Below, in pieces: positions 1 to 64,000 of a DNA stretch of 64,000 nucleotides (position 1 is its first letter; every line of letters begins with the position of its first letter). The stretch lies in the NCBI RefSeq assembly GCF_017875325.1, contig NZ_JAGGMN010000001.1:1694140-1758139 (forward strand), given 5' to 3'. This stretch comes from Methanofollis sp. W23 (GTDB taxonomy: Archaea > Halobacteriota > Methanomicrobia > Methanomicrobiales > Methanofollaceae). The translations under genes and the position numbers were made by a program. Under the pieces are notes generated by a model that saw nothing but the letters and a program-made list of their open reading frames with translations, was not told the DNA's origin and made no database searches.

Positions 1-315
1 AGGAAGGTCTCGGCGATCTATGGCGAGCGCTGCCGGTTGATGTGCGACCTCCTCGACGACCGCTTCCCTGCGGGCGTCACCCACACCACTCCCCGGGGTG
101 GGATGTTCATGCTGGTCACGCTGCCCGAGGGGGTTTCCTCGATGGACGTCTTCTATGCCGGGGTGAAGGAAGGGGTTGCCGTCCTGCCTGGTGTCCCCTT
201 CTATGCAAACGGCGGCGGGGAGAACACCATCCGTCTCAACTTCTCCAATGCCGATGACGCAAGCATCAAAGAGGGAATGGAACGGCTTTCCCGCGTCATC
301 ACCTCCTTTGTCTGA
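1..315 (+). CDS. PLP-dependent aminotransferase class I/II, C-terminal part
   Basis: The reading frame is already open at base 1 and ends at TGA 313-315, so only the last ~104 residues are here. They look like the C-terminal small domain of a fold-type I aminotransferase of the MocR/2-aminoadipate transaminase (LysN/ARO8-like) group: a TPRGGMFMLVTLPEG segment, then GVAVLPGVPFY and the ENTIRLNFSN strand carrying the conserved Arg that binds the substrate carboxylate. The PLP lysine lies upstream of the window. The substrate cannot be read from this part. The family call is strong and the specificity unknown. Confidence 0.85.
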   Translation, partial: RKVSAIYGERCRLMCDLLDDRFPAGVTHTTPRGGMFMLVTLPEGVSSMDVFYAGVKEGVAVLPGVPFYANGGGENTIRLNFSNADDASIKEGMERLSRVITSFV

Positions 316-1010
316 GAGAGTGGCCGTGTAAAAATTCTCACCTCTTCCAGGCACAGGCGTGAACCAACCGCCTTCCCACATCGAAGGCGCCGGGGGGAGA
401 CCCCCCGGGCCCCTGCATGAAGAGAGGGCGTGGACGGCACAGTTTTCTTCAGATTCATCGGTCCTGCCGTCCTGGTCGGAGGGGGATGTAGGCGGGCGAG
501 TCTCGCCCTTCCCTGGAATGAGCAAGGGGATCTACAGGGCTATTTTTATCATTTTTTATCGTTTACCGGGCGTTATACTCCACAAGATGCACCATGAGAG
601 AGTCTTTTCTCTCGTTTGACCCGCATATTGATTTAATGTGTTTTCACCGCATTTCAAGTAATTAACATGAAAATTATATCTAAAAACCATAAATACGACT
701 AAAAAATATGTAAAAAATAAAGAATAACTATAAATAATAAATCTACATATTCCCTTCATTGTAGCAGACCAGTTTATGATCCCATGACCATACAAGCAAT
801 GAAATCAAAACCAATCCTGATCGTCACCCGGACAGCGTGTGCCGGTTCTCCCGGGTCAGGTTCCGCACGATTCGCCCCATTTCCCCGGGGCATATCGAGA
901 CCAGAAGAGAGCGCCCCCCCCACTTCAAGGACCTGCAAAATCTCCCGTCCTTGCAGCTCCCGGTCTCTTCCACCAACGACTCCCCCCTCACCAGGGAAGG
1001 TGATATTTTG
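316..1010. other. Long intergenic region
   Basis: No convincing gene. The first part (about 322-541) is a degenerate copy of the dispersed 232-bp element described elsewhere in this list. The stretch 620-780 is strikingly AT-rich compared with the surroundings and probably holds the promoter region for the Mrr-type gene. A longer in-frame start for that gene at 837 is possible but less likely than the ATG at 1011. Confidence 0.6.
322..541 (-). mobile_element. Degenerate copy of the 232-bp MITE-like element
   Basis: It begins GGCCGTGTAAAAATTCTCACCTC and ends GGGGATCTACAGGGCT. This matches, with decay, the ends of the well-preserved copy at 5837-6068. Inside is the same GC-rich palindromic block (CCGGGGGGAGACCCCCCGG around 390-410) flanked by GCCTTCCCAC and a downstream GATGAAGAG-like stretch. 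No clear target duplication remains. Confidence 0.5.
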
Positions 1011-2000
1011 ATGAAGACGCTGGATGCCGCGTATGAGGTCCTCCGCCAGGCAGGCAACCCCAGAGACTGCCATGAGATCGCCCGGCAGATGCTTGATCTA
1101 AAGATCTGGGAAACAAAGAGCAGAAACCCTGCAAAGATAGTATATAACATATTATATGACGATATCAGTAGATTCGGCGACAACTCCCTATTTTATCGTA
1201 TCGATGATCGAGCGAGTGAATACTACGGGTTCTTTAATCTGAGGGAAAACCATGTCACTCCCAGGGACCAGGTGCGTCCATTCACCCGTGTCGATGCTGC
1301 AGAATATGTGCTGGAGCATTATGGCAAGAACAAACCGATGCACTATGCAGATATCGCAGATATGGCAGAGTGTCTCGATCTGATCCAGAGCAGGGCTCTT
1401 GATCCAGGGAAGACGATGTACTCGGCGATCCACCGGGAGGTCAGGAGGATGACCGCACAGGGGCATGTGGCCAGGTTTGAGATCTACAGGGACGGGATGA
1501 TCGGGCTGCAGCGATGGCATCTCAATCCCCTGACCAGGGTGATTGAAGGCCACAACCACGGGATCAGGGAGGACCTGAAAACACTGGTGGCAGACCTGGA
1601 TGCAGTGGAATTTAAAAAATTGATTGGCTATGACCTCCTGCCCGCCCTTGGGTTCGAAGACGTGGCCGTCACCCCCTCTCCCCATGAAGGGGAACCCGAT
1701 ATACAGGGCACCCTTATCATAGGGGAGGTGATGAGGATCCAGGTTGCGATGCAGGTCAAGCACTGGAACAAAAAAGAAGTGCAATCTCCAGATATTCAGA
1801 AACTCAGGAGTGCCCTGCAGCACCATGAACAGGGCGTGTTCATCACCTTTAGCGACTTCAGCAAAGGTGCAATCGCAGAGGCAAAGGGGCAGGATGAGAT
1901 GCCGATCACTCTGATCAATGGCGAACAACTGCTCTCGCTCTTTATCGATCACGAGGTCCTGACAAAACAGGTCTCTCGCACGATCATCGATCTCGCCTGA
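1011..2000 (+). CDS. Mrr-family type IV restriction endonuclease with two HARE-HTH-like domains
   Basis: 329 aa from ATG 1011, preceded by an AGGGAAGGTGA ribosome site. Two winged-helix segments (about residues 1-75 and 90-165) resemble the HARE-HTH domain found in restriction and chromatin proteins. They are followed by an Mrr-type PD-(D/E)XK nuclease domain (about 195-325). The catalytic pattern is visible: D230 in EPDIQG and the Q248-x-K250 pair in MQVKHW, then GVFITFSDFSKGA, the usual Mrr end block. Such enzymes cut DNA carrying foreign methylation. An in-frame upstream start at 837 would add 58 residues of unlike composition and is rejected. No methylase gene is adjacent, consistent with a solitary type IV enzyme. 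Confidence 0.85.
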   Translation: MKTLDAAYEVLRQAGNPRDCHEIARQMLDLKIWETKSRNPAKIVYNILYDDISRFGDNSLFYRIDDRASEYYGFFNLRENHVTPRDQVRPFTRVDAAEYVLEHYGKNKPMHYADIADMAECLDLIQSRALDPGKTMYSAIHREVRRMTAQGHVARFEIYRDGMIGLQRWHLNPLTRVIEGHNHGIREDLKTLVADLDAVEFKKLIGYDLLPALGFEDVAVTPSPHEGEPDIQGTLIIGEVMRIQVAMQVKHWNKKEVQSPDIQKLRSALQHHEQGVFITFSDFSKGAIAEAKGQDEMPITLINGEQLLSLFIDHEVLTKQVSRTIIDLA

Positions 2001-2212
2001 CCCTCCTCGCGCTCAATACCCCCCCTCCCCCCGCGATTTCACAGTTCATTCATTGCCGCATGAGAGTGATCGTGACAGGCGCCACAGAGATCTGTTCCCG
2101 ACCCGGGAGCATGAAGTCCAGGGTGAAGGTCTTCAAGGAGCGACCAGAGTCCTGATCCCCAGGAGCCGACAGGGACAACCCATATCACCCCTCACCCCCC
2201 ATACCCGGAGCG

Positions 2213-3226
2213 ATGATAGGTGCGCTCCTGACTGAGACCGAGATCGTCCTCGACGCCCAGGCACACCTTGGATGGACCGCCCCGTTCTGGACCGCGGTCT
2301 CCTTCACCGGGTCGGCGGCGTTCTTTCTTCTCATCCTCCCCCTGGTCTACTGGTGCGTCAGCCCGCGCCTCGGACTGCGGCTCGGTCTCCTGCTGACGGT
2401 CTCGGTCGGGGTCAATACGAGCGCAAAACTGCTCTTCGCCACCCCCAGACCCTACTGGGTGAGCGCCGCGGTGCACCCCCTCGCCACCCACCCCTCTTTC
2501 TCGATGCCCTCCGGGCATGCCCAGAACGCCGTCCCCTTCTGGGGACTCCTGGCCGCCTGGACCAGGTGGAAACGGTGGGCCGTGGCCGCGGCAACGGTGC
2601 TCATCCTCCTTACCGGGTTTTCGCGGGTCGTCCTCGGCGTCCACTTTCCTGGAGACGTCCTGGCAGGATGGGCGATCGGGGCCATCCTCCTCCTCGGGTT
2701 TCTCTGGCTGGAGAGGCCGGTCTCGGCCTGGGCGGCGAGCGCCTCCTGGCCGGCAAAGATCGCCGTCCTCCTCCTCGGGGCGACCGCCCTGGCCGTCCCC
2801 GCGGCGACGGCCGTCTTCTTCCTCCAGGCCCCCCTCCCTCCCGCGTGGACCAGGACGGCGGCACATCCCCTCGACCCGTACTCGATGACTCCGGCGCTCC
2901 TCGCGGCCGGCGCCCTCCTCGGTACCGGCGCCGGGGCGGCCTGGACCGGGACCGCCTTCCGCACCGGTGGCCGTCTCAGGATGCGGGCCGCCCGCTACCT
3001 CCTCGGGATGCTCATTGCCCTCCTCATCACGGCGCCTCTCGTCCTCGTCTCCTGGTGGACAGGCGGTGCGGTGGCCTGGCTCCTCGACCTCGTCCTCCCG
3101 GCGGCCCTCGGGTTCTGGATGGCCGGGGGCGCCCCGCGCCTCTTTGCCAGAGCCGGACTCATGGAGCCCGAAGAGGTGAACCCCACGGGTCGCACGTCGT
3201 ACGATGCGCCGAATCAAACACCTTAA
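2213..3226 (+). CDS. PAP2-superfamily membrane phosphatase
   Basis: 337 aa, start ATG 2213 with GGAG just upstream. The three PAP2 phosphatase signatures are intact: KLLFATPRP (72-80), PSGH (99-102) and SRVVLGVHFPGD (137-148), giving the catalytic His-Asp-Arg set. About six hydrophobic helices cover the PAP2 domain, and further membrane helices follow in residues 200-315. Related proteins remove phosphate from polyprenyl diphosphates, phosphatidic acid or similar lipids. In an archaeon a polyprenyl or dolichyl phosphate substrate is plausible but not shown. It appears monocistronic. Confidence 0.88.
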   Translation: MIGALLTETEIVLDAQAHLGWTAPFWTAVSFTGSAAFFLLILPLVYWCVSPRLGLRLGLLLTVSVGVNTSAKLLFATPRPYWVSAAVHPLATHPSFSMPSGHAQNAVPFWGLLAAWTRWKRWAVAAATVLILLTGFSRVVLGVHFPGDVLAGWAIGAILLLGFLWLERPVSAWAASASWPAKIAVLLLGATALAVPAATAVFFLQAPLPPAWTRTAAHPLDPYSMTPALLAAGALLGTGAGAAWTGTAFRTGGRLRMRAARYLLGMLIALLITAPLVLVSWWTGGAVAWLLDLVLPAALGFWMAGGAPRLFARAGLMEPEEVNPTGRTSYDAPNQTP

Positions 3227-3294
3227 AGAGTACAGCCATCGACTCTCATATTGCGAAAGGAGGGGGACAGGCCTGACTCCTGTCTCTACGACAT

Positions 3295-3996
3295 ATGGAA
3301 GAGTCTGAACATCTGCACGCACTTGAGATCCTCGAACTCCATGCGGTCAGCATCATCGCCGAGAACCAGCCCGGCGTCCTGCGCGACATCGCCGGGATTA
3401 TGGCCGCAAACGGAGCAAACGTGGTCACCGTCCAGCAGTCGATCCTGCACTCCGGGGACCACGCGGGAAGAGCGCTCTTTTATTTCGAGGTCGAGTGTGC
3501 CGGCGGGATCGGCAAGGTGATCGCCGACCTCGTGGCCGTCCCGACGATGCACCAGGCCACCACCCTCGACACCTTCTCCAAGATCTTTGGGTCCAGGGTG
3601 ATCATCCTGGGCGGCGGGGCGCAGGTGGCGCAGGTGGCGCTCGGGGCGGTGAACGAGGCCGACCGGCACAACATCAGGGGCGAGCGGATCTCGGTGGACA
3701 CCATCCCGCTCGTCGGCGAGAAGAACCTGACCGAAGCGGTCGAAGCCGTCGCTCGCCTCCCCAGAGCCTCGATCCTGGTCCTGGCCGGGTCCCTGATGGG
3801 AGGGACGATCTCGACGGCGGTCGACCATGTGCGGGCGGCTGGGATCCCGGTCATCGCCCTGAAGATGGCCGGGAGCGTCCCGAGACACGCCGACCTCGTG
3901 GTCACCGACCCCATCCAGGCCGGGGTCTTTGCAGTGATGCATATCTCGAAGCGTGCAGTCTTCAATATCGCCCGCGTCCGCGGGCAGGAGTTTTAA
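3295..3996 (+). CDS. ACT-domain protein (DUF5612-like)
   Basis: 233 aa. Residues 9-85 form an ACT ligand-binding domain (VSIIAENQPGVLRDIAGIMAANGAN), and the remainder (about 100-230) is the methanogen-specific region usually labelled DUF5612. ACT domains commonly sense amino acids, so a regulatory role in amino-acid metabolism is plausible but unproven. It ends 1 nt before the start of the threonylcarbamoyl-AMP synthase gene and is probably cotranscribed with it and the nucleotidyltransferase that follows. Confidence 0.75.
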   Translation: MEESEHLHALEILELHAVSIIAENQPGVLRDIAGIMAANGANVVTVQQSILHSGDHAGRALFYFEVECAGGIGKVIADLVAVPTMHQATTLDTFSKIFGSRVIILGGGAQVAQVALGAVNEADRHNIRGERISVDTIPLVGEKNLTEAVEAVARLPRASILVLAGSLMGGTISTAVDHVRAAGIPVIALKMAGSVPRHADLVVTDPIQAGVFAVMHISKRAVFNIARVRGQEF

Positions 3997-3997
3997 G

Positions 3998-4579
3998 ATG
4001 GACGAAGCGGTCATCCAGCAGGCGGTCCAGGTGCTCAAGCGCGACGGACTGGTGGTCTACCCAACCGACACGATCTACGGCCTCGGGGCCGATGCACTCT
4101 CTGAACTTGCCGTCGAGCGGGTGTACGAGGCGAAGATACGCCCGTCCTCGCTGCCGGTCTCGGTGGCGGTCTGCGACATCGAGATGCTCGGGGCAGTCGC
4201 CTGCCTCGACGAGACGGCCGAGGCGTTCGTCGACCGGTTCCTTCCTGGCCCGGTGACGGTGGTGCTGAAGGCCAAGTCATGCCTCCCGCCCGCCCTCACC
4301 GGAGGCACCGGGCAGATCGGGGTTCGTATCCCGAACCACCCGGTCGCCCTCGCCCTGATCAGGGAACTCGACGCCCCGATCACGGCGACAAGCGCAAATA
4401 TCCATGGAGGCCCTGACCCGATCACCCCTGACCAGGTCCATGTCCCCCACGACTTTCTCATCGACGGCGGCGTCCTCCCGGGTACGCCGAGCACCGTCGT
4501 CGATCTCGTGCACCGAACGATCCTGCGACCTGGCGCAAAGGTCGAGGAGGTCGGAGCATTCCTGGGAGCATTAGAATGA
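3998..4579 (+). CDS. L-threonylcarbamoyladenylate synthase (Sua5/YrdC)
   Basis: 193 aa from ATG 3998, with GCAGGAG eight bases upstream. It contains the YrdC fold throughout, with VVYPTDTIYGLGADA near the N-terminus, RIPNHP in the middle and ITATSANIHGG toward the end. It makes threonylcarbamoyl-AMP from threonine, bicarbonate and ATP for t6A37 in ANN-decoding tRNAs. The length is that of the short YrdC/YwlC form without the extra Sua5 domain. The frame is open to 3953, but that start would lie inside the upstream gene. Its last codons overlap the next ATG (ATGA), so translation is probably coupled. Confidence 0.92.
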   Translation: MDEAVIQQAVQVLKRDGLVVYPTDTIYGLGADALSELAVERVYEAKIRPSSLPVSVAVCDIEMLGAVACLDETAEAFVDRFLPGPVTVVLKAKSCLPPALTGGTGQIGVRIPNHPVALALIRELDAPITATSANIHGGPDPITPDQVHVPHDFLIDGGVLPGTPSTVVDLVHRTILRPGAKVEEVGAFLGALE

Positions 4580-5502
4580 ACGCAATAAGATTACGCGACT
4601 TTATCGAGGATACCGACGGCCGTCTCTACGCTGTCTCGGCATATGACAACAACGAACGGGTCGGGTGCGTGCTCAGGTACGTCCCTGACGAGCACGGCGA
4701 GCGGGTGGGCCCAGAGGGCCAGCGGTACACCAAACTGGACTTCGAACCTGCCTTCGAATACATCAGGAAGTACAAGCCCGAGTACCTCGACAATCTCCAC
4801 CGCGTGCCGCGCGGCGACATCACAAAGGTCTACAAACCTGACGAGCAGATCGAGTGGATCGCCTCCCGCGATGAACGGGTCCAGCGTCTCCTCGACTGTT
4901 TCGACCTCCCGAAGGGAGCGGTCGGGTGCACCGGGTCACGGGTGCTCGGCCTGGAGAACGGGGCCTCAGACATCGACCTGGTCGTCTATGGCCAGGCATG
5001 GTTCTCGGCTCAGGCCCAGTTGAAACGCCTGGTCGAGGCCGGAACACTCCCGAGGATGAGCGAGGAGATGTGGCAGAAGGTCTACCACAAGCGGATCCCT
5101 GAGATCTCCTATGAGGTCTTTGTCCTCCACGAGTCGCGCAAATGGAACCGCGGCGAGTTCGGGGACACCTACTTCGACCTCCTGTATACGCGGTCGTACG
5201 ACGACCTGGCCTCGGTCCCCACCGGCAAGGGTCCGGTGCTCGGGAGAGGGCGGATCGAGGCGACGGTCACCGACGCCTCGAAGGCCTTCGACTCCCCGGC
5301 GGTCTATGAGGTGGAGCACGAGTCGGTCTCGCGGGTGATCTCGTTCACCCACACCTATTCGGGCCAGGCCCTCGCGGGCGAGGTGATCGAGGCCCAGGGC
5401 GTCCTGGAGCAGCACGGCGATACCCAGTGGCTCATCGTGGGCACGACCCGCGAGGCGAAGGGCGAGTACATCGTCTCAAAGACCCTGATGGAAGAGGCCT
5501 GA
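4576..5502 (+). CDS. Predicted nucleotidyltransferase (COG1665-like)
   Basis: 308 aa, overlapping the previous gene by four bases. Residues 115-140 carry the nucleotidyltransferase pattern: GCTGS (117-121) followed by SDIDLVVYG, giving D132 and D134 as metal ligands. The N-terminal ~90 residues are a separate archaeal region and the C-terminal ~100 a beta-rich region. This architecture matches the archaeal predicted nucleotidyltransferase family often found with information-processing genes. The acceptor molecule is unknown. Placement directly after a tRNA-modification gene hints at RNA, but that is only context. Confidence 0.75.
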   Translation: MNAIRLRDFIEDTDGRLYAVSAYDNNERVGCVLRYVPDEHGERVGPEGQRYTKLDFEPAFEYIRKYKPEYLDNLHRVPRGDITKVYKPDEQIEWIASRDERVQRLLDCFDLPKGAVGCTGSRVLGLENGASDIDLVVYGQAWFSAQAQLKRLVEAGTLPRMSEEMWQKVYHKRIPEISYEVFVLHESRKWNRGEFGDTYFDLLYTRSYDDLASVPTGKGPVLGRGRIEATVTDASKAFDSPAVYEVEHESVSRVISFTHTYSGQALAGEVIEAQGVLEQHGDTQWLIVGTTREAKGEYIVSKTLMEEA

Positions 5503-5539
5503 GGGGGAGGGGCCGCGCCTCTCTTCCTACTGGTCTCTC

Positions 5540-5545
5540 TTTTTT
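5540..5545 (+). terminator. T-rich transcription end
   Basis: Run of six T in a pyrimidine-rich stretch about 37 nt after the stop of the nucleotidyltransferase gene. This is typical of archaeal oligo-T termination. Confidence 0.4.
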
Positions 5546-5836
5546 GCTCTATAGAAACCCTTACCCTTTCTGGGTACGTGCGCGACTCAAATGCCTTCCC
5601 TCCTGAATCGTGCCGCGGGCGCCGTCCCCTGACCCCCCCCCCGAGATGAAGATTGAGCCAGGAAGGGATATCCGAACTCCCTGAAGGGGGATTACCGTCC
5701 ATGACCTATCGTGGTGCGGGGGCCAGGGGGACGGCACGCCCCCTGGTGGAGGGGAGGGGTTTGAATTTCAGAAAGAAAGCACGTCGGTCCGAGGGGATGG
5801 TCACCCCACGAGAGTTCCAGGATATTCAAAAAAGAG

Positions 5837-6068
5837 GGCTCTGTAAAAACCTTCACCTCTTGTGTGGGGGAGACGTGTATCACCCGCCTCCCCACCTCTT
5901 TGGCCGGGGGCGCTGCCCCCGGACCCCCGGGACCACGATAGGGTCGGGAAGGCTGAATAGATGACCATAAAGAGAGTGCTGCCGTCCTCGACCTATCGTG
6001 GGACGGGGGATTCGGGGGGCGACAAGCACCCCGCCAGAGAGATTCATCAAAAGGATTTCTACAGAGCC
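5837..6068 (-). mobile_element. 232-bp MITE-like element, best-preserved copy
   Basis: The ends are inverted repeats: GGCTCTGTAAAAA on the left and TTTCTACAGAGCC on the right. The 8-bp sequence AAAAAGAG lies immediately outside both ends (5829-5836 and 6069-6076), as expected of a target-site duplication. The interior carries the GC-rich palindrome CCGGGGGCGCTGCCCCCGG and no ORF of interest. Read on the minus strand it aligns along its length with the copies at 9329, 38678 and 56194. Confidence 0.8.
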
Positions 6069-6097
6069 AAAAAGAGATATGATCGGTGGGACCGGCC

Positions 6098-6391
6098 TTA
6101 CGAGTAGCCCCGCATGGTCACGTTCGTGCTTGGCGCCTTCTCCTCTTGCGGCTGGATGGTCCCGAACTTCTCTTCATAATCTTTCATGCTCTTTGAAAGG
6201 ACGGCAAGGAGATTTTTGGCATGTTTTGGAGTGATGGAGACGATCGACTTGGCCCTGGCCTGGTTGGTCCCCGGGATCTCGTGAAGGAACATGAAGGTGA
6301 ACTCGTCTTCCTTATAGGCCACCTGGATCCGGTTGGCATAGACCGGGTCAAGCGTCTGCGGGACGTTCACCGAGAGTTCGTGTTGTGCCAT
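6098..6391 (-). CDS. DUF3467 family protein
   Basis: 97 aa from ATG 6391 (MAQHELSV). The pattern DPVYANRIQV, an EFTFMFLHEIP strand, then SIVSITPKHAKNLLAVL and YEEKFGTI is the DUF3467 signature. These small proteins occur across bacteria and archaea and have no established function. The gene is divergent from the Cas4-like gene across a 37-nt gap that contains TATA-like sequence. An in-frame extension to 6466 would run into that divergent gene and is rejected. Confidence 0.8.
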   Translation of the reverse strand: MAQHELSVNVPQTLDPVYANRIQVAYKEDEFTFMFLHEIPGTNQARAKSIVSITPKHAKNLLAVLSKSMKDYEEKFGTIQPQEEKAPSTNVTMRGYS

Positions 6392-6397
6392 GGGGTA

Positions 6398-6405
6398 AAG
6401 TATAA
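6398..6405 (+). promoter_or_regulatory. TATA-like element for the Cas4-like gene
   Basis: AGTATAAG centred about 30 nt before ATG 6432, which would give a leaderless or nearly leaderless transcript. Confidence 0.4.
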
Positions 6406-6431
6406 GCAGGGAACAATAAAGGATTTGTGTG

Positions 6432-7097
6432 ATGGATGACCTGATCGGTATCGCCGCCGTCCTCACTGCCCGGTTCTGTCCTCTCCGTCTCTACCTCGAC
6501 CGCCAGGAAGAGCACGAGGAACCGCCGCGCTATGCGGTCTGCAAGCAGGTCTCGTATCACCTCGGCACCCCTTTCGAGCCTGAGGCCGTCTGGGAGGAGG
6601 TGTGTACCGTCCTCCCATATGCGGGGGAGGACGAACGCACCCTCTTCGAGCAGTGCGTGACGAACTGCCAGGGCAAAGAGTGGCCGCTCTTCTCAGACTT
6701 CGACGTCCCGGTCGCTTCGATGCGTCTCGGGGTCAGGGGGACCGCCGATAAGGTCGACCCCGTGCGCCCGGCCTTTGCCCTGGCCAGGGCGAGCGAGGCC
6801 CCGCAGGCAGGGGTCTGGGGGGCCGACCGGATCAGGGTCGCCTGTTATGCCGCCTGTGTTTCCGAGAGCCTGGGGTTCGAGGTGGACGGCGGGTGGGTGG
6901 AGTATGTCCCTTCCGGTGTCCTGAGGTATTGCACCCCCGGCCCCAGGGACCGGCGGATCATGCTCAGGGCGGTCGCCGCCGCAAAAAAGGTTGAAGAGGG
7001 GCAGGTTCCGAAAAAACCCCTCAACCCGCCGTGTGCCAGGTGCCCGCACCAGGAACGGTGCGGACCAGGGCCCAGGCGGCTTTCTGAATTGTTGTGA
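6432..7097 (+). CDS. Cas4-like Fe-S protein, solitary, apparently lacking the E-x-K core
   Basis: 221 aa (ATG 6432; GTG 6429 is also possible). One N-terminal Cys (C16 in RFCPLRLYL) and a C-terminal cluster C201-x2-C204-x5-C210 reproduce the four-Cys iron-sulfur pattern of Cas4/AddB-type nucleases. A RGTADKVD segment (102-109) sits where the first catalytic Asp is expected. The E-x-K strand that should follow is not recognisable (residues 112-128 read FALARASEAPQAGVW-like), so nuclease activity is doubtful. No other cas gene or CRISPR array is present in the window. It is probably a methanogen-specific Cas4 relative of unknown role. Confidence 0.7.
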   Translation: MDDLIGIAAVLTARFCPLRLYLDRQEEHEEPPRYAVCKQVSYHLGTPFEPEAVWEEVCTVLPYAGEDERTLFEQCVTNCQGKEWPLFSDFDVPVASMRLGVRGTADKVDPVRPAFALARASEAPQAGVWGADRIRVACYAACVSESLGFEVDGGWVEYVPSGVLRYCTPGPRDRRIMLRAVAAAKKVEEGQVPKKPLNPPCARCPHQERCGPGPRRLSELL

Positions 7098-7438
7098 TAG
7101 GGCGGCTCTATAGACTCGAGCATGACCCCGGGGCTCACGCCTACGCAAACCTGTGCCCCCCTTCAGCACAGGACTCCCTGTGAGACCGCCGCCTCAGTGC
7201 CGCCCCCGGATAGAGGAGGGTTCAGAATTTCTGGAAAAAATCGTCCCTGTTCGAGGAGATAGTCACCCCTGGAGAGTGGGGGGACATGCTCCTCATAAAC
7301 CTCTCGTGCAGAATACACCACGCCTGCACTCATCCCGGTTTATGCCCGCATCTCCGGAATTTTTCCCCCGTCTCCTCCAGGACCGGTAATCTATATCTGA
7401 TCGGCCTCCCTTCCCACGACGTGGTCGGGGGGAGAACC
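7098..7438. other. Intergenic region with stop-proximal repeat
   Basis: Holds one copy of the small hairpin repeat (7101-7150) and repeat-derived GC-rich sequence. The ribosome site for the ABC1 kinase is GGGGGGAG at 7427-7434. In-frame starts upstream of 7439 give residues that do not look like the family. Confidence 0.5.
7101..7150 (+). repeat. Stop-proximal hairpin repeat
   Basis: GGCGGCTCTATAGACTCGAGC followed by ATGACCCCGGGGCTCACGC. It starts three bases after the stop of the Cas4-like gene. It is related to copies at 38624, 44259 and 63700, and in reverse at 44741. Confidence 0.6.
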
Positions 7439-9091
7439 ATGATCAGGCATCTTGGCAGGTACCGGGAGATCACCGGAGTGCTGGTGAAGTACGGGTTCGG
7501 TGCCGCCCTCGAGGGGATCGTGCCCCCCCTGGCAAGGCTCGGGCTCTGGACGCGAGCGAGCGCCGATGGGGGCGTCCCATTTTACCGCCGGGTCCGCCTG
7601 GCCATGGAAGAACTCGGGCCCACCTTCATCAAGTTCGGGCAGATCCTGAGCACCCGCCGGGAACTCCTGCCCCAACCCCTTGCCGAAGAACTGACGCGCC
7701 TCACCGACGAGGTGGCGCCTCTCCCCTTCGAGACGGTGCGGCCGGTGATCGAGGAGTGTTGCGGCCCGGTCGAGGACGCCTTTGCCTCCTTCGACAGAAC
7801 CCCGGTGGCGGCCGCCTCCCTCGCCCAGGTCCATCATGCGGTCCTGAAAGACGGGACCGAGGTGGCCGTCAAGGTGCAGCGCCCAGGGATCAGGAAGGTC
7901 ATCGAGGAAGACCTTGAGATCCTCGCCTCGCTTGCCCGCCAGATCGAAGAGCGGTACCCCGACCTTGCGCTCTACAACCCGGTCGGTCTTGTCCAGGAAT
8001 TTTCAGTCCAGATCAGGCGTGAACTCGACTTTGTGCAGGAGGGCAAACATGCCGAGGTCCTGGGCCACAACCTGAAGGACCTCCCCCGCGTCGTCGTCCC
8101 TGATATCTTCTGGGACCACTCGGGCCCGCGTCTCCTGACGATGACCTATATCGAGGGGGTGAGGATCGACGACCTCGAAGGGATCACGGCGACGGGGGTC
8201 AGGCCAGAGACGGTCGCCGACCTTCTGCTCACTTCCTATCTCAAGCAGGTCTTCGAAGACGGATTTTTTCATGCCGACCCCCATACCGGCAACCTTCTCG
8301 TGACCCGCGACGGCACACTCGCCTTCGTCGACTTCGGGACCGTCGGGGTCCTCAGGCCCGAGCGGAGGGACACCTTCATCCGTCTTATGTCGGGCGTCGT
8401 GGACGAGGACGTCGAGAGGATCGTCGCCGCCTACCATGACCTGGGGGTCGTCCCGGCCGAGGAGGATCTCGACGCGTTCAAGGACGAGATCTACGCCACG
8501 CTCCGCCAGTTTCGGACATACGAACTCGGACAGGTGGACTTCGAGGAGGTGATGCAGCAGATCCCCGACACCCTGCGCCGCTACCATCTCACGGTCCCGC
8601 TCACGATGATGCAGGTGGTCAAGGTGCTCATCTTTCTCACGGCTATCTGCCGGGACCTCGACCCGGGGTTCAATTTTCCTGCTCACGCCGGTCCAAGGAT
8701 CGCCGAGATCAGGAAAAAACATCTTCTGTCCCTTGAACACCTTGCAGAGGTCTCTCGGGCGGCGGAAGGGTGGTTCGGCGACCTCCTCGAACTCCCGCAG
8801 ACCGCCAACACCACGCTCAAGAAGGTCGCGGCCGGGAGTGTGAAGTTCTATATCGAGAGTCCCGACATGCTCGCCCTCGGCGCCTCGATCCGGTACGCCG
8901 CCAGACTGCTTCTCATCGGGATGGTCGCAGCCGGGTTCATGATGGGGTCGTCGTTGGTGATGCTCTCCACCGACCGCCCGGTCTCTGCAGGACTCTGCAG
9001 CGTGGTCTCGTCGGTGACGTTCCTTGGTTACCTGGCGGCGGTCGTCATCGGGGTCGCGGCGGTGTATATGGTCCTGGTCAGGAGGAGGTGA
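7439..9091 (+). CDS. ABC1/UbiB/AarF family protein kinase-like protein
   Basis: 550 aa from ATG 7439. Family hallmarks are present: the KFGQ motif (65-68), AVKVQRPG (143-150) with the nucleotide-binding Lys, HADPHTGN (278-285) and the DFG motif (298-300). Two hydrophobic helices at the C-terminus (about 490-515 and 525-548) anchor it in the membrane, as in UbiB. Members are atypical kinases or ATPases linked to isoprenoid-lipid metabolism. In methanogens, which lack ubiquinone, the partner is unknown. It is monocistronic, followed by a long repeat-filled gap. Confidence 0.9.
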   Translation: MIRHLGRYREITGVLVKYGFGAALEGIVPPLARLGLWTRASADGGVPFYRRVRLAMEELGPTFIKFGQILSTRRELLPQPLAEELTRLTDEVAPLPFETVRPVIEECCGPVEDAFASFDRTPVAAASLAQVHHAVLKDGTEVAVKVQRPGIRKVIEEDLEILASLARQIEERYPDLALYNPVGLVQEFSVQIRRELDFVQEGKHAEVLGHNLKDLPRVVVPDIFWDHSGPRLLTMTYIEGVRIDDLEGITATGVRPETVADLLLTSYLKQVFEDGFFHADPHTGNLLVTRDGTLAFVDFGTVGVLRPERRDTFIRLMSGVVDEDVERIVAAYHDLGVVPAEEDLDAFKDEIYATLRQFRTYELGQVDFEEVMQQIPDTLRRYHLTVPLTMMQVVKVLIFLTAICRDLDPGFNFPAHAGPRIAEIRKKHLLSLEHLAEVSRAAEGWFGDLLELPQTANTTLKKVAAGSVKFYIESPDMLALGASIRYAARLLLIGMVAAGFMMGSSLVMLSTDRPVSAGLCSVVSSVTFLGYLAAVVIGVAAVYMVLVRRR

Positions 9092-9267
9092 CCCTCATGC
9101 ATGACAATGGTGTACGGCATCTCACAGTTCAGGGGGTGTGACGCACGCACTCGCCTTCGGCGCGGGGGCGTGGAAAGATGCGCCGCTCTGAACGGCCGCC
9201 CCCATTGTAGACTCTTCACTGCAATCTCGTGCCAGGGCCCTGCCCCCAGACCCCCTCCAATCATGTT

Positions 9268-9301
9268 CATCCCCTATGCCTGAACCATGGGTTCATGCCA
9301 G
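9268..9301. repeat. Small hairpin repeat
   Basis: Contains the inverted repeat GCCTGAACC-ATG-GGTTCATGC, the core of the stop-proximal repeat family. Confidence 0.45.
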
Positions 9302-9328
9302 ATTACCATGAAAATGATCCTGAATATC

Positions 9329-9561
9329 GGCTCTGTAGAAACCCTCTGGATGTCTCTCTCCGGCGAGGAGCTGGCCGCCCTCCGAACCCCCCCTGCCATG
9401 ATAGGTCGTGGACGGCAATCCCCTCTTCATGGTCATTTTGTGTGCCTTCCCGGTTCAATCTTCATCCTGGGGGTCCGGGGGCAGCGCCCCCGGCGTGATT
9501 GTGTGGGAAGGCGATTGAGTCACCCTTGCACCAAGAGGAAGTGAGGGGTTCTACAGAGCCC
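9329..9561 (+). mobile_element. MITE-like element, full copy
   Basis: Left end GGCTCTGTAGAAA, right end TTCTACAGAGCC. The interior has the CTTCAT...GGGGGTCCGGGGGCAGCGCCCCCGG block and GGGAAGGCG, as in the copies at 38678 and 56194. The flanks share only ATATC (9324-9328 and 9562-9566), so any target duplication has eroded. About 233 bp long, without an ORF. Confidence 0.7.
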
Positions 9562-10007
9562 ATATCCCAAAACTCTCCTGGGGTGGCCATCTCATCGAAC
9601 CGAAGCATTTCCTTCCTGAAATTTTGAACCCTCTCCTCCACCGGGGGGCTGGCCGCCCCCCGGACCCCCGCCGATGAAGAGTGGCGGGGGGTCGCGTCCC
9701 GCCTTCACGATCATCGCTTTGCCTTCCCGTCCTCTCGCCATCCCGGTGCGGGGGTGTGGGAAGGCACGTCGATCTGATCTCACCCCACAGACGAAGGGAT
9801 CTGAGGGGCGGCGAGGAGTGGGAACCTGCCCCCCTCTTCATCCGCAAGGAGGGAGAGCAAGGGTGACTCCATTCCGGGATGATCTCCTCTGAACGAGATT
9901 ATACCAGGAACATATCCCTGGTTCTCCTGACCTGACGATACCTTTTTTATGCCCAATTGCAGATGAAGCACCCGGGCCGTTGCGGCCCTGTGGGGGGACG
10001 TGGAGCG

Positions 10008-11483
10008 ATGAAGGCGATCATTGTCGGAGCAGGATTTGGCGGACTCTCGGCGGCGGCCCTGCTGGCACGCCAGGGTTTCGAGGTGGAGGTAGTCGAGAAG
10101 AACGAGCAGGTGGGCGGCCGGGCAGGGGTCTACCAGGAGGGGGGGTTCTCCTTCGACATGGGGCCTTCGTGGTACCTGATGCCAGACGTCTACGAGAGGT
10201 TCTTCGACGAGTTCGGAAAGCGTCCGGCCGACTTCTATGAACTCAAACGTCTTGACCCGGCATACAGGATCTTTTTCGGCGGCGGCGAGGTCGTCGACCT
10301 CCCGGCCGGACTGGAAAAAGACTATGCCCTCTTCGACTCCTTCGAGGAGAGGGGCGGCGAGAAACTGAAGGCATATCTCGACTCGGCACAGGAGCTCTAC
10401 GACCTCTCGATCAACGAGTTCCTGTACCGCGACTACCGCTCGATCTTCGACTTTCTCAGCGGGCGGTTGATCATGCAGGGGCGGCGGATGCATATCTTCG
10501 AGAGCCTGGAGAAATTCGTCACGCGGCATTTCGAGAGTGACGAGGCGCAGAAGATCGTCCAGTACTCCATCGGGTTCCTCGGGGGCTCGCCGCAGAACAC
10601 CCCGTCGTTCTACCATATCATGTCCCATATCGACATGACGATGGGCGTCTGGTACCCGGCCGGAGGGATGCGGGCGGTGGTCGGCGGGTTCTCCTCGCTT
10701 GCCCGATCTCTCGGGGTTCAAGTCGCCCTGAACGAACCGGTGGAGCAGATCGAGGTGAAGGGCAAGGAGGCGACCGGGGTCGTCACCGCCGCAGGACGGC
10801 GCGACGCCGACCTGGTGCTGGTCAATGCCGACTATGCCCATGCCGAACTTGACCTCCTGGACCACGCCCACCGGAGTTACCCGGAAAAATACTGGCGGTC
10901 CAGGGTACTTGCCCCCTCGGCATTTGTCGTCTACCTGGGCCTGGACCGGCGGGTGGAGGGGCTGGCGCACCACACCCTCGTCCTTGACCGTGACTGGGAG
11001 GCCGGGTTCAACCTGATCTTCGACCCGAAGAAGGCGGCATGGCCTGACCATCCCTCGTATTATGTCAACGTCCCCTCGAAGACCGACCCGACGGCCGCCC
11101 CGCCAGGCGGCGAGGCGCTCTTTATCCTGGTGCCCCTCGCGCCCGGCCTCGAGGACACGCCGGCCCTGAGAGAGGCGTTCTTCGAGCGAGTCATCAGCGA
11201 CCTCGAACGAGAACTGGGCGACGACCTCCGCAGCGCCGTGGTGGTCCGCCGGATCTTTGCGCTGCACGACTTCGAGGAGCGCTACAACGCCTACCAGGGC
11301 ACGGCCCTCGGGCTCTCGCACACGCTCTTCCAGACGGCCCTCTGGCGACCCGCACACCAGAGCAAGAAGGTCGAGAACCTCTACTACACCGGGCAGTACA
11401 CCCACCCCGGGATCGGGGTGCCGATGACCCTCATCTCCTCGAGCATCGTGGCACGCGAGATCGCCGAACGGCACCGGGGGTAG
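10008..11483 (+). CDS. Phytoene desaturase family oxidoreductase (CrtI/CrtD-like)
   Basis: 491 aa from ATG 10008. The N-terminal FAD-binding motif VGAGFGGLSAAALLA (6-20) leads into VEVVEKNEQVGGRAG. The C-terminal block GIGVPMTLISSSIVAREIAE is the second dinucleotide-binding signature of CrtI-type desaturases. It would dehydrogenate a phytoene-like polyene or a later C50 intermediate. It is the first gene of a compact cluster with a crtB-like synthase, a UbiA prenyltransferase and a CruF-like hydratase, which supports a carotenoid role. Only one desaturase is seen here, so whether it acts as CrtI, CrtD or both cannot be decided. Confidence 0.88.
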   Translation: MKAIIVGAGFGGLSAAALLARQGFEVEVVEKNEQVGGRAGVYQEGGFSFDMGPSWYLMPDVYERFFDEFGKRPADFYELKRLDPAYRIFFGGGEVVDLPAGLEKDYALFDSFEERGGEKLKAYLDSAQELYDLSINEFLYRDYRSIFDFLSGRLIMQGRRMHIFESLEKFVTRHFESDEAQKIVQYSIGFLGGSPQNTPSFYHIMSHIDMTMGVWYPAGGMRAVVGGFSSLARSLGVQVALNEPVEQIEVKGKEATGVVTAAGRRDADLVLVNADYAHAELDLLDHAHRSYPEKYWRSRVLAPSAFVVYLGLDRRVEGLAHHTLVLDRDWEAGFNLIFDPKKAAWPDHPSYYVNVPSKTDPTAAPPGGEALFILVPLAPGLEDTPALREAFFERVISDLERELGDDLRSAVVVRRIFALHDFEERYNAYQGTALGLSHTLFQTALWRPAHQSKKVENLYYTGQYTHPGIGVPMTLISSSIVAREIAERHRG

Positions 11484-11495
11484 GGCGGCGAGGTC

Positions 11496-12347
11496 ATGGT
11501 CACGCCCACCCATTACCAGATCTTCAGGCACGGGAGCACGACCTACTTCTACAGCACGCTCTTTTTTCCTCGGCCGGTGCGAGAGGACGTCTTTCTCCTG
11601 TACTCGTTTGTCAGGATCGCCGACGACTTCGTCGACGCCGTCCCCCAGGAGACCGCTGCATATGTCGCCTTCAAGGAGCGCTACCTCGGAGCGCTCGGGG
11701 GCGAACCAGGCGGCGACCTCGTCGTCGACGCCTTCGTCGACCTGATGGAGAGGAAGGGGATCGAACCGGCATGGGTGGAGGCGTTTCTCCGCTCGATGGA
11801 GTGCGACCTCTGGAAGGCGACCTATGCAACGATCGCCGACCTCGAAGAGTACCTGTACGGATCGTCGGAGGTGGTCGGGCTGATGATGGCGCGGGTGATG
11901 GACCTCCCCGAAGAGGCACAGGAGGCCGCCCGCGCCCTCGGGAAGGCGATGCAATATATCAACTTCATCAGGGACATTGCAGAAGACCTTGAACTCGGCC
12001 GCACCTACTTCCCGCAGGACGAACTGGCGGCCTTCGGTCTCTCCTCGCTCGACCATGCCGCGGCCGCCGCCGCACCGGAGGCCTTCGCTTCATTTGTCAG
12101 GGCACAACTCGAGCGCTACCTCCTCTGGCAGAAGGAGGGAGAAGCGGGCTTTGGGTCCATCCCGTTCAGGTACCTGGTGCCGGTGAAGACGGCTTCAGAC
12201 CTCTACCGCTGGACGGCCGAGGAGATCAGAAAAGACCCGTTCGTCGTCTACCGCCAGAAGGTCAAGCCCTCCCCCCTGCGAGCGGTCGGCCGCGCCTGTG
12301 CCAATACCCTCGTCCTCACCTGGCCAGGGCGGGGTGAGACCTGGTGA
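11496..12347 (+). CDS. Phytoene/squalene synthase family protein (CrtB-like)
   Basis: 283 aa, starting 12 nt after the desaturase-like gene. Two aspartate-rich motifs bind the prenyl diphosphates: ADDFVD (42-47) and RDIAED (159-164) within the FIRDIAEDLELGRTYFP block typical of head-to-head prenyl synthases. It would condense two GGPP molecules (phytoene), or possibly FPP (C30). GGPP is abundant in archaea, so phytoene is favoured. Its end overlaps the next start by four bases (GTGA), implying translational coupling. Confidence 0.88.
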   Translation: MVTPTHYQIFRHGSTTYFYSTLFFPRPVREDVFLLYSFVRIADDFVDAVPQETAAYVAFKERYLGALGGEPGGDLVVDAFVDLMERKGIEPAWVEAFLRSMECDLWKATYATIADLEEYLYGSSEVVGLMMARVMDLPEEAQEAARALGKAMQYINFIRDIAEDLELGRTYFPQDELAAFGLSSLDHAAAAAAPEAFASFVRAQLERYLLWQKEGEAGFGSIPFRYLVPVKTASDLYRWTAEEIRKDPFVVYRQKVKPSPLRAVGRACANTLVLTWPGRGETW

Positions 12348-13192
12348 CCGCTCTTCTTGCCCTGGCATATTCGGTCTCCAGGCCGCGGTTCTGGATCTAT
12401 ACCGGCGGCACCTATGTGCTCGGCTACGCCCTCGGGATGGCCTCGTGGACGGCCTTCTTCCTCCCGACATACGCTCTCTATCTCCTGTACTTTTTCTTCC
12501 CGGCAAACGTCTTCATCTACGGGGTCAACGACCGCTGGGACCGGGAGACCGACCGTCTCAACCAGAAGAAGAGGGAGAAGGAGCATTACCTCGTCGACGC
12601 CGAGCGCCAGGATCTCAGGACCGTCCTCCTCCTCGTCGCCGGGTTCAGTCTCCTCCTCCTCGTCTCGCAGACGCCGGAGGAAAAACTCGTCTTTCTCCTC
12701 TTCCTCTTTCTCTCGTACTTCTACAGCGCCCCGCCGCTCAGGTTCAAGGAGGTACCGGTCCTTGACTTCTCCTCCAACATGCTCTATATCATGCCAGGCG
12801 TCTTCGGGTATCTCCTGGCCTCAGGGACATTCCCGCCTCTCCTCCTCGTCGCCGCGGGATTCCTGCACATCGCCGCGATGCATCTCTTCTCGGCGGTGCC
12901 TGATATCGAATGCGACCGGGCGGCCGGGATCACCACGACGGCGGTGCTCGTCGGCGAGCGGGCGTCGCTTCTTCTGTGTCTGCTCTTCTGGTCCGGGTTC
13001 GCCCTCCTGGTGATAGGACTTGCAGGATTCTCACCTCTCGCCCTGCCGGTCCTCCTCTTCCCGGCGGTCCCCCTCCTGCTCCTCCTCTCGCGGAGGATGC
13101 GCATCGGCAGGGTGTACTGGTACCTCCCGCTCGTCAACACGGCTCTCGGGGGCCTGGCCTTTACGGCCGTCACCCTCTCGAAGGCCATCTAG
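12344..13192 (+). CDS. UbiA-family prenyltransferase, lycopene elongase-like
   Basis: 282 aa starting with GTG 12344, overlapping the crtB-like stop. About eight membrane helices carry the two Asp-rich UbiA motifs: NDRWDRETD (62-70) and DIECDRAAG (187-195). UbiA enzymes transfer prenyl groups. In haloarchaea the member next to carotenoid genes (LyeJ) adds C5 units to lycopene on the way to bacterioruberin. The position between crtB-like and cruF-like genes makes that the best guess, though a menaquinone- or lipid-type prenyltransferase cannot be excluded by sequence alone. Confidence 0.82.
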   Translation: MTALLALAYSVSRPRFWIYTGGTYVLGYALGMASWTAFFLPTYALYLLYFFFPANVFIYGVNDRWDRETDRLNQKKREKEHYLVDAERQDLRTVLLLVAGFSLLLLVSQTPEEKLVFLLFLFLSYFYSAPPLRFKEVPVLDFSSNMLYIMPGVFGYLLASGTFPPLLLVAAGFLHIAAMHLFSAVPDIECDRAAGITTTAVLVGERASLLLCLLFWSGFALLVIGLAGFSPLALPVLLFPAVPLLLLLSRRMRIGRVYWYLPLVNTALGGLAFTAVTLSKAI

Positions 13193-13203
13193 GAGAAGAT
13201 GAG

Positions 13204-13947
13204 ATGAACATGCGTGCATGGCGGGCGGCGTCTGGCCTCGGCGCCCTGGGTCTCGGCCTCGTCGGGTTCGCCCTCGTGGACTTCAGGGCAGAGACCGGTG
13301 CGGCATCGGCGCTCTTTCTCGTGCTCATGGCCCTCCCCTCCTATGCCGCTCTCCTCGCCTGGCTCGGGGCGCGGCGGGGTGCGGTGCTCCTCGGGATCCT
13401 GACCGCCCTCCCCCTCCTCGTCGAGGCGGCGGCGGTGGCGACCGGCGTGCCGTACGGTTCTTTCGCGTACGCCGACGCCCTGGGTTGGAAGGTCTTCGGG
13501 CTGGTCCCCTGGACCGTGGGGGTGGCCTACCCACCGGTCTTTCTTGCCGTCGTCACGGCGGCGGGCATCGGTGCCGGGACTGCTCTTCGCCGTTTTCTCC
13601 CGGCAAGCGCCCTCCTTCTCGTCGCCGCCGACCTCGTCCTCGACCCGGCGGCGGTCTGGGCCGGGTTCTGGGCCTGGGAGGGGACCGGCATCTACTACGG
13701 GATCCCGGCGGTGAACTTTGTCGGCTGGGCGTTCACTGGGGCTTTCTATGCCTGGATCTTCCACCGCGCCGCCGGCGGGAACGTCCCCCCTCCACAGGTC
13801 GCGTCGAGTGCGGTGCTGATCTTCGGGTTCTGGACCGGGTATCTGCTCCGCGAGAGTCTCCTCTTCCCGGCACTCCTTGGGGCCGCGCTCGTTGCGCTCT
13901 TTCTCCTCCTCCCGTCTGGGCGGTCTGGAGAGGAGACGGGAGGCTGA
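13204..13947 (+). CDS. Carotenoid biosynthesis protein, CruF-like (DUF422)
   Basis: 247 aa from ATG 13204, with AGGAGAAG at 13191-13198. A polytopic membrane protein of about seven helices. It contains VPYGSFAYADALGWKVFG and DPAAVWAGFWAWEGTGIYYGIP-type segments typical of the DUF422 family, which includes haloarchaeal CruF (bisanhydrobacterioruberin hydratase) and bacterial carotenoid 1,2-hydratases. It is the last gene of the carotenoid cluster, after the UbiA gene. A longer in-frame ORF from 12910 lies over the UbiA gene and is rejected. Confidence 0.82.
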   Translation: MNMRAWRAASGLGALGLGLVGFALVDFRAETGAASALFLVLMALPSYAALLAWLGARRGAVLLGILTALPLLVEAAAVATGVPYGSFAYADALGWKVFGLVPWTVGVAYPPVFLAVVTAAGIGAGTALRRFLPASALLLVAADLVLDPAAVWAGFWAWEGTGIYYGIPAVNFVGWAFTGAFYAWIFHRAAGGNVPPPQVASSAVLIFGFWTGYLLRESLLFPALLGAALVALFLLLPSGRSGEETGG

Positions 13948-13962
13948 GGGGGCGACACGTAC

Positions 13963-13970
13963 CTTTATTA
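13963..13970 (+). promoter_or_regulatory. TATA-like element for tRNA-Thr
   Basis: CTTTATTA about 43 nt before the tRNA. This would allow a short 5' leader to be removed by RNase P. Confidence 0.35.
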
Positions 13971-14012
13971 TTGAGCGACGCCAACATTGTAGAGCACCCA
14001 GAGAGGTGACGT

Positions 14013-14084
14013 GCCGCTGTGGCTTAGTGGTATAGCGGCTGATTCGTAATCAGCAGGCCGAGGGTTCGAATCCCTCCAGCGGCT
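14013..14084 (+). tRNA. tRNA-Thr (anticodon CGT)
   Basis: A complete cloverleaf can be drawn: acceptor GCCGCTG/CAGCGGC (14013-14019 with 14077-14083) and discriminator T 14084. The D-arm follows; the anticodon stem is GCTGA/TCAGC around loop TTCGTAA (anticodon CGT, decodes ACG), and the T-arm is GAGGG-TTCGAAT-CCCTC. No intron and no encoded CCA. A T-rich tail (CTCTTTTC) follows. Confidence 0.95.
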
Positions 14085-14157
14085 CTTTTCAGACATCTTT
14101 TCTCTGCACTCTGTTTTTGCGGTCCTGGGGATCGTCTCGCCCTCATCACAGCGATGA

Positions 14158-14166
14158 GATTTATAT
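14158..14166 (+). promoter_or_regulatory. TATA-like element for the YqhA gene
   Basis: GATTTATATCC. It lies too close to ATG 14179 for that to be the start, which supports the internal ATG 14215. Confidence 0.45.
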
Positions 14167-14214
14167 CCTCCCAATCCCATGCCCCTCCTGCGGTCTGTCC
14201 CGCAAGAGAACGTG

Positions 14215-14757
14215 ATGAGTGGACAAAAGGAGGAGGGACCGGTCGGAGGAGACCCCTCGACAAACGACCGTCAGGGGAGCGGGTCGTCAGAGTGGTGCGT
14301 GCGGGTCATCGCCTCGTCCAGCAGGGTGCTCTTCACCCTGGCGGTGGTCGGGTCAGCCCTGACCGCCGTCACCCTCTTTCTCTCCGGCTTTTTTCTCTCT
14401 CTCATCACGATCATCGAGATGTTCGTCGCCTGGAGGGCCGGTGCCGAGGTGCTGGTCGAGATCCTCTCCACCTCCGTCAAGGTCATCGACACCTTCCTGG
14501 TGGCCACGGTCTTCTACATCATCTCTCTTGGGCTGTACGAACTTTTCATCGCGAGAGCGCCTCTTCCTGGGTGGGCGGAGATCCGCACCCTCGACGACCT
14601 CAAGACCAAACTCCTGGGCGTCGTCGTCATCGCCCTGGCCGTCCTCTTCCTCGGCGAGGCCGTGACCTGGCGGGGGGAGGCCTCAATCCTCCATTTCGGT
14701 CTGGGCATCGGCGTCACGATCATCGCAATATCGGTCTATCTCTGGGTAAAACGGTGA
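14215..14757 (+). CDS. YqhA family (UPF0114) membrane protein
   Basis: 180 aa from ATG 14215 (MSGQKEEG). GTG 14212 or ATG 14179 are alternative in-frame starts. About four hydrophobic helices: around residues 30-55, 70-95, 125-145 and 155-175. A LYELFIA segment follows the second helix, and an IRTLDDLKTKLLGVVV stretch matches the UPF0114 family. The function of this widespread family is not established. The gene follows the tRNA with its own TATA-like element. Confidence 0.8.
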   Translation: MSGQKEEGPVGGDPSTNDRQGSGSSEWCVRVIASSSRVLFTLAVVGSALTAVTLFLSGFFLSLITIIEMFVAWRAGAEVLVEILSTSVKVIDTFLVATVFYIISLGLYELFIARAPLPGWAEIRTLDDLKTKLLGVVVIALAVLFLGEAVTWRGEASILHFGLGIGVTIIAISVYLWVKR

Positions 14758-14868
14758 CTGCTCCCCCGCCTGAAGTGGGAAGCACTCTGCCGGTTTTCTT
14801 CGTAGAACCAATGGTTTCCGATAGATGTTGCTTTTTTCCCGCGGCCCGAGCCCCTGTCCGAGCAAAGG

Positions 14869-14876
14869 TATATATC
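14869..14876 (+). promoter_or_regulatory. TATA box for the DUF61 gene
   Basis: GTATATAT centred about 28 nt before ATG 14901, so the mRNA is probably leaderless. Confidence 0.6.
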
Positions 14877-14900
14877 TCCACACTCCTATCCGCGGATCAG

Positions 14901-15332
14901 ATGTCGTACCGCCCCAACCTTGGCGAGGAGTCGGTCCTCAAAAAATGGATCTCCCTGGAGGTCGGCAGGATCAAAGACGGGCTGGTGGCCGAAAAAAAGT
15001 CCCTTGCCCGCCTGCTCACAGAGTCGTCCCCCTCAGCGGTGACAAAAGGAGGGAAAGAACATGCCTTCGACCGGGAGGCGGTCCAGATGCTCGGCGAACG
15101 TCTGCCCGAGAAGTTCCATTTCCGCCTCATGCTCCCGGTCACCTTCTACTCCACCCTCGACATCACCGACAGTTATTATCTCAGGGACGAGACGGCGTTC
15201 AGGGCGCTGCAGGCACTCGGCGAACTGAGCGAAATGCGCGAGATGCGGGAAGGAAAGCTCTGGGTCTCGAACGCGATCGTGTATGCGATCATGCGGAAGT
15301 ACCCCAGCCTCGTCGAGATCGGGATGGGATGA
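14901..15332 (+). CDS. DUF61 family protein (UPF0216)
   Basis: 143 aa from ATG 14901. The block LPEKFHFRLMLPVTFYSTLDITDSYYL with downstream WVSNAIVYAIMRKYPSLVEIG is characteristic of the archaea-restricted UPF0216/DUF61 family, whose function is unknown. A TATA box 28 nt upstream and absence of a ribosome site suggest leaderless translation. The same frame is open far upstream (to 14154), but that part overlaps the YqhA gene and is not coding. Confidence 0.85.
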   Translation: MSYRPNLGEESVLKKWISLEVGRIKDGLVAEKKSLARLLTESSPSAVTKGGKEHAFDREAVQMLGERLPEKFHFRLMLPVTFYSTLDITDSYYLRDETAFRALQALGELSEMREMREGKLWVSNAIVYAIMRKYPSLVEIGMG

Positions 15333-15864
15333 GGGCGCACTTCTCCGGGTCGAAAGCCCGGGTGCGATCAGGAAGTGCGGACGCCCCCTCAAGGGGGGGG
15401 GAATACCGTTCAGCCGTCCCCCACCCAGCATGAATAGCCCGAGAAGAACACCAGGTCTTCGAAGAACTCCTCGGTACCGCCAGCGGTGAAACATCCCCTG
15501 AACAAAAAACGGCCCTGAAGAGACGGGGAGGAGCACCCCCTGTCATGGCCGCCGTTCCACCTTCCCGGCCCACTCATCCTCCTCCAAGACGCAGGCGAAG
15601 GGGCATCTGGGAGGATTCTATAGCGTCCATTTTTACTCTCCTCCCACAAGACCATACACCCCCCATGGAGAGGGCACCCTCCTGCCGGAGAAACAAGCAG
15701 TGTAATTCCCATGGATCCCCCGCATCCTCCCTGGGAGATCCCCTCTCAGGTACCGCCCGGCAAACAGGACCAGATATTCTGACCATGATATTCACGGGAC
15801 GATGGGGTTGCGGGGCCTGAGGAAATTATATATATTCCTATTATAATTTGTGGCGTGATGTCTT
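15333..15864. other. Intergenic region without recognised gene
   Basis: Nothing coding is supported. A C-rich/G-rich tract lies at 15380-15430. The 3' end is AT-rich and holds the promoter of the channel gene. No full MITE-like element is seen. Confidence 0.5.
15824..15837 (+). promoter_or_regulatory. TATA-rich promoter of the MscS-like gene
   Basis: AATTATATATATTCC in an AT-rich patch, about 30 nt before ATG 15865. Confidence 0.5.
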
Positions 15865-16533
15865 ATGGCTGATATCATGTCCCAGGTCTCTGAGATGGTC
15901 GGCGGAGTGGTGATCTTCCTGCCGAACATCATCGCCGCCATCATCATCCTGCTCATCGGGTGGATCATCGGGCGGGTGCTTGGCAAGGCGATCTCGGTCT
16001 TCCTCGACAAGATCGGGGTGGACGACGCCCTCAGGAAAACAGAACCCGGCACTGCGATCGAGAAGAGCGGGTTATCGATCGTGCATCTCTTCGACGTCAT
16101 CGTGAGAATCTTTGTCTACCTCATCGCCATCACGGCGGCGACCAACGTCCTTCAGATCGAGTCGCTCTCGCGGATGATGGCCGCCATCGTCGCCTACATC
16201 CCCAACATCGTGGCCTTCGTCCTGATCCTGGTCGTCGGGATCCTGCTCATCGACTTCTTCGCAGACTGGATGGAACGCTATGGAACACACATGGAGATCG
16301 CGCTGATCGGCCCGATGATCCTCCTGGTGAGGCTCTTCCTGTACTTTGTCGTGATCATCCTCGCGCTGACCCAGCTCGCCTTCGACCTCACGATCATCTA
16401 TCTCTTCATCGGGCCGCTGGCATGGGGTGTGGGGCTCGGGATCGGTGCCGCCATTGCGATCATCGTCGGCTTCGGTCTCAAAGACCGGGCACCAGAGATC
16501 ATGGACCGGCTTTTCTGCCAGGTCAAAAAATAA
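15865..16533 (+). CDS. Mechanosensitive channel-like TM-helix repeat protein
   Basis: 222 aa, nearly all hydrophobic. Two similar units (about residues 8-115 and 120-215) each contain long membrane helices with Gly/Ala-rich faces, e.g. IIILLIGWIIGRVLGKAISVFLDKIGVDDAL, the conserved TM-helix module found in CmpX/MscS relatives. The MscS beta-domain that follows in true channels is absent, so this is the short TM-repeat form. A role in membrane tension or osmotic response is inferred from family only. Monocistronic; a T7 run follows the stop. Confidence 0.75.
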   Translation: MADIMSQVSEMVGGVVIFLPNIIAAIIILLIGWIIGRVLGKAISVFLDKIGVDDALRKTEPGTAIEKSGLSIVHLFDVIVRIFVYLIAITAATNVLQIESLSRMMAAIVAYIPNIVAFVLILVVGILLIDFFADWMERYGTHMEIALIGPMILLVRLFLYFVVIILALTQLAFDLTIIYLFIGPLAWGVGLGIGAAIAIIVGFGLKDRAPEIMDRLFCQVKK

Positions 16534-16535
16534 TC

Positions 16536-16542
16536 TTTTTTT
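16536..16542 (+). terminator. Oligo-T terminator, possibly bidirectional
   Basis: Seven T's directly after the channel gene stop, followed by AAAA, between two convergent genes. Confidence 0.5.
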
Positions 16543-16549
16543 AAAAGAG

Positions 16550-16735
16550 TCACTCGCTTACTTCGATGATCTCGGCATTCGGGGCATTGTTTCTCACGCT
16601 GTCAATCCCCTTCATGCAGGACTCCCGTGACTTGTAGCCCTGGCTGGTGGCGATGACCTGGCCGTTCGAGGCCTTCAGTCTGAACCTGTATTCGCCTCCT
16701 TTATCCCGGTACACCTCAAATTTCCCTTTAGGCAT
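16550..16735 (-). CDS. YegP-family protein (DUF1508)
   Basis: 61 aa from ATG 16735, with AGGTGG six bases upstream. The single DUF1508 unit is complete: KFEVYRDKGGEYRFRLKASNGQVIATSQGYKSR followed by CMKGIDSVRNN. The family is widespread, usually as one or two tandem units, and its function is not settled. The frame is open upstream to 17026, but those residues are antisense to the methyltransferase. Divergent from that gene with a TATA element of its own. Confidence 0.85.
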   Translation of the reverse strand: MPKGKFEVYRDKGGEYRFRLKASNGQVIATSQGYKSRESCMKGIDSVRNNAPNAEIIEVSE

Positions 16736-16766
16736 AGTTCCACCTGGGCTATGGATGCGCCTACCC

Positions 16767-16776
16767 CATATATATC
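16767..16776 (-). promoter_or_regulatory. TATA box for the DUF1508 gene
   Basis: Read on the minus strand, AGATATATATGG about 35 nt upstream of the start codon. Confidence 0.5.
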
Positions 16777-16871
16777 TTTTTATAAACTTCGGCCGATAGC
16801 ATGTCTGAGCACCCGGTCCTGGCGGGAGTATTTCGGCACTCCTATTACCAGATGGGGACAAGATGTGATCG

Positions 16872-17849
16872 ATGCATCTCACCTGTCCGGCATGCGGTTT
16901 CTCCTGGGAATACACCGGGAAGGCAAAATATTCCACCACCTGTCCGACGTGCATGCGGCGCGTCACCTTCGGGAGGAGAAAGTCCGAGACCAGCGAGTTC
17001 GGGGTCTCGAAACGGGAATGCCACAACTCAAGCGCCTTCTATGGTCGGCGGATCTATGCGGCCGCCGGAGAGGGGAGCCGGGGGGAGGAGGGAGAGAACA
17101 GGGTGCCTGAAGAGTGCCTTGATAAGGTACTCTGCCAGGACAGCAGGGACCTCTCGGTCCTGCCTGACGGCAGCGTCCACCTGATGGTCACCTCGCCGCC
17201 GTACAATGTCGGCAAGACCTATGACGACGACCTCGACCTCGAAGAATATCTTTCCCTCCTGCGCACGGTCTTTGCCGAGGTCCACCGGGTGCTCGTGCCG
17301 GGCGGGCGGGCCTGCGTGAATGTGGCGAATGTGGGGAGAAAGCCCTACATCCCGTACCACAGTTATATCATCTCGCTCATGCACGACCTGGGGTTCCTGA
17401 TGCGCGGCGAGGTGATCTGGAACAAGGCGACCGGAGCCGGGATCTCGACGGCCTGGGGGAGCTGGTGTTCGGCCTCGAACCCGACGCTGCGCGATGTCCA
17501 TGAGTACATCCTGGTCTTCTCGAAGGGGACGTATTCGCGCAAGAAGGGCGAGCACGAGAACACGATCACGAGGGACCAGTTCCTGGAGTGGACCAAGAGC
17601 ATCTGGACCTTCCCGACGGTCTCGGCAAAGAAGGTGGGCCACCCGGCACCCTTCCCGGTCGAACTGCCGTTCCGCTGCATCCAGCTCTATACCTTCAAGG
17701 GGGACGTCGTCCTCGATCCGTTTGCCGGGGCCGGGAGCACGGCACTCGCGGCGGTGCAGGCGGGACGGCACTTCGTCTGCGTGGACTCGGACGAGGGGTA
17801 TGTGGGACGCGCCAAGGAGCGGTTGCGGGCCGAGGGATGGGAGGGGTGA
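16872..17849 (+). CDS. DNA methyltransferase (N4-cytosine/N6-adenine, beta class) with N-terminal zinc knuckle
   Basis: 325 aa. A zinc-binding element C5-x2-C8...C24-x2-C27 starts the protein. The catalytic TSPPYN motif (107-112) precedes the SAM-binding motif DPFAGAGST (about 281-289), the beta-class order, with VLVPGGRACVNVANV and a long target region between. TSPPY is common in N4-cytosine enzymes, but N6-adenine activity cannot be excluded. No restriction partner is adjacent; a GNAT remnant follows. It is probably an orphan methylase. The start at ATG 16872 keeps the zinc element, which looks genuine. Confidence 0.85.
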   Translation: MHLTCPACGFSWEYTGKAKYSTTCPTCMRRVTFGRRKSETSEFGVSKRECHNSSAFYGRRIYAAAGEGSRGEEGENRVPEECLDKVLCQDSRDLSVLPDGSVHLMVTSPPYNVGKTYDDDLDLEEYLSLLRTVFAEVHRVLVPGGRACVNVANVGRKPYIPYHSYIISLMHDLGFLMRGEVIWNKATGAGISTAWGSWCSASNPTLRDVHEYILVFSKGTYSRKKGEHENTITRDQFLEWTKSIWTFPTVSAKKVGHPAPFPVELPFRCIQLYTFKGDVVLDPFAGAGSTALAAVQAGRHFVCVDSDEGYVGRAKERLRAEGWEG

Positions 17850-17867
17850 CGATCTCTTTTTGCTGAC

Positions 17868-18132
17868 GGCGTGCCGCTTTTTTTCTTCTGGGTGAAGGAT
17901 GATCCCGAGAGCGTGGGCTGGAATCTCTGGTACATGATCTCCGCGGAGGGGTGCTCGTCGGTTCGTGCGGGTTTGTCGGGCGGCCACCCTGGTGGGGTTG
18001 GGGTGGGCGTTTGAGTGTCCCGAGGTGGTGCGGGTGACGGCGCAGGCGGAAGTGGGAAATCGTGCTTCGATGCGGGTGCTGGAGAAGGTTGGGTTTGTGT
18101 GTGATGGAGGGGGGACGAGGAGGAGTGTGTGA
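17868..18132 (+). pseudogene. GNAT acetyltransferase remnant, frameshifted and internally deleted
   Basis: Three reading frames each give a piece of one GNAT protein in the right order. The first is WVKDDPESVGWNLWYMISAEG (about 17889-17950). The second is VLVGSCGFVGRP in another frame. The third is WAFECPEVVRVTAQAEVGN...SMRVLEKVGFV, ending in TGA 18130-18132. The acetyl-CoA loop (R/Q-x-x-G-x-G/A region) between the second and third pieces is mostly missing. So at least one frameshift and one deletion have inactivated it. It lies directly at the left edge of the AT-rich island, which suggests damage associated with island insertion or nearby recombination. Confidence 0.75.
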
Positions 18133-18311
18133 GGTTTGGGATGGGACGGATGGAGACTTCCTCGAATCCTACACGCATCTGATGGGATCAGGGACGGCAA
18201 CGACCCCTTCATGATCACTTTTCTTTTCGTGTGTTCTTTTCGGGCAATTGACAATACATTTGACATAATTGAATCAAAATATTATTGCCTGACATTGTCA
18301 CACCATATCAT

Positions 18312-19103
18312 ATGACGAAGCCCTCAGAATTTCTTGATCTTCTTAAGATCTATTCTCGTAAGGATTTGAAAAAAAAGTTTGACATTTTTGACACTCGAAT
18401 AGATACTGGGGTATTCCCGTGGGGAGATCAGTCATCAGTCTGGCTATTCGTAACAAAAGAAAAGACATCTGGCATGACCGGTTACTCTGACGATTTTGAT
18501 GGTCAAATCCTAAATTTTGATGGGCAGATGGCTGGAAGAACCGACATAAATATTATTCATCACGCAGAGGACGGCAATGAATTGCTAGTTTTTTTCCGAA
18601 ACAGAAAAAATGAATACCCTAATTCTGCGTTCAGATACTTGGGGCGATTTCAATATATCTCGCACAAAGGAGAAAGACCAACAAGATTTGTCCTCCAAGC
18701 ATTGGACGTTGGCACGAACGAGTGCGGCGGTTCTGTTCCGATTACTAACTACCGAAAACCTGAAGAATACATTGAAGGAATGGAGAGGAAACGGGTTCAG
18801 ACTTACTATGAACGTAATCCCCGCCTGAGGGCTGAGGCATTGAAAGTCCATGGGACAAAGTGCGCAGTCTGTGGCTTTGATTTTTCAGAAGCCTATGGCA
18901 CTATTGGAGAGGGCTACATTGAGATCCACCATAAGAACCCCGTCGCCTCTTATGAGGGGGAAGTTGCGGTCAATCCTGAAACGGATCTTGTGCCTGTATG
19001 TGCCAACTGCCACCGGATGATCCATAGGAGAAAGAAATTGCTTTCAGTAGAGGATCTTCGTAAGATCATGCAGAACCAACCCAAAGGTCACGATTATAGA
19101 TGA
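18312..19103 (+). CDS. HNH endonuclease with N-terminal DUF3427/McrA-like domain
   Basis: 263 aa from ATG 18312 (an upstream TTG at 18285 is less likely). The C-terminal HNH finger is intact: C184-x2-C187, EIHHKNPV with H206-H207, C230-x2-C233 and H238. The N-terminal ~130 residues (FPWGDQSSVWLFVT, GRTDINIIHH, FRYLGRFQYIS) resemble the modified-DNA-reading domains joined to HNH in DUF3427/ScoMcrA-type type IV restriction enzymes. A modified-base-dependent nuclease is therefore likely, but the recognised base is unknown. Base composition is AT-rich like the genes that follow, marking the start of the island. Confidence 0.8.
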   Translation: MTKPSEFLDLLKIYSRKDLKKKFDIFDTRIDTGVFPWGDQSSVWLFVTKEKTSGMTGYSDDFDGQILNFDGQMAGRTDINIIHHAEDGNELLVFFRNRKNEYPNSAFRYLGRFQYISHKGERPTRFVLQALDVGTNECGGSVPITNYRKPEEYIEGMERKRVQTYYERNPRLRAEALKVHGTKCAVCGFDFSEAYGTIGEGYIEIHHKNPVASYEGEVAVNPETDLVPVCANCHRMIHRRKKLLSVEDLRKIMQNQPKGHDYR

Positions 19104-19403
19104 CAATCTCAATAACTCAGGTGATAAGGAAGATAGTGGATTTGATCTTACCCTACTGCTCTTTAGGAGCGTCTCCAGTGAGAACATAGGGGAAATCGGT
19201 GATTCACACTCTCTTCTGGAATAGAGGAGTGGTTAATCCTATACTGTTGAAATATTATATCAGACAGCAGTTATGAACAACAAAACTGAATAAATCCACT
19301 CCAAACCACCGCACATAATGAAAACACAATTAAAATCGGATTAAACCAACTCCAAGCCAAAAAAATGATAAAAACTTTATATTTGGCAGAATAATGGCAA
19401 ATC
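19104..19403. other. AT-rich spacer before the DruE-like operon
   Basis: No ORF of note. Contains the TATA element of the operon (19377-19384) and AT-rich sequence without clear repeats. Confidence 0.5.
19377..19384 (+). promoter_or_regulatory. TATA box of the DruE-like operon
   Basis: TTTATATT about 24 nt before ATG 19404, predicting a leaderless mRNA for the whole coupled operon. Confidence 0.5.
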
Positions 19404-21560
19404 ATGCCCCTCACATATCATGATTGGAATAAACATATTACTAAATATTTTTTTAAAGAAGATAACGCAGGAAAAGATGTCATCCTTTTTGTAAATAAAG
19501 AAATTATTGACGAAATTGGGAAACCGTACGGGGGAGGTTTTGATGATTTTGTCCAGTGTTTAGTACGAGGTCCTGATTTTGTGAATAATAACCCTGAAAA
19601 TATTTGCAAAATGGCATATGAGACATATAATCGTGGTAAGCAGATGGACATGGAATATCCCTCATATATCGCTTATTTGGCTCTCTTTGTCTGTGCTGCC
19701 ACAATAGACGGGGACTATGATAGAAACGCATACTACCCAAAACTCAAGGATCTCGTTGGTGACGATCAAGATATCAATATGTCCGCTTTGTTTAGCGATT
19801 ATATCAGTGATCTCTGGAAAGGTTTACAAAGATGGAGTCAAGTCAAAACAGGGGAGGCCTATGGTCGTTTTACAATAACGAGGAGAGGTGGCCACGTAAA
19901 TGTCGGCATCATCTATGCACAGACTATTCTCTCAGAAAACGAGAGAAAAAATCTTCCAACTATATTCTCAAGAGCAGGGCTAGACCCTACAGATCCTCCA
20001 ACAGAAGATATCCTCAAATCGAAACTTAGACGTTATGGCGAGGAATTTTTTGAAAATCGAACAAAAAAATTATTGAACTCAAATTGGAACCAAGAAAATA
20101 CGTTGCTGGGTGCACTGATAGATCTCGTGCTTTCAGAACTTGAAAGATGGGACGGCACAGTGCCTGAGAGTGGACAGGCTTTAGAAGAAGGACAGGACAC
20201 GCTGGCAGCAGTAACTCAGAGGGGACACCGTTGGGTGAACGTGTATGCAAGAGTCTGCTTATCAAGAGTACTCGGTGGTTTCTCTTCCCATATCAGATTT
20301 AAAGTAAACCCAGACAACGTGGTGTTCCCAGAAGATGGGCTTGAGTTCAAGGTCAGTGAGAACCCTTACCTTACTGAAAAACGGTTATTGGATGAGGTTT
20401 TCTCAAGCCATCAAACAAACAAGGCTGGATGGTCAAGACCTTTACAGACCTCAAAAGACGGGCGAGTAGAGATCCTAAAGGCTGAATTATTTGACTGGTC
20501 AGAAGGAGCAACTTTTGTAGACGGGGAGATGGACTGGAAGGTTGTACTCCGGCCCGCAGATGTACGTGTGTTCCTACCTGGCGGACGAGACAATCTCCCA
20601 GACACATACGTTGAGGCACAGCACTTAGAACATGCTTGTCCATTCCTTATAGCGTGCCGTGACTCGTTTAAAGAAAGGATTACCTGTTGGGGAGAGAGTG
20701 AGACCGAAAAATTTGAACAGGTTTCTTCCTCGGGGATTCCGGAGGGTTGGTCACTATTCCAGGGAGAGAACGCTAAGACAGACTGTAGGGGATTCGATCC
20801 CCTAACTCTTCCCAAAGAGATCAGACTCAAGTTGGTCGGGGGGGTACGCCACTCGGCAGGCAGTAATAAATTCCTGCACTTTGCACCGCCCACTATTGTT
20901 GTAGAGGGTAGCAGTGGCAATGTTACCGTAATGATCAACGGCGAAGAGATCCCCCAGAAACTAGTTGAAGGTATGCAGTGGGATATCCCCTCAGGTTACA
21001 ATATAGGCGAATCGCTCACCATTGATGTCCTTTCAGACAGTAAAAAGGCATGCAATAGCAGGACGATACAATTTGTAGGCTCAGAACTGATTGAAGATTT
21101 TAGTAACGTACCACTGTTGGACTCTAAAGGTAGACTCTTGAGGTACGGTGAAGGAGGGCAGCCCCTTAGATTTGCACAGGGGGTAGTTGTATATGGCGTT
21201 GATGTGTCCGAATTTGGAAACGTGCCTCTGGGTGCACCGACCTACTTGTCCAACTCTATCACTTTTCTCGGCCCCGAACCAGGGATGGTCGCGTGTTGGC
21301 CAAATGACCCCTTGCCCACGGAGTGGAGCCCAGTCTGGGCACTCGCAAAAACTGGAAGGAACAGCAGAGACGTCCACTACTGTGGGTTACCAGAAGATGA
21401 TAATAGCAGACCAAGGGACACTCGAACAAAGACTGGTCATAAAACCCTTAAGTTATGGAAAGAATCAGTCTGGGTGAACAGAAAGAGAAATAACCCCCCT
21501 AAGATCCCAAAATTGCGAAAAAAATGGTCAAAATATATGGAAGTGGCAAAGCATGTCTGA
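19404..21560 (+). CDS. Unknown protein, first gene of the DruE-like defence operon
   Basis: 718 aa and not recognised as any named family. The N-terminal half (1-300) is mainly helical and opens with YHDWNKHITKYFF and VILFVNKEIIDEIG-like segments. Residues 310-480 are mixed. Residues about 489-560 (PPTIVVEGSSGNVTVMINGEEIP) look like a beta-sandwich, Ig-like module. The last 60 residues are basic (KTGHKTLKLWKESVWVNRKRNN), suggesting nucleic-acid contact. It overlaps the next gene by eight bases, so it belongs to the same operon. By position it may play the part of DruF/DruG or DruH in Druantia systems, but no homology can be shown here. Confidence 0.7.
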   Translation: MPLTYHDWNKHITKYFFKEDNAGKDVILFVNKEIIDEIGKPYGGGFDDFVQCLVRGPDFVNNNPENICKMAYETYNRGKQMDMEYPSYIAYLALFVCAATIDGDYDRNAYYPKLKDLVGDDQDINMSALFSDYISDLWKGLQRWSQVKTGEAYGRFTITRRGGHVNVGIIYAQTILSENERKNLPTIFSRAGLDPTDPPTEDILKSKLRRYGEEFFENRTKKLLNSNWNQENTLLGALIDLVLSELERWDGTVPESGQALEEGQDTLAAVTQRGHRWVNVYARVCLSRVLGGFSSHIRFKVNPDNVVFPEDGLEFKVSENPYLTEKRLLDEVFSSHQTNKAGWSRPLQTSKDGRVEILKAELFDWSEGATFVDGEMDWKVVLRPADVRVFLPGGRDNLPDTYVEAQHLEHACPFLIACRDSFKERITCWGESETEKFEQVSSSGIPEGWSLFQGENAKTDCRGFDPLTLPKEIRLKLVGGVRHSAGSNKFLHFAPPTIVVEGSSGNVTVMINGEEIPQKLVEGMQWDIPSGYNIGESLTIDVLSDSKKACNSRTIQFVGSELIEDFSNVPLLDSKGRLLRYGEGGQPLRFAQGVVVYGVDVSEFGNVPLGAPTYLSNSITFLGPEPGMVACWPNDPLPTEWSPVWALAKTGRNSRDVHYCGLPEDDNSRPRDTRTKTGHKTLKLWKESVWVNRKRNNPPKIPKLRKKWSKYMEVAKHV

Positions 21561-22602
21561 ACTTCTATTAGCCGCCCTCGGTACCTACGGGGAGATGTCT
21601 ATTAAAAAGTTCGACGAAGTTTTTACAGAACTCTGTCTCAACGAAAACGCTGTAAAAAATGAATTGAACATTAAGAACCTCCGCAGAAAAGCAGTCAGGT
21701 TGCTTGACGCCATGGGGTATTGTGAGTTTGACTTTGAGGTCAACAAGGTGTACCCCTGTCCTCCTACACTGGTCACTTTGCCAGGAGGGGGGGTACACAA
21801 GGCTGTACTCACAGGGGTACGTGACCCAAAGATGTTGGACAAGGTTAAATCCTTCATCAAAAACCACTCAGACACATTAAACCTGACCGAAAAGTCACAA
21901 AATATCATCGAATCTTACAGAGACAGAGGACAAGTGACAGCCGCCACTTTCCCGTCTGCAATACTCATAGATGGACTTGAAAAAGACCTCATGACAGACC
22001 TAGCTCGTGAATGCGGGCTGCATGCATTTCTTGACGTCCCGACGGCGTGGCCACTCTTATGTTTTTGCGCTGGGCTCCCAGAATACATGGCGGATCTGTC
22101 ATGGAACCGTTGCAGGGAGGACGAATTAAATTGGGCGAGAAGTGAGTTCTCTCCGACAAAACTCGCGTTCAAGAAAAAGAACTCAGAAGAAAAGACAGGC
22201 GGCCTTGTTGAGTATATCAATCCGATAACCTACCAGAGGAGCCACTGGTTCTGGAAAAACGATGTTGCAGCAGTTGTAGACAGGGACTGGGGAAGGTACA
22301 TCGCTCTCTCGTTTTCAGGGCGGCGGGTGATTGTATATGATGAAAAACAACAAATCTTGGTCGTCCCGGCTTCTCTGCCCCTTCCCCGACTCCTATCGCG
22401 CGCTGCGACACTCTGCTCTGGGACAATTCCTCTTACCGCTTCTACGGGGGACAGTGCCATAGAAGACATACCCCCACACTTTCCAGTCTCTGTATACAGA
22501 GGAATTCCCCCCGAGTACTCGTCCCAAATTGTGTCAAAACTCGGCCAGAGAGAAATTAAGAAAAAACTCCGTTTAGACAATCAAGGTTTGGTGACTCTAT
22601 GA
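21553..22602 (+). CDS. Unknown winged-helix-like protein of the DruE-like operon
   Basis: 349 aa. Residues 1-65 look like a winged helix (LLAALGTYGEMSIKKFDEVF, then LRRKAVRLLDAMGYCEFDF). A segment PPTLVTLPGGGVHKAVLTGVRDP (69-92) follows, and a second copy of a similar theme near 275-290 (LPLPRLLSRAATL). No catalytic motif is seen. Overlaps of 8 bp upstream and 4 bp with the giant helicase downstream imply tightly coupled translation and probably a stoichiometric partner. An adaptor or DNA-binding subunit is the simplest guess; the function is unknown. Confidence 0.7.
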   Translation: MSELLLAALGTYGEMSIKKFDEVFTELCLNENAVKNELNIKNLRRKAVRLLDAMGYCEFDFEVNKVYPCPPTLVTLPGGGVHKAVLTGVRDPKMLDKVKSFIKNHSDTLNLTEKSQNIIESYRDRGQVTAATFPSAILIDGLEKDLMTDLARECGLHAFLDVPTAWPLLCFCAGLPEYMADLSWNRCREDELNWARSEFSPTKLAFKKKNSEEKTGGLVEYINPITYQRSHWFWKNDVAAVVDRDWGRYIALSFSGRRVIVYDEKQQILVVPASLPLPRLLSRAATLCSGTIPLTASTGDSAIEDIPPHFPVSVYRGIPPEYSSQIVSKLGQREIKKKLRLDNQGLVTL

Positions 22603-25600
22603 TCGACCCAATCAATTCATTTGATGAAGTAAAAGAAGATGTGATTAAATATATTGGTACCGCGTTTGGGACTCGTTTTGAGTCGATAAACCAAGAAAGA
22701 GACGAAATTCTCCATGACCCAACAGTGTTGTGCCAAGACCCGTGGGTCGAGCCTCTCCCCGTATACAAGAGTTCTGGAAAGATGGTCCGAGCCACAGATG
22801 GGGACAGGACCATAGAACTCTCTCCAGAAGACCTTGGTAACGCGCTCACGGCGAGACAACTCGAAGAGTTCAAAGAGCTTGTCTCCTGTGGACTCTTCAA
22901 AGATGGACTCACCCTCTACACCCACCAATTAGAGATGCTGCAGGAGGCGTTAAAGGGGAGCCGCCACTGTGTGATCACAGCAGGTACGGGCTCAGGTAAA
23001 ACAGAGGCCTTTTTACTCCCTCTCTTTGCAGAACTCATCAAGGAGTCCTCCACTGCAGAGACATGGAAAACACCGGCTAAACCACTCGACCATCAGGACG
23101 ACTGGTGGAAGGAAAATGATGACATCAAAGGGTGGAGAGATGACCTGCTCCGCAACGACAAGATTTGTTGGGTATCCCAAAGGGCAAATGAGAGTCCTGC
23201 CCCTACCACCGGTCGGCCTGCAGCGGTGCGGGCCATGCTCATCTACCCCATGAATGCACTTGTCGAAGACCAGTTATCAAGGCTCAGGAGAGCTTTAGAC
23301 TCAGATACCGCACGAGAATGGTTCAGGAAGCGCCGGGATGGAAACCATTTCTACTTTGGCAGGTACACTGGTATCACTCCTGTCCCTGGACACCAGTACA
23401 ACGAACCCGGAGAAACAGGGGGGATCAATGAAAAAAAAGTCAATTCCCTCGTAGAAGAACTTCAGAAGATCGATTCGACATCTAGGCAGGTGCGGGAGTA
23501 CACGCAGGGTGGCACCCCTGGCACACCTGATGAGAAAAAGAGGCGAGAAGCACAGTACTTCTTCCAGCACTTAGATGGTGGTGAGATGCGTTGCCGTTGG
23601 GACATGCAGGACATGCCCCCAGACGTACTGATCACGAACTTTTCTATGCTCAGCATTATGATGATGCGAGAGGAAGAGGACAATATATTCGAGGCCACGC
23701 GGGAGTGGCTCCAAGAAGACCCAAGCCATGTGTTCCATCTCATCATCGATGAGATACACCTCTACCGGGGCACAGCAGGTACCGAGGTTGCGTACCTCCT
23801 GCGGCTCCTCCTCCTGCGCCTTGGGCTCACCCCTGACAGTCCCCAACTCAGGATACTCGGTTCAAGTGCGTCCCTAGGAGGCGAAGAAGAAGGACTGGAA
23901 TTCCTGCATAAGTTCTTTGGGGCAAAAAAAGAGCGTTTCACAATTATTAATGGAGTAGAAGAGGTTGTAGATGAGTTTGGCCCTGAGGATAGCAGACACT
24001 TGGGAGAAGAGTTTGTCGAAGCTTTTTGCACCATATCTCAGGGGGCAGACTGTGCTGGGTCCGTCGAAACAATACCTGAAGTAGTATGGGCGGACGCTGC
24101 TGCGTACATCGCAGAGGCAACTGGTTCAAACATCGGGATGGACGAATGTGACAAGAGGGTCACCCTCCTCGCTCAACTCGAAGCACCAGGTCTCAATTTA
24201 TCGTCTCAAGTACGCACTGCGTGCTCTGAAATTGAGAATAGTGAGAAGAGGACACGGGCCGTTTCCCTTGAGGACTTTGGGACAGAGATCTTCGGGTCAG
24301 AGATCGAGTCTGAAAAAGCAAGGAACGCCGTCCGTGGTCTCTTCATCGTGCGAGGTTTGTGCACAGAGTTAAGGGACGAGAGGATCTCAGGAAGAGATAC
24401 CGCTGAGTATGTCCAGGGGAAATATGGTGCATCATCCCCACTCCCGTCCTTCAGGTTTCACTGGCTCTTCAGGAACTTGGACGGGCTTTGGGCTGCTACA
24501 CGCCCAGAAGAGGAGTCACCCGACGGGAGGCCTGTGGGACAACTCTTCACCCAGCCGCACTTGACCTCACGGGGAGAAGAACCCAGCAGGGTGCTTGAGT
24601 TACTGTACTGCGAGAACTGCGGCACAGTCTACCTCGGAGGGAATAGGCTCGTCACTGAGGATGACCTCGTCGAGATGCTGCCAGTTGAACCAGACATCGA
24701 AGCACTCCCAGACAAAGGTGCTGTACAGATCGTTGAAAAGAGAAAGTATGTCGATTACGCGGTATTCTGGCCGAATGGACCTCACCAGTCCATAAATGAC
24801 GATGCTGGTAATGGACCATGGCCTCTAAAGAGGGACTATAAGGATGAATCTAAAGGAGACAGCAAAAATGACCCCAAATACGATGGACGGTGGTCGGAGG
24901 CGATACTTGACACAAGGTCAGGGAAAGTAGAAAGTGGCCATGAGATCCCGTCAGGGGAAGAGGACGTTTGGGTGACTGGATACCTCTTTCAAGTGTACAA
25001 AAAAGGTGAGCGAGACCCTGTTAGAATCAGGGGGAGACCAAAGAACTTAGCCGCTGTATCTGCTCTCCCTACCCGTTGTGCCGCATGTGGTGCTGACTAT
25101 CAGTACAGCAAAAAAAAGGTCTCGCCTGTAAGGGGTTTCAGGACTGGTTACGCCAAGATGACGCAACTGCTCACCGATGAACTCTTTTTCCAACTCCCAG
25201 ACGATCTCAAAAAGGTTGTAACGTTCTCTGACAGTCGGGAAGAAGCTGCGAGGACGGCAATCGGTGTCGAAAGAAACCACTACCTCCAGTTACTCAGGGA
25301 AGCCTTTACCGAAGAACTTCGGACAAGGACAAACGGAAAGGCACAAGTTCTCGAAGACCTGGAAGCCCATTATGAAGAGGTCAGTGCTACGGACAGCGTC
25401 AACCCGGCATTTCTCTGTCCTGCCTCAAAAAAATACCTTGAATGGGATATAAATTTTCTTAATAAAGTACGTGATGACCTCATCACCGTCAGAGAGTACG
25501 ACCCTGAAGAAGGCTCATCGCATGCCAAGCGCCAGAAGAATCGTAAGGACTACACTGAAGCATTAGAGAGGTTGCAGACCATCCGTAAAGATGGTGCTTC

Positions 25601-28600
25601 ACGAGAGGTCCATTTCCATGAACTCGTCCACCCTCCTGATGGCAGTGGAGCTTTAGATCCCCTCGACCCCGGCAGCCTTGTGCGCCGTCTCGTTAGACTT
25701 GGAATAAACCCTGCAGGGCCAGACAAAAGCGCTCAAAAGTACAAAGATAACCAAGATGACCATTCCAAAGATGTCCCTTGGAAGGAAGTGTATGATTTTA
25801 AGACTGGGTTGTGGACTCGCCTCTCAGTCGAGAAGGTTTTTGCGAGGTACACCGCACAGAAAAAAGTTCGTGAAGAAGTCTGCAAGTTCCTCTTCAGTAA
25901 GATCTACTTTGGGTTTGAATCCTCGGGTCTCGGGATCATCAAAGCAAACCTCAAAGACGAAGATGTAGAAGAAGCAGCGAAAAGGCTAGATATAAGCAAC
26001 ATCACATTCCGTGAGACCTGCGATGCGGCCCTCCGTGTCCTTGGAGACTGTTACAGGCACGAAGGTTCTGATTTCAAAAAAGATGACTGGGATGGTTATC
26101 GGAATAGCGGAAAGTGGAACGGGAGGTTTAGGAAGTGGGTCGAAGCAGTAGCTAAAAGCAATGGGCAGGTAGGAAAACGTAAGATAGACGATTTCGGTGA
26201 AGAAGTCCTGAAGGCCCTTAGAGAATCTGGGCACCATAGAGGGATAATCTCCACAAGTAGCCTGACCTTTAAAGTTGCCTCCGTCTTAGATCCTGTATGG
26301 GACTGTCCAAACTGTGAGCGTCCCCACCTCCACAGGTCAGGTGGCATCTGTACAAACTGTGGAGCCCCTCTCCCAGAAGAGCCTACCAGATTGTGTGAAG
26401 AGATCTGGGATAAGAACTATTACTCCTCTTTGACACGTACAGGGAGACCTCTCTTACGCCTCCACTGCGAGGAACTGACCGGACAGACCGATGATCAGCC
26501 TAGACGACAGAGACAGTTCCGCAACATATTCATCAGTGATGGAAATGGTACAGGCCCACGCGAAGTCCCAGAAGTTGACGAGATCGACATGCTGAGCGTC
26601 ACCACGACAATGGAAGTCGGCATCGATATTGGAGACTTGCAGGCAGTGATGCTGGCGAACATGCCTCCAGAACGGTTCAATTATCAGCAGAGGGCAGGTC
26701 GTGCAGGTCGTCGTGGTCAGGCGTTTTCTACAGTCCTCACCCTCTGTAGAGGAGGCCGGAGCCACGACGACTATCATTACCGATACCCCGAGCACATTAC
26801 AGGTGACCGTCCACCGGCACCCTTCCTCACCATGGGAGATGACCAGGAACAGATACGCAAGAGGGCTCTTGCAAAGGAGTGCCTCAGGAAGGCGTTCAAG
26901 GATGCTGGAGTCACATGGGCGGATGGCCCAAGCGGGAGAGACTCTCATGGTGAGTTTGGAAAAGCAGATAAATGGAACGGAAGTGAAGTGCAGTTAAAGG
27001 TTAAGGACTGGCTAAAGAATTACCCTTACAGGGAGGAAGTCATATCCTCCTTGACTGGAATCACTGAGAAAAACGAAGAGAAGAAGAGAGAACTCCTAGA
27101 CTACCTCAGTGATGATCTGCCACGGGATATCGATAATATCGTACAAGACGATGAGTTGCCTGGCGAAGGACTCGCCGAACGCCTTGCTGAAGCAGCAGTC
27201 CTCCCAATGTATGGCATGCCTTCGCGGGTGAGATCCCTCATTCACCACTTGCCCAAGGGCTCAAAGAGCCCATGGACTATCGAGCGAGACATAGAGATGG
27301 CCATAACAGAGTTCGCTCCAGGAGCTCAAAAGACCAAAGATAAAGCAGTACACACATCAATTGGTTTTTCTTCCCCTCTATGGGCTGCTGGAAATAAACA
27401 TTGGATGGCCACCTCAGGTGACGACTCAAACCCCATACCATTCGTCAGATGGGTGGCGCGGTGCAAGGCCTGTGGGAACATCTCTGTTTCTAAAGATGAC
27501 GTAGGCGCACCAAAGGCCTGCCCAGTATGCAAGAGGGCACTCGAGGAGAACATTGAGTACGCAAAAGTCGTGACGCCTGCTGGGTTCAGGACCGACTTCT
27601 CTGAAGGACGGGACTCCCTTGAGGACGAGCCCTATTTTGGTATGGTCTCTACTACGGCAGAAAAAATGGAACCAAAGGAAGAGGATGATTCTAGCAACTA
27701 TCACCTTGAGTTCTCTGACCGATCGAAGGTCTGGCGGATCAACGACAACCGTCAGGGGAACGTTCCACATTACTTCAGAGGGGCTATTGTCAAGACGTCA
27801 CAGAAGGTCGATTCATTAGACCCCCGGGTCAACCTTGAGCACCAGTGGATAGCAGAGCCATATATCAAAAAATTAGTAAATGAAAATGATAGACCTTCAC
27901 CTGAGGAGATCGAGGAACTCGCAATAGGGACCAGAAAGGTCACAAACATCATGAGCTTCGGGCCTCAGCGTGTGCCCCGAGGGCTAAACTTCGACCCCCT
28001 GTCTCCAGGTGGTGGAGTAAAGGCCGCCGTCTACTCCTCTGCGTTCTTGGTCCAAGCGGTCATCGCACAGATGCTCGATATCGACCCAGAAGAACTTGAG
28101 ATATGCCGGGTACAGCCAACGAGAACTGATAACACAACAGTCGTTGGGAGAGTTGTCCTCAGTGACAGACTACCGAACGGATCCGGGTTTGCATGTTGGA
28201 CTTTTGATAACTGGAAGAGCGTCATGGATGAAGTTCTCAACACTCCACCTGATTCGGACTCGTTTATGGGTAGACTAGTGTCCGATAGACACCGATATGG
28301 TGATGAACACACTCCTCCGTGCAGAACGGCGTGTTACCAGTGCCTCATGTCCTTTAGGAACATGTCTTACCATGGTCTGTTGGACTGGCGCCTTGGTCTT
28401 TCATATCTACGCACCCTCAACGACACCTCATACACCTGCGGCCTGACAGAGGCTGACTACAGACACCCTGAACTTCATGACTGGTACGAGACAGCAGAAC
28501 AGGAAGGACAACGTTTTTCGAGGCTCTATGGGTTTGAATATCACAACTCCAAAGAAGTTGGGCTGCCATACCTGACACATGGAGATAATGCCCTCATCGT

Positions 28601-28796
28601 CCACCAGCCCCTCTGGGACAGACACACTAGGGCAGGGATCTTCAACAAGGCGGTTTCAAAAGTGATCAGAAAAGGGTACGCACCACATGGTATAGACACG
28701 TTCAACCTGTTGCGCCGGCCGAGTTGGTGTTATTCACAATTTAACAAGGATTTACAAGGAAGAGGAGAAAATTCTGTGACACACCTGCCCCAATGA
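22599..28796 (+). CDS. Giant DEAD/DEAH helicase with DUF1998-like C-terminus (DruE-like)
   Basis: 2065 aa, an SF2 helicase. Walker A GTGSGKT is at 128-134 and the Walker B box DEIH at 384-387, followed by LYRGTAGTEVAYLL. The second RecA lobe carries MEVGIDIGDLQAV and QRAGRAGR (1364-1371). Zinc-ribbon-like Cys pairs occur near 668 (CENC), 1230-1250 (CPNC...CTNC) and 1625-1647 (CKAC...CPVC). The last ~290 residues, with CRTACYQCLMSF near 1907, resemble DUF1998. Size and architecture fit DruE, the signature protein of Druantia anti-phage systems; DISARM DrmA/DrmB is the other DUF1998 relative but splits these functions. It overlaps both neighbours by four bases. Confidence 0.88.
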   Translation: MIDPINSFDEVKEDVIKYIGTAFGTRFESINQERDEILHDPTVLCQDPWVEPLPVYKSSGKMVRATDGDRTIELSPEDLGNALTARQLEEFKELVSCGLFKDGLTLYTHQLEMLQEALKGSRHCVITAGTGSGKTEAFLLPLFAELIKESSTAETWKTPAKPLDHQDDWWKENDDIKGWRDDLLRNDKICWVSQRANESPAPTTGRPAAVRAMLIYPMNALVEDQLSRLRRALDSDTAREWFRKRRDGNHFYFGRYTGITPVPGHQYNEPGETGGINEKKVNSLVEELQKIDSTSRQVREYTQGGTPGTPDEKKRREAQYFFQHLDGGEMRCRWDMQDMPPDVLITNFSMLSIMMMREEEDNIFEATREWLQEDPSHVFHLIIDEIHLYRGTAGTEVAYLLRLLLLRLGLTPDSPQLRILGSSASLGGEEEGLEFLHKFFGAKKERFTIINGVEEVVDEFGPEDSRHLGEEFVEAFCTISQGADCAGSVETIPEVVWADAAAYIAEATGSNIGMDECDKRVTLLAQLEAPGLNLSSQVRTACSEIENSEKRTRAVSLEDFGTEIFGSEIESEKARNAVRGLFIVRGLCTELRDERISGRDTAEYVQGKYGASSPLPSFRFHWLFRNLDGLWAATRPEEESPDGRPVGQLFTQPHLTSRGEEPSRVLELLYCENCGTVYLGGNRLVTEDDLVEMLPVEPDIEALPDKGAVQIVEKRKYVDYAVFWPNGPHQSINDDAGNGPWPLKRDYKDESKGDSKNDPKYDGRWSEAILDTRSGKVESGHEIPSGEEDVWVTGYLFQVYKKGERDPVRIRGRPKNLAAVSALPTRCAACGADYQYSKKKVSPVRGFRTGYAKMTQLLTDELFFQLPDDLKKVVTFSDSREEAARTAIGVERNHYLQLLREAFTEELRTRTNGKAQVLEDLEAHYEEVSATDSVNPAFLCPASKKYLEWDINFLNKVRDDLITVREYDPEEGSSHAKRQKNRKDYTEALERLQTIRKDGASREVHFHELVHPPDGSGALDPLDPGSLVRRLVRLGINPAGPDKSAQKYKDNQDDHSKDVPWKEVYDFKTGLWTRLSVEKVFARYTAQKKVREEVCKFLFSKIYFGFESSGLGIIKANLKDEDVEEAAKRLDISNITFRETCDAALRVLGDCYRHEGSDFKKDDWDGYRNSGKWNGRFRKWVEAVAKSNGQVGKRKIDDFGEEVLKALRESGHHRGIISTSSLTFKVASVLDPVWDCPNCERPHLHRSGGICTNCGAPLPEEPTRLCEEIWDKNYYSSLTRTGRPLLRLHCEELTGQTDDQPRRQRQFRNIFISDGNGTGPREVPEVDEIDMLSVTTTMEVGIDIGDLQAVMLANMPPERFNYQQRAGRAGRRGQAFSTVLTLCRGGRSHDDYHYRYPEHITGDRPPAPFLTMGDDQEQIRKRALAKECLRKAFKDAGVTWADGPSGRDSHGEFGKADKWNGSEVQLKVKDWLKNYPYREEVISSLTGITEKNEEKKRELLDYLSDDLPRDIDNIVQDDELPGEGLAERLAEAAVLPMYGMPSRVRSLIHHLPKGSKSPWTIERDIEMAITEFAPGAQKTKDKAVHTSIGFSSPLWAAGNKHWMATSGDDSNPIPFVRWVARCKACGNISVSKDDVGAPKACPVCKRALEENIEYAKVVTPAGFRTDFSEGRDSLEDEPYFGMVSTTAEKMEPKEEDDSSNYHLEFSDRSKVWRINDNRQGNVPHYFRGAIVKTSQKVDSLDPRVNLEHQWIAEPYIKKLVNENDRPSPEEIEELAIGTRKVTNIMSFGPQRVPRGLNFDPLSPGGGVKAAVYSSAFLVQAVIAQMLDIDPEELEICRVQPTRTDNTTVVGRVVLSDRLPNGSGFACWTFDNWKSVMDEVLNTPPDSDSFMGRLVSDRHRYGDEHTPPCRTACYQCLMSFRNMSYHGLLDWRLGLSYLRTLNDTSYTCGLTEADYRHPELHDWYETAEQEGQRFSRLYGFEYHNSKEVGLPYLTHGDNALIVHQPLWDRHTRAGIFNKAVSKVIRKGYAPHGIDTFNLLRRPSWCYSQFNKDLQGRGENSVTHLPQ

Positions 28797-29926
28797 GACC
28801 GGGCGTCCTCCCTCTACCCCCACCAATCAGTCCCCTTCGACGTGTCACGCCGAGTACCTTCCAGGCCCATCGGGAGTGCCCGCTAAGGGCGGTGTGGTCC
28901 GCGGCCCGGCAAAATACTCCGCTCCCAACTTTTGCGGGTGCAGTGCTAGGGAGAGTCATCCACAGTGCCATAGAGTATGCAAGAAGAGAGCATGTGAGGT
29001 CAAGAGATGACTTTGAACAGATCTGGGGTCAGTGTATGCACAATGAGGAGAAGGTGCTGGTACAGTCTTGGACTGAGGCACATCTTGTCCCGCTCTCTCA
29101 GTCTGTACGTAATTATGAACAAAAAAAAGAATTGTGTTGGCTTGCAGTACGGGACATAAAACCCTCTTTTAGCCGAAAATGGCGGAGGTCTCCTCCTATA
29201 TGGCCACCATGTGGGGACGAACTCTGGCTAGAGACACGAGATGGAGTGTGTGTCGGCCGGGTTGACCGTATCAACAACAAAGGAGGCGTTATCGAGGTTA
29301 TTGACTATAAATCAAAAGTATTACTCCCTCATGCTGAGATGGGAGATGACCTAGGCACCTACACCCCCCAACTAAAATACTACGCTGCTCTCTACCATGC
29401 ACAGTATAGAGAGTGGCCCACGATTTTGAAAATTGTTGCAAATGGGGGACAAGAAATTGAAATACCTTTTACCCATGACGAGTGTGAGAGTCTCCTCAAG
29501 GAAGCCTACACCTTGCTCGCAAAGGTCAACTGTACCATACGGAGTGCTTCATTAGACAAGAGGAAAGCACTCTCTTCACTTGCAAAGCCATCGCCGAAGA
29601 CGTGCTCACTTTGTCTTTTCCGCCCAGTATGTGCTCCATATTGGGAAGGACGTTCCCGAGCACCAAACGAAGACTGGCCAAATGACCTCCATGGTACAAT
29701 TATTGAAACCGGTCGGTGGGGTAAGGACAGAGTTTACCTAGACATCGCCCCTTACGAAGGGGACAAGTATGTTAAGGTTAAGGTCATTGAGGTCTCCTCA
29801 GGGAGGCATCCTGCTCTCAAGAGAGAGAAAAAGGAAGTTTACCTCTTCTCTCTCCTACAATATAAGGATAGACCAGATGTTTTCGCGGAAGGTAAGTATA
29901 CAACCATCTATGTGCCCAAACACTGA
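28793..29926 (+). CDS. PD-(D/E)XK nuclease of the Cas4/RecB type with Fe-S cysteines
   Basis: 377 aa, overlapping the helicase stop (ATGA). N-terminal TPSTFQAHRECPLRAVW supplies C29, and GRVIHSAIEYA (53-63) is the helix before the core. The catalytic set is G-R-V-D158, then D171-Y-K173 in EVIDYKSK, and Q193...Y196 (motif QxxxY) in TPQLKYYAALYH. C271-x2-C274-x5-C280 completes a four-Cys Fe-S cluster. Residues 298-377 look like an added OB-type domain. All catalytic residues are present, so it should be an active exonuclease or endonuclease acting with the DruE-like helicase. I do not recall a Cas4-like nuclease as a standard Druantia member, which makes it notable. Confidence 0.88.
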   Translation: MRPGVLPLPPPISPLRRVTPSTFQAHRECPLRAVWSAARQNTPLPTFAGAVLGRVIHSAIEYARREHVRSRDDFEQIWGQCMHNEEKVLVQSWTEAHLVPLSQSVRNYEQKKELCWLAVRDIKPSFSRKWRRSPPIWPPCGDELWLETRDGVCVGRVDRINNKGGVIEVIDYKSKVLLPHAEMGDDLGTYTPQLKYYAALYHAQYREWPTILKIVANGGQEIEIPFTHDECESLLKEAYTLLAKVNCTIRSASLDKRKALSSLAKPSPKTCSLCLFRPVCAPYWEGRSRAPNEDWPNDLHGTIIETGRWGKDRVYLDIAPYEGDKYVKVKVIEVSSGRHPALKREKKEVYLFSLLQYKDRPDVFAEGKYTTIYVPKH

Positions 29927-30090
29927 AAAGGTACCAACGCGGGATCCACCATGGTCATGACTTGCATGAATGAAGGCAGCAGATGGTGTCCGGATTGGAT
30001 CCTCAAGCAAATTGTATGTGTCTGTTCATTAGATTTGTTATAGGTTGAAATGCGATAATTCAAAATAGAGTCTCTATTAATCATAAGTTT

Positions 30091-30750
30091 GTGGTTGATA
30101 AAGATACTCTCCAAAAAAAATATTTTGTTCAAATTATATTGGAATGGTCAAGCAAATATAAAAGGGACTTTGAATGGCGAAAAAATCGTACTCCCTATAG
30201 AATATTTGTTGCAGAATTATTACTGAAAAGAACAACAAGCAAAGCTGCAACTAGGGTTTTTCACAAATTTATTACAAAATATCCAGATATCTTCGCCTTA
30301 GCACATGCCGATATAGACGAACTTAAATCAATTATCAAACCAATCGGCTTGTATGAGCAGAGATCAAAAGGTTTGGTAGAAGCAGCTAGATATATCGTAA
30401 ATACCTTCAATGGTGTGTTTCCCCCGTCCAAAGATCAATTGTTATCCATACCTCATGTTGGTGAATATACTGCAGGATGTATCCTTTCATTTGGTATGGG
30501 CATCCCATCCCCTGTAGTTGATTCAAATGTCCAGAGACTCCTATCAAGAGTATTCTGTAGTTCTGTTGGTGATAAACCAAGTATAGGTCAAACTATAAAA
30601 TTGGCCCGGATATTAATCCCAAAGGACTGCCATGTCGATTTTAATTATGCCCTAATAGATTTTGGCGCGGTTGTATGTACATACCGGGGTTGCTATGGAG
30701 ATACCTGTCCCCTCAAAGACATCTGCGACATGAATTCTCATAATGAATAG
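30091..30750 (+). CDS. HhH-GPD DNA glycosylase, Mig.Mth-like T/G mismatch thymine glycosylase
   Basis: 219 aa, GTG start at 30091. The endonuclease III fold is clear: TPYRIFVAELLLKRTTS with E42, the helix-hairpin-helix LSIPHVGEYTAGC, and PVVDSN with catalytic D144. The residue after GE in the hairpin is Tyr126, not the Lys of endonuclease III. Tyr126, Asp144 and Glu42 are, as I recall, the active-site set of Mig.Mth, the methanogen thymine-DNA glycosylase encoded beside a 5mC methyltransferase. It would remove T arising from 5mC deamination, protecting methylated sites. The Fe-S cysteines are C196, C201, C206 and C212, spaced 4-4-5 rather than the usual 6-2-5. Confidence 0.85.
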   Translation: MVDKDTLQKKYFVQIILEWSSKYKRDFEWRKNRTPYRIFVAELLLKRTTSKAATRVFHKFITKYPDIFALAHADIDELKSIIKPIGLYEQRSKGLVEAARYIVNTFNGVFPPSKDQLLSIPHVGEYTAGCILSFGMGIPSPVVDSNVQRLLSRVFCSSVGDKPSIGQTIKLARILIPKDCHVDFNYALIDFGAVVCTYRGCYGDTCPLKDICDMNSHNE

Positions 30751-30812
30751 ATAAAGCCTTTAATCACAGAATAAAATGGTTATTGAATATTTTTTACTGT
30801 ATTGGTGACAGA

Positions 30813-32165
30813 ATGCTCGGTCAAACCCCCCCTACCCCCAAGCCTTCACAGACTAAGTTCAAAGTAATATCATTATTTTCTGGAGCAATGGGCCTTGACC
30901 TCGGCCTCCAATGTACAAGTCAATTTGAAATAATCGCCTGCGTAGAAAAAGAGAAAGTTTTTTGCGATACGATTCGTCTGAACCAAGAAAAGGGTCTTTT
31001 GTCAAAGGATCTGAAAATATTTGAGGAAGATATTCATGAAATTAATCCAAAGGACATATTAGACTCTGTTGGTCTCCGACCTGGAGAGGTCGATCTAATC
31101 GCTGGAGGGCCGCCGTGTCAACCATTTAGCACGGCAGGTAGGAGAGGAACTCTCCAAGATCCTCGTGGGACATTGCTCTGGGAATACTTGCGTTTTATCA
31201 AGGATATCCAACCTCGGTTCTTCCTTATAGAAAATGTAAGAGGGTTGATGTCTGCGGCTCTGAGGCATAGACCCATTGCAGAAAGGCCTGAATTTGGTGG
31301 AGCGCCCCTTGAAGATGTCGAAAAACCAGGATCCTTTGTCCATCATTTTGCTGAGGATCTAAAAAAAATTAATGGCAGTTCATATCGTCTTGACTGTTTT
31401 GGGGTAAATGCTGTCAATTATGGGGCCCCTCAGATCCGCGAGAGAGTCCTTTTCATTGGAAATAGATATCACGCCCAAGTTAAATTCCCAAACCCCACCC
31501 ATTGTTCTCCTCAGGCAAATAATGGTCAGAGTAAAGTCCTCAACTCAGAGGTTCAACCTCTTAAACCTTGGAAAACTCTCAGAGATGCGATAGGAGATCT
31601 AAAGGAAGAGAATCCAATCATATCAGATTTCAGCCCTAGAAAAAAATATTATCTTAGCAAAGTACCCGGGGGCTCAAACTGGCGGAGTCTCACTGTTGAA
31701 GACCAGAAAAAGTCTATGGGGAGAGCATGGTATGCAACAGGTGGGAGGTCCGGATGGTGGAGGAGGTTAAGTTACGACCTTCCCTGCCCGACACTGATGA
31801 CGCTGCCAACTCACGCTTCCACATCTCTTTGCCATCCTCAAGAAGTCCGTGCATTAACACTTAGAGAATATGCTCGGATTCAAGAGTTTCCTGATGAATG
31901 GGAATTTGTCGGGACAACGGCCCAACAATATGCTCAAGTCGGAAATGCGGTTCCAGTCCGCCTTGGTAAGGTTGCGGGCGAGGTAATAATTTCACACCTG
32001 AAAAGTCTGAAAGAGAGGAATTGGGAACCCTATCCTGATCCTGGTGAGAACGTCAGAATAAAATATATTCAATCCCACGTTAGAACTCGTCAATGGTATA
32101 AAAATGGAAAAACGATCATACTTGATGATATAAATAAAAAAAGTGCATCAGATCTAATCAAATAA
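30813..32165 (+). CDS. DNA (cytosine-5)-methyltransferase
   Basis: 450 aa from ATG 30813 (TTG 30783 adds ten residues). The canonical motifs are complete: I FSGAMGLDLGL (22-32), IV GPPCQPFS (99-106) with catalytic C102, VI ENVRG (140-144), VIII QIRERV (207-212), and X VGNAVPVRL (377-385). The target-recognition region (about 300-345) includes WWRRLSYDLPCPTLMTLPTHAST; its specificity cannot be read off. The C-terminal ~50 residues extend past motif X. It follows the T/G glycosylase by 62 nt in the same orientation. No cognate type II endonuclease lies next to it, so it may serve the DruE-like operon (as DruM does in type II Druantia) or be an orphan. Confidence 0.93.
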   Translation: MLGQTPPTPKPSQTKFKVISLFSGAMGLDLGLQCTSQFEIIACVEKEKVFCDTIRLNQEKGLLSKDLKIFEEDIHEINPKDILDSVGLRPGEVDLIAGGPPCQPFSTAGRRGTLQDPRGTLLWEYLRFIKDIQPRFFLIENVRGLMSAALRHRPIAERPEFGGAPLEDVEKPGSFVHHFAEDLKKINGSSYRLDCFGVNAVNYGAPQIRERVLFIGNRYHAQVKFPNPTHCSPQANNGQSKVLNSEVQPLKPWKTLRDAIGDLKEENPIISDFSPRKKYYLSKVPGGSNWRSLTVEDQKKSMGRAWYATGGRSGWWRRLSYDLPCPTLMTLPTHASTSLCHPQEVRALTLREYARIQEFPDEWEFVGTTAQQYAQVGNAVPVRLGKVAGEVIISHLKSLKERNWEPYPDPGENVRIKYIQSHVRTRQWYKNGKTIILDDINKKSASDLIK

Positions 32166-32513
32166 AACTATGCATCTGATACATTATCCTCTGGTTCTAA
32201 CCACTCTCGCACCCTTTTTTTCTCCACCTACAAGGGAACGATAGTCCCTACAACCTTCTTCACATAAGACCTCGTCGTCTGGGATCATACAGTCCACTTT
32301 TCCCGTATCTTCACCATATGAAGATGAAGTCTTTAGGTTATCACCTCGACAGGTGGTCACTACCATCCACGTCAACTTTCTCATCCCCCCCTCAAGATCG
32401 CCCCCAAAGAAAATAAAAACCAGAAACCCGGATGAACCCCAGACCCGAAGCCCTATGAAAACCCATCTCCAAAAAACATCCGTCACCCGCGAACCTCACC
32501 GCAGGATCCCCCC
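32166..32513. other. Right margin of the AT-rich island
   Basis: No gene supported. It has a T7 run near 32214-32220 that may terminate the methyltransferase transcript, then mixed-composition sequence returning to higher GC before the UbiA pseudogene. Confidence 0.45.
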
Positions 32514-32830
32514 ATGACCCTCCGCGCCTACGCCGACCTTCTACGCCTCCACTTCGCCTTCGCCTGGCCGCTCCTCTTCTGCTCCGGCCTCGTCCTCGCC
32601 TTCGGCACCTACGAAACCTTCTCCTGGCCCCTCGTCATCACCGCCGCCCTCATCGGGCTCTTCGGCTTCGAGGCCAGGATGGTGCTCAAGACTATGTGGA
32701 CCGCGAACGCGATACGCGGGACGTCGAAGGGCGACCGACCCGGCACTGACCTCTTCGGGACAAGGCCCCTTCAGAGAAGGGACGCCGGACCCGCCGGACG
32801 TTAACACGTTCGCACCTGGAATGCACCCGG
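32514..32830 (+). pseudogene. UbiA-family prenyltransferase pseudogene, frameshifted and truncated
   Basis: ATG 32514 opens a normal UbiA N-terminus (LRLHFAFAWPLLFCSGLVLAF, ALIGLFGFEARMVL). The expected NDxxD motif then continues only in another frame (DYVDRERDTRDVEG, about 32690-32735). The text returns to the first frame for GDRPGTDLFGTRP and shifts again for FREGTPDPPDVNTF and GMHP (about 32768-32830). After that no homology is visible, so the C-terminal two thirds is gone. Three frame changes and a truncation make it clearly dead. It is GC-rich like the backbone and marks the right flank of the defence island. Confidence 0.8.
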
Positions 32831-32835
32831 ATGGC

Positions 32836-33343
32836 ACCGAAAATATGCAGAAGACAGGAACAGAGGAACGGCCCCAGAGTACCTATTATAGAGAGGAGAG
32901 AGAGATCTCTCTCTCTCATAGTACTATATTGCACCAGAACCGGAGAGCACCCGGCACCCCTGATCGGTCAGGGTCTCCGGGGGGGTGTGCGTGCGATCGG
33001 TGTCCTGATGCACACGACGGCAAAGATCGGGTGAAAACCATTCGATCTGCAATCAATACCATAAAATCCATTCGTTCATTGACAATGCCGGAGTGCAGGA
33101 CAATGCACTCAGGTGCACCCATGCAAACAGAGTGCGCTCCCATCGCATCCGCCGGCGCCTGGAGAGGAACCTGCCGCCAAACCTATTGTCCATCAGCGCC
33201 CCGAGCACCCGGACCTCGTCGCAAGCGATCCCCTTCTCCCCGACAAAGGGGGTGAGTCCTTTGAGGAAGCCCCCCCTTTGTCGTCGATCCGCAGGGAGAA
33301 GACCCGGCCGGCAGGGGGATGATAGCGTCGCCCGCGGGACGGT
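32836..33343. other. Intergenic region, no gene seen
   Basis: Contains a long GA/TC palindrome (GAGAGAGATCTCTCTC around 32897-32915), AT-rich patches near 33040-33085, and no credible coding sequence. May include remains of the truncated UbiA neighbourhood. Confidence 0.45.
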
Positions 33344-33574
33344 TCAGGACGATCCTTCGTCCAGCATCATCGCCACCTGTTTTCGAAGAGGGGACAGGTA
33401 CTTTTCGACGATACCCCACACGACCTCAACGTTCTCGAACTGACATTCAACTGCGGAACGGAGCATCGGGTCGTTCCGGTAATCGTCGAAGGTTTTCCCG
33501 TCAACAAATGTCGTGATCAGCTCGGAGGCCGCGGCCACGTCGTAGAGGTACTTCCTGATCTCATGGGGCGGCAT
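33344..33574 (-). CDS. HepT-like protein with internal deletion (loss of RNase motif)
   Basis: 76 aa. The N-terminus matches HepT/DUF86 proteins (IRKYLYDVAAASELI, DYRNDPMLRSAVECQFE) and the C-terminus matches their end (VWGIVEKYLSPLRKQV). The central part, which normally carries IIGEAL and the R-x4-H-x-Y catalytic or AMPylated motif, is absent, joined in frame at QFE/NVEVVW. Normal members are about 110-140 aa. The toxin activity is therefore probably lost. It starts inside the end of the MntA-like gene (14-nt overlap), keeping the normal module order. Confidence 0.7.
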   Translation of the reverse strand: MPPHEIRKYLYDVAAASELITTFVDGKTFDDYRNDPMLRSAVECQFENVEVVWGIVEKYLSPLRKQVAMMLDEGSS

Positions 33575-33797
33575 ATACCGGAACCCTGGACTCGTCCACC
33601 GCTTTTCTGAAATAGGGATTTTTGATGGGCGCCATCCCCACCAGGTCGACGGGACGGGCGAAGAGTGCTTCGAGGTCGCTCGTACCGGGGTCGAACCCCT
33701 CCCCGGTCGCCGACCCGAAGAGTTCGAGCGTTTTGACGCGGTGCGTCCTGCAGATCTCTGTGATCTCCGGTATTTTTTCTGCGACGGTCCGGTGCAT
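33561..33797 (-). CDS. MntA-like minimal nucleotidyltransferase with internal deletion
   Basis: 78 aa from ATG 33797, with GGAGGGAGAGAGG upstream. It begins as a MNT-domain antitoxin (VKTLELFGSATGEGFDPGTSDLE: the GS...SD motif) and ends as one (RPVDLVGMAPIKNPYFRKAV). The stretch between SDL and EALFARPVDLV, which normally holds the second catalytic Asp and about 20-25 residues, is missing in frame. AMP-transfer to HepT is therefore unlikely. Both halves of this toxin-antitoxin pair show the same kind of in-frame internal loss. Confidence 0.72.
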   Translation of the reverse strand: MHRTVAEKIPEITEICRTHRVKTLELFGSATGEGFDPGTSDLEALFARPVDLVGMAPIKNPYFRKAVDESRVPVYAAP

Positions 33798-34114
33798 CCT
33801 CTCTCCCTCCTGACTCTTGATGGAGTGACACGCGTGAGATGACATGGCTTTTTCTATCCCCCCCTCCCCGGGGAGCGCCGGACCGGAACAGTCCGGCAAA
33901 AAAGTCTCAGACCCCGGCCTTCAGGTCGTGGTCGTTGAAAAACTATTCCTGAGTATATCCCGGAACGCTCCCGGGGTGAACATCCCCTCGAACCGACGTG
34001 CTTTCTTCCAGAAATGCTCAACACCCTCCTCCATCAGAGAGGAGGAAGCCTGGAGAGTTCCGGGATGATCTCTTCGAGAAAAATTTCTGAAGAGAATGGT
34101 ATATTACCCGACAG
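33798..34114. other. Intergenic region, no gene seen
   Basis: GC-rich sequence between divergent genes, with a fragment near 33960-34080 (CGGAACGCTCCCGGGGTGAACATCC) that looks repeat-derived. No supported ORF. Confidence 0.4.
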
Positions 34115-34342
34115 ATGAATGTCAGATACATGTTGCGCCAAACCGTCACCTCGGACACCATCAAATCGGTCGGATACAGTGCTCTCTCCGGCACCCTGGA
34201 GATCGAGTTCACGAACAGTTCTCTCTACCAGTACTCCGACGTCCCGGAGTCGGTCTATCGGGCGTTGATGGCGGCCCCTTCCCACGGGACCTACTTCAAC
34301 GAGCACGTCAGAGAGTGGTATCACTTCAGGAAGATCAGGTAA
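34115..34342 (+). CDS. KTSC domain protein
   Basis: 75 aa. Almost the whole protein is one KTSC domain: SVGYSALSGTLEIEFTNSSLYQYSDVPESVYRALMAAPSHGTYFNEHVREWY. In other genomes this small domain is fused to lysyl-tRNA synthetase-like or phage proteins and is thought to bind nucleic acid, but its function is unproven. The start is ATG 34115 or the internal ATG 34130. Confidence 0.8.
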   Translation: MNVRYMLRQTVTSDTIKSVGYSALSGTLEIEFTNSSLYQYSDVPESVYRALMAAPSHGTYFNEHVREWYHFRKIR

Positions 34343-34462
34343 GATGAACCAGGAAAAAAGATCACAGGGCCTTTGAAACAGACCAGGTCTTCACCTCCTC
34401 GGGATCGAACGCAAGGCAGAGTGACCGGCACCCCGAGCGCCCCCTTCCCCTCCGTGCCCCGG

Positions 34463-34471
34463 TTTTATATC
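34463..34471 (+). promoter_or_regulatory. TATA box for the phosphoribosyltransferase gene
   Basis: TTTTATATC about 27 nt before ATG 34494, consistent with a leaderless mRNA. Confidence 0.55.
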
Positions 34472-34493
34472 CCCCCACCCCCTCCGGGGATCC

Positions 34494-35168
34494 ATGATCC
34501 CCGAATCGTTCCCCTGCGAACTCGTCGCCTGGGACCATGCCGTCCGCCTCTCCCGTGCCCTCGCGGCGGAGGTGAAGGCCGCGGACTACCGCCCCGACCT
34601 CGTGATCGCCATCGGCCGCGGCGGGTACGTCCCGGCCAGGATCGTCTGCGACCGTCTCCTCCTCGACACCCTGACCAGCATCAAGATCGAGCACTGGGGG
34701 ACTGCGGCGAGAAAGAAAGAGAAAGCGGTGGTCCGCTACCCGCTCGCGACCGATGTCGGAGACCTCTCGGTGCTCATCGTCGACGACGTCACCGACACCG
34801 GCGAGACCCTCGAACATGCGGTCGCGTACGTGGAGAAAGAAGGGGCGCGGGAGGTGAGGACCGGCGTGCTCCAGCACAAGCGCACCTCTTCGTATGACCC
34901 GGACTATTATGCCGAGTACCTTGCCGGGTGGCGCTGGGTGGTCTATCCCTGGGCACTCCATGAAGACCTGGTGGGCTTCACCGAGAAGGTGCTCGCAGAC
35001 GAGGGCCTGACCATGGCGGAGATCAGGGCGGCGCTCGCCCGCCGGTACGAGATCCATGCCAACGAGGACGAGGTCGCGGAGGCCCTGGCCGACCTCCTGG
35101 CGCTCGGAAAGGCCGTAGAGGAGGAGGGGGACCGCTACCGTCAAGGGCATGAGTGGGAAGGGGGGTGA
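34494..35168 (+). CDS. Phosphoribosyltransferase with C-terminal helical domain (COG2236-like)
   Basis: 224 aa. The PRPP-binding loop VLIVDDVTDTGETL (about 96-109) and the early VIAIGRGGYVPARIV strand define a type I phosphoribosyltransferase. Residues 160-222 are helical (MAEIRAALARRYEIHANEDEVAEALADLLALG), resembling a winged-helix tail. The family is labelled as hypoxanthine or xanthine-guanine phosphoribosyltransferase-like in archaea; the actual base is not determined by these motifs. Confidence 0.85.
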   Translation: MIPESFPCELVAWDHAVRLSRALAAEVKAADYRPDLVIAIGRGGYVPARIVCDRLLLDTLTSIKIEHWGTAARKKEKAVVRYPLATDVGDLSVLIVDDVTDTGETLEHAVAYVEKEGAREVRTGVLQHKRTSSYDPDYYAEYLAGWRWVVYPWALHEDLVGFTEKVLADEGLTMAEIRAALARRYEIHANEDEVAEALADLLALGKAVEEEGDRYRQGHEWEGG

Positions 35169-35500
35169 GATGAGCGCCACCCGTACCAGGTCAGATACGC
35201 CTGTTCTGACCTCCGTTCTGTGATCGGCCGCACCGGTCCGGGGCCGATCAGGCCGTCTTTTGAAGAGCCGAAGGAATGGAACCTGTTTGCCGGATCCTCT
35301 TAAATACAGGCAGTAGAGCCGCCCGTCAGGGGCACATATTACTGCAAGTAATGGTTCCCCCCGGCCCCCTCTGCCGCACCGAACAGCGACCAGGAGAATC
35401 GCGTGGAAATCGGTGCAATTCATGTGGGGCCATACATCCACCAGCAACCCTTATCACCCCACAGCACCCCTAGACGCCACGACCACAGGGGGATGTGTCC
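35169..35500. other. Intergenic region before dnaK
   Basis: No gene. Holds a stem-loop terminator candidate (35222-35256) near its start and the upstream region of dnaK. TATA-like sequences include TCTTAAATAC near 35290 and CCCTTATC near 35450. Confidence 0.45.
35222..35256 (+). terminator. Hairpin plus short T-run
   Basis: An 8-bp perfect stem GATCGGCC/GGCCGATC (35222-35229 and 35242-35249) with a 12-nt loop, then AGGCCGTCTTTT. It follows the phosphoribosyltransferase stop by about 55 nt. Confidence 0.45.
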
Positions 35501-37318
35501 ATGTCAGACCAGAAGATCATCGGGATCGATCTCGGGACCTCGAACAGTCAGGCGGCAGTGATGATCGGCGGGAAACCGACGATCGTCCCGTCCGCGGAGG
35601 GGGCGACCTGGGCCGGGAAGATGTTCCCGTCGTACGTCGCCTTTACGAAAGAAGGACAGATGCTTGTCGGCGAACCGGCCCGGCGACAGGCGGTGACCAA
35701 CCCGGAAGGGACGGTGATGGCGGCAAAGCGGAAGATGGGGACCGACCACCGCTACCACATCCATGGGACCGACTACACGCCCCAGCAGATCTCCGCCTTC
35801 CTTCTCAAAAAGATCAGGCGGGACGCCGAGGGCTTCCTGGGCGAACCGGTGACGAAGGCGGTGATCACCGTCCCCGCCTACTTCGACGACAACCAGCGCA
35901 CGGCGACAAAGGACGCCGGGACCATCGCGGGGCTTGAGGTGGTGCGCCTCATCAACGAACCGACCGCCGCCTCGATGGCCTACGGCCTGGACAGGGAGGG
36001 CGAGCAGAAGATCCTGGTCTTCGACTTCGGCGGCGGCACCCTGGACGTCACGCTGATGGAGTTCGGGGAAGGAACCTTCCGGGTGCTCTCGACCGCAGGG
36101 GACACCCATCTTGGCGGCACCGACATGGACCAGGCGGTCATCGACTGGATCGCCGACGAGTTCAAGAAGCAGGAGGGGGTCGACCTGCGCAAAGACCGGA
36201 TCGCCGTGCAGCGCCTGAGAGAGGCGGCCGAGCGGGCGAAGATCGAACTCTCGACCGTCCTGGAGACCGAGATCAACCTCCCCTACATCACCGGCGGGGC
36301 CGAGGGCCCAAAGCACCTGGTGATGAAACTGACCCGTGCAAAACTCGAGGGACTGGTCGGGCCCATCATCGAGCGGTGCGTCGCCCCCTTCGACCGGGCC
36401 CTCGCCGACGCAAACCTGACAAAGGACGAGATCGGGAAGGTGATCCTGGTCGGCGGCCCGACCAGGATGCCGGTCGTCAAACAGTTCGTCGAGGAGAAGA
36501 CCGGCCGACCCTCCGAGCACGGCGTCGACCCGATGGAGTGCGTGGCCGTCGGGGCGGCGGTCCAGGGGGCGATCCTGGCCGGCGAGATCACCGACATGGT
36601 CCTCCTGGACGTCACCCCGCTCACCCTCGGGATCGAGACCCTCGGGCATGTGAGGACCGCCCTGATCCCGCGCAACACCACGGTCCCGACCAGGACGAGT
36701 CAGGTCTTCACCACCGCCGCCGACCTCCAGACCGCGGTGACCGTCAACGTCCTCCAGGGCGAACGCCCGATGGCGCAGGACGACACGAGCCTCGGGCAGT
36801 TCAACCTCGTCGGCATCCCGCCGGCGCCCAGGGGCATCCCGCAGATCGAGGTCACCTTCGACATCGACGCCTCAGGGATCCTCACGGTCTCAGCGCAGGA
36901 CCGCGCCACCGGCAAAGAGCAGCAGATGACCGTCACCGCCTCGACCAAACTCCCTGAGGCCGAGGTCGAGCGGATGGTGAAGGAGGCCGAGGAGTACGAG
37001 GCCGAGGACCAGCGACGGCAGGAGGAGATCGAGGTGAGAAACGAGGCCGACGCCCTCGTCTACACTGCAGAAAAAACCCTCGCCGATCTTGGGGAGCGGA
37101 TGGGTTCAGGGCCGAGGGAGAAGGTCGAGGCGGCCCTCGCCGACCTGAAGGCCGCCCTTGCCGGGGGTGAGACCGAAGACGTCAGGGCCGGCCTGGAAAG
37201 GCTTCGGACCGTCCTCCAGGAGGCCGGGAGCGTCCTCTACCAGGAAGCGGCCGCGGCACCCGGCCAGGGAGGAGGAACGGTCTACGACGCCGAGTACAGG
37301 ATGAAAGACGCAAAGTAG
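35501..37318 (+). CDS. dnaK: Chaperone DnaK (Hsp70)
   Basis: 605 aa from ATG 35501, with AGGGGGA upstream. ATPase domain: [14 protein letters not shown] (7-20), [36 protein letters not shown] and the [11 protein letters not shown] block. Substrate-binding domain: [15 protein letters not shown] and a lid ending in a Gly/Ala-rich tail rather than a bacterial EEVD-type end. GTSNS replaces the usual GTTNS. No grpE or dnaJ lies nearby, so dnaK is separated from its partners here. Archaeal dnaK genes are generally regarded as acquired from bacteria. Confidence 0.95.
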
Positions 37319-37383
37319 GGGATACGACCCCCTCGCCCCTCCGATAGATTTACAGTCGCCAGCACCTATTTTTCATTACTCTG

Positions 37384-38619
37384 GTGACCGCAGTGGTGCA
37401 ACCGACAAAACTCAGACGGGCAGGGCCCTCCCTCATCACCTATCTCTCGATCATCGGATTCTTCGCGATCTTCTCCACGACCATCTCGAAAAATCCCGTG
37501 CTCCCCCTCTTCTCCAGTGCTCTTGGTGCGGACGAGACGATGATCGGGCTCATCGCCTTCGTCTCCCCCGCGGCCGGGATCCTCTTCTCCTTCCCGGTCG
37601 GGGTGATGGCCGACCGCATCGGGCCGCGGCGGCTTCTGCTCGCCTCGGGAGCCGTCTTCCTCTCCGCCCCGCTCCTGTACCTCCTCGTCGTCGACCCCCT
37701 CTGGCTCATCCCGATCAGGTTCTTCCATGGCCTCGCGACCGCCATCCTCGGCCCGGTCGCCGCGATGATGATCTACGCCGCCTACCCTGATGCGAAGGGG
37801 GAGAAGAGCGGGATCTACTCCTCGGCCACCCTGGTCGGACGGACGATCGCCCCGCTCGTGGGCGGCATCCTCATCTCGGTCTTTGCGGCCTCGGCCGGGC
37901 TCCTGAACTATCAGGTCGTCTATGTCGCCGCCTTCCTTGCCTCGCTCCCGGTCGTCCTCCTCATCCTCGGGATCAAGGAAGAAGGGGCGTCCGACGGTGA
38001 CAAAACCCGCGTCACCCTGAGAGAGTTCTGGGAACGCCTCGCAGGCTTCGGGAAAAACCGTCTCCTCCTCTCCACCGCCCTGGTGGAGATGGCGACCTAC
38101 TTCGCCTTCGGGATCTTCGAGACCTGGCTTCCCCTCTACCTCACCGGCGCCGGGGTGCAGGAATACCTCATCGGCCTCCTCTTCGCCCTCCAGGTGCTGG
38201 CCATCGCCCTCTCCAAACCCTTCTTCGGGGCGCTCTCCGACCGCACCGGCCGGCGGGCGCAGATCGTGCTCGGCCTCCTCGCGATCGCCGGGTGCATCGC
38301 CGCCGTCCCCCTCACCGCCGCCGTGCCGGTGGTGATGGCGATCGGGATCCTCTTCGGCCTCGCCCTCTCCCTGGTCACCGTCTCGACCGGCGCCTATGTC
38401 GCCGACGTCGCCCGCACCCACGAACTCGGCGCCTCGGTCGGGGCGCTCAGTTCGATCATGGACATCGGCCATGCCTCAGGCCCGCTCATCGCCGGGATCG
38501 TCATCGGGAGCGTCGGGTATGCGGCCGGGTTCGCCGTCCCGGCGGCCCTCGCCCTGGCCGTCGTCGCCCTCTTCGTCCTGGTCGGGAGGCAACAGCGGAG
38601 GAAAGCGAATACCGTATAA
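37384..38619 (+). CDS. MFS transporter
   Basis: 411 aa with GTG start at 37384. About twelve membrane helices. The signature loop between helices 2 and 3 reads GVMADRIGPRRLLL, and the equivalent loop in the second half GALSDRTGRRAQIVLG. No substrate-specific features can be read; drug or multipurpose efflux is typical of such 400-residue members. A stop-proximal repeat begins five bases after its stop. Confidence 0.88.
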   Translation: MTAVVQPTKLRRAGPSLITYLSIIGFFAIFSTTISKNPVLPLFSSALGADETMIGLIAFVSPAAGILFSFPVGVMADRIGPRRLLLASGAVFLSAPLLYLLVVDPLWLIPIRFFHGLATAILGPVAAMMIYAAYPDAKGEKSGIYSSATLVGRTIAPLVGGILISVFAASAGLLNYQVVYVAAFLASLPVVLLILGIKEEGASDGDKTRVTLREFWERLAGFGKNRLLLSTALVEMATYFAFGIFETWLPLYLTGAGVQEYLIGLLFALQVLAIALSKPFFGALSDRTGRRAQIVLGLLAIAGCIAAVPLTAAVPVVMAIGILFGLALSLVTVSTGAYVADVARTHELGASVGALSSIMDIGHASGPLIAGIVIGSVGYAAGFAVPAALALAVVALFVLVGRQQRRKANTV

Positions 38620-38623
38620 TTCA

Positions 38624-38664
38624 GTTCTGTAGAATCGAGCATGAACCTCGGGCTCACGCATACG
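38624..38664 (+). repeat. Stop-proximal hairpin repeat
   Basis: GTTCTGTAGAATCGAGCATG followed by AACCTCGGGCTCACGCATACG. Begins five bases after the MFS stop codon. Confidence 0.65.
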
Positions 38665-38677
38665 TGACGAAAATTTC

Positions 38678-38911
38678 GGCTCTGTAGAAATCCTCTTGAT
38701 GAATCTCTTCGACGGGGGCGTTGCCCCCTGACCCCCCCCGCCACACGATTATTGGTCGAGGACAGCAATCCCGTCTTTCAGGATCGTCTATTCAGCCTTC
38801 CCACCCCAATCTTCATCACGGGGATCTGGGGGCAGCGCCCTAGGCGAGAAGATGAGGGAAGGGAGGTGAGTCACGCTCACACCAAGAATGAGGGAGGGTT
38901 TCTACAAAGCT
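38678..38911 (+). mobile_element. MITE-like element, full copy with target duplication
   Basis: Left end GGCTCTGTAGAAA, right end TTTCTACAAAGC. The 8-bp AAAATTTC lies directly on both sides (38670-38677 and 38912-38919). Interior blocks TCTTCGACGGGGGC, TTATTGGTCGAGGAC, TATTCAGCCTTCCC and GGGGGCAGCGCC follow the order of the other copies. No ORF. Confidence 0.78.
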
Positions 38912-39084
38912 AAAATTTCATGTCACAGGGTTCCGGGGCGTGAGAGGATCTGTGGTCATTCTCTTTGTGACCAGGGACCGGCCAGGAATCCTGCATCGTG
39001 CCGCCCACTGCCTATCCTCTCTCCGAGGGGTCCGGGGGCAACGCCCTCCGGGGCGAGACGGGGGTAAAGAGTCTATACGCTGGG

Positions 39085-39246
39085 GGCAGCACGTCGGATC
39101 ATCATGCCTTCCCATAGCCTCCCGCCGGGGGTTTCACCCCCGGACCCCCGGGAGGAAGATAGGAGCGGGAGGCACACCCTGGAATCTGAAGAGAGATTTG
39201 ACGCCCACCAACGGAGAGAGCATCATCAGGAGAATTTCTACAGAAC
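39085..39246 (-). mobile_element. Partial MITE-like element
   Basis: The right part, read on the minus strand from 39246, gives TTCTGTAGAAATTCTCCTGATGATGCTCTC, the start of the element, followed by the GC-rich palindrome at 39120-39150. The other end is not recognisable. The block at 39085-39118 also occurs at 44584 in the opposite orientation. Confidence 0.5.
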
Positions 39247-39385
39247 TGATTTTTCATGATACCTCCCCCTCAAGAGTTCTGCCTGGAGACATGCCGCCCC
39301 CCTCTTCCCACCCAGAAGAGGGGTCCAACAGAGCCCATAAATGGTATCAACCAGGAGCACGGAGTACTCCTTACTGAACGTGACC

Positions 39386-39856
39386 ATGATCGTGATCGGT
39401 ATTGATCCAGGGGTGGCGAGGACCGGGTATGGAATCCTCCAAAAAGAGGGCCGGTTCCCTGTACCACTGGACTACGGTTGTATCGAGACCAGTCCCGACT
39501 GCAGTCAGTCCGAGCGTCTGCTGGAGATCTACGAGCGGGTATCCGCCCTCTTCGAGGAGTACGACCCCACGTGGGTCGTCCTGGAAAAGCTCTTCTTCTC
39601 GAAAAACGTCACCACGGCCATGCGCGTGAGCGAGGCACGGGGCATCCTCCTCCTCGCCGCCGAACAGCACACGATCCCGATCGCCGAGTATACCCCCAAC
39701 CAGATCAAACAGGCGGTCACCGGGTCGGGACGTGCCGAGAAACACCAGGTACAGGAGATGATGCGGCGGCTTCTCAGGCTGCAGGAAGTGCCGCGGCCAG
39801 ACGACACCGCCGACGGTCTTGCCATCGCCCTCTGCCACATCAATATGGTCGGATAA
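39386..39856 (+). CDS. ruvC: Holliday junction endonuclease RuvC
   Basis: 156 aa from ATG 39386. The four acidic catalytic residues are visible: D7 (IGIDPG), E67 (VLEKLFFSKN), D140 and D143 (PDDTADGLAIA). The length is that of bacterial RuvC. It cleaves Holliday junctions delivered by RuvAB. The gene is separated from ruvA by one base, so it forms the first gene of a ruvCAB operon. Archaea normally resolve junctions with Hjc, so this looks like a bacterial import. Confidence 0.95.
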   Translation: MIVIGIDPGVARTGYGILQKEGRFPVPLDYGCIETSPDCSQSERLLEIYERVSALFEEYDPTWVVLEKLFFSKNVTTAMRVSEARGILLLAAEQHTIPIAEYTPNQIKQAVTGSGRAEKHQVQEMMRRLLRLQEVPRPDDTADGLAIALCHINMVG

Positions 39857-39857
39857 G

Positions 39858-40454
39858 ATGATCGCACACCTCTCTGGAGAACTGGCATCCACCGGCGACC
39901 GATGGGTGGTGATCGATGTCGGCGGCGTGGGCTACCGGGTGCAGGTGACCGGCCCCGCTCTGGCACGTCTCAAGGGGGCAGAGGGCCGCGTCATGCTCCA
40001 CACGCACATGGCGGTCCGTGACGACGACATCCAGCTCTTCGGGTTCCTGCATCCGGGCGAACTCGAACTCTTCACAGTCCTGATCGGGGTCCGCGGGATC
40101 GGCCCGCAGATCGCCATGAACATCCTCTCCCAGGTCTCGTTCGAGGAGTTCGCCCTTGCCATCGTCAATGACGACGAGAAGGTGCTCACCCGGATCCCCG
40201 GGATCGGGCCCAAGAGTGCGAAACGGCTCATCCTTGAGTTGAAGGAGAAGATGAAGAAACGCGTGGAGACTCTTTCTCTCGAAAAACATTCATCTGAAGC
40301 CCGAGACGCAGTAAGCGCCCTTGTCTCGCTCGGGTTCTCACCGCACGAAGCCGAAGAGGCAGTCGACACCGCCCTGGAGGCCGTGCCCGACCAGACGGTG
40401 CAGGCCCTGATCCGTGCGGCCTTGACACACCTGCGGGAGAGGGGGTCGGCATGA
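39858..40454 (+). CDS. ruvA: Holliday junction branch-migration protein RuvA
   Basis: 198 aa from ATG 39858. Domain I ([15 protein letters not shown]), paired helix-hairpin-helix motifs in domain II ([15 protein letters not shown] and [20 protein letters not shown]) and the small C-terminal RuvB-binding domain III ([22 protein letters not shown]) are all present. It holds the junction as a tetramer. It overlaps ruvB by four bases. Confidence 0.95.
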
Positions 40455-41437
40455 ACGAACGCCTCCCTTCACCTGGCACGCTTCCCGGCGAGACCGACGA
40501 GGCCGGGATCAGACCAGGGTCCCTGGACGAGTTCGTGGGCCAGGCGCAGATCAAAGAGACCCTTGCCATCGCCATCGAGGCGGCAAAAAAACGGGGAGAA
40601 TCTCTTGACCACATCCTCTTCTCAGGACCGCCCGGGCTTGGCAAGACGACCCTTGCCGGGATCGTGGCGCGGGAGATGGGCGTCGGGATCAGGAGCACCT
40701 CGGGGCCGGTGCTGGACCGTCCCGGCGACCTTGCCGCCCAGCTGACGGCGCTCTCCCGCGGCGACGTGCTTTTCATCGACGAGATCCATCGCCTCAACCC
40801 GGTGGTCGAGGAGATCCTGTACCCCGCGATGGAGGACAATTGCATCGACGTGATGATCGGCGAGGGGCCAGGAGCGCGTTCGGTGCCCCTCCCCCTTGAG
40901 GAGTTCACGCTCATCGGGGCGACGACGAAGGTGGGGTTGCTGGGCTCTCCGCTCAGGGACCGGTTCGGCCTGGTCTTCCGCCTCAACCTCTACGAGGTGG
41001 CCGACCTGGAGGGCATCGTGCAGCGGAGCGCCGCCATCATGCAGACCCCGGTCACCAGGGACGGGGCGCGTGAGATCGCAACGCGGAGTCGGGGGACACC
41101 AAGGATCGCAAACCGTCTGCTCAGGAGGGTGCGGGACTTTGCCATGGTCAGGGGCGACGGGACCATCGACGGCAAGACCGCAGACCTTGCACTGACGATG
41201 CTCGGCATCGACCGCCTTGGCCTCGACGACCTGGACCGGCGGATCCTCTCGGTGATCACAGATGATTTCGGCGGCGGACCGGTGGGGGCCAGGACGATCG
41301 CCATCTCGATCGGCGAAGAAGTGCGGACAGTCGAGGAGGTCTACGAACCCTACCTGATCCAGATCGGGTTTCTCAAGCGGACCCCGCAGGGCCGGGAGAC
41401 GACCGAGGCCGCACGGCGGCATATCAGGTCGGCCTGA
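40451..41437 (+). CDS. ruvB: Holliday junction ATPase RuvB
   Basis: 328 aa. It starts like bacterial RuvB ([18 protein letters not shown]), with Walker [12 protein letters not shown] (about 58-68), Walker [12 protein letters not shown], sensor region [18 protein letters not shown] and the C-terminal winged helix ending [13 protein letters not shown]. It drives branch migration with RuvA. The intact motifs and operon suggest a functional machine, not a relic. Confidence 0.96.
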
Positions 41438-41844
41438 ATACCCCGGGCTGAAAGAGCCATCAATCAAAAAGAATTTTACAGAACTGAAATTTTCGGCCTT
41501 GTAGAGAGCCTCTGGACGGTTCTCTCTGGTGGGGGACTGGCCGCCGCCCTGGCTCCCGCCACACGATTGAGGTGAGGACGATAGAAGGCGTGATTATCAG
41601 GCGTGCCGCCCCTCAATCGCAGGATTTCCTCCGTGGTCTCGCACCGGGGGGCGAGTGTCCCCTTTCAAACCCCCGCTGACGAAGATGAGCGGAGTCGGCG
41701 ATGATGAAATGTTCACACCGCTTGTCATGGAGCGAGAAGAAGGACCAGAGATCCTTCCATACCCCTGCGAATCTGTGATGAAAAATCTTCATCTCACATG
41801 CGTGAGCCCAAGACTCATCCCAGACTCCGCAGAACCAAAAAAAA
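41438..41844. other. Intergenic region with degenerate repeats
   Basis: No gene. Degenerate element-like sequence (TTCGGCCTTGTAGAG at 41493, then CTGGCCGCCGCCC) is followed by a 73-bp block (41583-41655) also found at 44584-44656. A reverse copy of the hairpin repeat lies at 41797-41838. Confidence 0.5.
41583..41655 (+). repeat. 73-bp intergenic repeat block
   Basis: GAAGGCGTGATTATC, then GCGTGCCGCCC, TCGCAGGATTTCC and GTCTCGCACCGGG. The same order and spacing occur at 44584-44656, and the first part in reverse at 39085-39118. Confidence 0.55.
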
Positions 41845-42123
41845 TTATTTCTTGCCATCGATCCGGATCACGTGCCAGCCAAACTGGGTCTGCACCGGAC
41901 CGACGACCTCGCCTGCCTTCCCGGCAAAGGCGGCCTTCTCGAAAGGCGCGACCATCTGCCCCTTCCCGAACCATCCGAGTTTGCCCCCGTCCCGCCCTGA
42001 CGGGCAGATGGAATGCTTGCGTGCCAGGGCCTCGAAGTCCTCGCCCGACTTGATCCGCTCAATCAGTTCCTGTGCCTCGGGCATGCTCCCGACCAGGATA
42101 TGGGATGCGTTGCACTGTACCAT
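41845..42123 (-). CDS. Parvulin-type peptidyl-prolyl isomerase
   Basis: 92 aa from ATG 42123. A single-domain parvulin: ASHILVGSMPEAQELIERI, DFEALARKHSICPSGRDGGKLGWFGKGQMVAPFEKAAF and a final FGWHVIRIDGKK. It catalyses cis-trans isomerisation of Xaa-Pro bonds, presumably in the cytoplasm since there is no signal sequence. A TATA-like CATATCC about 27 nt upstream on the minus strand suggests leaderless expression. Confidence 0.93.
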   Translation of the reverse strand: MVQCNASHILVGSMPEAQELIERIKSGEDFEALARKHSICPSGRDGGKLGWFGKGQMVAPFEKAAFAGKAGEVVGPVQTQFGWHVIRIDGKK

Positions 42124-42177
42124 ACAGAGAGGTGAGACGCCAGGGGATATGAATGCGTACGTCAACGAAGGGCAGGT

Positions 42178-42660
42178 TCAGGACACATCCGCCCCTCCCC
42201 TGACAAGCGCATGGGTGTCCCGGCCGGTGTCACCGCTCCCGACTCCTGGATAGCGACCGGCACGATGCTTCTCTACAGCCTCTCTGACGGCCTCTGCAAG
42301 TTCATTGAAAAAGACCGGACCTTTCCCGCCTTTCTGGACCACGCACCACGCCCCGGCACCGAGGGCGGCGGCATGGACCTTTTTGCGCCGGTCACCGGTC
42401 ATCAGGATACACGGGATGTCATACCCGTCCTCTCGCATCGTCCTGATGAACTGGACCCCGTTCATGCCTGGCATATCATAGTCCGAGATACAGACGTCGA
42501 AATATTCGGTCTCAAGGGCGTATAACGCCTCTTTCGCGGAGGTCTCCCGGGAAACGACGAAAATGCCGGTATTTTCAAGGAATATCCTGATCACCCCAAG
42601 CAACCAGGGATCGTCGTCCACCACAAGTACGCGGACCTCAGCAGGGGGGTATGGGGGCAT
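42178..42660 (-). CDS. Stand-alone response regulator receiver protein
   Basis: 160 aa. One receiver domain: acidic pocket D15-D17 (VVDDD), phospho-acceptor D60 (SDYDMPGMNG), T88 (LMTGD) and K110 (VVQKGG). The remaining ~35 residues have no output domain, so it probably acts by protein-protein contact. No histidine kinase gene is adjacent. A TATATA-rich patch at 42671-42683 lies just upstream of its start. Confidence 0.9.
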   Translation of the reverse strand: MPPYPPAEVRVLVVDDDPWLLGVIRIFLENTGIFVVSRETSAKEALYALETEYFDVCISDYDMPGMNGVQFIRTMREDGYDIPCILMTGDRRKKVHAAALGAGAWCVVQKGGKGPVFFNELAEAVREAVEKHRAGRYPGVGSGDTGRDTHALVRGGADVS

Positions 42661-42670
42661 GATGTGGTAA

Positions 42671-42683
42671 TAATATATACAAT
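42671..42683 (-). promoter_or_regulatory. TATA-rich promoter of the receiver gene
   Basis: Minus-strand TGTATATATTATT about 20 nt before the start codon. The 42661-42957 gap holds no gene. Confidence 0.45.
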
Positions 42684-42957
42684 TATTAAAATATTTCGCA
42701 TTTAACTGCCTGCTTGAAAGAACATATCTCGTCGCCCAGGCGTTCCAGAGAAATTTCTCATCTTCCCTGGTGGGAGAGCCCTGTGAAAGAGAAATTCGAT
42801 AAAATATACACTATATTCATATCTCATCTCTTCTCAAGAGGCCAATTCTATTTCCCTCGCGGTCAATCCCCCCAGACCACCTGAGACCCCTGGTATTGGT
42901 GTGAAAATCTTCGAAGTCAAGGAATTGTTTATTCCTGATGAAGATCAGAAAGTAGGT

Positions 42958-43608
42958 ATGAACACAAAGGCCCTTGCGGGAGCCGTCCTCCTGGTCCTTG
43001 CCGCCTGCCTGATCGGTGCAGGATGCACCTCGGCAGACCAGAAAGAGACTCCCCAGACAACACCTGTGCCTGAGACGACGACGAACGAGACCCCGGCCCC
43101 GACGCCGACCGAGAACGAGACCATCGGAATGCCAAACCCTGCCGCGGTCTGGTGCGAGGAGAGGGGCTATGGGTATGAGATCAGAACGGACGCCGACGGA
43201 AACGAGCACGGTGTCTGCATCTTCGAGAACGGCACTGAGATGGACGCATGGGAGGTCTACCGCGCCGCCATGACCACGCCCGACTTTGTCTTCAACGAGA
43301 CCGCGGACAACACCTCTGTCGAGGTGGCGGCCGGGAGCATCGTGCAGGTCGACCTGAGGGAGAACCCGACGACCGGATACGAGTGGAACGCCACCCTCTC
43401 TGACGGGCTGAACCTCATCAACGACACCTACACCACCGACCCTCACCCCGAGGGCATGGTCGGTGTCGGCGGCACCCGCACCTGGCTCCTTGAGGCCACC
43501 TGCGAAGGGGACCAGACCTTCTCTGCGATCTACACGCGCCCGTGGGAGAACACGACCGGGACCGAGGAGAACTTCACCCTCGCGCTCACCGTCGTCCCCA
43601 CCGCCTGA
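42958..43608 (+). CDS. Lipoprotein with DUF333 and chagasin-like (I42) domains
   Basis: 216 aa from ATG 42958. A signal peptide ends in the lipobox LIGAGC (Cys near 21), then a Thr/Pro/Glu-rich linker. Next comes a DUF333 unit (NPAAVWCEERGYGYEIRTDADG...GVCIFENGTEMDAWEVYR, two Cys likely disulfide-bonded), and finally an I42 protease-inhibitor domain with the NPTTGYEW loop, GVGGTRTW loop and RPWE end typical of chagasin-type cysteine protease inhibitors. Anchored outside the membrane, it may guard against extracellular cysteine proteases. An in-frame upstream start at 42901 would precede the signal peptide and is rejected. Confidence 0.85.
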   Translation: MNTKALAGAVLLVLAACLIGAGCTSADQKETPQTTPVPETTTNETPAPTPTENETIGMPNPAAVWCEERGYGYEIRTDADGNEHGVCIFENGTEMDAWEVYRAAMTTPDFVFNETADNTSVEVAAGSIVQVDLRENPTTGYEWNATLSDGLNLINDTYTTDPHPEGMVGVGGTRTWLLEATCEGDQTFSAIYTRPWENTTGTEENFTLALTVVPTA

Positions 43609-43631
43609 AGCGCCTCAAGACCACCGTCCCC

Positions 43632-43638
43632 TTTTTTT
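43632..43638 (+). terminator. Oligo-T terminator
   Basis: CCCCTTTTTTT about 25 nt after the lipoprotein stop. Confidence 0.45.
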
Positions 43639-43689
43639 CGCGTCTGATTGATATAGGAGGAGAGGCATGCCTCCCCCAGGAGAGAGATC

Positions 43690-44247
43690 ATGAAGGTCAC
43701 TGCGTTTGTCGGGAGCCCGCGGCCTGGCGGGAACACCGAGGTGCTGGTCAGGGAGGCCCTCCAGGGTGCGGAGGACGCCGGGGCCGAGACGACCCTGGTC
43801 TACCTCAATGATGCCGCCTTCCTTGACTGCCAGGGGTGCGGCTTCTGCAATGAGAGCGGGGAGTGCAAACTCGAGGACGACATGGCCGGGCTGTACCCGA
43901 TGATCGAGGAGGCCGACGGGATCATCCTGGGCTCGCCGGTCTACTTCGGGATGGTGAGCGGGATCACCAAGAGTTTCATCGACCGGTGGTACGCCTTCAT
44001 GGGCCCCGGGTTCTCCCCCAGGCTCAGCCCAGGCAAGAAGGCGGCGATCATCCTTGCGCAGGGCGACCCGAACCCCGACGTCTACGGCCCCATGGCCACC
44101 CATCTCGCGGTCACCCTGGAGTTCTTCGGGATCGAGGTGGCGGCGCCCCTCGTCGGGGCAGGACTCATCGACCTCGGCGACGCCGCAAAGGACAGGGGAC
44201 TCATGCAGCGGGCCTATGAACTGGGGAGGAATCTTGTCTCAGGATGA
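43690..44247 (+). CDS. NADPH-dependent FMN reductase/iron-sulfur flavoprotein family
   Basis: 185 aa, ribosome site AGGAGAGAG. FMN-binding loop GSPRPGGNTEVL (8-19) and LGSPVYFGMVSGITKSFIDR (the isoalloxazine loop). A compact Cys motif C48-x2-C51-x2-C54-x5-C60 (CQGCGFCNESGEC) matches the 4Fe-4S site of methanogen iron-sulfur flavoproteins (Isf). These transfer electrons from ferredoxin and can reduce O2 or H2O2. Cytoplasmic. A stop-proximal repeat begins 11 bases after the stop. Confidence 0.88.
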   Translation: MKVTAFVGSPRPGGNTEVLVREALQGAEDAGAETTLVYLNDAAFLDCQGCGFCNESGECKLEDDMAGLYPMIEEADGIILGSPVYFGMVSGITKSFIDRWYAFMGPGFSPRLSPGKKAAIILAQGDPNPDVYGPMATHLAVTLEFFGIEVAAPLVGAGLIDLGDAAKDRGLMQRAYELGRNLVSG

Positions 44248-44258
44248 ACTCGAATCCT

Positions 44259-44300
44259 GGCTCTGTAGAATGGGCATGAACCTCTGGCTCACGCATATGG
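44259..44300 (+). repeat. Stop-proximal hairpin repeat
   Basis: GGCTCTGTAGAATGGGCATG followed by AACCTCTGGCTCACGCATATGG. Starts 11 bases after the flavoprotein stop. Confidence 0.65.
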
Positions 44301-44583
44301 GGTGAACATTTCTCGTTGCTTGATCGCTCTTTTTCAAGAGAGGAGAATCGGCGGGGATCGTGTTCCATGGCCGCTCCCTTATCCTCGTCGTGGGGGTCCG
44401 GAGGCAGAGCCCCCGGCGCGAGATGGCAGGAAAGATTTGAGGATTTGGGGCGGCCGATCCATCAGAAGAATTTTCTATCCTCTGTGTATTGGCTTCAACG
44501 GGATATGGAGAGTTCACACTCTCATGCAAACCTGAAGAGAGGATCGTCAGATCATTTTCATGGTAACCCCCCACCTATTGTGT

Positions 44584-44656
44584 GGGAAGGCGTGATGATC
44601 CGACGTGCCGCCCTCATCGCAGGATCTTCACTGATGTCTCGCACCGGGAGGGGCGG
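44584..44656 (+). repeat. 73-bp intergenic repeat block
   Basis: GGGAAGGCGTGATGATCCG, CGTGCCGCCC, TCGCAGGATCTTC and GTCTCGCACCGGG, paralleling 41583-41655. Confidence 0.55.
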
Positions 44657-44740
44657 CAATGAGGCGCCCCCCGTGGTGTCCTGCGCTCAAGGGGGAACAC
44701 AGGTCCACACCCCCCCGAGACCCACGATCATGTGCAATCG

Positions 44741-44782
44741 CGTATGCGCGAACCAGGGGTTCATGCATGATTCTACAGAGCC
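44741..44782 (-). repeat. Hairpin repeat, reverse copy
   Basis: On the minus strand GGCTCTGTAGAATCATGCATG then AACCCCTGGTTCGCGCATACG, the clearest match to the family consensus. Confidence 0.65.
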
Positions 44783-45086
44783 CGATGACAATCCCTCTTC
44801 ATGTTCATCAGCTCCGCCTTCCCGACCTCATCCTCTTCCTGGAGGGCAGGGCGGCACGCACCCCTGACAAGAGACTATGGGAGGGCGAGTGAGTCACAAC
44901 GTCCCCAAGAGTTTGATGATGCCACTTCCCGGGGGTGATTCGTGGAGGACTGCTATCCTGTGATCAGAGGGGAATACATTTCTCAATCGATCTGCCTGCC
45001 TTCTTTGACCAATATTTGTAGTGATGAGGATTTTCAGAGGCTGAAAGCACCGAGGAAAGGGAGAAGACAAATCCTCGCACACGACC

Positions 45087-45836
45087 TCAGGCAGGGGACT
45101 CTTCCCTTTCACACCTGGTCAGGTAGGACTCCGCCTCAGAGAGGAACCGCTCGGTGCCGGTATAAAACTCGCGGCCAAGCAGGAAGATCCTGGCGGCGTC
45201 CCCGACCGCAGAGTGCGGGCGGATGGACGGGAGGTAGCGGTCAGGCACTGCATATGAGAAACGGTTCGACCGTATTCCCCCTTTCTCCGCTTCGAACCCG
45301 ATGATGCAGGCCGAACGGTCAAGGGAGAGGAAGTCTTTCATCTGGAGGGCCGTCTTGATATCGCGCTGGAGGTCGGTGCAGCGGTATGGTGCAAGGTCGA
45401 ACCCCGCCATCTCAAAGGCCCTGCATTCCATATTCTTCGCGAAGAACGAGAATCTCTCCACCTCCTTTTTCTGGCAGAGCCGTTCCATGAATTCCCTGAG
45501 GTCGTGGAAGGACGCCGCCACAGTCTCCCGCGCCGCCCGCCATTCTTTGCGGTCGAGGCGGTGACGCGGGTTGTATGCGCGGGCAGAGTGTGTCTTCCCC
45601 CGGTTCACCACATGGGTCGCCACCCCGGTCTTCCGGCCGAGGGCGTCGGTCGTGTTCAGCCAGACCTCGACCTCGATGTCGTATCTTGAACTCCACCCGG
45701 CAAACTCCGCCCGGTCGGTCATGGGATCATAGATGACCGCCCCGACCTCGATGGGCATGACCAGACCGCGGTGCGTCCCGTAGATATGCCCGAACTCCAT
45801 ATCGACGCAGGCGACCCGACCAATCTTCTGGTTCAT
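45087..45836 (-). CDS. Putative DEDD-type 3'-5' exonuclease-like protein
   Basis: 249 aa. Segments resemble the exonuclease motifs of the RNase H fold: an initial ACVDMEFG strand with D-x-E followed by IEVGAVIYD, a central FFAKNMECRAFE in the Exo II position, and HSAVGDAARIFLL (H-x4-D) in the Exo III position. The Exo II Asp is not obvious, so activity is uncertain. Its ATG (45836) directly abuts the rubredoxin stop, so the two form an operon. Confidence 0.5.
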   Translation of the reverse strand: MNQKIGRVACVDMEFGHIYGTHRGLVMPIEVGAVIYDPMTDRAEFAGWSSRYDIEVEVWLNTTDALGRKTGVATHVVNRGKTHSARAYNPRHRLDRKEWRAARETVAASFHDLREFMERLCQKKEVERFSFFAKNMECRAFEMAGFDLAPYRCTDLQRDIKTALQMKDFLSLDRSACIIGFEAEKGGIRSNRFSYAVPDRYLPSIRPHSAVGDAARIFLLGREFYTGTERFLSEAESYLTRCEREESPA

Positions 45837-45998
45837 CTAATCGACGGGTTCGAAGGCACTCTTGGGGGCGTTGCACCTGGGACAGACCCAGTTCTCAGGC
45901 AGGTCCTCGAAGGAGGTGTTCGGGGCGATGCCCTGGGTATAGTCCCCGCTTTTGGGGTTATAGAGATAGCCGCACTTCGTGCACTTATACATCCGCAT
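45837..45998 (-). CDS. Rubredoxin
   Basis: 53 aa (MRMYKC start at 45998; the internal ATG at 45992 gives 51 aa). Both iron-binding knuckles are intact: [12 protein letters not shown] and [15 protein letters not shown], with the usual [20 protein letters not shown] between. It carries one Fe(Cys)4 centre and shuttles single electrons, in methanogens often in oxygen or superoxide defence. Too short for common ORF cutoffs. Ribosome site GGGGGAAG; TATA-like CATATATG at 46021-46028. Confidence 0.93.
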
Positions 45999-46020
45999 AC
46001 TTCCCCCAATGGCGATACCA

Positions 46021-46028
46021 TCATATAT
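46021..46028 (-). promoter_or_regulatory. TATA-like element for rubredoxin
   Basis: CATATATG 26-32 nt before the possible start codons, in the short gap after ablB. Confidence 0.45.
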
Positions 46029-46031
46029 GCC

Positions 46032-46859
46032 TTATGCGGGTCGGTCCAGGCGCCGGTACCACAGATGCATCGACTCGCACCGCCCGCAGATCTGGGTGTT
46101 GTTGACGAGGGTACCGCCATACCGATACCCGGCCCCTGCAAAGAGGCGAGTGACCGGGGGCCACGCCGCCCGTGCGAGAGTATAGGCGACGATCATCCCG
46201 GCCTGTCGCATCTCGGCCTCCATCAGGTGCAGAAGGTGCACCGAGAGCCCTGCCCCGCGGCAGGACGGACTGACCGCAAAGTCGGTCATCTCCACGTTTT
46301 TTCCTGCCAGGTCCATCTCGGCCGAGGAGGCCCCGACCACCTGCCCCTCGTGCTCGACAACGAAGAACCTGACCGAATCTCTCATCGCCGACCTGAGGTA
46401 TGCGGGGTCGTCGATCGGGAAGGGGTAGGTCGCAAAGGTCTCTTCATAGAGGGCGGCCAGGGCAGACGCGTCCTCTTCACCCGCCTCCCTCATCTGAAAA
46501 CTCTCCGGGAGGGGGCGGTCGGGATGGCCGGGCCCGGTGCCGGAGAGCACCGGGGCCGCCACATCGCTCCTGGCCCGTTCCGGGTCGAGAAAATACCCGA
46601 GAAAATATCCATCTTCCACACCACCAAAGAGCCCTGGCACCCGCCCCTCCACCTGGTACCCGGCCCTGAGAAACGCCTCCAGGGCGCCCCCCCGGACACG
46701 GCAGAAGACCCTGGTGTAGCCGTGTTCTCGTGCAAGGTCCAGGAGTCGGCCAGGCATCATCGCACGGTCGGTAGGGTCGAGACTGAGCAGGTAGACCCGG
46801 TTGTTGGCCTGACCATGCTGGACCCGCGATCCGCCGATGGTCACCACCGCATCAGGCAT
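46032..46859 (-). CDS. ablB: Beta-lysine N6-acetyltransferase
   Basis: 275 aa from ATG 46859. The C-terminal half is a GNAT domain ([45 protein letters not shown], with the acetyl-CoA loop). The very end [23 protein letters not shown] is diagnostic for AblB. It acetylates beta-lysine to N-epsilon-acetyl-beta-lysine, the osmolyte of salt-stressed methanogens. It overlaps ablA by eight bases, so the pair is cotranscribed and coupled. Confidence 0.92.
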
Positions 46860-48165
46860 CAATGCGCCGCTCCATCCGCTCGGTGTGCTCAGGGACCAGC
46901 GTCGAGGTCTCGTCGAGGTCGGAGAGGATCTTGGCGATCCCGACCGGCCCCGGTTCTTCGGCACTCTCTTCCTTAAGCTGGAGGGTACACTCCACGCAGT
47001 TCCCGTCGCAGTAGACCGGGCGGTAGTCCTTTGGTTCCTGGTAGGTGGTGATCACCCCCTCGTAGTTGCGCAGCACCACCTTGTTGTCGGCCCAGGAGAG
47101 GACGTACGTCGGCATCAGCGGGATCTTGCCCCCGCCCCCTGGTGCGTCGACCACATAGGTGGGAACCGCAAACCCGCTCGTGTGCCCGACCAGGTTCTCG
47201 ATGATCTCGATCCCCTTCGCGACCGAGGTCCTGAAATGCGAGAGTCCCTCAGAGAGGTCGCACTGGTAGAGATAATACGGGCGGACCCGGTTCCGGACCA
47301 ATTTGTGCGCAAGGGTCCGCTGGAGCCTGGGGCAGTCGTTGACATTGGCGAGAAGGACAGTCTGGTTGCCGAGGGGGATGCCAGCGTCGGCAAGTCTGCC
47401 GAGCGCCGCCTCTGAAGAAGGGGTGAACTCCTTGGGGTGGTTGAAGTGGGTGTTGATCCAGAGGGGGTGGTGGCGGGCAAGCATCTGGGCGAGGGCGGGG
47501 GTGACCCGGTACGGGAGGACGACCGGCACGCGGGTGCCGATCCGCACCACCTCCACGTGTTCGATGGCGTCGAGTTCGGTGAGGACCCAGTCGAGGGTCT
47601 CGTCAGGGAGCATGAGGGGGTCGCCGCCAGAGAGGAGGACGTCGCGCACCTCGGAGTGCTCCCTGATATAGGCAAGCCCGGCCTCGATCTCCTTCCTGGC
47701 CGGGACCGAGTCGATGTCGCCGACCTTCCGTTTTCTCGTGCAGTGTCGGCAGTACATCGCACAGATATTCGAGACCAGGAAGAGCACCCGGTCGGGATAG
47801 CGGTGGGTGATGCAGGGCGCCGTCATGTCGACGTCCTCGGCCAGGGGGTCTGCGAGGTCGTAGTCTTCCACCTCGAGTTCCCTGACCGAGGGAAAACACT
47901 GCATGAAAACGGGATCGTTTCTGAAGTCCTCGGGGTCGATGAGAGAGAGATAATAGGGGGTGACGCAGAGTGGGAACCGCTCGACGGTCCGCTCCAGTTC
48001 AGATCGTTCCTCGGGCGGGAAGGTGATCCCGAGAGCTCGTTCAAAGGTCTTGATCTCCCGGACCGAGTGACTGACCTGCCAGCGCCAGTCTTTCCACCTG
48101 GCAACGGCCGTATCGGCATCGATCCGCATGGCGATCTCATGTGCTGTCGTCGTGTCGGCGGTCAT
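46852..48165 (-). CDS. ablA: Lysine 2,3-aminomutase
   Basis: 437 aa from ATG 48165 (MTADTTT); an in-frame start at 48219 lies in the promoter and is rejected. The radical SAM cluster motif [12 protein letters not shown], the [14 protein letters not shown] block and the PLP-binding region with [16 protein letters not shown] are all present. A C-terminal Cys group (CDGNCVEC) fits the zinc-binding tail of the family. It converts L-alpha-lysine to L-beta-lysine. A TATA element lies at 48203-48210 and a GGACGG ribosome site upstream. Expression is presumably osmotically induced, as for abl operons. Confidence 0.95.
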
Positions 48166-48202
48166 GTATGCGCTCCGTCCCCGAGCTATATTCCATATAA
48201 TA

Positions 48203-48210
48203 GATATAAT
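48203..48210 (-). promoter_or_regulatory. TATA box of the abl operon
   Basis: Minus-strand TTATATCT in a strongly AT-rich divergent intergenic region, about 40 nt before ATG 48165. Confidence 0.5.
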
Positions 48211-48302
48211 GTCGGGCATATTTTTTTATAGAATGGTTTTTTGAAAACTACCTCTCCCGTGAATCCCTCCACGGTGACCGGCCCCCCGGCCTCACGCGGA
48301 GG

Positions 48303-48309
48303 GATTTAT
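48303..48309 (+). promoter_or_regulatory. TATA-like element for the radical SAM gene
   Basis: GATTTAT about 33 nt before ATG 48340, supporting the shorter start. Confidence 0.35.
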
Positions 48310-48339
48310 CGGGATCCGCCGCACACCTGTAGGGCGCAG

Positions 48340-49458
48340 ATGTATTACCACCTCATCCTCACCGACGCCTGCAACCTCTGCTGCTCATACTGCCGGGCCA
48401 AGGACTTCGAGGAGTGCGACCCCTTCGGGGAGGGGGTGACCTTCGACGAGGACGTCCCGCCTGAACTCTCCTTCGACCTCGGCGACCTCTACCAGTTCCT
48501 CGCAGAAGACCCCGACGCAGTCCTCACCTTCTATGGCGGCGAACCGCTGATGCGCCTCGACCTGGTCAGAGAGGTGATGGACCACGCCCCGGTCGAGGGG
48601 TTCATGCTCCAGACCAATGCCATGCGCCTCGACCGGCTGGAACCAGAGTATAGAAACCAGTTCTCGACAGTCCTCGTCTCCATCGACGGACCCGAAGCCC
48701 TCACCGACGCCCACCGCGGGGACGGGGTCTACCGGCGGGTGATGGAGAACGTCCATGCCCTCCTCGACGGGGGGTATTCCGGCGAACTCATCGCCAGGAT
48801 GACGATCACGGAGGAGACCGATATCGAGGAGGCGGTCCTCGCCCTCTCAGAGAACCCCGACCATTCGTTCTCGTCCATCCACTGGCAGATCGATGCCAAC
48901 TTCTGGGGCGACTACTCGACGCGTGACTTCGGGCGCTGGGCGGCGGAGTCGTACAATCCGGGCATCCGCCGTCTGGCCACCCGCTGGGTGGAGAGGATGA
49001 GGGAAGAGGGGACAGTCCCGAAATGGTACCCCTTCCTTGGCGTGACCGAGGACCTCCTCCTGGGCCAGGAGAGCCGCCTGCGATGCGGATGCGGGTATGC
49101 GAACTACACTGTCATGACCGACGGGACGATCATCCCGTGTCCCTGCATGGTCGGGATGAAGGAATGGTACCTCGGGCATGTGGCGGAGACCAGACCGCAG
49201 GACCTGCCCGCGGTTCCGGTCGGCGGGGCCTGTACCACCTGCGACCTTGCCGGGTTCTGCGGGGGGCGGTGCCTGTACTCCAACGTCCTCAACCCCTGGC
49301 CTGCGGAGGGACGGCGCCTGGTCTGCGGGACGGTCCGAAACCTCCGTGACGCCGTCGTCGCGGTCCTTCCCGAGATCAGGGAATTGATCCAGGACGAGGT
49401 CGTGACCCTCGACGACTTCTCGTTCGAGCGCTACAATGGGTGCGAGATCATCCCGTGA
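48340..49458 (+). CDS. Radical SAM/SPASM enzyme, AF1577-type putative peptide-modifying family
   Basis: 372 aa from ATG 48340 (MYYHLILTDACN). The cluster motif is C11-x3-C15-x2-C18 (CNLCCSYC). LTFYGGEPLM and VSIDGPEALTDAHRG follow the radical SAM barrel. A C-terminal Cys-rich SPASM-like region (CGCGYANYTVMTDGTIIPCPC, CTTCDLAGFCGGRCLY) binds auxiliary clusters. This matches the archaeal family annotated as putative peptide-modifying, AF1577-like. The frame is open upstream to 48241, but that part has no homology. No precursor peptide gene was recognised within the next 200 bp. Confidence 0.85.
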   Translation: MYYHLILTDACNLCCSYCRAKDFEECDPFGEGVTFDEDVPPELSFDLGDLYQFLAEDPDAVLTFYGGEPLMRLDLVREVMDHAPVEGFMLQTNAMRLDRLEPEYRNQFSTVLVSIDGPEALTDAHRGDGVYRRVMENVHALLDGGYSGELIARMTITEETDIEEAVLALSENPDHSFSSIHWQIDANFWGDYSTRDFGRWAAESYNPGIRRLATRWVERMREEGTVPKWYPFLGVTEDLLLGQESRLRCGCGYANYTVMTDGTIIPCPCMVGMKEWYLGHVAETRPQDLPAVPVGGACTTCDLAGFCGGRCLYSNVLNPWPAEGRRLVCGTVRNLRDAVVAVLPEIRELIQDEVVTLDDFSFERYNGCEIIP

Positions 49459-49674
49459 CCGATTCGGAAGGGTGAAGGGGAGGTGGTGAAGTGCTCTGTT
49501 CCTGTCACTACTCTGGCCATGAGAAGAGGAATCGGAATCGAGAGTTTCAACTGAGTCCATGGTCTGGAAGATCCCGACGGATTTTTTCGAAGGGATGGAA
49601 ACCCCTAGCGGAAGAAGTTTTCCGGCCCTCCCTGATCGAAGCCTTCAGGTACTCAGGAAGAGAGATATTCTTTG

Positions 49675-50904
49675 ATGCGACCGACCCCCCTCGACGACTA
49701 CCTTGAGGCGTTCACCGCTGCCGACGGGACGCCGACCGTCCGCGACGAGGTGACCTGCGGCGGGATGACTGTCCCGCGGTACGCCAACGAGTTCTGGACG
49801 GCGCGCCAGAGGCAGGCGTCGTCGATCCATGAGGTCTCGTACAGGGCGTGCTTCAAGCCCCAGCTCCCGCGGTTTTTCATCGCCCGATTTACCGGGCCAG
49901 GAGACCTTGTCTACGATCCATTCAGCGGGCGGGGGACGACGGCGGTGGAGGCCGCACTTCTCGGCCGGCGTGTCGCCGCCAATGACGCAAACCCACTCTC
50001 CGAGATCCTGGCGCGGCCTCGTCTCTCCCCGCCAGACCTCGACGAGGTGGAGGCGCGCCTCGAAGAGGTCCCGCGGGGGGTGGGGTTGTGCGCCGGGACC
50101 GACCTCTCGATGTTCTATCATCCAGGGACCGAGGGGGAACTGGTCGCCCTCAGTGCGTACCTCACCGGCAGGGGCGAGGCGGAGGACGCCGTCGACCGCT
50201 GGATCAGGATGGTGGCGACCACCAGGCTCACCGGGCACTCACGCGGGTTCTTCTCGGTCTACACTCTCCCGCCCAACCAGGCGGTCTCGCCTGAGAGCCA
50301 GCGGCGGATCAACAGAAAACGCGGTCAGGTGCCTGAGTACCGCGACACCCACGCCCTCATCCTCAGGAAGTCCAGGCGGCTCCTCGGGCGGTTGAACGAG
50401 GACGACCTTGCGGCCCTCCGCCGCGCCGGGGAGGACGCCCTCTTCCTCACCGGCGACGCCGCCTCGACGCCCGCCATCCCTTCAGGTTCAGTCGCCCTCA
50501 CCGTCACCTCGCCCCCGTTCCTCGACATCGTCCAGTACGCCAGGGACAACTGGCTCAGGTGCTGGTTCAACGGCCTGGACGCAGAGGCGATCGACGAGGG
50601 GATCACCACGGCGAGGAGCGTCGAGGGGTGGGAGGAGACGATGGGCCTGGTCTTTGCCGAACTTTTCAGAGTGACCAGGCCCGGAGGATGGGTCGCCTTC
50701 GAGGTCGGCGAGGTGCGCAACGGCCGCGTCGCCCTTGACGAGCACGTCGTCCCGCTCGGGGCAAGGGCCGGGTTCCTGCCCGAGGGGGTGATGGTCAACA
50801 CCCAGGCCTTCACCAAGACCTCGAATATCTGGGGGATCAGGAACAACCGGGGCGGGACGAACACGAACCGGATCGTCCTCTTCAGAAAACCTGAGCGCTG
50901 TTGA
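49675..50904 (+). CDS. DNA methyltransferase, N4/N6 amino type with SAM motif first
   Basis: 409 aa, ATG 49675 with CAGGAAGAGAG upstream. The SAM motif VYDPFSGRGTTAVEAALLGRRVAANDANPL (79-109) comes before the catalytic TSPPF (about 278-282) and the RVTRPGGWVAFEVGEV strand. This is the order opposite to the beta-class enzyme at 16872. TSPPF rather than TSPPY is found in some N4-cytosine and RNA-directed enzymes, so the substrate (DNA or RNA base) is open. It ends IWGIRNNRGGTNTNRIVLFRK. No restriction gene is adjacent. Confidence 0.8.
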   Translation: MRPTPLDDYLEAFTAADGTPTVRDEVTCGGMTVPRYANEFWTARQRQASSIHEVSYRACFKPQLPRFFIARFTGPGDLVYDPFSGRGTTAVEAALLGRRVAANDANPLSEILARPRLSPPDLDEVEARLEEVPRGVGLCAGTDLSMFYHPGTEGELVALSAYLTGRGEAEDAVDRWIRMVATTRLTGHSRGFFSVYTLPPNQAVSPESQRRINRKRGQVPEYRDTHALILRKSRRLLGRLNEDDLAALRRAGEDALFLTGDAASTPAIPSGSVALTVTSPPFLDIVQYARDNWLRCWFNGLDAEAIDEGITTARSVEGWEETMGLVFAELFRVTRPGGWVAFEVGEVRNGRVALDEHVVPLGARAGFLPEGVMVNTQAFTKTSNIWGIRNNRGGTNTNRIVLFRKPERC

Positions 50905-51219
50905 AGATTTTTTTCGGGGTGGGAGTACCCGGGGGGGCGGTTGAGTGGTGGCCCCACCAGGTGTCCGGTTCAAAGAGTAGAGCATGGATCCGTGCATACT
51001 CCACAAGCCCAAAGTAATTTTCATCCAGTATGCCTGAGACGTGCTCTCGACTCATGCCGAATTTGACACAACCTAAAAATCTGCTCTGATCTGGAGAATG
51101 GTGGCGGCCGTGAATCCTTCCGCGATGACCTCGAAGCCCGCACCGAAATAAACAGGGAAGACTCCGAAAAAATTCGCAGATATCGATCCAGATATATATC
51201 GCCACCCCCATGATCCCCC
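50905..51219. other. Intergenic region with degenerate hairpin repeats
   Basis: No gene. Fragments such as GAGTAGAGCATGGATCCGTGC (50976) and TATGCCTGAGACGTGCTCTCG (51029) resemble decayed hairpin repeats. The last 30 bp carry the TATA box of the beta-propeller gene. Confidence 0.45.
51191..51199 (+). promoter_or_regulatory. TATA box of the beta-propeller gene
   Basis: GATATATAT about 25 nt before ATG 51220; leaderless mRNA expected. Confidence 0.55.
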
Positions 51220-53019
51220 ATGGACCGCTGGATCCTCCTGCCCCTCCTCGGGGCCTTTCTGATCATCCTCGCCTCCGGGTTTGTGCTCGTCCTCCCCGAC
51301 GACGGGAAAGAGATCGACGAGAGCGGGTTGCAGACCTTCGCCTCTGACGACGAGGTGATCAAGTTCCTCAAAGCCCATGCCTCGCGCGACACGACCCACA
51401 CCACAGGCCCCGGACCTGAAATCTCGACCGACGCCCCGCTCGCCCCCGCCACCGCACCCCTGATCGAATCAGACGGGGCGGTCGACTACTCCTCGACAAA
51501 CGTCCAGGTCGCCGGGGTGGACGAGGCCGACATCGTCAAAAATGATGGACAATATCTTTACCTCCTCAGGGACGGCGAGGTGGTGATCGTCCGTGCCGTC
51601 CCGGCAGATGAGGCGGCCGTCGTCGGACGGGCCGCCGTGGACGGGAGGCCGCAGGCACTCTTCCTGGAAGGCGACCGTCTCGTCGTCTTCACCGAGGAGG
51701 TCCAGGACGACCTTGTCACCCCGGAGGGGAGCGTCGCCCCGGTCCCGGTGCACAGGACCGTGACCTCGGCCCAGATCTGGTCGGTGCAGGACCGGGCGGC
51801 CCCTCGCCTCATCGAGAACATCACCATCACCGGCAATTATGAGGAGGCGCGGCTCATCGACGGCGAGGTCTGGCTCATGACCGTGGAATACCCGGAGCCC
51901 CCGGACTATCCCCTGCCCGAAGCCGGCGGCGTCCGCCCGCCCATCTACACCCCGCCGGTGCCCCAGCAGTATTACGCCTTCCACACCCTCGCCTCCTTCC
52001 CGGTTGCGGGCGGGGACGAGGCCTCGGCAGTCTCCTTCCTCCTCGGCGAAGGAGGGACGATGTACGTCTCAGAAAAAAATCTCTATCTCGCCTACCCTGA
52101 CCACCCGATAGGCGAGTCGGTCATCCACCGCTTCGCCCTCACACAAAGGGGCGCCGCCTATGTGGCAACCGGCATGGTCAACGGCACGGTGAAGGACCAG
52201 TTCTCCATGGACGAGGCCGGCGACACCCTGAGGGTGGCGACGACGGCCTTCCAGAACAACAGCACGAGCGGGGTCTACCTCCTCGACGACCAGATGGAAG
52301 TGCAGGGCGCCCTCGAGGGGATCGCCCCGGGCGAGCGGATCTATGCGTCCCGTTTCATGGGTGACCGCCTCTACCTCGTCACCTTCAAACAGATCGACCC
52401 CCTCTTTGTCATCGATCTCTCAGGACCAACGCCCGTCGTCCTCGGTGCCCTGAAGATCCCTGGCTACTCCGAGTACCTCCACCCCTGCGGCGACCACTGC
52501 CTCATCGGCGTCGGCCGGGAGACCTCGGTGAACGAGTGGGGCGGCACCGTCACCGGCGGCCTGAAGGTCGCCCTCTTCGAGGTCGGCAATGTCTCGGCCC
52601 CGGCCGTCATCGACACGGCGATCATCGGCACCAGGACGACACAGTCCCCGGCCCTTGACGACCATAAGGCCTTCTTCTTCGACGAGAAGCGCGGCGTCCT
52701 CGTCCTCCCGGTGTACGACCACGGACAGAATTATTATCCCGTCTCTTCCTCTCCCTGGAACGGGGCATATGTCTTTACGCTCTCTGAGGAGGAGGGTATC
52801 GACCATACCGGCACCATCACTCATGAATCCTCCTGGGACGGGAGGGTGAAGAGGACGGTGCGCTTCGACGAGACTCTGGCCACCGTCTCCGACCTCTCCA
52901 TCGTCCTGACCTCTCTTCCCGACTGCACCCGCACCGGGGCGGTTGTCATCGGCGAGTCGCCGGCGGCACCCCCGGTGCAGACCGGCGGGATGCCCCTACC
53001 CCCCGAGATCAGTGCCTGA
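51220..53019 (+). CDS. Membrane-anchored beta-propeller domain protein (COG4880-like)
   Basis: 599 aa. An N-terminal membrane helix (residues 4-23, LLPLLGAFLIILASGFVLVL) anchors it outside the cell. The rest is made of repeated beta-blades with NVQVAGVDEADIVKNDGQYLYLL, then YASRFMGDRLYLVTF and SEYLHPCGDHCLIGVGRE, characteristic of the archaeal secreted C-terminal beta-propeller family distantly related to WD-40. Function unknown; surface protein interaction is likely. It ends 11 nt from the convergent ABC permease gene. Confidence 0.85.
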   Translation: MDRWILLPLLGAFLIILASGFVLVLPDDGKEIDESGLQTFASDDEVIKFLKAHASRDTTHTTGPGPEISTDAPLAPATAPLIESDGAVDYSSTNVQVAGVDEADIVKNDGQYLYLLRDGEVVIVRAVPADEAAVVGRAAVDGRPQALFLEGDRLVVFTEEVQDDLVTPEGSVAPVPVHRTVTSAQIWSVQDRAAPRLIENITITGNYEEARLIDGEVWLMTVEYPEPPDYPLPEAGGVRPPIYTPPVPQQYYAFHTLASFPVAGGDEASAVSFLLGEGGTMYVSEKNLYLAYPDHPIGESVIHRFALTQRGAAYVATGMVNGTVKDQFSMDEAGDTLRVATTAFQNNSTSGVYLLDDQMEVQGALEGIAPGERIYASRFMGDRLYLVTFKQIDPLFVIDLSGPTPVVLGALKIPGYSEYLHPCGDHCLIGVGRETSVNEWGGTVTGGLKVALFEVGNVSAPAVIDTAIIGTRTTQSPALDDHKAFFFDEKRGVLVLPVYDHGQNYYPVSSSPWNGAYVFTLSEEEGIDHTGTITHESSWDGRVKRTVRFDETLATVSDLSIVLTSLPDCTRTGAVVIGESPAAPPVQTGGMPLPPEISA

Positions 53020-53030
53020 CGCCCCCATGC

Positions 53031-53867
53031 TCAGGTCACCGAGACGCGTGCAAAACGCCAGCGGGCAAGGAGAAAGGTGAGGGCGGCAAAGACGAGGAGG
53101 ACACACAATGAGAAGACGACATCCACGGCCGTCGTCACATAGCGGACACCGAGGGCGCTGAAGTCAGGCCCGATGGCAAAGTACCTGAGCCCGGTGATGA
53201 GATGGGTCAGGGGGTTTGCCGCTGCCAGGGCCCTGAGGGCGTCGGGCAGGGTGGCCGTCGGGTACAGGGCGTTCGAGGCAAAGAAGATCGGGAGGGTGAG
53301 GAGGGTGATCACCGCCTGCAGTCCTTCGGGGGTCTCCATCGTGACCGCGATCGCCGAGGAGAGGAAGAGGAACCCGAGGGCGAAGACGCCGACGAAGACG
53401 AGCATCCCCGCGACGGCCGCCACCGTCTCCACCGCCCCGAAACCCGCGAAAAACTCGACGCCGAGGAGGAGCCCGAACCCGGTGATGACGATCGCCTGGA
53501 GGTAGGACTTGGTGACACCCGAGAGGGCGATGCCGACGATGATGCTGCCGCGGGGGAGAGGACTTGCAACGATCTCCCTCAAGAGCCCCCAGTTCTTGTC
53601 GAAGAGGAAGATGATCCCGCCGTACAGGCTCGTGAACAGAGTGGTCAGGGCGATCACCCCGGCGCACATGAAGGTGAGGTAGCCGACCGTCACCATGCCG
53701 GGTACGACGGCGGCGGCCGGGGCGAACCGGTCGAAGGAACTTGCCATCCCGATCCCGAAGAAGGCGAGCCAGAGGGCGGGCTGGAGGAGCGAGGCGACCA
53801 GGACCGACTTGAAGCGGACGAACCGCAGAAGGTCGCGCCAGGTGATGGTGAGAAAGCGGAGATCCAT
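53031..53867 (-). CDS. ABC-2 type transporter permease
   Basis: 278 aa with six hydrophobic helices. It contains the ABC-2 signature region RGSIIVGIALSGVTKSYLQAIVI and the end-domain FASNALYPTATLPDALRALAAANPLTHLITGLRYF. It partners with the ATPase encoded immediately upstream (two bases between), forming an exporter of the DrrAB/Nod type. The substrate is unknown. Confidence 0.9.
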   Translation of the reverse strand: MDLRFLTITWRDLLRFVRFKSVLVASLLQPALWLAFFGIGMASSFDRFAPAAAVVPGMVTVGYLTFMCAGVIALTTLFTSLYGGIIFLFDKNWGLLREIVASPLPRGSIIVGIALSGVTKSYLQAIVITGFGLLLGVEFFAGFGAVETVAAVAGMLVFVGVFALGFLFLSSAIAVTMETPEGLQAVITLLTLPIFFASNALYPTATLPDALRALAAANPLTHLITGLRYFAIGPDFSALGVRYVTTAVDVVFSLCVLLVFAALTFLLARWRFARVSVT

Positions 53868-53869
53868 CG

Positions 53870-54811
53870 CTACGTCTCCCCGACGAGCGCCCGCCCGGTG
53901 AAGTGGACGAAGACGTCGTCCATCGAGGGCTTCTTCATGTTCACCGCCGTGACCCTGATCCCGGCCCTGGCCATCGCCGCCATGACGTCGGGGAGGAGGC
54001 GGGTGCCGTCCTCTGCCGTCATGAGGAGCACGCCTTTCGGCTTCTCCCGCACCTCCTTCACCGCGGGCATCGCCGCGAGCACCGCCGCCGCTTCCGTCTT
54101 CTCCGCGGTCTCCAGGTAGATGAGGTCCTGGCCGAGGGCGTTTTTCAACTCGACGGGCCGGCCCTGCAGGACGATCCGCCCGCCGTCGACGAGGCTGATC
54201 CGGTCGGAGAGGTGGTCGGCCTCGTCCATGTAATGGGTGGTCAGGAAGATCGTCGTCCCGGCCCGGTTCACTTCACGGATCGCCTCCCAGATCCGCCGGC
54301 GCGTCCTGGGGTCAAGGCCGATGGTCGGTTCGTCCAGGAAGAGCACCTTCGGGCGGGTCAGGAGGCCGCGGGCGATCTCGAGCCGGCGTTTCATCCCGCC
54401 GGAGAGATGGCGGGTGAGCACATCTCTCTTCTCGGTCAGGTCGACGAGGGCGAGGAGGTCGTCGATACGTCTCCTCCTCTCCTCTTTCTCCATGCCGTAC
54501 AGGCGGCCGTGGAACTCCAGGGTCTCGCCGACGGTCATGTCGCGGTCGAGGGTGACCTCCTGGAAGACGATCCCGATCGCCTCCCGCACCCGGTCGGGGT
54601 CGGCCGCCACGTCGAACCCCGCCACCATGGCCCGCCCGGTCTGGAGGGGGAGGAGGGTGGTGAGCACGTTGATCACCGTGCTCTTCCCGGCGCCGTTCGG
54701 CCCGAGAAAAGAGAAGATCTCCCCTTCCTCGACGGTGAAACCGATCCCCTGCACCGCCTTCACCGTCCCGAAGGTGTGTTCGAGTCCCTCCACCTCGATG
54801 ACCCCCGCCAT
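53870..54811 (-). CDS. ABC transporter ATP-binding protein (DrrA-like)
   Basis: 313 aa. Walker A GPNGAGKST, Q-loop FQEVTLDRD, signature LSGGMKRRLEIARG, Walker B KVLFLDEPTIGLD and the switch His in LTTHYMDEAD are intact. The C-terminal ~80 residues are the DrrA-type regulatory extension. It energises the permease encoded next. It sits 18 nt after the Grc3-like kinase gene in the same direction, so the three may share a transcript. Confidence 0.93.
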   Translation of the reverse strand: MAGVIEVEGLEHTFGTVKAVQGIGFTVEEGEIFSFLGPNGAGKSTVINVLTTLLPLQTGRAMVAGFDVAADPDRVREAIGIVFQEVTLDRDMTVGETLEFHGRLYGMEKEERRRRIDDLLALVDLTEKRDVLTRHLSGGMKRRLEIARGLLTRPKVLFLDEPTIGLDPRTRRRIWEAIREVNRAGTTIFLTTHYMDEADHLSDRISLVDGGRIVLQGRPVELKNALGQDLIYLETAEKTEAAAVLAAMPAVKEVREKPKGVLLMTAEDGTRLLPDVMAAMARAGIRVTAVNMKKPSMDDVFVHFTGRALVGET

Positions 54812-54829
54812 CGTCCCTCATTCCCGGCC

Positions 54830-55660
54830 TCATCCCTCTTGAAGGTAGCGGGGCGGCAGGTCTGGCCTGAGGTCTGCGACCTCAAGAGAGACCGGCACCC
54901 CTGGCGAGGGCGGCGGGGCCAGGAGCACGACCCCGTCCTCGCCGGCCGCCTCGACGACCCCCACGGTGAGGACCCATCCCGCGGCATCACAGAGGGCGGC
55001 GACGGTCCCGGCCGGGTCTTCTGAGATCGCACCCCTGACCGGGAGGTCGGCCTGGAGGGAGAGCCTGACCGCCCCTTCCATATATGCCGCAAACCGTGCT
55101 CTCCGGTAGCGCCGCCGCTCGCCCCGTGAACGTTCACGTGCATGGGGGGAGGGCCTGACCCGGTGAAACCGTGGCCCCCGCCGGCCCCTGAAGGGGCCGA
55201 GGATAGGTTCGAGTTCACGGCCGCGCGGGAGGGCGACGATATGGTCGGGCCTGAGGGCCGCCACCGAACGGCGCTGGAAGGCGACCCCGCCCCTCCCCGC
55301 CACATACCCGCAGGAGTCGACGACCACCGTCTCTGCACCTGCCGCATATGCCGCCGCACACAGGACCCTGAGGGCCTCGAAGGTCTCTTCCAGGGCCCGT
55401 GTCGGCGTGAGCACCCCGGTGAAACGGAGGCGGACCTCGCCGCCTGGCAGGGCGATCCCGAGCGTCCCGGGCGGCCCGAGGACCGCCTGTCCGGCGTCGG
55501 CGTCCAGGTAGGCCGTCTGCTCGCCGAGACGCTCAATGAGATACGTGGCCAGGGTGCTCTTCCCGGTGTCGGTGGCCCCGAGCAGATAGACTGTGCCGGC
55601 CGCCCCCTTCCTGGTGAGGGCCTCTGCCAGTGTCTCCCATGCCGGTACCTCGGTCGCCAT
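54830..55660 (-). CDS. Clp1/Grc3-type polynucleotide 5'-kinase (COG1341)
   Basis: 276 aa from ATG 55660. P-loop YLLGATDTGKSTLATYL (25-41), then LDADAGQAVLGPPGTLGIAL and VVVDSCGYVAGRGGVAFQR, the archaeal Clp1/Grc3 signatures. The C-terminal half is beta-rich. It phosphorylates RNA or DNA 5'-hydroxyl ends, for example during tRNA or rRNA maturation. An in-frame extension to 56209 is antisense to the CBS gene and rejected. Its link with the ABC exporter downstream is likely positional only. Confidence 0.88.
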   Translation of the reverse strand: MATEVPAWETLAEALTRKGAAGTVYLLGATDTGKSTLATYLIERLGEQTAYLDADAGQAVLGPPGTLGIALPGGEVRLRFTGVLTPTRALEETFEALRVLCAAAYAAGAETVVVDSCGYVAGRGGVAFQRRSVAALRPDHIVALPRGRELEPILGPFRGRRGPRFHRVRPSPHARERSRGERRRYRRARFAAYMEGAVRLSLQADLPVRGAISEDPAGTVAALCDAAGWVLTVGVVEAAGEDGVVLLAPPPSPGVPVSLEVADLRPDLPPRYLQEG

Positions 55661-55738
55661 CCCCACCAGGTTCAGCGCGCACGCACCTTCAAATATTCGC
55701 TCCCCAAGAGGGAGGAGCGACCGAGGAGGAGAGAAAAG

Positions 55739-56161
55739 ATGACACTGATGGACTGCTGTCAGGTGCCGGTGGTGACGGTCCCGCCCGAGACCCCGGTCTA
55801 TGATGTCGCCAGGATCATGGCCGAACAGAATGTGGGGAGCGTCGTCGTCGTGGAAGAGAAAAAGCCGGTCGGGATCCTCACCGACCGCGACATCACCGTC
55901 CGGGTCACCGCCGAGGCCCTGGACCCGGCGCAGGTCCCGGTCAGGGCCGTGATGAGCGGGAACCTCATGGTCCTCCCGGCCTCCGCAGGGCTCTACGAGG
56001 CGTTGGGGAAGGCCAGGGACCGGAATATCAGGCGCGTCCCGGTGGTGGACGGCCAGGGTGCGCTCACCGGGATCATCACGGTCGACGACATCATCGCCCT
56101 GCTCGCCGAGGAGATGGGCCGGATCGCAACGGTGATCAAGGCGGGACGGCCAAAGATCTGA
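55739..56161 (+). CDS. CBS-domain pair protein
   Basis: 140 aa from ATG 55739, with a strong GAGGAGGAGAG site. Two CBS motifs: TPVYDVARIMAEQNVGSVVVVEEKKPVGILTDRDI (18-52) and the second near 77-125 ending GIITVDDIIALLAEE. It binds an adenine nucleotide or a related ligand as a regulator. It diverges from the Grc3-like gene. Confidence 0.92.
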   Translation: MTLMDCCQVPVVTVPPETPVYDVARIMAEQNVGSVVVVEEKKPVGILTDRDITVRVTAEALDPAQVPVRAVMSGNLMVLPASAGLYEALGKARDRNIRRVPVVDGQGALTGIITVDDIIALLAEEMGRIATVIKAGRPKI

Positions 56162-56164
56162 TCC

Positions 56165-56172
56165 TTTTTTTT
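56165..56172 (+). terminator. Oligo-T terminator
   Basis: Eight T's directly after the CBS gene stop. Confidence 0.5.
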
Positions 56173-56193
56173 CCCGGAAGACCGGAACTATCG

Positions 56194-56425
56194 TCTCTGT
56201 AGAAATCATCTTGGTGGTCCTCTTCGACGGGGGGCTGGCCGCCCCCCGAACCCCCCGCGCGAAGATAGGCGGAGGACGGCATCCTGTCTTTCAGAATCTT
56301 TTATTCAGCCTTTCCGGCCTTATCGCCATCCCAGGGGTCCGGGGGCAGAGCCCCCGGCGTGAGCACGGGGGAAGGCGGCCGAATCATACTCGAACCAGGA
56401 AAAGGTGAGATTTTCTACAATGCCG
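56194..56425 (+). mobile_element. MITE-like element, full copy with 9-bp flanking repeat
   Basis: Left end TCTCTGTAGAAAT, right end ATTTTCTACAATGC. The 9-bp sequence GAACTATCG lies immediately outside both ends (56185-56193 and 56426-56434), leaving exactly 232 bp between. The interior has CGACGGGGGGCTGGCCGCCCCCCG, then GGGGGCAGAGCCCCCGGCGTGA and GGGAAGGCG, in the order seen in other copies. Confidence 0.78.
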
Positions 56426-56467
56426 AACTATCGCCTCTTCACCAAGGTATTTTTTCCATGTCGCCCT

Positions 56468-56959
56468 ATGATAACCACAAATGAAAACCTGGAGGATCAT
56501 GTGACATCAGCTGATATCATCCAGACCATGCTCGCCCCCGGACTTATGATCTCGGCCTGCGGTCTTCTTCTTCTCGGCATGAGCAACAAATATTCCGTGG
56601 TGCTCAGTCGTATTCGCGTCCTTGACAATGAGAAACGAGATCACCTCCACGACGACCTGGCCCGCCAGACCCACGACGACCCGCGCCTCTCGTGCGTGCT
56701 CGAACAACTCTCTGAACTCCAGACGCGCGCGCAGTTCGAGAGGGACGCCATCGTCTGCTACTCGGCGGCGGTGGCGTTTTTTGTCCTCACCTCGATCTTC
56801 ATCGGTTTCTCGGTGCTCGGGGGGATCGAGATCCTCGGCGCCCTCACCATCGCCTCGTTCCTGGTCGGGATGCTCCTCGTCCTCGCCGGCGTTCTCTTCG
56901 CCGGGTGGGAGGCGGTCAAGGGCTACCGGATCATCTGTCTTGACATGCAGAATGAGTGA
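56468..56959 (+). CDS. DUF2721 family membrane protein
   Basis: 163 aa from ATG 56468. Three hydrophobic helices: LAPGLMISACGLLLLGM (about 22-40), the pair at 100-125 and 130-155. Between the first two is a soluble charged stretch LSRIRVLDNEKRDHLHDDLA typical of DUF2721. The family's function is unknown. The frame is open upstream to 56405, inside the MITE-like element, which may have supplied promoter or leader sequence. Confidence 0.82.
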   Translation: MITTNENLEDHVTSADIIQTMLAPGLMISACGLLLLGMSNKYSVVLSRIRVLDNEKRDHLHDDLARQTHDDPRLSCVLEQLSELQTRAQFERDAIVCYSAAVAFFVLTSIFIGFSVLGGIEILGALTIASFLVGMLLVLAGVLFAGWEAVKGYRIICLDMQNE

Positions 56960-57030
56960 GAGTTTTCGTCGCTTCATCGCCGCCCCCACCTCTCTTCGTC
57001 GTGGAGGGTCAGGGGGGGCACGCCTGATCG

Positions 57031-57105
57031 ACGTGCCTTCCCACATGTTTGTGCCGGGGGCGCTGCCCCCGGACCCCCGGGATGAAGAGAGGGCGGGAAG
57101 GCAGA
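57031..57105. repeat. GC-rich inverted-repeat module
   Basis: Long imperfect hairpin: arm GTGCCTTCCC near 57030, central CCGGGGGCGCTGCCCCCGGACCC, arm GGGCGGGAAGGCA near 57096. The same module is found inside the MITE-like elements. Confidence 0.55.
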
Positions 57106-57209
57106 GAACCTGATGTTCAGAAGGTGTCTCTTTCCTCTGTGTATCAGTTTTGAGGATTATCAGTGCGTTCGAATTCTCATCCATAAATCCAGAATAGAAC
57201 GACTGGATC

Positions 57210-57451
57210 ATTTTCATGTAAATCCTCGCCTATTCTTGGTGTGAGCATGACTCATCCGCCTTCCACCATATTCGGCCGTGGGCGCTGCCCTCTGACCCCC
57301 TGGATGAAGATGGGATCGGGAAAGCAGAATGGACGAGTATGACGAGGGGGGTGCCATCCCCACCTCAATCCTGACGCAGAGGGAGCCCGGGGGGCGGCAC
57401 GCCCCCCGCCAGAGAGTATCATCGAGAGAACTTCTGCATAGCCCGACTCCC
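57210..57451 (-). mobile_element. Degenerate MITE-like element
   Basis: The left part (TAAATCCTCGCCTATTCTTGG) parallels the left end of the copy at 5837. The right end ATCGAGAGAACTTCTGCATAGCCCG parallels TTTCTACAGAGCC with several changes. Interior GGGCGGCACGCCCCCCGCC and GGGAAAGCAGAATGG agree in order. Confidence 0.5.
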
Positions 57452-57590
57452 GGCATTGTAGAACCCTTCATCATTTCTCCTCGTGCGAATGTGACCGGTC
57501 CGCCTTTCCACATCGACCACCCCTCTCCAGGTCACCTTTCTTCCTGAACCATCATTCATATCTGGAGGCAACTCCCACCATTGTACCAGG

Positions 57591-58019
57591 ATGACCGCTA
57601 CAGAAAGAGGGGGATTGGCCATCTATACCGACGGGGCATCAAGGGGCAACCCTGGCCCCGCCGCCTTTGCCTATCTCTTCGTCAGGGACGGTGAGGTCGT
57701 CCACGAGGCCTCAGGGCGCGCCGGTGTCACCACCAACAACACCGCCGAATACATGGCCGTGATCCACGCCCTCGAAGAAGCCAGAGCATGGACCGACGGC
57801 CCGGTCGCCCTCTACTCAGACAGCCAGCTGGTGGTCCGCCAGCTGCGCGGGGAATACCGGGTGAACAAAGCACACCTCCGCACCCTCAAAGAAGAGGTCC
57901 TCGGCCTTGCCAGGGAGTTCAGCGCCGTCACCTTCTCCTCGGTACGGCGTTCGGACCACTATGTGAGCAAAGCCGACGCCCTCTGCAACCTCGAACTCGA
58001 TAGAAGGGACAGGGAATGA
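57591..58019 (+). CDS. rnhA: Ribonuclease HI
   Basis: 142 aa. Metal-binding residues D14 (YTDGAS), E53 (NNTAEY), D77 (YSDSQL) and D129 (KADALCN) are all present. It lacks the basic protrusion of E. coli RNase HI, as in archaeal short forms. It degrades RNA in RNA-DNA hybrids. It overlaps the next gene by four bases (ATGA), making a coupled rnhA, membrane Cas4-like and trmO set. Confidence 0.93.
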   Translation: MTATERGGLAIYTDGASRGNPGPAAFAYLFVRDGEVVHEASGRAGVTTNNTAEYMAVIHALEEARAWTDGPVALYSDSQLVVRQLRGEYRVNKAHLRTLKEEVLGLAREFSAVTFSSVRRSDHYVSKADALCNLELDRRDRE

Positions 58020-58852
58020 ACAGGACAGAGCAGCACGTCCCGGTGGTCTCGGCCTCAGAGATCGCCGAATACTCGTACTGTGCGCTCTCGTGGCAGTTCC
58101 AGCGGAACAAAACCGCCCCGGCCCCGCCGGTCACCCCGTCGGTCGAACGGGGCCGCCGGGTACATGCCGAGGTCGGCAGAACCCTCTCCCAGGTCGAACA
58201 AGAACGACGGATCTTCTGGCTCCTCACCGTCGTGGGGTATGCCCTCCTCGCCCTCGCCCTCATCGTCCTGCTGAGGGAGGGCGCCGTGAGCACAACGACA
58301 GTGGGAAACTACACCGGCATTCTGCTCCTCCTTCTCGGTGCCACCGCCTTCTTCACCTTCGCCCTCTGGAAATATTATCATACCAGGATGGTGCGCAAAG
58401 AGTTCGGGATCCCTGAAGGCGAACTCCTCTACTCAGACCTCGACGCCCCGTCCAGGGTGCTCTACTCAGAGGCGCACCAGATCTCGGGCAAGCCCGACTA
58501 TGTGCTGAGAGACGAGATGACCGGGGCCTATATCCCGGTCGAGGTGAAGAGTGGACGGGCAAGAAAACCCTACTGGAACCATATCCTCCAACTCGCCGCC
58601 TACTGCATCCTTGTCGAGGAGCGCTACGGCACCTCGGTCCCGTACGGGACCCTGGTCTATGGGAACGGGGAACAGCACAGGATCGAGTTCACCCCCGACC
58701 TCAGGGCGCAGGTCCTTGCCACCGTGGACGAGATGCGGGCCTGCCTGGAGGACGGCGGGAGCGCGAGGCGGAACCACAACGCTGCAGTGCGGTGCCGGTC
58801 CTGCGCCTACCGGGAGGAGTGCGGGTCGGCCCTGGGAGATGAGTATCAATGA
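58016..58852 (+). CDS. Membrane-embedded Cas4-like PD-(D/E)XK nuclease
   Basis: 278 aa. It begins like Cas4 (SASEIAEYSYCALSWQF, C22; H50 in GRRVHAEVG). Two membrane helices are then inserted (about 66-87 and 99-117), after which the nuclease core resumes: D161 in SGKPDYVLRD, E176-x-K178 in PVEVKSG, Q192 and Y196 in LQLAAY, and the C-terminal C260-x2-C263-x5-C269. All catalytic and Fe-S residues are present. It is thus a complete Cas4 family nuclease tethered to the membrane by a helical hairpin. No cas genes are near. The role is unknown. Confidence 0.85.
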   Translation: MNRTEQHVPVVSASEIAEYSYCALSWQFQRNKTAPAPPVTPSVERGRRVHAEVGRTLSQVEQERRIFWLLTVVGYALLALALIVLLREGAVSTTTVGNYTGILLLLLGATAFFTFALWKYYHTRMVRKEFGIPEGELLYSDLDAPSRVLYSEAHQISGKPDYVLRDEMTGAYIPVEVKSGRARKPYWNHILQLAAYCILVEERYGTSVPYGTLVYGNGEQHRIEFTPDLRAQVLATVDEMRACLEDGGSARRNHNAAVRCRSCAYREECGSALGDEYQ

Positions 58853-59262
58853 TGGAACTGGTAGCGATCGGGACGATCAGGTCCCCCTACACCTCGCCAG
58901 AGGATGCCCCGCGTCAGGGGCGGCTGAACGATGTTGAATCCGAGATCGAAGTCTACCCCGCATATGCGGACGGGCTGGAAGGCCTCGGAGGGTGCGACCG
59001 CCTCGTCGTCCTCTACTGGCTGGACCGTGCCGACCGGGGCCTGCTCACGGCGACCCCGCCCGGCCAGACCCGTTCGCGCGGCGTCTTCTCGACCAGGTCC
59101 CCGCACCGTCCAAACCCCATCGCCCTCTCGGTCGTCGACCTCCTTGCAATCAATGGGCGGACCCTGCGGGTGCAGGGGCTTGAAGCCCTTGACGGCAGCC
59201 CGCTCCTCGACCTCAAGCCCCACCTGCCGCTGATCGAGATCCCGGGCACCTCTGACAGGTGA
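58849..59262 (+). CDS. trmO: tRNA t6A37 methyltransferase TrmO (TsaA/VirR family)
   Basis: 137 aa. ATG 58849 overlaps the upstream stop; ATG 58852 is equally possible. The family motifs GTIRSPY, GCDRLVVLYWLDRAD, GVFSTRSPHRPNPIALSVV and GLEALDGSPLLDLKP are complete. It methylates the N6 of threonylcarbamoyl-adenosine at tRNA position 37, working downstream of the Sua5 product also encoded in this window (3998-4579). Confidence 0.9.
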   Translation: MMELVAIGTIRSPYTSPEDAPRQGRLNDVESEIEVYPAYADGLEGLGGCDRLVVLYWLDRADRGLLTATPPGQTRSRGVFSTRSPHRPNPIALSVVDLLAINGRTLRVQGLEALDGSPLLDLKPHLPLIEIPGTSDR

Positions 59263-59332
59263 GGCAGACACGGCAGTTCATCCCTCTTCTCACCACCGCC
59301 GAGCCCTTGCGATCGCCTTCTGTGCGGTCTTC

Positions 59333-60442
59333 GTGTCCATGGCAGGGCTCGGCGTCATCAGTCCGCTCATGCCCTACTACGCCAGTGCGCTCGACGCTTC
59401 CGGTCTGCTCCTCGGGCTCATCTTTGCGGCCTTCCCGCTTGCCCGCGGGATCTTCTCCCCCTATGCCGGGGCCCTCTCTGACCGGGAGGGACGGCGGTGG
59501 TTCGTCGTCGCCGGACTCCTCGGGTTCGCGCTTGCCTCGGCGCTCTACCCCTTTGCGGCGACCGTCCCCACACTCTTCCTGGTGAGATTCCTCCACGGCG
59601 CCGCGGCCGCGGTGGTGATCACCGTGGCCATGGCAAGCATGGCCGAAGCGGCGGCGCCGGGCCGCGAAGGGATGGCGATGGGGATCTATCACACCGCGAT
59701 CTACCTGGGCATGGCCACCGGACCGTTCATCGGTGGAGTGATCAGCGAGCATGCCGGGATGGAGGGGGCGTTTGCTGCGATGGCCCTGGTCGCCGGTGCG
59801 ACCGGACTCCTTGCCATCGGTCTCCCCGGGGGGACGCCACGGACCGCCCCCGCCTCGTCGGGACACTCGTTCCGCGCGATCGCCACCGATCCAGGCATGA
59901 AGGGCATCCTGGTCTTCAGGGCGGTCCATGCCCTCGGGCGCGGCGGGATCCTCGCCTTTGTCCCGATCTTCGCCTCGACGCTCGCGATAGGGGCCACGGG
60001 TGTCGGCATCCTCCTCTTCGTCCATATCCTGGCCATCGCCGTCCTCCAGATCCCGTCAGGCGAACGGGCAGACCATGGCAACAGGAGAGGCCTGGTCTTC
60101 GCCGGGTCGGTCGTCTCCTCGGTGGCCCTCCTCCTCATCCCGTTCACCGGCGACTTCGTCACCCTCCTCCTTGCCTGCTCGCTGACAAGCCTCGGCACCG
60201 CCCTCTCCATGCCCGCGGCCGCCGCCATGGCAGTGCAGCGGGGGAAGGTCTGGGGGGTGGGGGCGTCGCTCGGGGTCTTCAACACCGCTTTTTCCATCGG
60301 GATGATCATAAGTCCCCTCCTCTCGGGAGCCGTCATGGACGTCGCCGGGGTCTTCGGGGTCTTCTGGACGGCCGGAACTCTCGGCCTCCTCGGAAGCCTC
60401 TACTTCTGGGTCATGTCGCGGGCAGCGGTGCCGCCCAGGTGA
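59333..60442 (+). CDS. MFS transporter, start codon unclear
   Basis: 369 aa from GTG 59333; about twelve helices with the ALSDREGRRWFVV loop between helices 2 and 3. The first membrane helix seems to begin before this start: the in-frame upstream codons read RRALAIAFCAVFV. Yet between the last stop (59231) and 59333 there is no ATG, GTG or TTG. Either a CTG start (59252) is used, or a frameshift separates a GTG at 59259 from the body. It overlaps the convergent AOR gene by 32 nt at its 3' end. Substrate unknown. Confidence 0.85.
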   Translation: MSMAGLGVISPLMPYYASALDASGLLLGLIFAAFPLARGIFSPYAGALSDREGRRWFVVAGLLGFALASALYPFAATVPTLFLVRFLHGAAAAVVITVAMASMAEAAAPGREGMAMGIYHTAIYLGMATGPFIGGVISEHAGMEGAFAAMALVAGATGLLAIGLPGGTPRTAPASSGHSFRAIATDPGMKGILVFRAVHALGRGGILAFVPIFASTLAIGATGVGILLFVHILAIAVLQIPSGERADHGNRRGLVFAGSVVSSVALLLIPFTGDFVTLLLACSLTSLGTALSMPAAAAMAVQRGKVWGVGASLGVFNTAFSIGMIISPLLSGAVMDVAGVFGVFWTAGTLGLLGSLYFWVMSRAAVPPR

Positions 60443-62213
60443 TCCCGAGGGCCTCCAATTTTTCAGGCCCTGGGACCCCGTGCCGGTCCCAGCCGCGAGC
60501 CCGGTAATACTCCGAGAGCAGGGGCTCGCGTCGCCAGACCCTCCCTCTGGGTGCACCGTCGGTGAGCGGTTCGGCGAGCAGACGGGGCGGCAGGGTGTCG
60601 TCTGCACGCCTGAACCCGGCCCCCAGATTAAAGAGCCGCTGCAGGTTCCAGATCCGCTCGCCGGCCACCATCAGGTCGGCGGCGGTCACCTCCATCCCGG
60701 TCACCCCCCTGACCAGCGCCGCATAGTCGGCGGCGTCGAGAGCAAAGGAGGTGAAGAGACAGATCCCGATCGAGTCGATGGCGGCGGTGAGGTCCTGGAA
60801 GGCCTTCGTCCACCCGGCCTTCCCCTCATTGGTGAAGGGATCGAGGGCCTCGGGGAGACCGAGCACCTCAGGCGAGATGAGGTAGGCATAGACATGGTCA
60901 CCGCCCCGCACCGAGGTGGCATAGGCCAGGCCGTGCCCCTGGAGCCCGCGGGGGTCGTAGGCCGGGAGGTCCTGCCCTTTCACACTCATCGAGAGTTCAG
61001 GGTGGCCGTGCCGCCGCGTAAAGGCGGCGCTCCCCTCGGCGAGTGCGTCGCCGATCCCCTGCCGCTCGCCAATCGCCTCGACCAGGCCGAGGACCTTCTC
61101 GCACTCCCCAAACCTGATCCCGGTGTCGAGGTATCCTCGCTCGTTCATCTCCATCGCCGCGGCGATCGTCCCCCCGACCGAGATGGTGTCGAGCCCCAGT
61201 TCGTTGCAGAGGTTGTTCGCCCTGATCACCAGCCCGAGGTCGTGGCACCCGATGTTCGGCCCGAAGGCCCAGACCGTCTCGTACTCAGGGCCGTCCCCCT
61301 CGACCCCGTCGATCTCGGTGAGCCTCCCGCAGCAGACCATGCATGAGTAGCAGCATTTCTTGCTCTTGAGGTACTGCTCCGCGAGTTCCTCGCCTGAGAC
61401 CGCCCCGGCCTCAGGGTCGTAGCCGCGCTGGAAGTTCCTGGTCGGCAGGATGTGGTGCTCGTTGATGATGTTGACCAGGACCGCCGTCCCATAGGTCGGG
61501 AGACCGGTGCCGGTCACCGGGTTCTCCCTCAGTTTTGTCCTGACCGCCGCCTTCAGCCTCTTCAGCCCTTCGGGGTCGGCGACCTCGGTCTTCTGCTCGC
61601 CCCGTGCGGCGACGGCCTTGAGGTTCTTGCTCCCCATCACCGCCCCGACCCCGCCCCGGCCCGACGACCTGAAGGTCTCGTTCATCACCGAGGAGATCGG
61701 GCTCAGGCGTTCTCCGGCCGGACCGATACAGAGCACCTCGGTCGAGGGCCCGAGGGTCTCGGCCTCGATCGCCCGCACCGTCTCGCTCACCCGTTTCCCC
61801 CAGCACCCTGAGGCGTCCCTGATCTCAGCCTCCCCGTCATTGACCCAGAGATAGACCGGGCGCTCGGCCCGGCCAGTGACGATGATCCCGTCGAACCCGG
61901 CCCTCTTCAACTCCTTCCCAAAGAACCCCCCCGAGTTCGCGCTCGTGAGCGTTCTGGTCAGGGGCGACCTGGTGACGAGGTCGAAGCGTGACCCCAGGGG
62001 GACCCCGCTGCCGGTCAGCGGTCCGGTGGCGATGACCAACGGGTTTTCAGGGCTGAGCGGGTCGGTCGAGGCGTCGATCATCTCGGCGAGGAGCCTCACC
62101 CCCAGGCCCCGGCCACCCAGATAGTCGCGCTTCCATTCGTCTGGATAGGGGTGTGGTCTGCACCTCCCCGCGGTGAGGTCAACCTCGAGGAGACGGTCGG
62201 CATATCCTTTCAT
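60411..62213 (-). CDS. Tungsten-containing aldehyde:ferredoxin oxidoreductase family
   Basis: 600 aa from ATG 62213, with GAGGAGGGAAC upstream. The N-terminal domain (GYADRLLEVDLTAG, YLGGRGLGVRLLAE, TGPLTGSGVPLGSR, TRSPLTRTLTSANSGGFFG) is typical of AOR. The Cys cluster KKCCYSCMVCCGRL (about 285-298) with a later Cys in SIGICLF ligates the 4Fe-4S centre next to the tungsto-bispterin. It oxidises aldehydes or acids with ferredoxin; the substrate is not determinable. The frame continues upstream to 62390, but that part covers the divergent promoter of the Mrp gene. Confidence 0.93.
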   Translation of the reverse strand: MKGYADRLLEVDLTAGRCRPHPYPDEWKRDYLGGRGLGVRLLAEMIDASTDPLSPENPLVIATGPLTGSGVPLGSRFDLVTRSPLTRTLTSANSGGFFGKELKRAGFDGIIVTGRAERPVYLWVNDGEAEIRDASGCWGKRVSETVRAIEAETLGPSTEVLCIGPAGERLSPISSVMNETFRSSGRGGVGAVMGSKNLKAVAARGEQKTEVADPEGLKRLKAAVRTKLRENPVTGTGLPTYGTAVLVNIINEHHILPTRNFQRGYDPEAGAVSGEELAEQYLKSKKCCYSCMVCCGRLTEIDGVEGDGPEYETVWAFGPNIGCHDLGLVIRANNLCNELGLDTISVGGTIAAAMEMNERGYLDTGIRFGECEKVLGLVEAIGERQGIGDALAEGSAAFTRRHGHPELSMSVKGQDLPAYDPRGLQGHGLAYATSVRGGDHVYAYLISPEVLGLPEALDPFTNEGKAGWTKAFQDLTAAIDSIGICLFTSFALDAADYAALVRGVTGMEVTAADLMVAGERIWNLQRLFNLGAGFRRADDTLPPRLLAEPLTDGAPRGRVWRREPLLSEYYRARGWDRHGVPGPEKLEALGITWAAPLPAT

Positions 62214-62341
62214 GTTCCCTCCTCTCTCCCCCTTGGGCGTCGTCGGCATGATAAAGGTAACCTGGCGACCATGTACGCGGGCAGGGCCGGGGATGCGCGG
62301 CGATCTGGTCTCTATCCTGACCCTGTTGCCTGGATCTAAAC

Positions 62342-62374
62342 TATTTAAGGGCCGCGCAAACAGATACTTATAGA
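62342..62374 (+). promoter_or_regulatory. Promoter region of the Mrp gene
   Basis: Two TATA-like elements, CTATTTAAG (62341-62349) and ACTTATAGA (62365-62373), precede a GAGGAG ribosome site at 62396-62401. The first would leave a leader long enough to include the ribosome site. Confidence 0.45.
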
Positions 62375-62407
62375 AGTGTTGAGAGCACACGAAATGAGGA
62401 GATAGTC

Positions 62408-63289
62408 ATGGCAGAGAATCAGTCTCAACAGGGATCAGAGTGTGACGGCAACTGCAACTCATGCCCGAGCGCTCAAAAGGACGAGAACGGGCAGGCCACC
62501 TGCGGTCTCCCACCAAAGGTACAGATGAACGTGAAGCATGTGATCCTTGTCCTCTCAGGCAAGGGAGGGGTAGGCAAGACCACGGTCTCGGTCAACCTCG
62601 CCTTCGCCCTCGCAAACCGCGGCAAGGACGTCGGTCTCCTTGACCTGGACATCCACGGCCCCAACGTCCCAAAGATGGTCGGGGTCGAAGGGGAACGCCT
62701 GATGGTCGCGGGCAACAAGATCGAGCCAGTCCACGCGACCGGCAACCTCTCGGTGGTCTCGATGGAGTTCCTCCTGCCTGACGGCGAGACCCCGGTGATC
62801 TGGCGCGGGCCGATGAAGATGACGGCGATCAAGCAGTTCCTGGAGGACGTCAACTGGGGCGACCTCGACTACCTGGTCGTCGACCTCCCGCCAGGCACCG
62901 GCGACGAGGCCCTCTCCATCATCCAGCTCGCCCCGCAGATCGAGGGCGCGGTCATCGTCACCACCCCACAGGCCGTCTCGACAATGGACTCAAGCAAGGC
63001 GGTCCGCTTTGTCGAGAAACTCGACCTCAAGGTTCTCGGGATCGTCGAGAACATGAGCGGGCTCATCTGCCCGGACTGCGGCAAAGAGATCGACATCTTC
63101 GGCAAGGGCGGCGGCAAGACGGCGGCAGAGAAACTCGGCGTCCCGTACCTCGGGGCCATCCCGATCGACCCTGCGATGCGTGAGGCCGGCGACGAGGGCA
63201 GGCCGTTCATCAACATGCACAACGACTCGCCGTCCTGGAAGGCGATCGACGCCGTGATGGAGAACCTCGTCAAGAACGTCGAGGAGTAA
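62408..63289 (+). CDS. Mrp/NBP35-family iron-sulfur carrier ATPase
   Basis: 293 aa. An N-terminal Cys group (CDGNCNSCPS and C32) resembles the NBP35 cluster site. The deviant Walker A is SGKGGVGKTTVSVNLA, with switch DLDIHGPNVPKM and DYLVVDLPPGTGDEAL, and the C-terminal bridging C-x2-C in LICPDCGKEID. It assembles and delivers 4Fe-4S clusters, essential in Fe-S-rich methanogens. A helical protein gene starts immediately after its stop. Confidence 0.95.
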   Translation: MAENQSQQGSECDGNCNSCPSAQKDENGQATCGLPPKVQMNVKHVILVLSGKGGVGKTTVSVNLAFALANRGKDVGLLDLDIHGPNVPKMVGVEGERLMVAGNKIEPVHATGNLSVVSMEFLLPDGETPVIWRGPMKMTAIKQFLEDVNWGDLDYLVVDLPPGTGDEALSIIQLAPQIEGAVIVTTPQAVSTMDSSKAVRFVEKLDLKVLGIVENMSGLICPDCGKEIDIFGKGGGKTAAEKLGVPYLGAIPIDPAMREAGDEGRPFINMHNDSPSWKAIDAVMENLVKNVEE

Positions 63290-63601
63290 ATGGACCAGTA
63301 TCTCCGGGTGCTCCAGGGGGCCGGCGAGCCCCTGGAGATCTATACCAGGATTGCTGCAGCCCTGGCAGACATCGCGACATTTGCCGACCGGGTTGAACCG
63401 ATCGCCGCCGCAGCCTCTGCCCTCCCTGACCCTGACCTCGAGCACCTCCGCTTTGCCCTGGTGCGCCTCCAGGTCTATGCCGACATCCACCGCTACGAGA
63501 ACATCGAACAGACGCAGTGGATGAAATACGTTGCCCAGGTCCTTGAGCGGGTCATCTATGGCTCGCTCATGCTGGAGTCAGAGAGTTCTTCAGGCGAATA
63601 G
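63290..63601 (+). CDS. Small helical protein coupled to Mrp
   Basis: 103 aa, all-alpha by appearance (LEIYTRIAAALADIATFADRVEPIAAAASAL, then LEHLRFALVRLQVYADIHRYENIEQTQW). No known motif, no Cys, acidic tail. Its ATG follows the Mrp stop without a gap, so it is cotranscribed and might be a helper of the carrier or just a neighbour. I do not recognise a family. Confidence 0.65.
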   Translation: MDQYLRVLQGAGEPLEIYTRIAAALADIATFADRVEPIAAAASALPDPDLEHLRFALVRLQVYADIHRYENIEQTQWMKYVAQVLERVIYGSLMLESESSSGE

Positions 63602-63621
63602 AGTCTCCTGATTCTTTCGTC

Positions 63622-63627
63622 TTTTTT
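63622..63627 (+). terminator. Oligo-T terminator
   Basis: CGTCTTTTTTCTTAG about 20 nt after the last stop codon. Confidence 0.4.
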
Positions 63628-63699
63628 CTTAGAATCGATCACTCACTCGAAGACCCCAGGGTCTTCTCAAACTCGCTGAAGTGTGTACCTCGATACATT

Positions 63700-63750
63700 C
63701 TGTGGAGTGGTAGAACCAGGCATGAGCCCCTGGATCACGCACCCAGGATG
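63700..63750 (+). repeat. Hairpin repeat
   Basis: TGTGGAGTGGTAGAACCAGG followed by CATGAGCCCCTGGATCACGC; a divergent member of the stop-proximal repeat family. Confidence 0.45.
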
Positions 63751-64000
63751 AAAATTATTGGAGTTCTCTGGAGTGAATGGACCCCCGTTTCTCTTTCCAG
63801 GAAAGACGCCACAGGGGAACACTGCTCCATTGCCGCCCTCGCCTCTTCTCATCGCCGGAGGTCCATGGGGATGAAAACCCCAGGCAAGAGACGCCAGGAA
63901 AGGTTCTGCGATTGAAGACGCTACCCCCTCCCGCCACCGAGTACCATCAGGGAGATCTCTCCTGAGCAGGACTCCCGATTTTTCTGTGCAGAGAAAATAC

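Follow-up and report, generated by a model that had tools for sequence, protein, structure and literature searches.

A Druantia type IV-like operon with the nuclease DruK as cargo of an archaeal defence hotspot

Do four overlapping genes that combine a giant helicase with an iron-sulphur nuclease represent a new kind of anti-phage system? The question is raised by positions 19404 to 29926 of the window, by which we mean the whole 64,000-nucleotide stretch of Methanofollis sp. W23 analysed here, where a preliminary description had proposed a possible new Druantia-related system. The gene layout given there agrees exactly with the ORF coordinates. The four genes share one strand and overlap by 8, 4 and 4 bp, so that druF, druL, druE and druK are translationally coupled. 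The genes had also been called AT-rich, which holds relative to the genome (45-51% GC against 61-63% in the flanks) but not in absolute terms; the stretch of about 14 kb that holds the operon ranges from 37 to 53% GC. The proposed span leaves out a linked HNH gene, a glycosylase and an m5C methyltransferase, which are included in the following list.

18285..19103, + strand: linked neighbour resembling type IV restriction enzymes, an HNH endonuclease whose N-terminal part is partially DUF3427-like; PF01844 23.1 bits, PF11907 22.0 bits (below cut-off), PADLOC mREase_IV 34.8 bits
19404..21560, + strand: druF, 718 aa; PADLOC DruF2 632.5 bits and DruF4 631.6 bits, full length
21553..22602, + strand: druL, 349 aa, predicted N-terminal winged helix; PADLOC DruL4 317.8 bits
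22599..28796, + strand: druE, 2065 aa, SF2 helicase of the YprA/MrfA family that has Zn-binding motifs and whose C-terminal part is DUF1998-like; PADLOC DruE2 1814 bits and DruE4 1721 bits
28793..29926, + strand: druK, 377 aa, RecB/AdnA/Dna2/Cas4-like PD-(D/E)XK nuclease with a 4-Cys iron-sulphur signature; PADLOC DruK 92 bits, PF12705 55.8 bits
30091..30750, + strand: linked, not Druantia-defining; HhH-GPD DNA glycosylase similar to Mig-Mth/MutY, probably a thymine glycosylase for G:T mismatches; PADLOC model 'Type II nicking endonuclease', 128 bits
30783..32165, + strand: linked, not scored as DruM; C5-cytosine DNA methyltransferase, 460 aa; PF00145 193.8 bits, PADLOC MTase_II 309 bits, DrmMII 287 bits, DruM2 258 bits

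Assignment of the operon to Druantia type IV

A profile search with PADLOC-DB (2023) returned named models for all four genes, namely DruF, DruL4, DruE and DruK. Druantia type IV was described by Payne et al. in 2021 as DruE and DruF together with a new protein, DruL, that replaces DruM and DruG, with 168 instances in 11 phyla (PMC8565338). Since DruE, DruF and DruL make up this type, the operon is a member of it, and the profile matches mark the four genes, nuclease included, as the archaeal version of a system that already has a name. The case for a new type had rested on four coupled genes with a nuclease that is not known from Druantia types I-III. However, types I-III were all that the preliminary description took into account, and the nuclease is covered by the named PADLOC model DruK. 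A new system type is therefore scarcely credible and the claim is closed; what the window adds is an archaeal example of Druantia type IV with DruK. In the literature searched, no experimental work or demonstrated activity was found for any Druantia type IV system.

The placement of the giant helicase near DruE, by contrast, was borne out. It reaches 1721-1814 bits with the best DruE models, compared with 63 for DpdJ and 34 for DrmA, and all scores to models of DISARM (Drm) and Dpd proteins stay at or below 63 bits, so that the best score belongs to Druantia.

Compared with the published type IV, the operon has the same DruE, DruF and DruL in the order F-L-E, and the core genes match over their full length. 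Type IV is defined as lacking DruM, whereas here an m5C methyltransferase, by best score not a DruM, lies 856 bp past DruK. Moreover, DruE and DruF are slightly closer to the type II models than to those of type IV (DruE2 1814 versus DruE4 1721 bits; DruF2 632.5 versus DruF4 631.6 bits). Type II shares with the window the DruE2- and DruF2-type proteins and a nearby m5C methyltransferase. However, its gene set (DruM, DruF, DruG, DruE) is incomplete here: DruG had no PADLOC match among the proteins tested, i.e., the operon and its neighbours, and the methyltransferase is not DruM-like by best score, while DruL and DruK are present. With type III (DruH-DruE) the DruE helicase core is shared, but no DruH was found among the tested neighbours in the window, and the published DruE of type III has a PLD nuclease domain of its own (PMC12458937).

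The helicase DruE

DruE carries Walker A (residue 129), DEIH (384) and motif VI (1364), so that its helicase motifs read as intact. The Pfam models DEAD and Helicase_C match above cut-off and MZB/DUF1998 below it (17.0 versus 24.2 bits), and the cysteines C1908-x3-C1912-x2-C1915 are present. The earlier characterization as a DEAD/DEAH helicase with a DUF1998-like end is consistent with these matches, the DUF1998 part being below the Pfam cut-off. The closest solved chain is PDB 9wae_A, a 1970-aa 'Helicase' (E 5e-217); with six further entries, it indicates by sequence comparison that an experimental structure exists for a close DruE relative. The DruE of Druantia III has been described as a helicase-nuclease that engages ssDNA-containing replication intermediates (PMC13192584). 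A survey of the YprA family reports that the only nuclease domain in DruE of types I and II is an inactivated one (PMC12458937); a separate nuclease, for instance DruK, would then have a place. In phage records no match to DruE was found. In viral contigs a single-protein scan found nothing; an alignment-based scan gave 27 loci.

DruF and DruL

The DruF match of 632 bits spans residues 3-718, and the DruL4 match of 317.8 bits spans residues 2-343. No Pfam or NCBIfam model matched DruF, and the sequence profiles of DruF and DruL found no solved relative. The AF2 model of DruF, built from six sequences, had a pLDDT of 40 and was unusable. For DruL the model reached a pLDDT of 74, and residues 1-76 match winged-helix domains; the N-terminus of this 349-aa protein is thus predicted to be a winged helix, in agreement with the preliminary description. 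The best structural row is Hel308 (Z 7.0, 2.3 Å, 71 aligned), a value under the level that is safe alone. In VIA-align, the first 76 or so residues reach the level of a winged helix and residues from about 70 to 157 that of a topoisomerase insert. All of these matches lie below Z 8, and hence no function was drawn for DruL from them. A whole-chain Foldseek search of DruL gave nothing below E 0.28, and hhalign detected no similarity between DruL and the DruG of type II.

DruL and DruF can be a single protein: locus L064 encodes one of 1087 aa whose N-terminus matches DruF and whose C-terminus matches DruL. Along this line, the C-terminal ends of the long DruF2 models in PADLOC match the DruL of the window (26 bits). 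Given the fusion and this match, Druantia types II and IV look continuous, with DruF either split from or fused with DruL. As iterative HMM matches have inflated E-values, the claims on fusion and gene order rest on non-iterated comparisons.

The nuclease DruK

DruK belongs to PDDEXK_1 (PF12705, 55.8 bits), with the active site G155xxD158, D171xK173 and Q193xxxY197. In eight aligned sequences the catalytic residues are conserved, D171 being E in L069, and the cysteines C29, C271, C274 and C280 are invariant. The motif and all four iron-sulphur cysteines named in the preliminary description are therefore present and conserved, and DruK is apparently an intact RecB/AdnA/Dna2/Cas4-like nuclease. 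Its profile matches AdnA, Dna2 and Cas4. With the iron-sulphur nucleases Cas4, AddB, AdnA and Dna2 it shares a RecB-type active site and the arrangement of one N-terminal and three C-terminal cysteines, but DruK has an extra C-terminal part of about 95 aa. TIGR00372 for Cas4 scores 18.2 bits against a cut-off of 65, and no cas or CRISPR gene was found among the tested neighbours. The DruK family of PADLOC-DB (2023) likewise places a PD-(D/E)XK nuclease under a named Druantia model, to which the score of the window protein is modest (92 bits).

Distribution in other genomes

The genes occur together outside this genome. DruL4 was found in 4 of 393 genomes of the phylum, three of the four within this genus, and a full-length DruE of this kind in 6 of 393; the remaining matches are more distant helicases. 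The order F-L-E recurs in the closest relative (G008, 82-87% identical), in another archaeal family (G227) and in Heimdallarchaeota (G404/L006), as well as in cyanobacterial plasmids and viral-collection contigs (L065, L066, L068). One bacterial type IV operon is carried by the Nostoc plasmid NZ_CP023282.

DruK follows DruE in the window, in G227, in Rubrobacter (L025) and in L064. In G404 its gene separates DruL from DruE and is read from the opposite strand. In G002, DruE is encoded on the opposite strand, and DruK was not found. DruK-like proteins also come after a type I-like DruE in Meiothermus (L062, with DruA next), L069 and L070; the DruE genes accompanied by DruK thus include those of bacteria and of viral contigs. 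Among 27 surveyed type II/IV loci, DruK is present in six, in one of them disrupted. Being absent from most of these loci, DruK cannot be a universal effector. Thus, DruK travels with several Druantia types, as it stands beside both type II/IV and type I-like DruE, yet it is optional, as many loci lack it.

In G008, DruK (joined L012+L013, 11470-12639, - strand) is spread over two reading frames and three ORF pieces. This gene is either decayed or affected by an assembly error; the other Druantia genes of G008 are intact.

The HNH gene (18285-19103) is kept upstream of druF in G008, and a homologue is found in the Druantia locus of Hymenobacter (L024). With its weak DUF3427-like N-terminus, the protein is possibly a modification-dependent nuclease.

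A hotspot with variable defence cargo

On one side of the operon lie an MscS-like gene and an N4/N6-methyltransferase (15865-17849), on the other a PRTase/Hsp70 pair (34494-37318); the hotspot between them is filled by the operon. In the congeners that have both flanks together (G004, G005, G008, G009), the gap measures 17-33 kb and its cargo differs: genes of the MzaB/MzaC type in G004; a GHKL protein of the REase_II type, an m5C methyltransferase and a UvrD-like helicase in G005; and Druantia IV in G008.

This setting bears on the reading that the four genes form an operon for DNA repair, comparable to MrfAB or AddAB, instead of a defence system. A YprA-family helicase next to a RecB-like nuclease, whose profile matches AdnA and Dna2, would suit such an operon. 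However, the PADLOC score is specific for DruE, the distribution is patchy (DruL4 in 4 of 393 phylum genomes), and the genes lie with foreign base composition in a variable defence hotspot. Taken together, we regard a repair operon as very unlikely, and retain the assignment to Druantia type IV.

At 32514-32783 the window contains a truncated remnant corresponding to the first 91 or so residues, at 68% identity, of a membrane protein, possibly a prenyltransferase, whose intact form in G005 has 295 aa. The remnant marks the right edge of the island.

Neighbouring methyltransferase and T:G-repair enzyme

With the operon assigned to a named type, residual interest lies in its association with a methylase and mismatch repair and in a possible DrmE-DruE pair. 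The m5C methyltransferase of the window has intact PCQ, ENV and GNAV motifs. The glycosylase aligns to 1kea, a G-T mismatch enzyme, and keeps YT and VDxN, of which the conserved Tyr and Asp are active-site residues of 1kea; MutY chains score equally, and some share YT.

We surveyed 27 DruE type II/IV loci for an m5C methyltransferase in the flanking sequence. Such a gene lies near 15 of them, and 12 have none in the flanks examined. A T:G-repair enzyme, either Vsr or a glycosylase, is present at 13 of the 15 loci with a methyltransferase and at none of the 12 without (Fisher p 6e-6; 7e-5 once relatives are collapsed). The enzyme is Vsr in bacteria and in viral contig L063, and an HhH-GPD glycosylase in archaea and Alisedimentitalea. 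The Alisedimentitalea glycosylase adjoins an MvaI-type restriction gene and is thus probably part of a separate R-M system; the glycosylase of G404 lies about 11 kb from DruE. The methyltransferases of the surveyed loci, three close pairs excepted, are mostly 16-34% identical, and to judge from this divergence they have clearly been recruited repeatedly to type II/IV loci. A methyltransferase with its own mismatch-repair partner looks like the less ordinary feature beside the operon, and the pairing recurs beside related systems. No report linking T:G-mismatch repair enzymes to Druantia loci was found in the literature searched.

Two early assignments were dropped, the first being that of the glycosylase as a Druantia-specific partner. 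In 120 genomes of the order, all ten strong homologues of the glycosylase have an m5C methyltransferase no more than about 8 kb away, mostly without Druantia; the glycosylase thus accompanies archaeal m5C methyltransferases generally, as a partner of the methylase and not of Druantia. The methyltransferase of the window was dropped as a DruM on account of its scores (MTase_II 309 over DruM2 258 bits) and its R-M lineage. The methyltransferase of G227, for its part, scores best to DruM2.

The R-M lineage is apparent from two relatives: the methyltransferase of the window is 79% identical to that of the congener G003 and 64% identical to that of G013, and each of these is followed by an EcoO109I-family restriction endonuclease (PF14511, 38.7 and 29.4 bits), which is absent from the window and from G008. 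The simplest reading of these sequences is that the glycosylase/methyltransferase pair goes back to a type II R-M system whose endonuclease was lost, and functional coupling to Druantia is consequently hypothetical. We lean slightly towards an unrelated, solitary remnant of EcoO109I type that merely adjoins Druantia in the hotspot, where congeners hold other systems. Against this, the pair is kept intact beside the operon in G008, and unrelated pairs of a methyltransferase and a T:G-repair enzyme adjoin type II/IV operons elsewhere. An R-M remnant would concern the neighbours only and is compatible with Druantia IV as the explanation of the four-gene operon.

A second account couples the neighbours to the operon in an R-M-like manner: the m5C methyltransferase would mark host DNA, the glycosylase (Vsr in bacteria) would repair T:G mismatches arising by deamination, and DruF, DruL, DruE and DruK would attack unmarked DNA. 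The counts of the survey (15 of 27; 13 of 15 versus 0 of 12) and the repeated recruitment of mostly dissimilar methyltransferases argue for it, as do the DruM2-like methyltransferase of G227 and the fact that type II requires a methyltransferase (DruM) in PADLOC (PMC8565338). However, T:G-repair enzymes go with m5C methyltransferases in general (10 of 10 in the order), the methyltransferase of the window is closer to an R-M enzyme than to DruM, 12 of 27 loci have none in the flanks examined, and unrelated systems cluster in defence islands. This coupling is conceivable but rather improbable. Its generalization, namely that type II/IV Druantia is methylation-gated, that interchangeable m5C methyltransferases, taken up on many independent occasions, supply the self mark, each with a T:G-repair enzyme (Vsr in bacteria, glycosylase in archaea), and that the effector senses the mark and not one sequence, is speculative and in our opinion unlikely. 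The testable question raised is whether type II/IV Druantia depends on the neighbouring cytosine methyltransferase.

Proposed mode of action

The most probable reading of the locus is an anti-phage operon of Druantia type IV (DruF-DruL-DruE) together with DruK as accessory nuclease, carried as cargo of an archaeal defence hotspot. The analysis establishes what the genes are, that the helicase and nuclease motifs are intact, that the genes overlap and that the set recurs; loading on foreign DNA, contacts between the proteins, DruK as effector and the outcome of infection are inferred. In the proposed scheme, DruF and DruL would recruit or gate DruE, with the winged helix of DruL contacting DNA. 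DruE, as an ATP-driven translocase of the YprA type, would load on replicating or damaged foreign DNA, and DruK, as an iron-sulphur nuclease of RecB/AdnA type, would cut the strand exposed by DruE. With its motifs intact and its gene translated together with druE, DruK is a natural candidate for the cutting step. More tentatively, self DNA may be marked by the m5C methyltransferase and the mismatch glycosylase next to the operon.

A DrmE-like protein beside DruE in related genomes

Two archaeal families have a DruE type II/IV-like helicase that lacks DruF and DruL and has, divergently oriented at a distance of about 120 bp, the gene of a protein of about 700 aa related to DrmE of DISARM.

L016:12205-14361, - strand: DrmE-like gene, beside DruE at 14479-20391 of joined L016+L017
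L055:6002-8086, + strand: DrmE-like gene, beside DruE at 11862-17888 of joined L054+L055

The two proteins match PF24957 with 31.9 and 24.3 bits and NF038316 with 53.5 and 30.5 bits, the latter below its cut-off of 80. They are 31% identical to each other (E 2e-81); a search of the 393 genomes gave no further full-length copy. The pair may represent a hybrid DrmE-DruE system that is as yet undescribed. In G062, the DruE gene with the DrmE-like neighbour is followed, immediately beyond its 3' end, by a gene for a PbeA-like protein (200 bits; L054:8562-11603).
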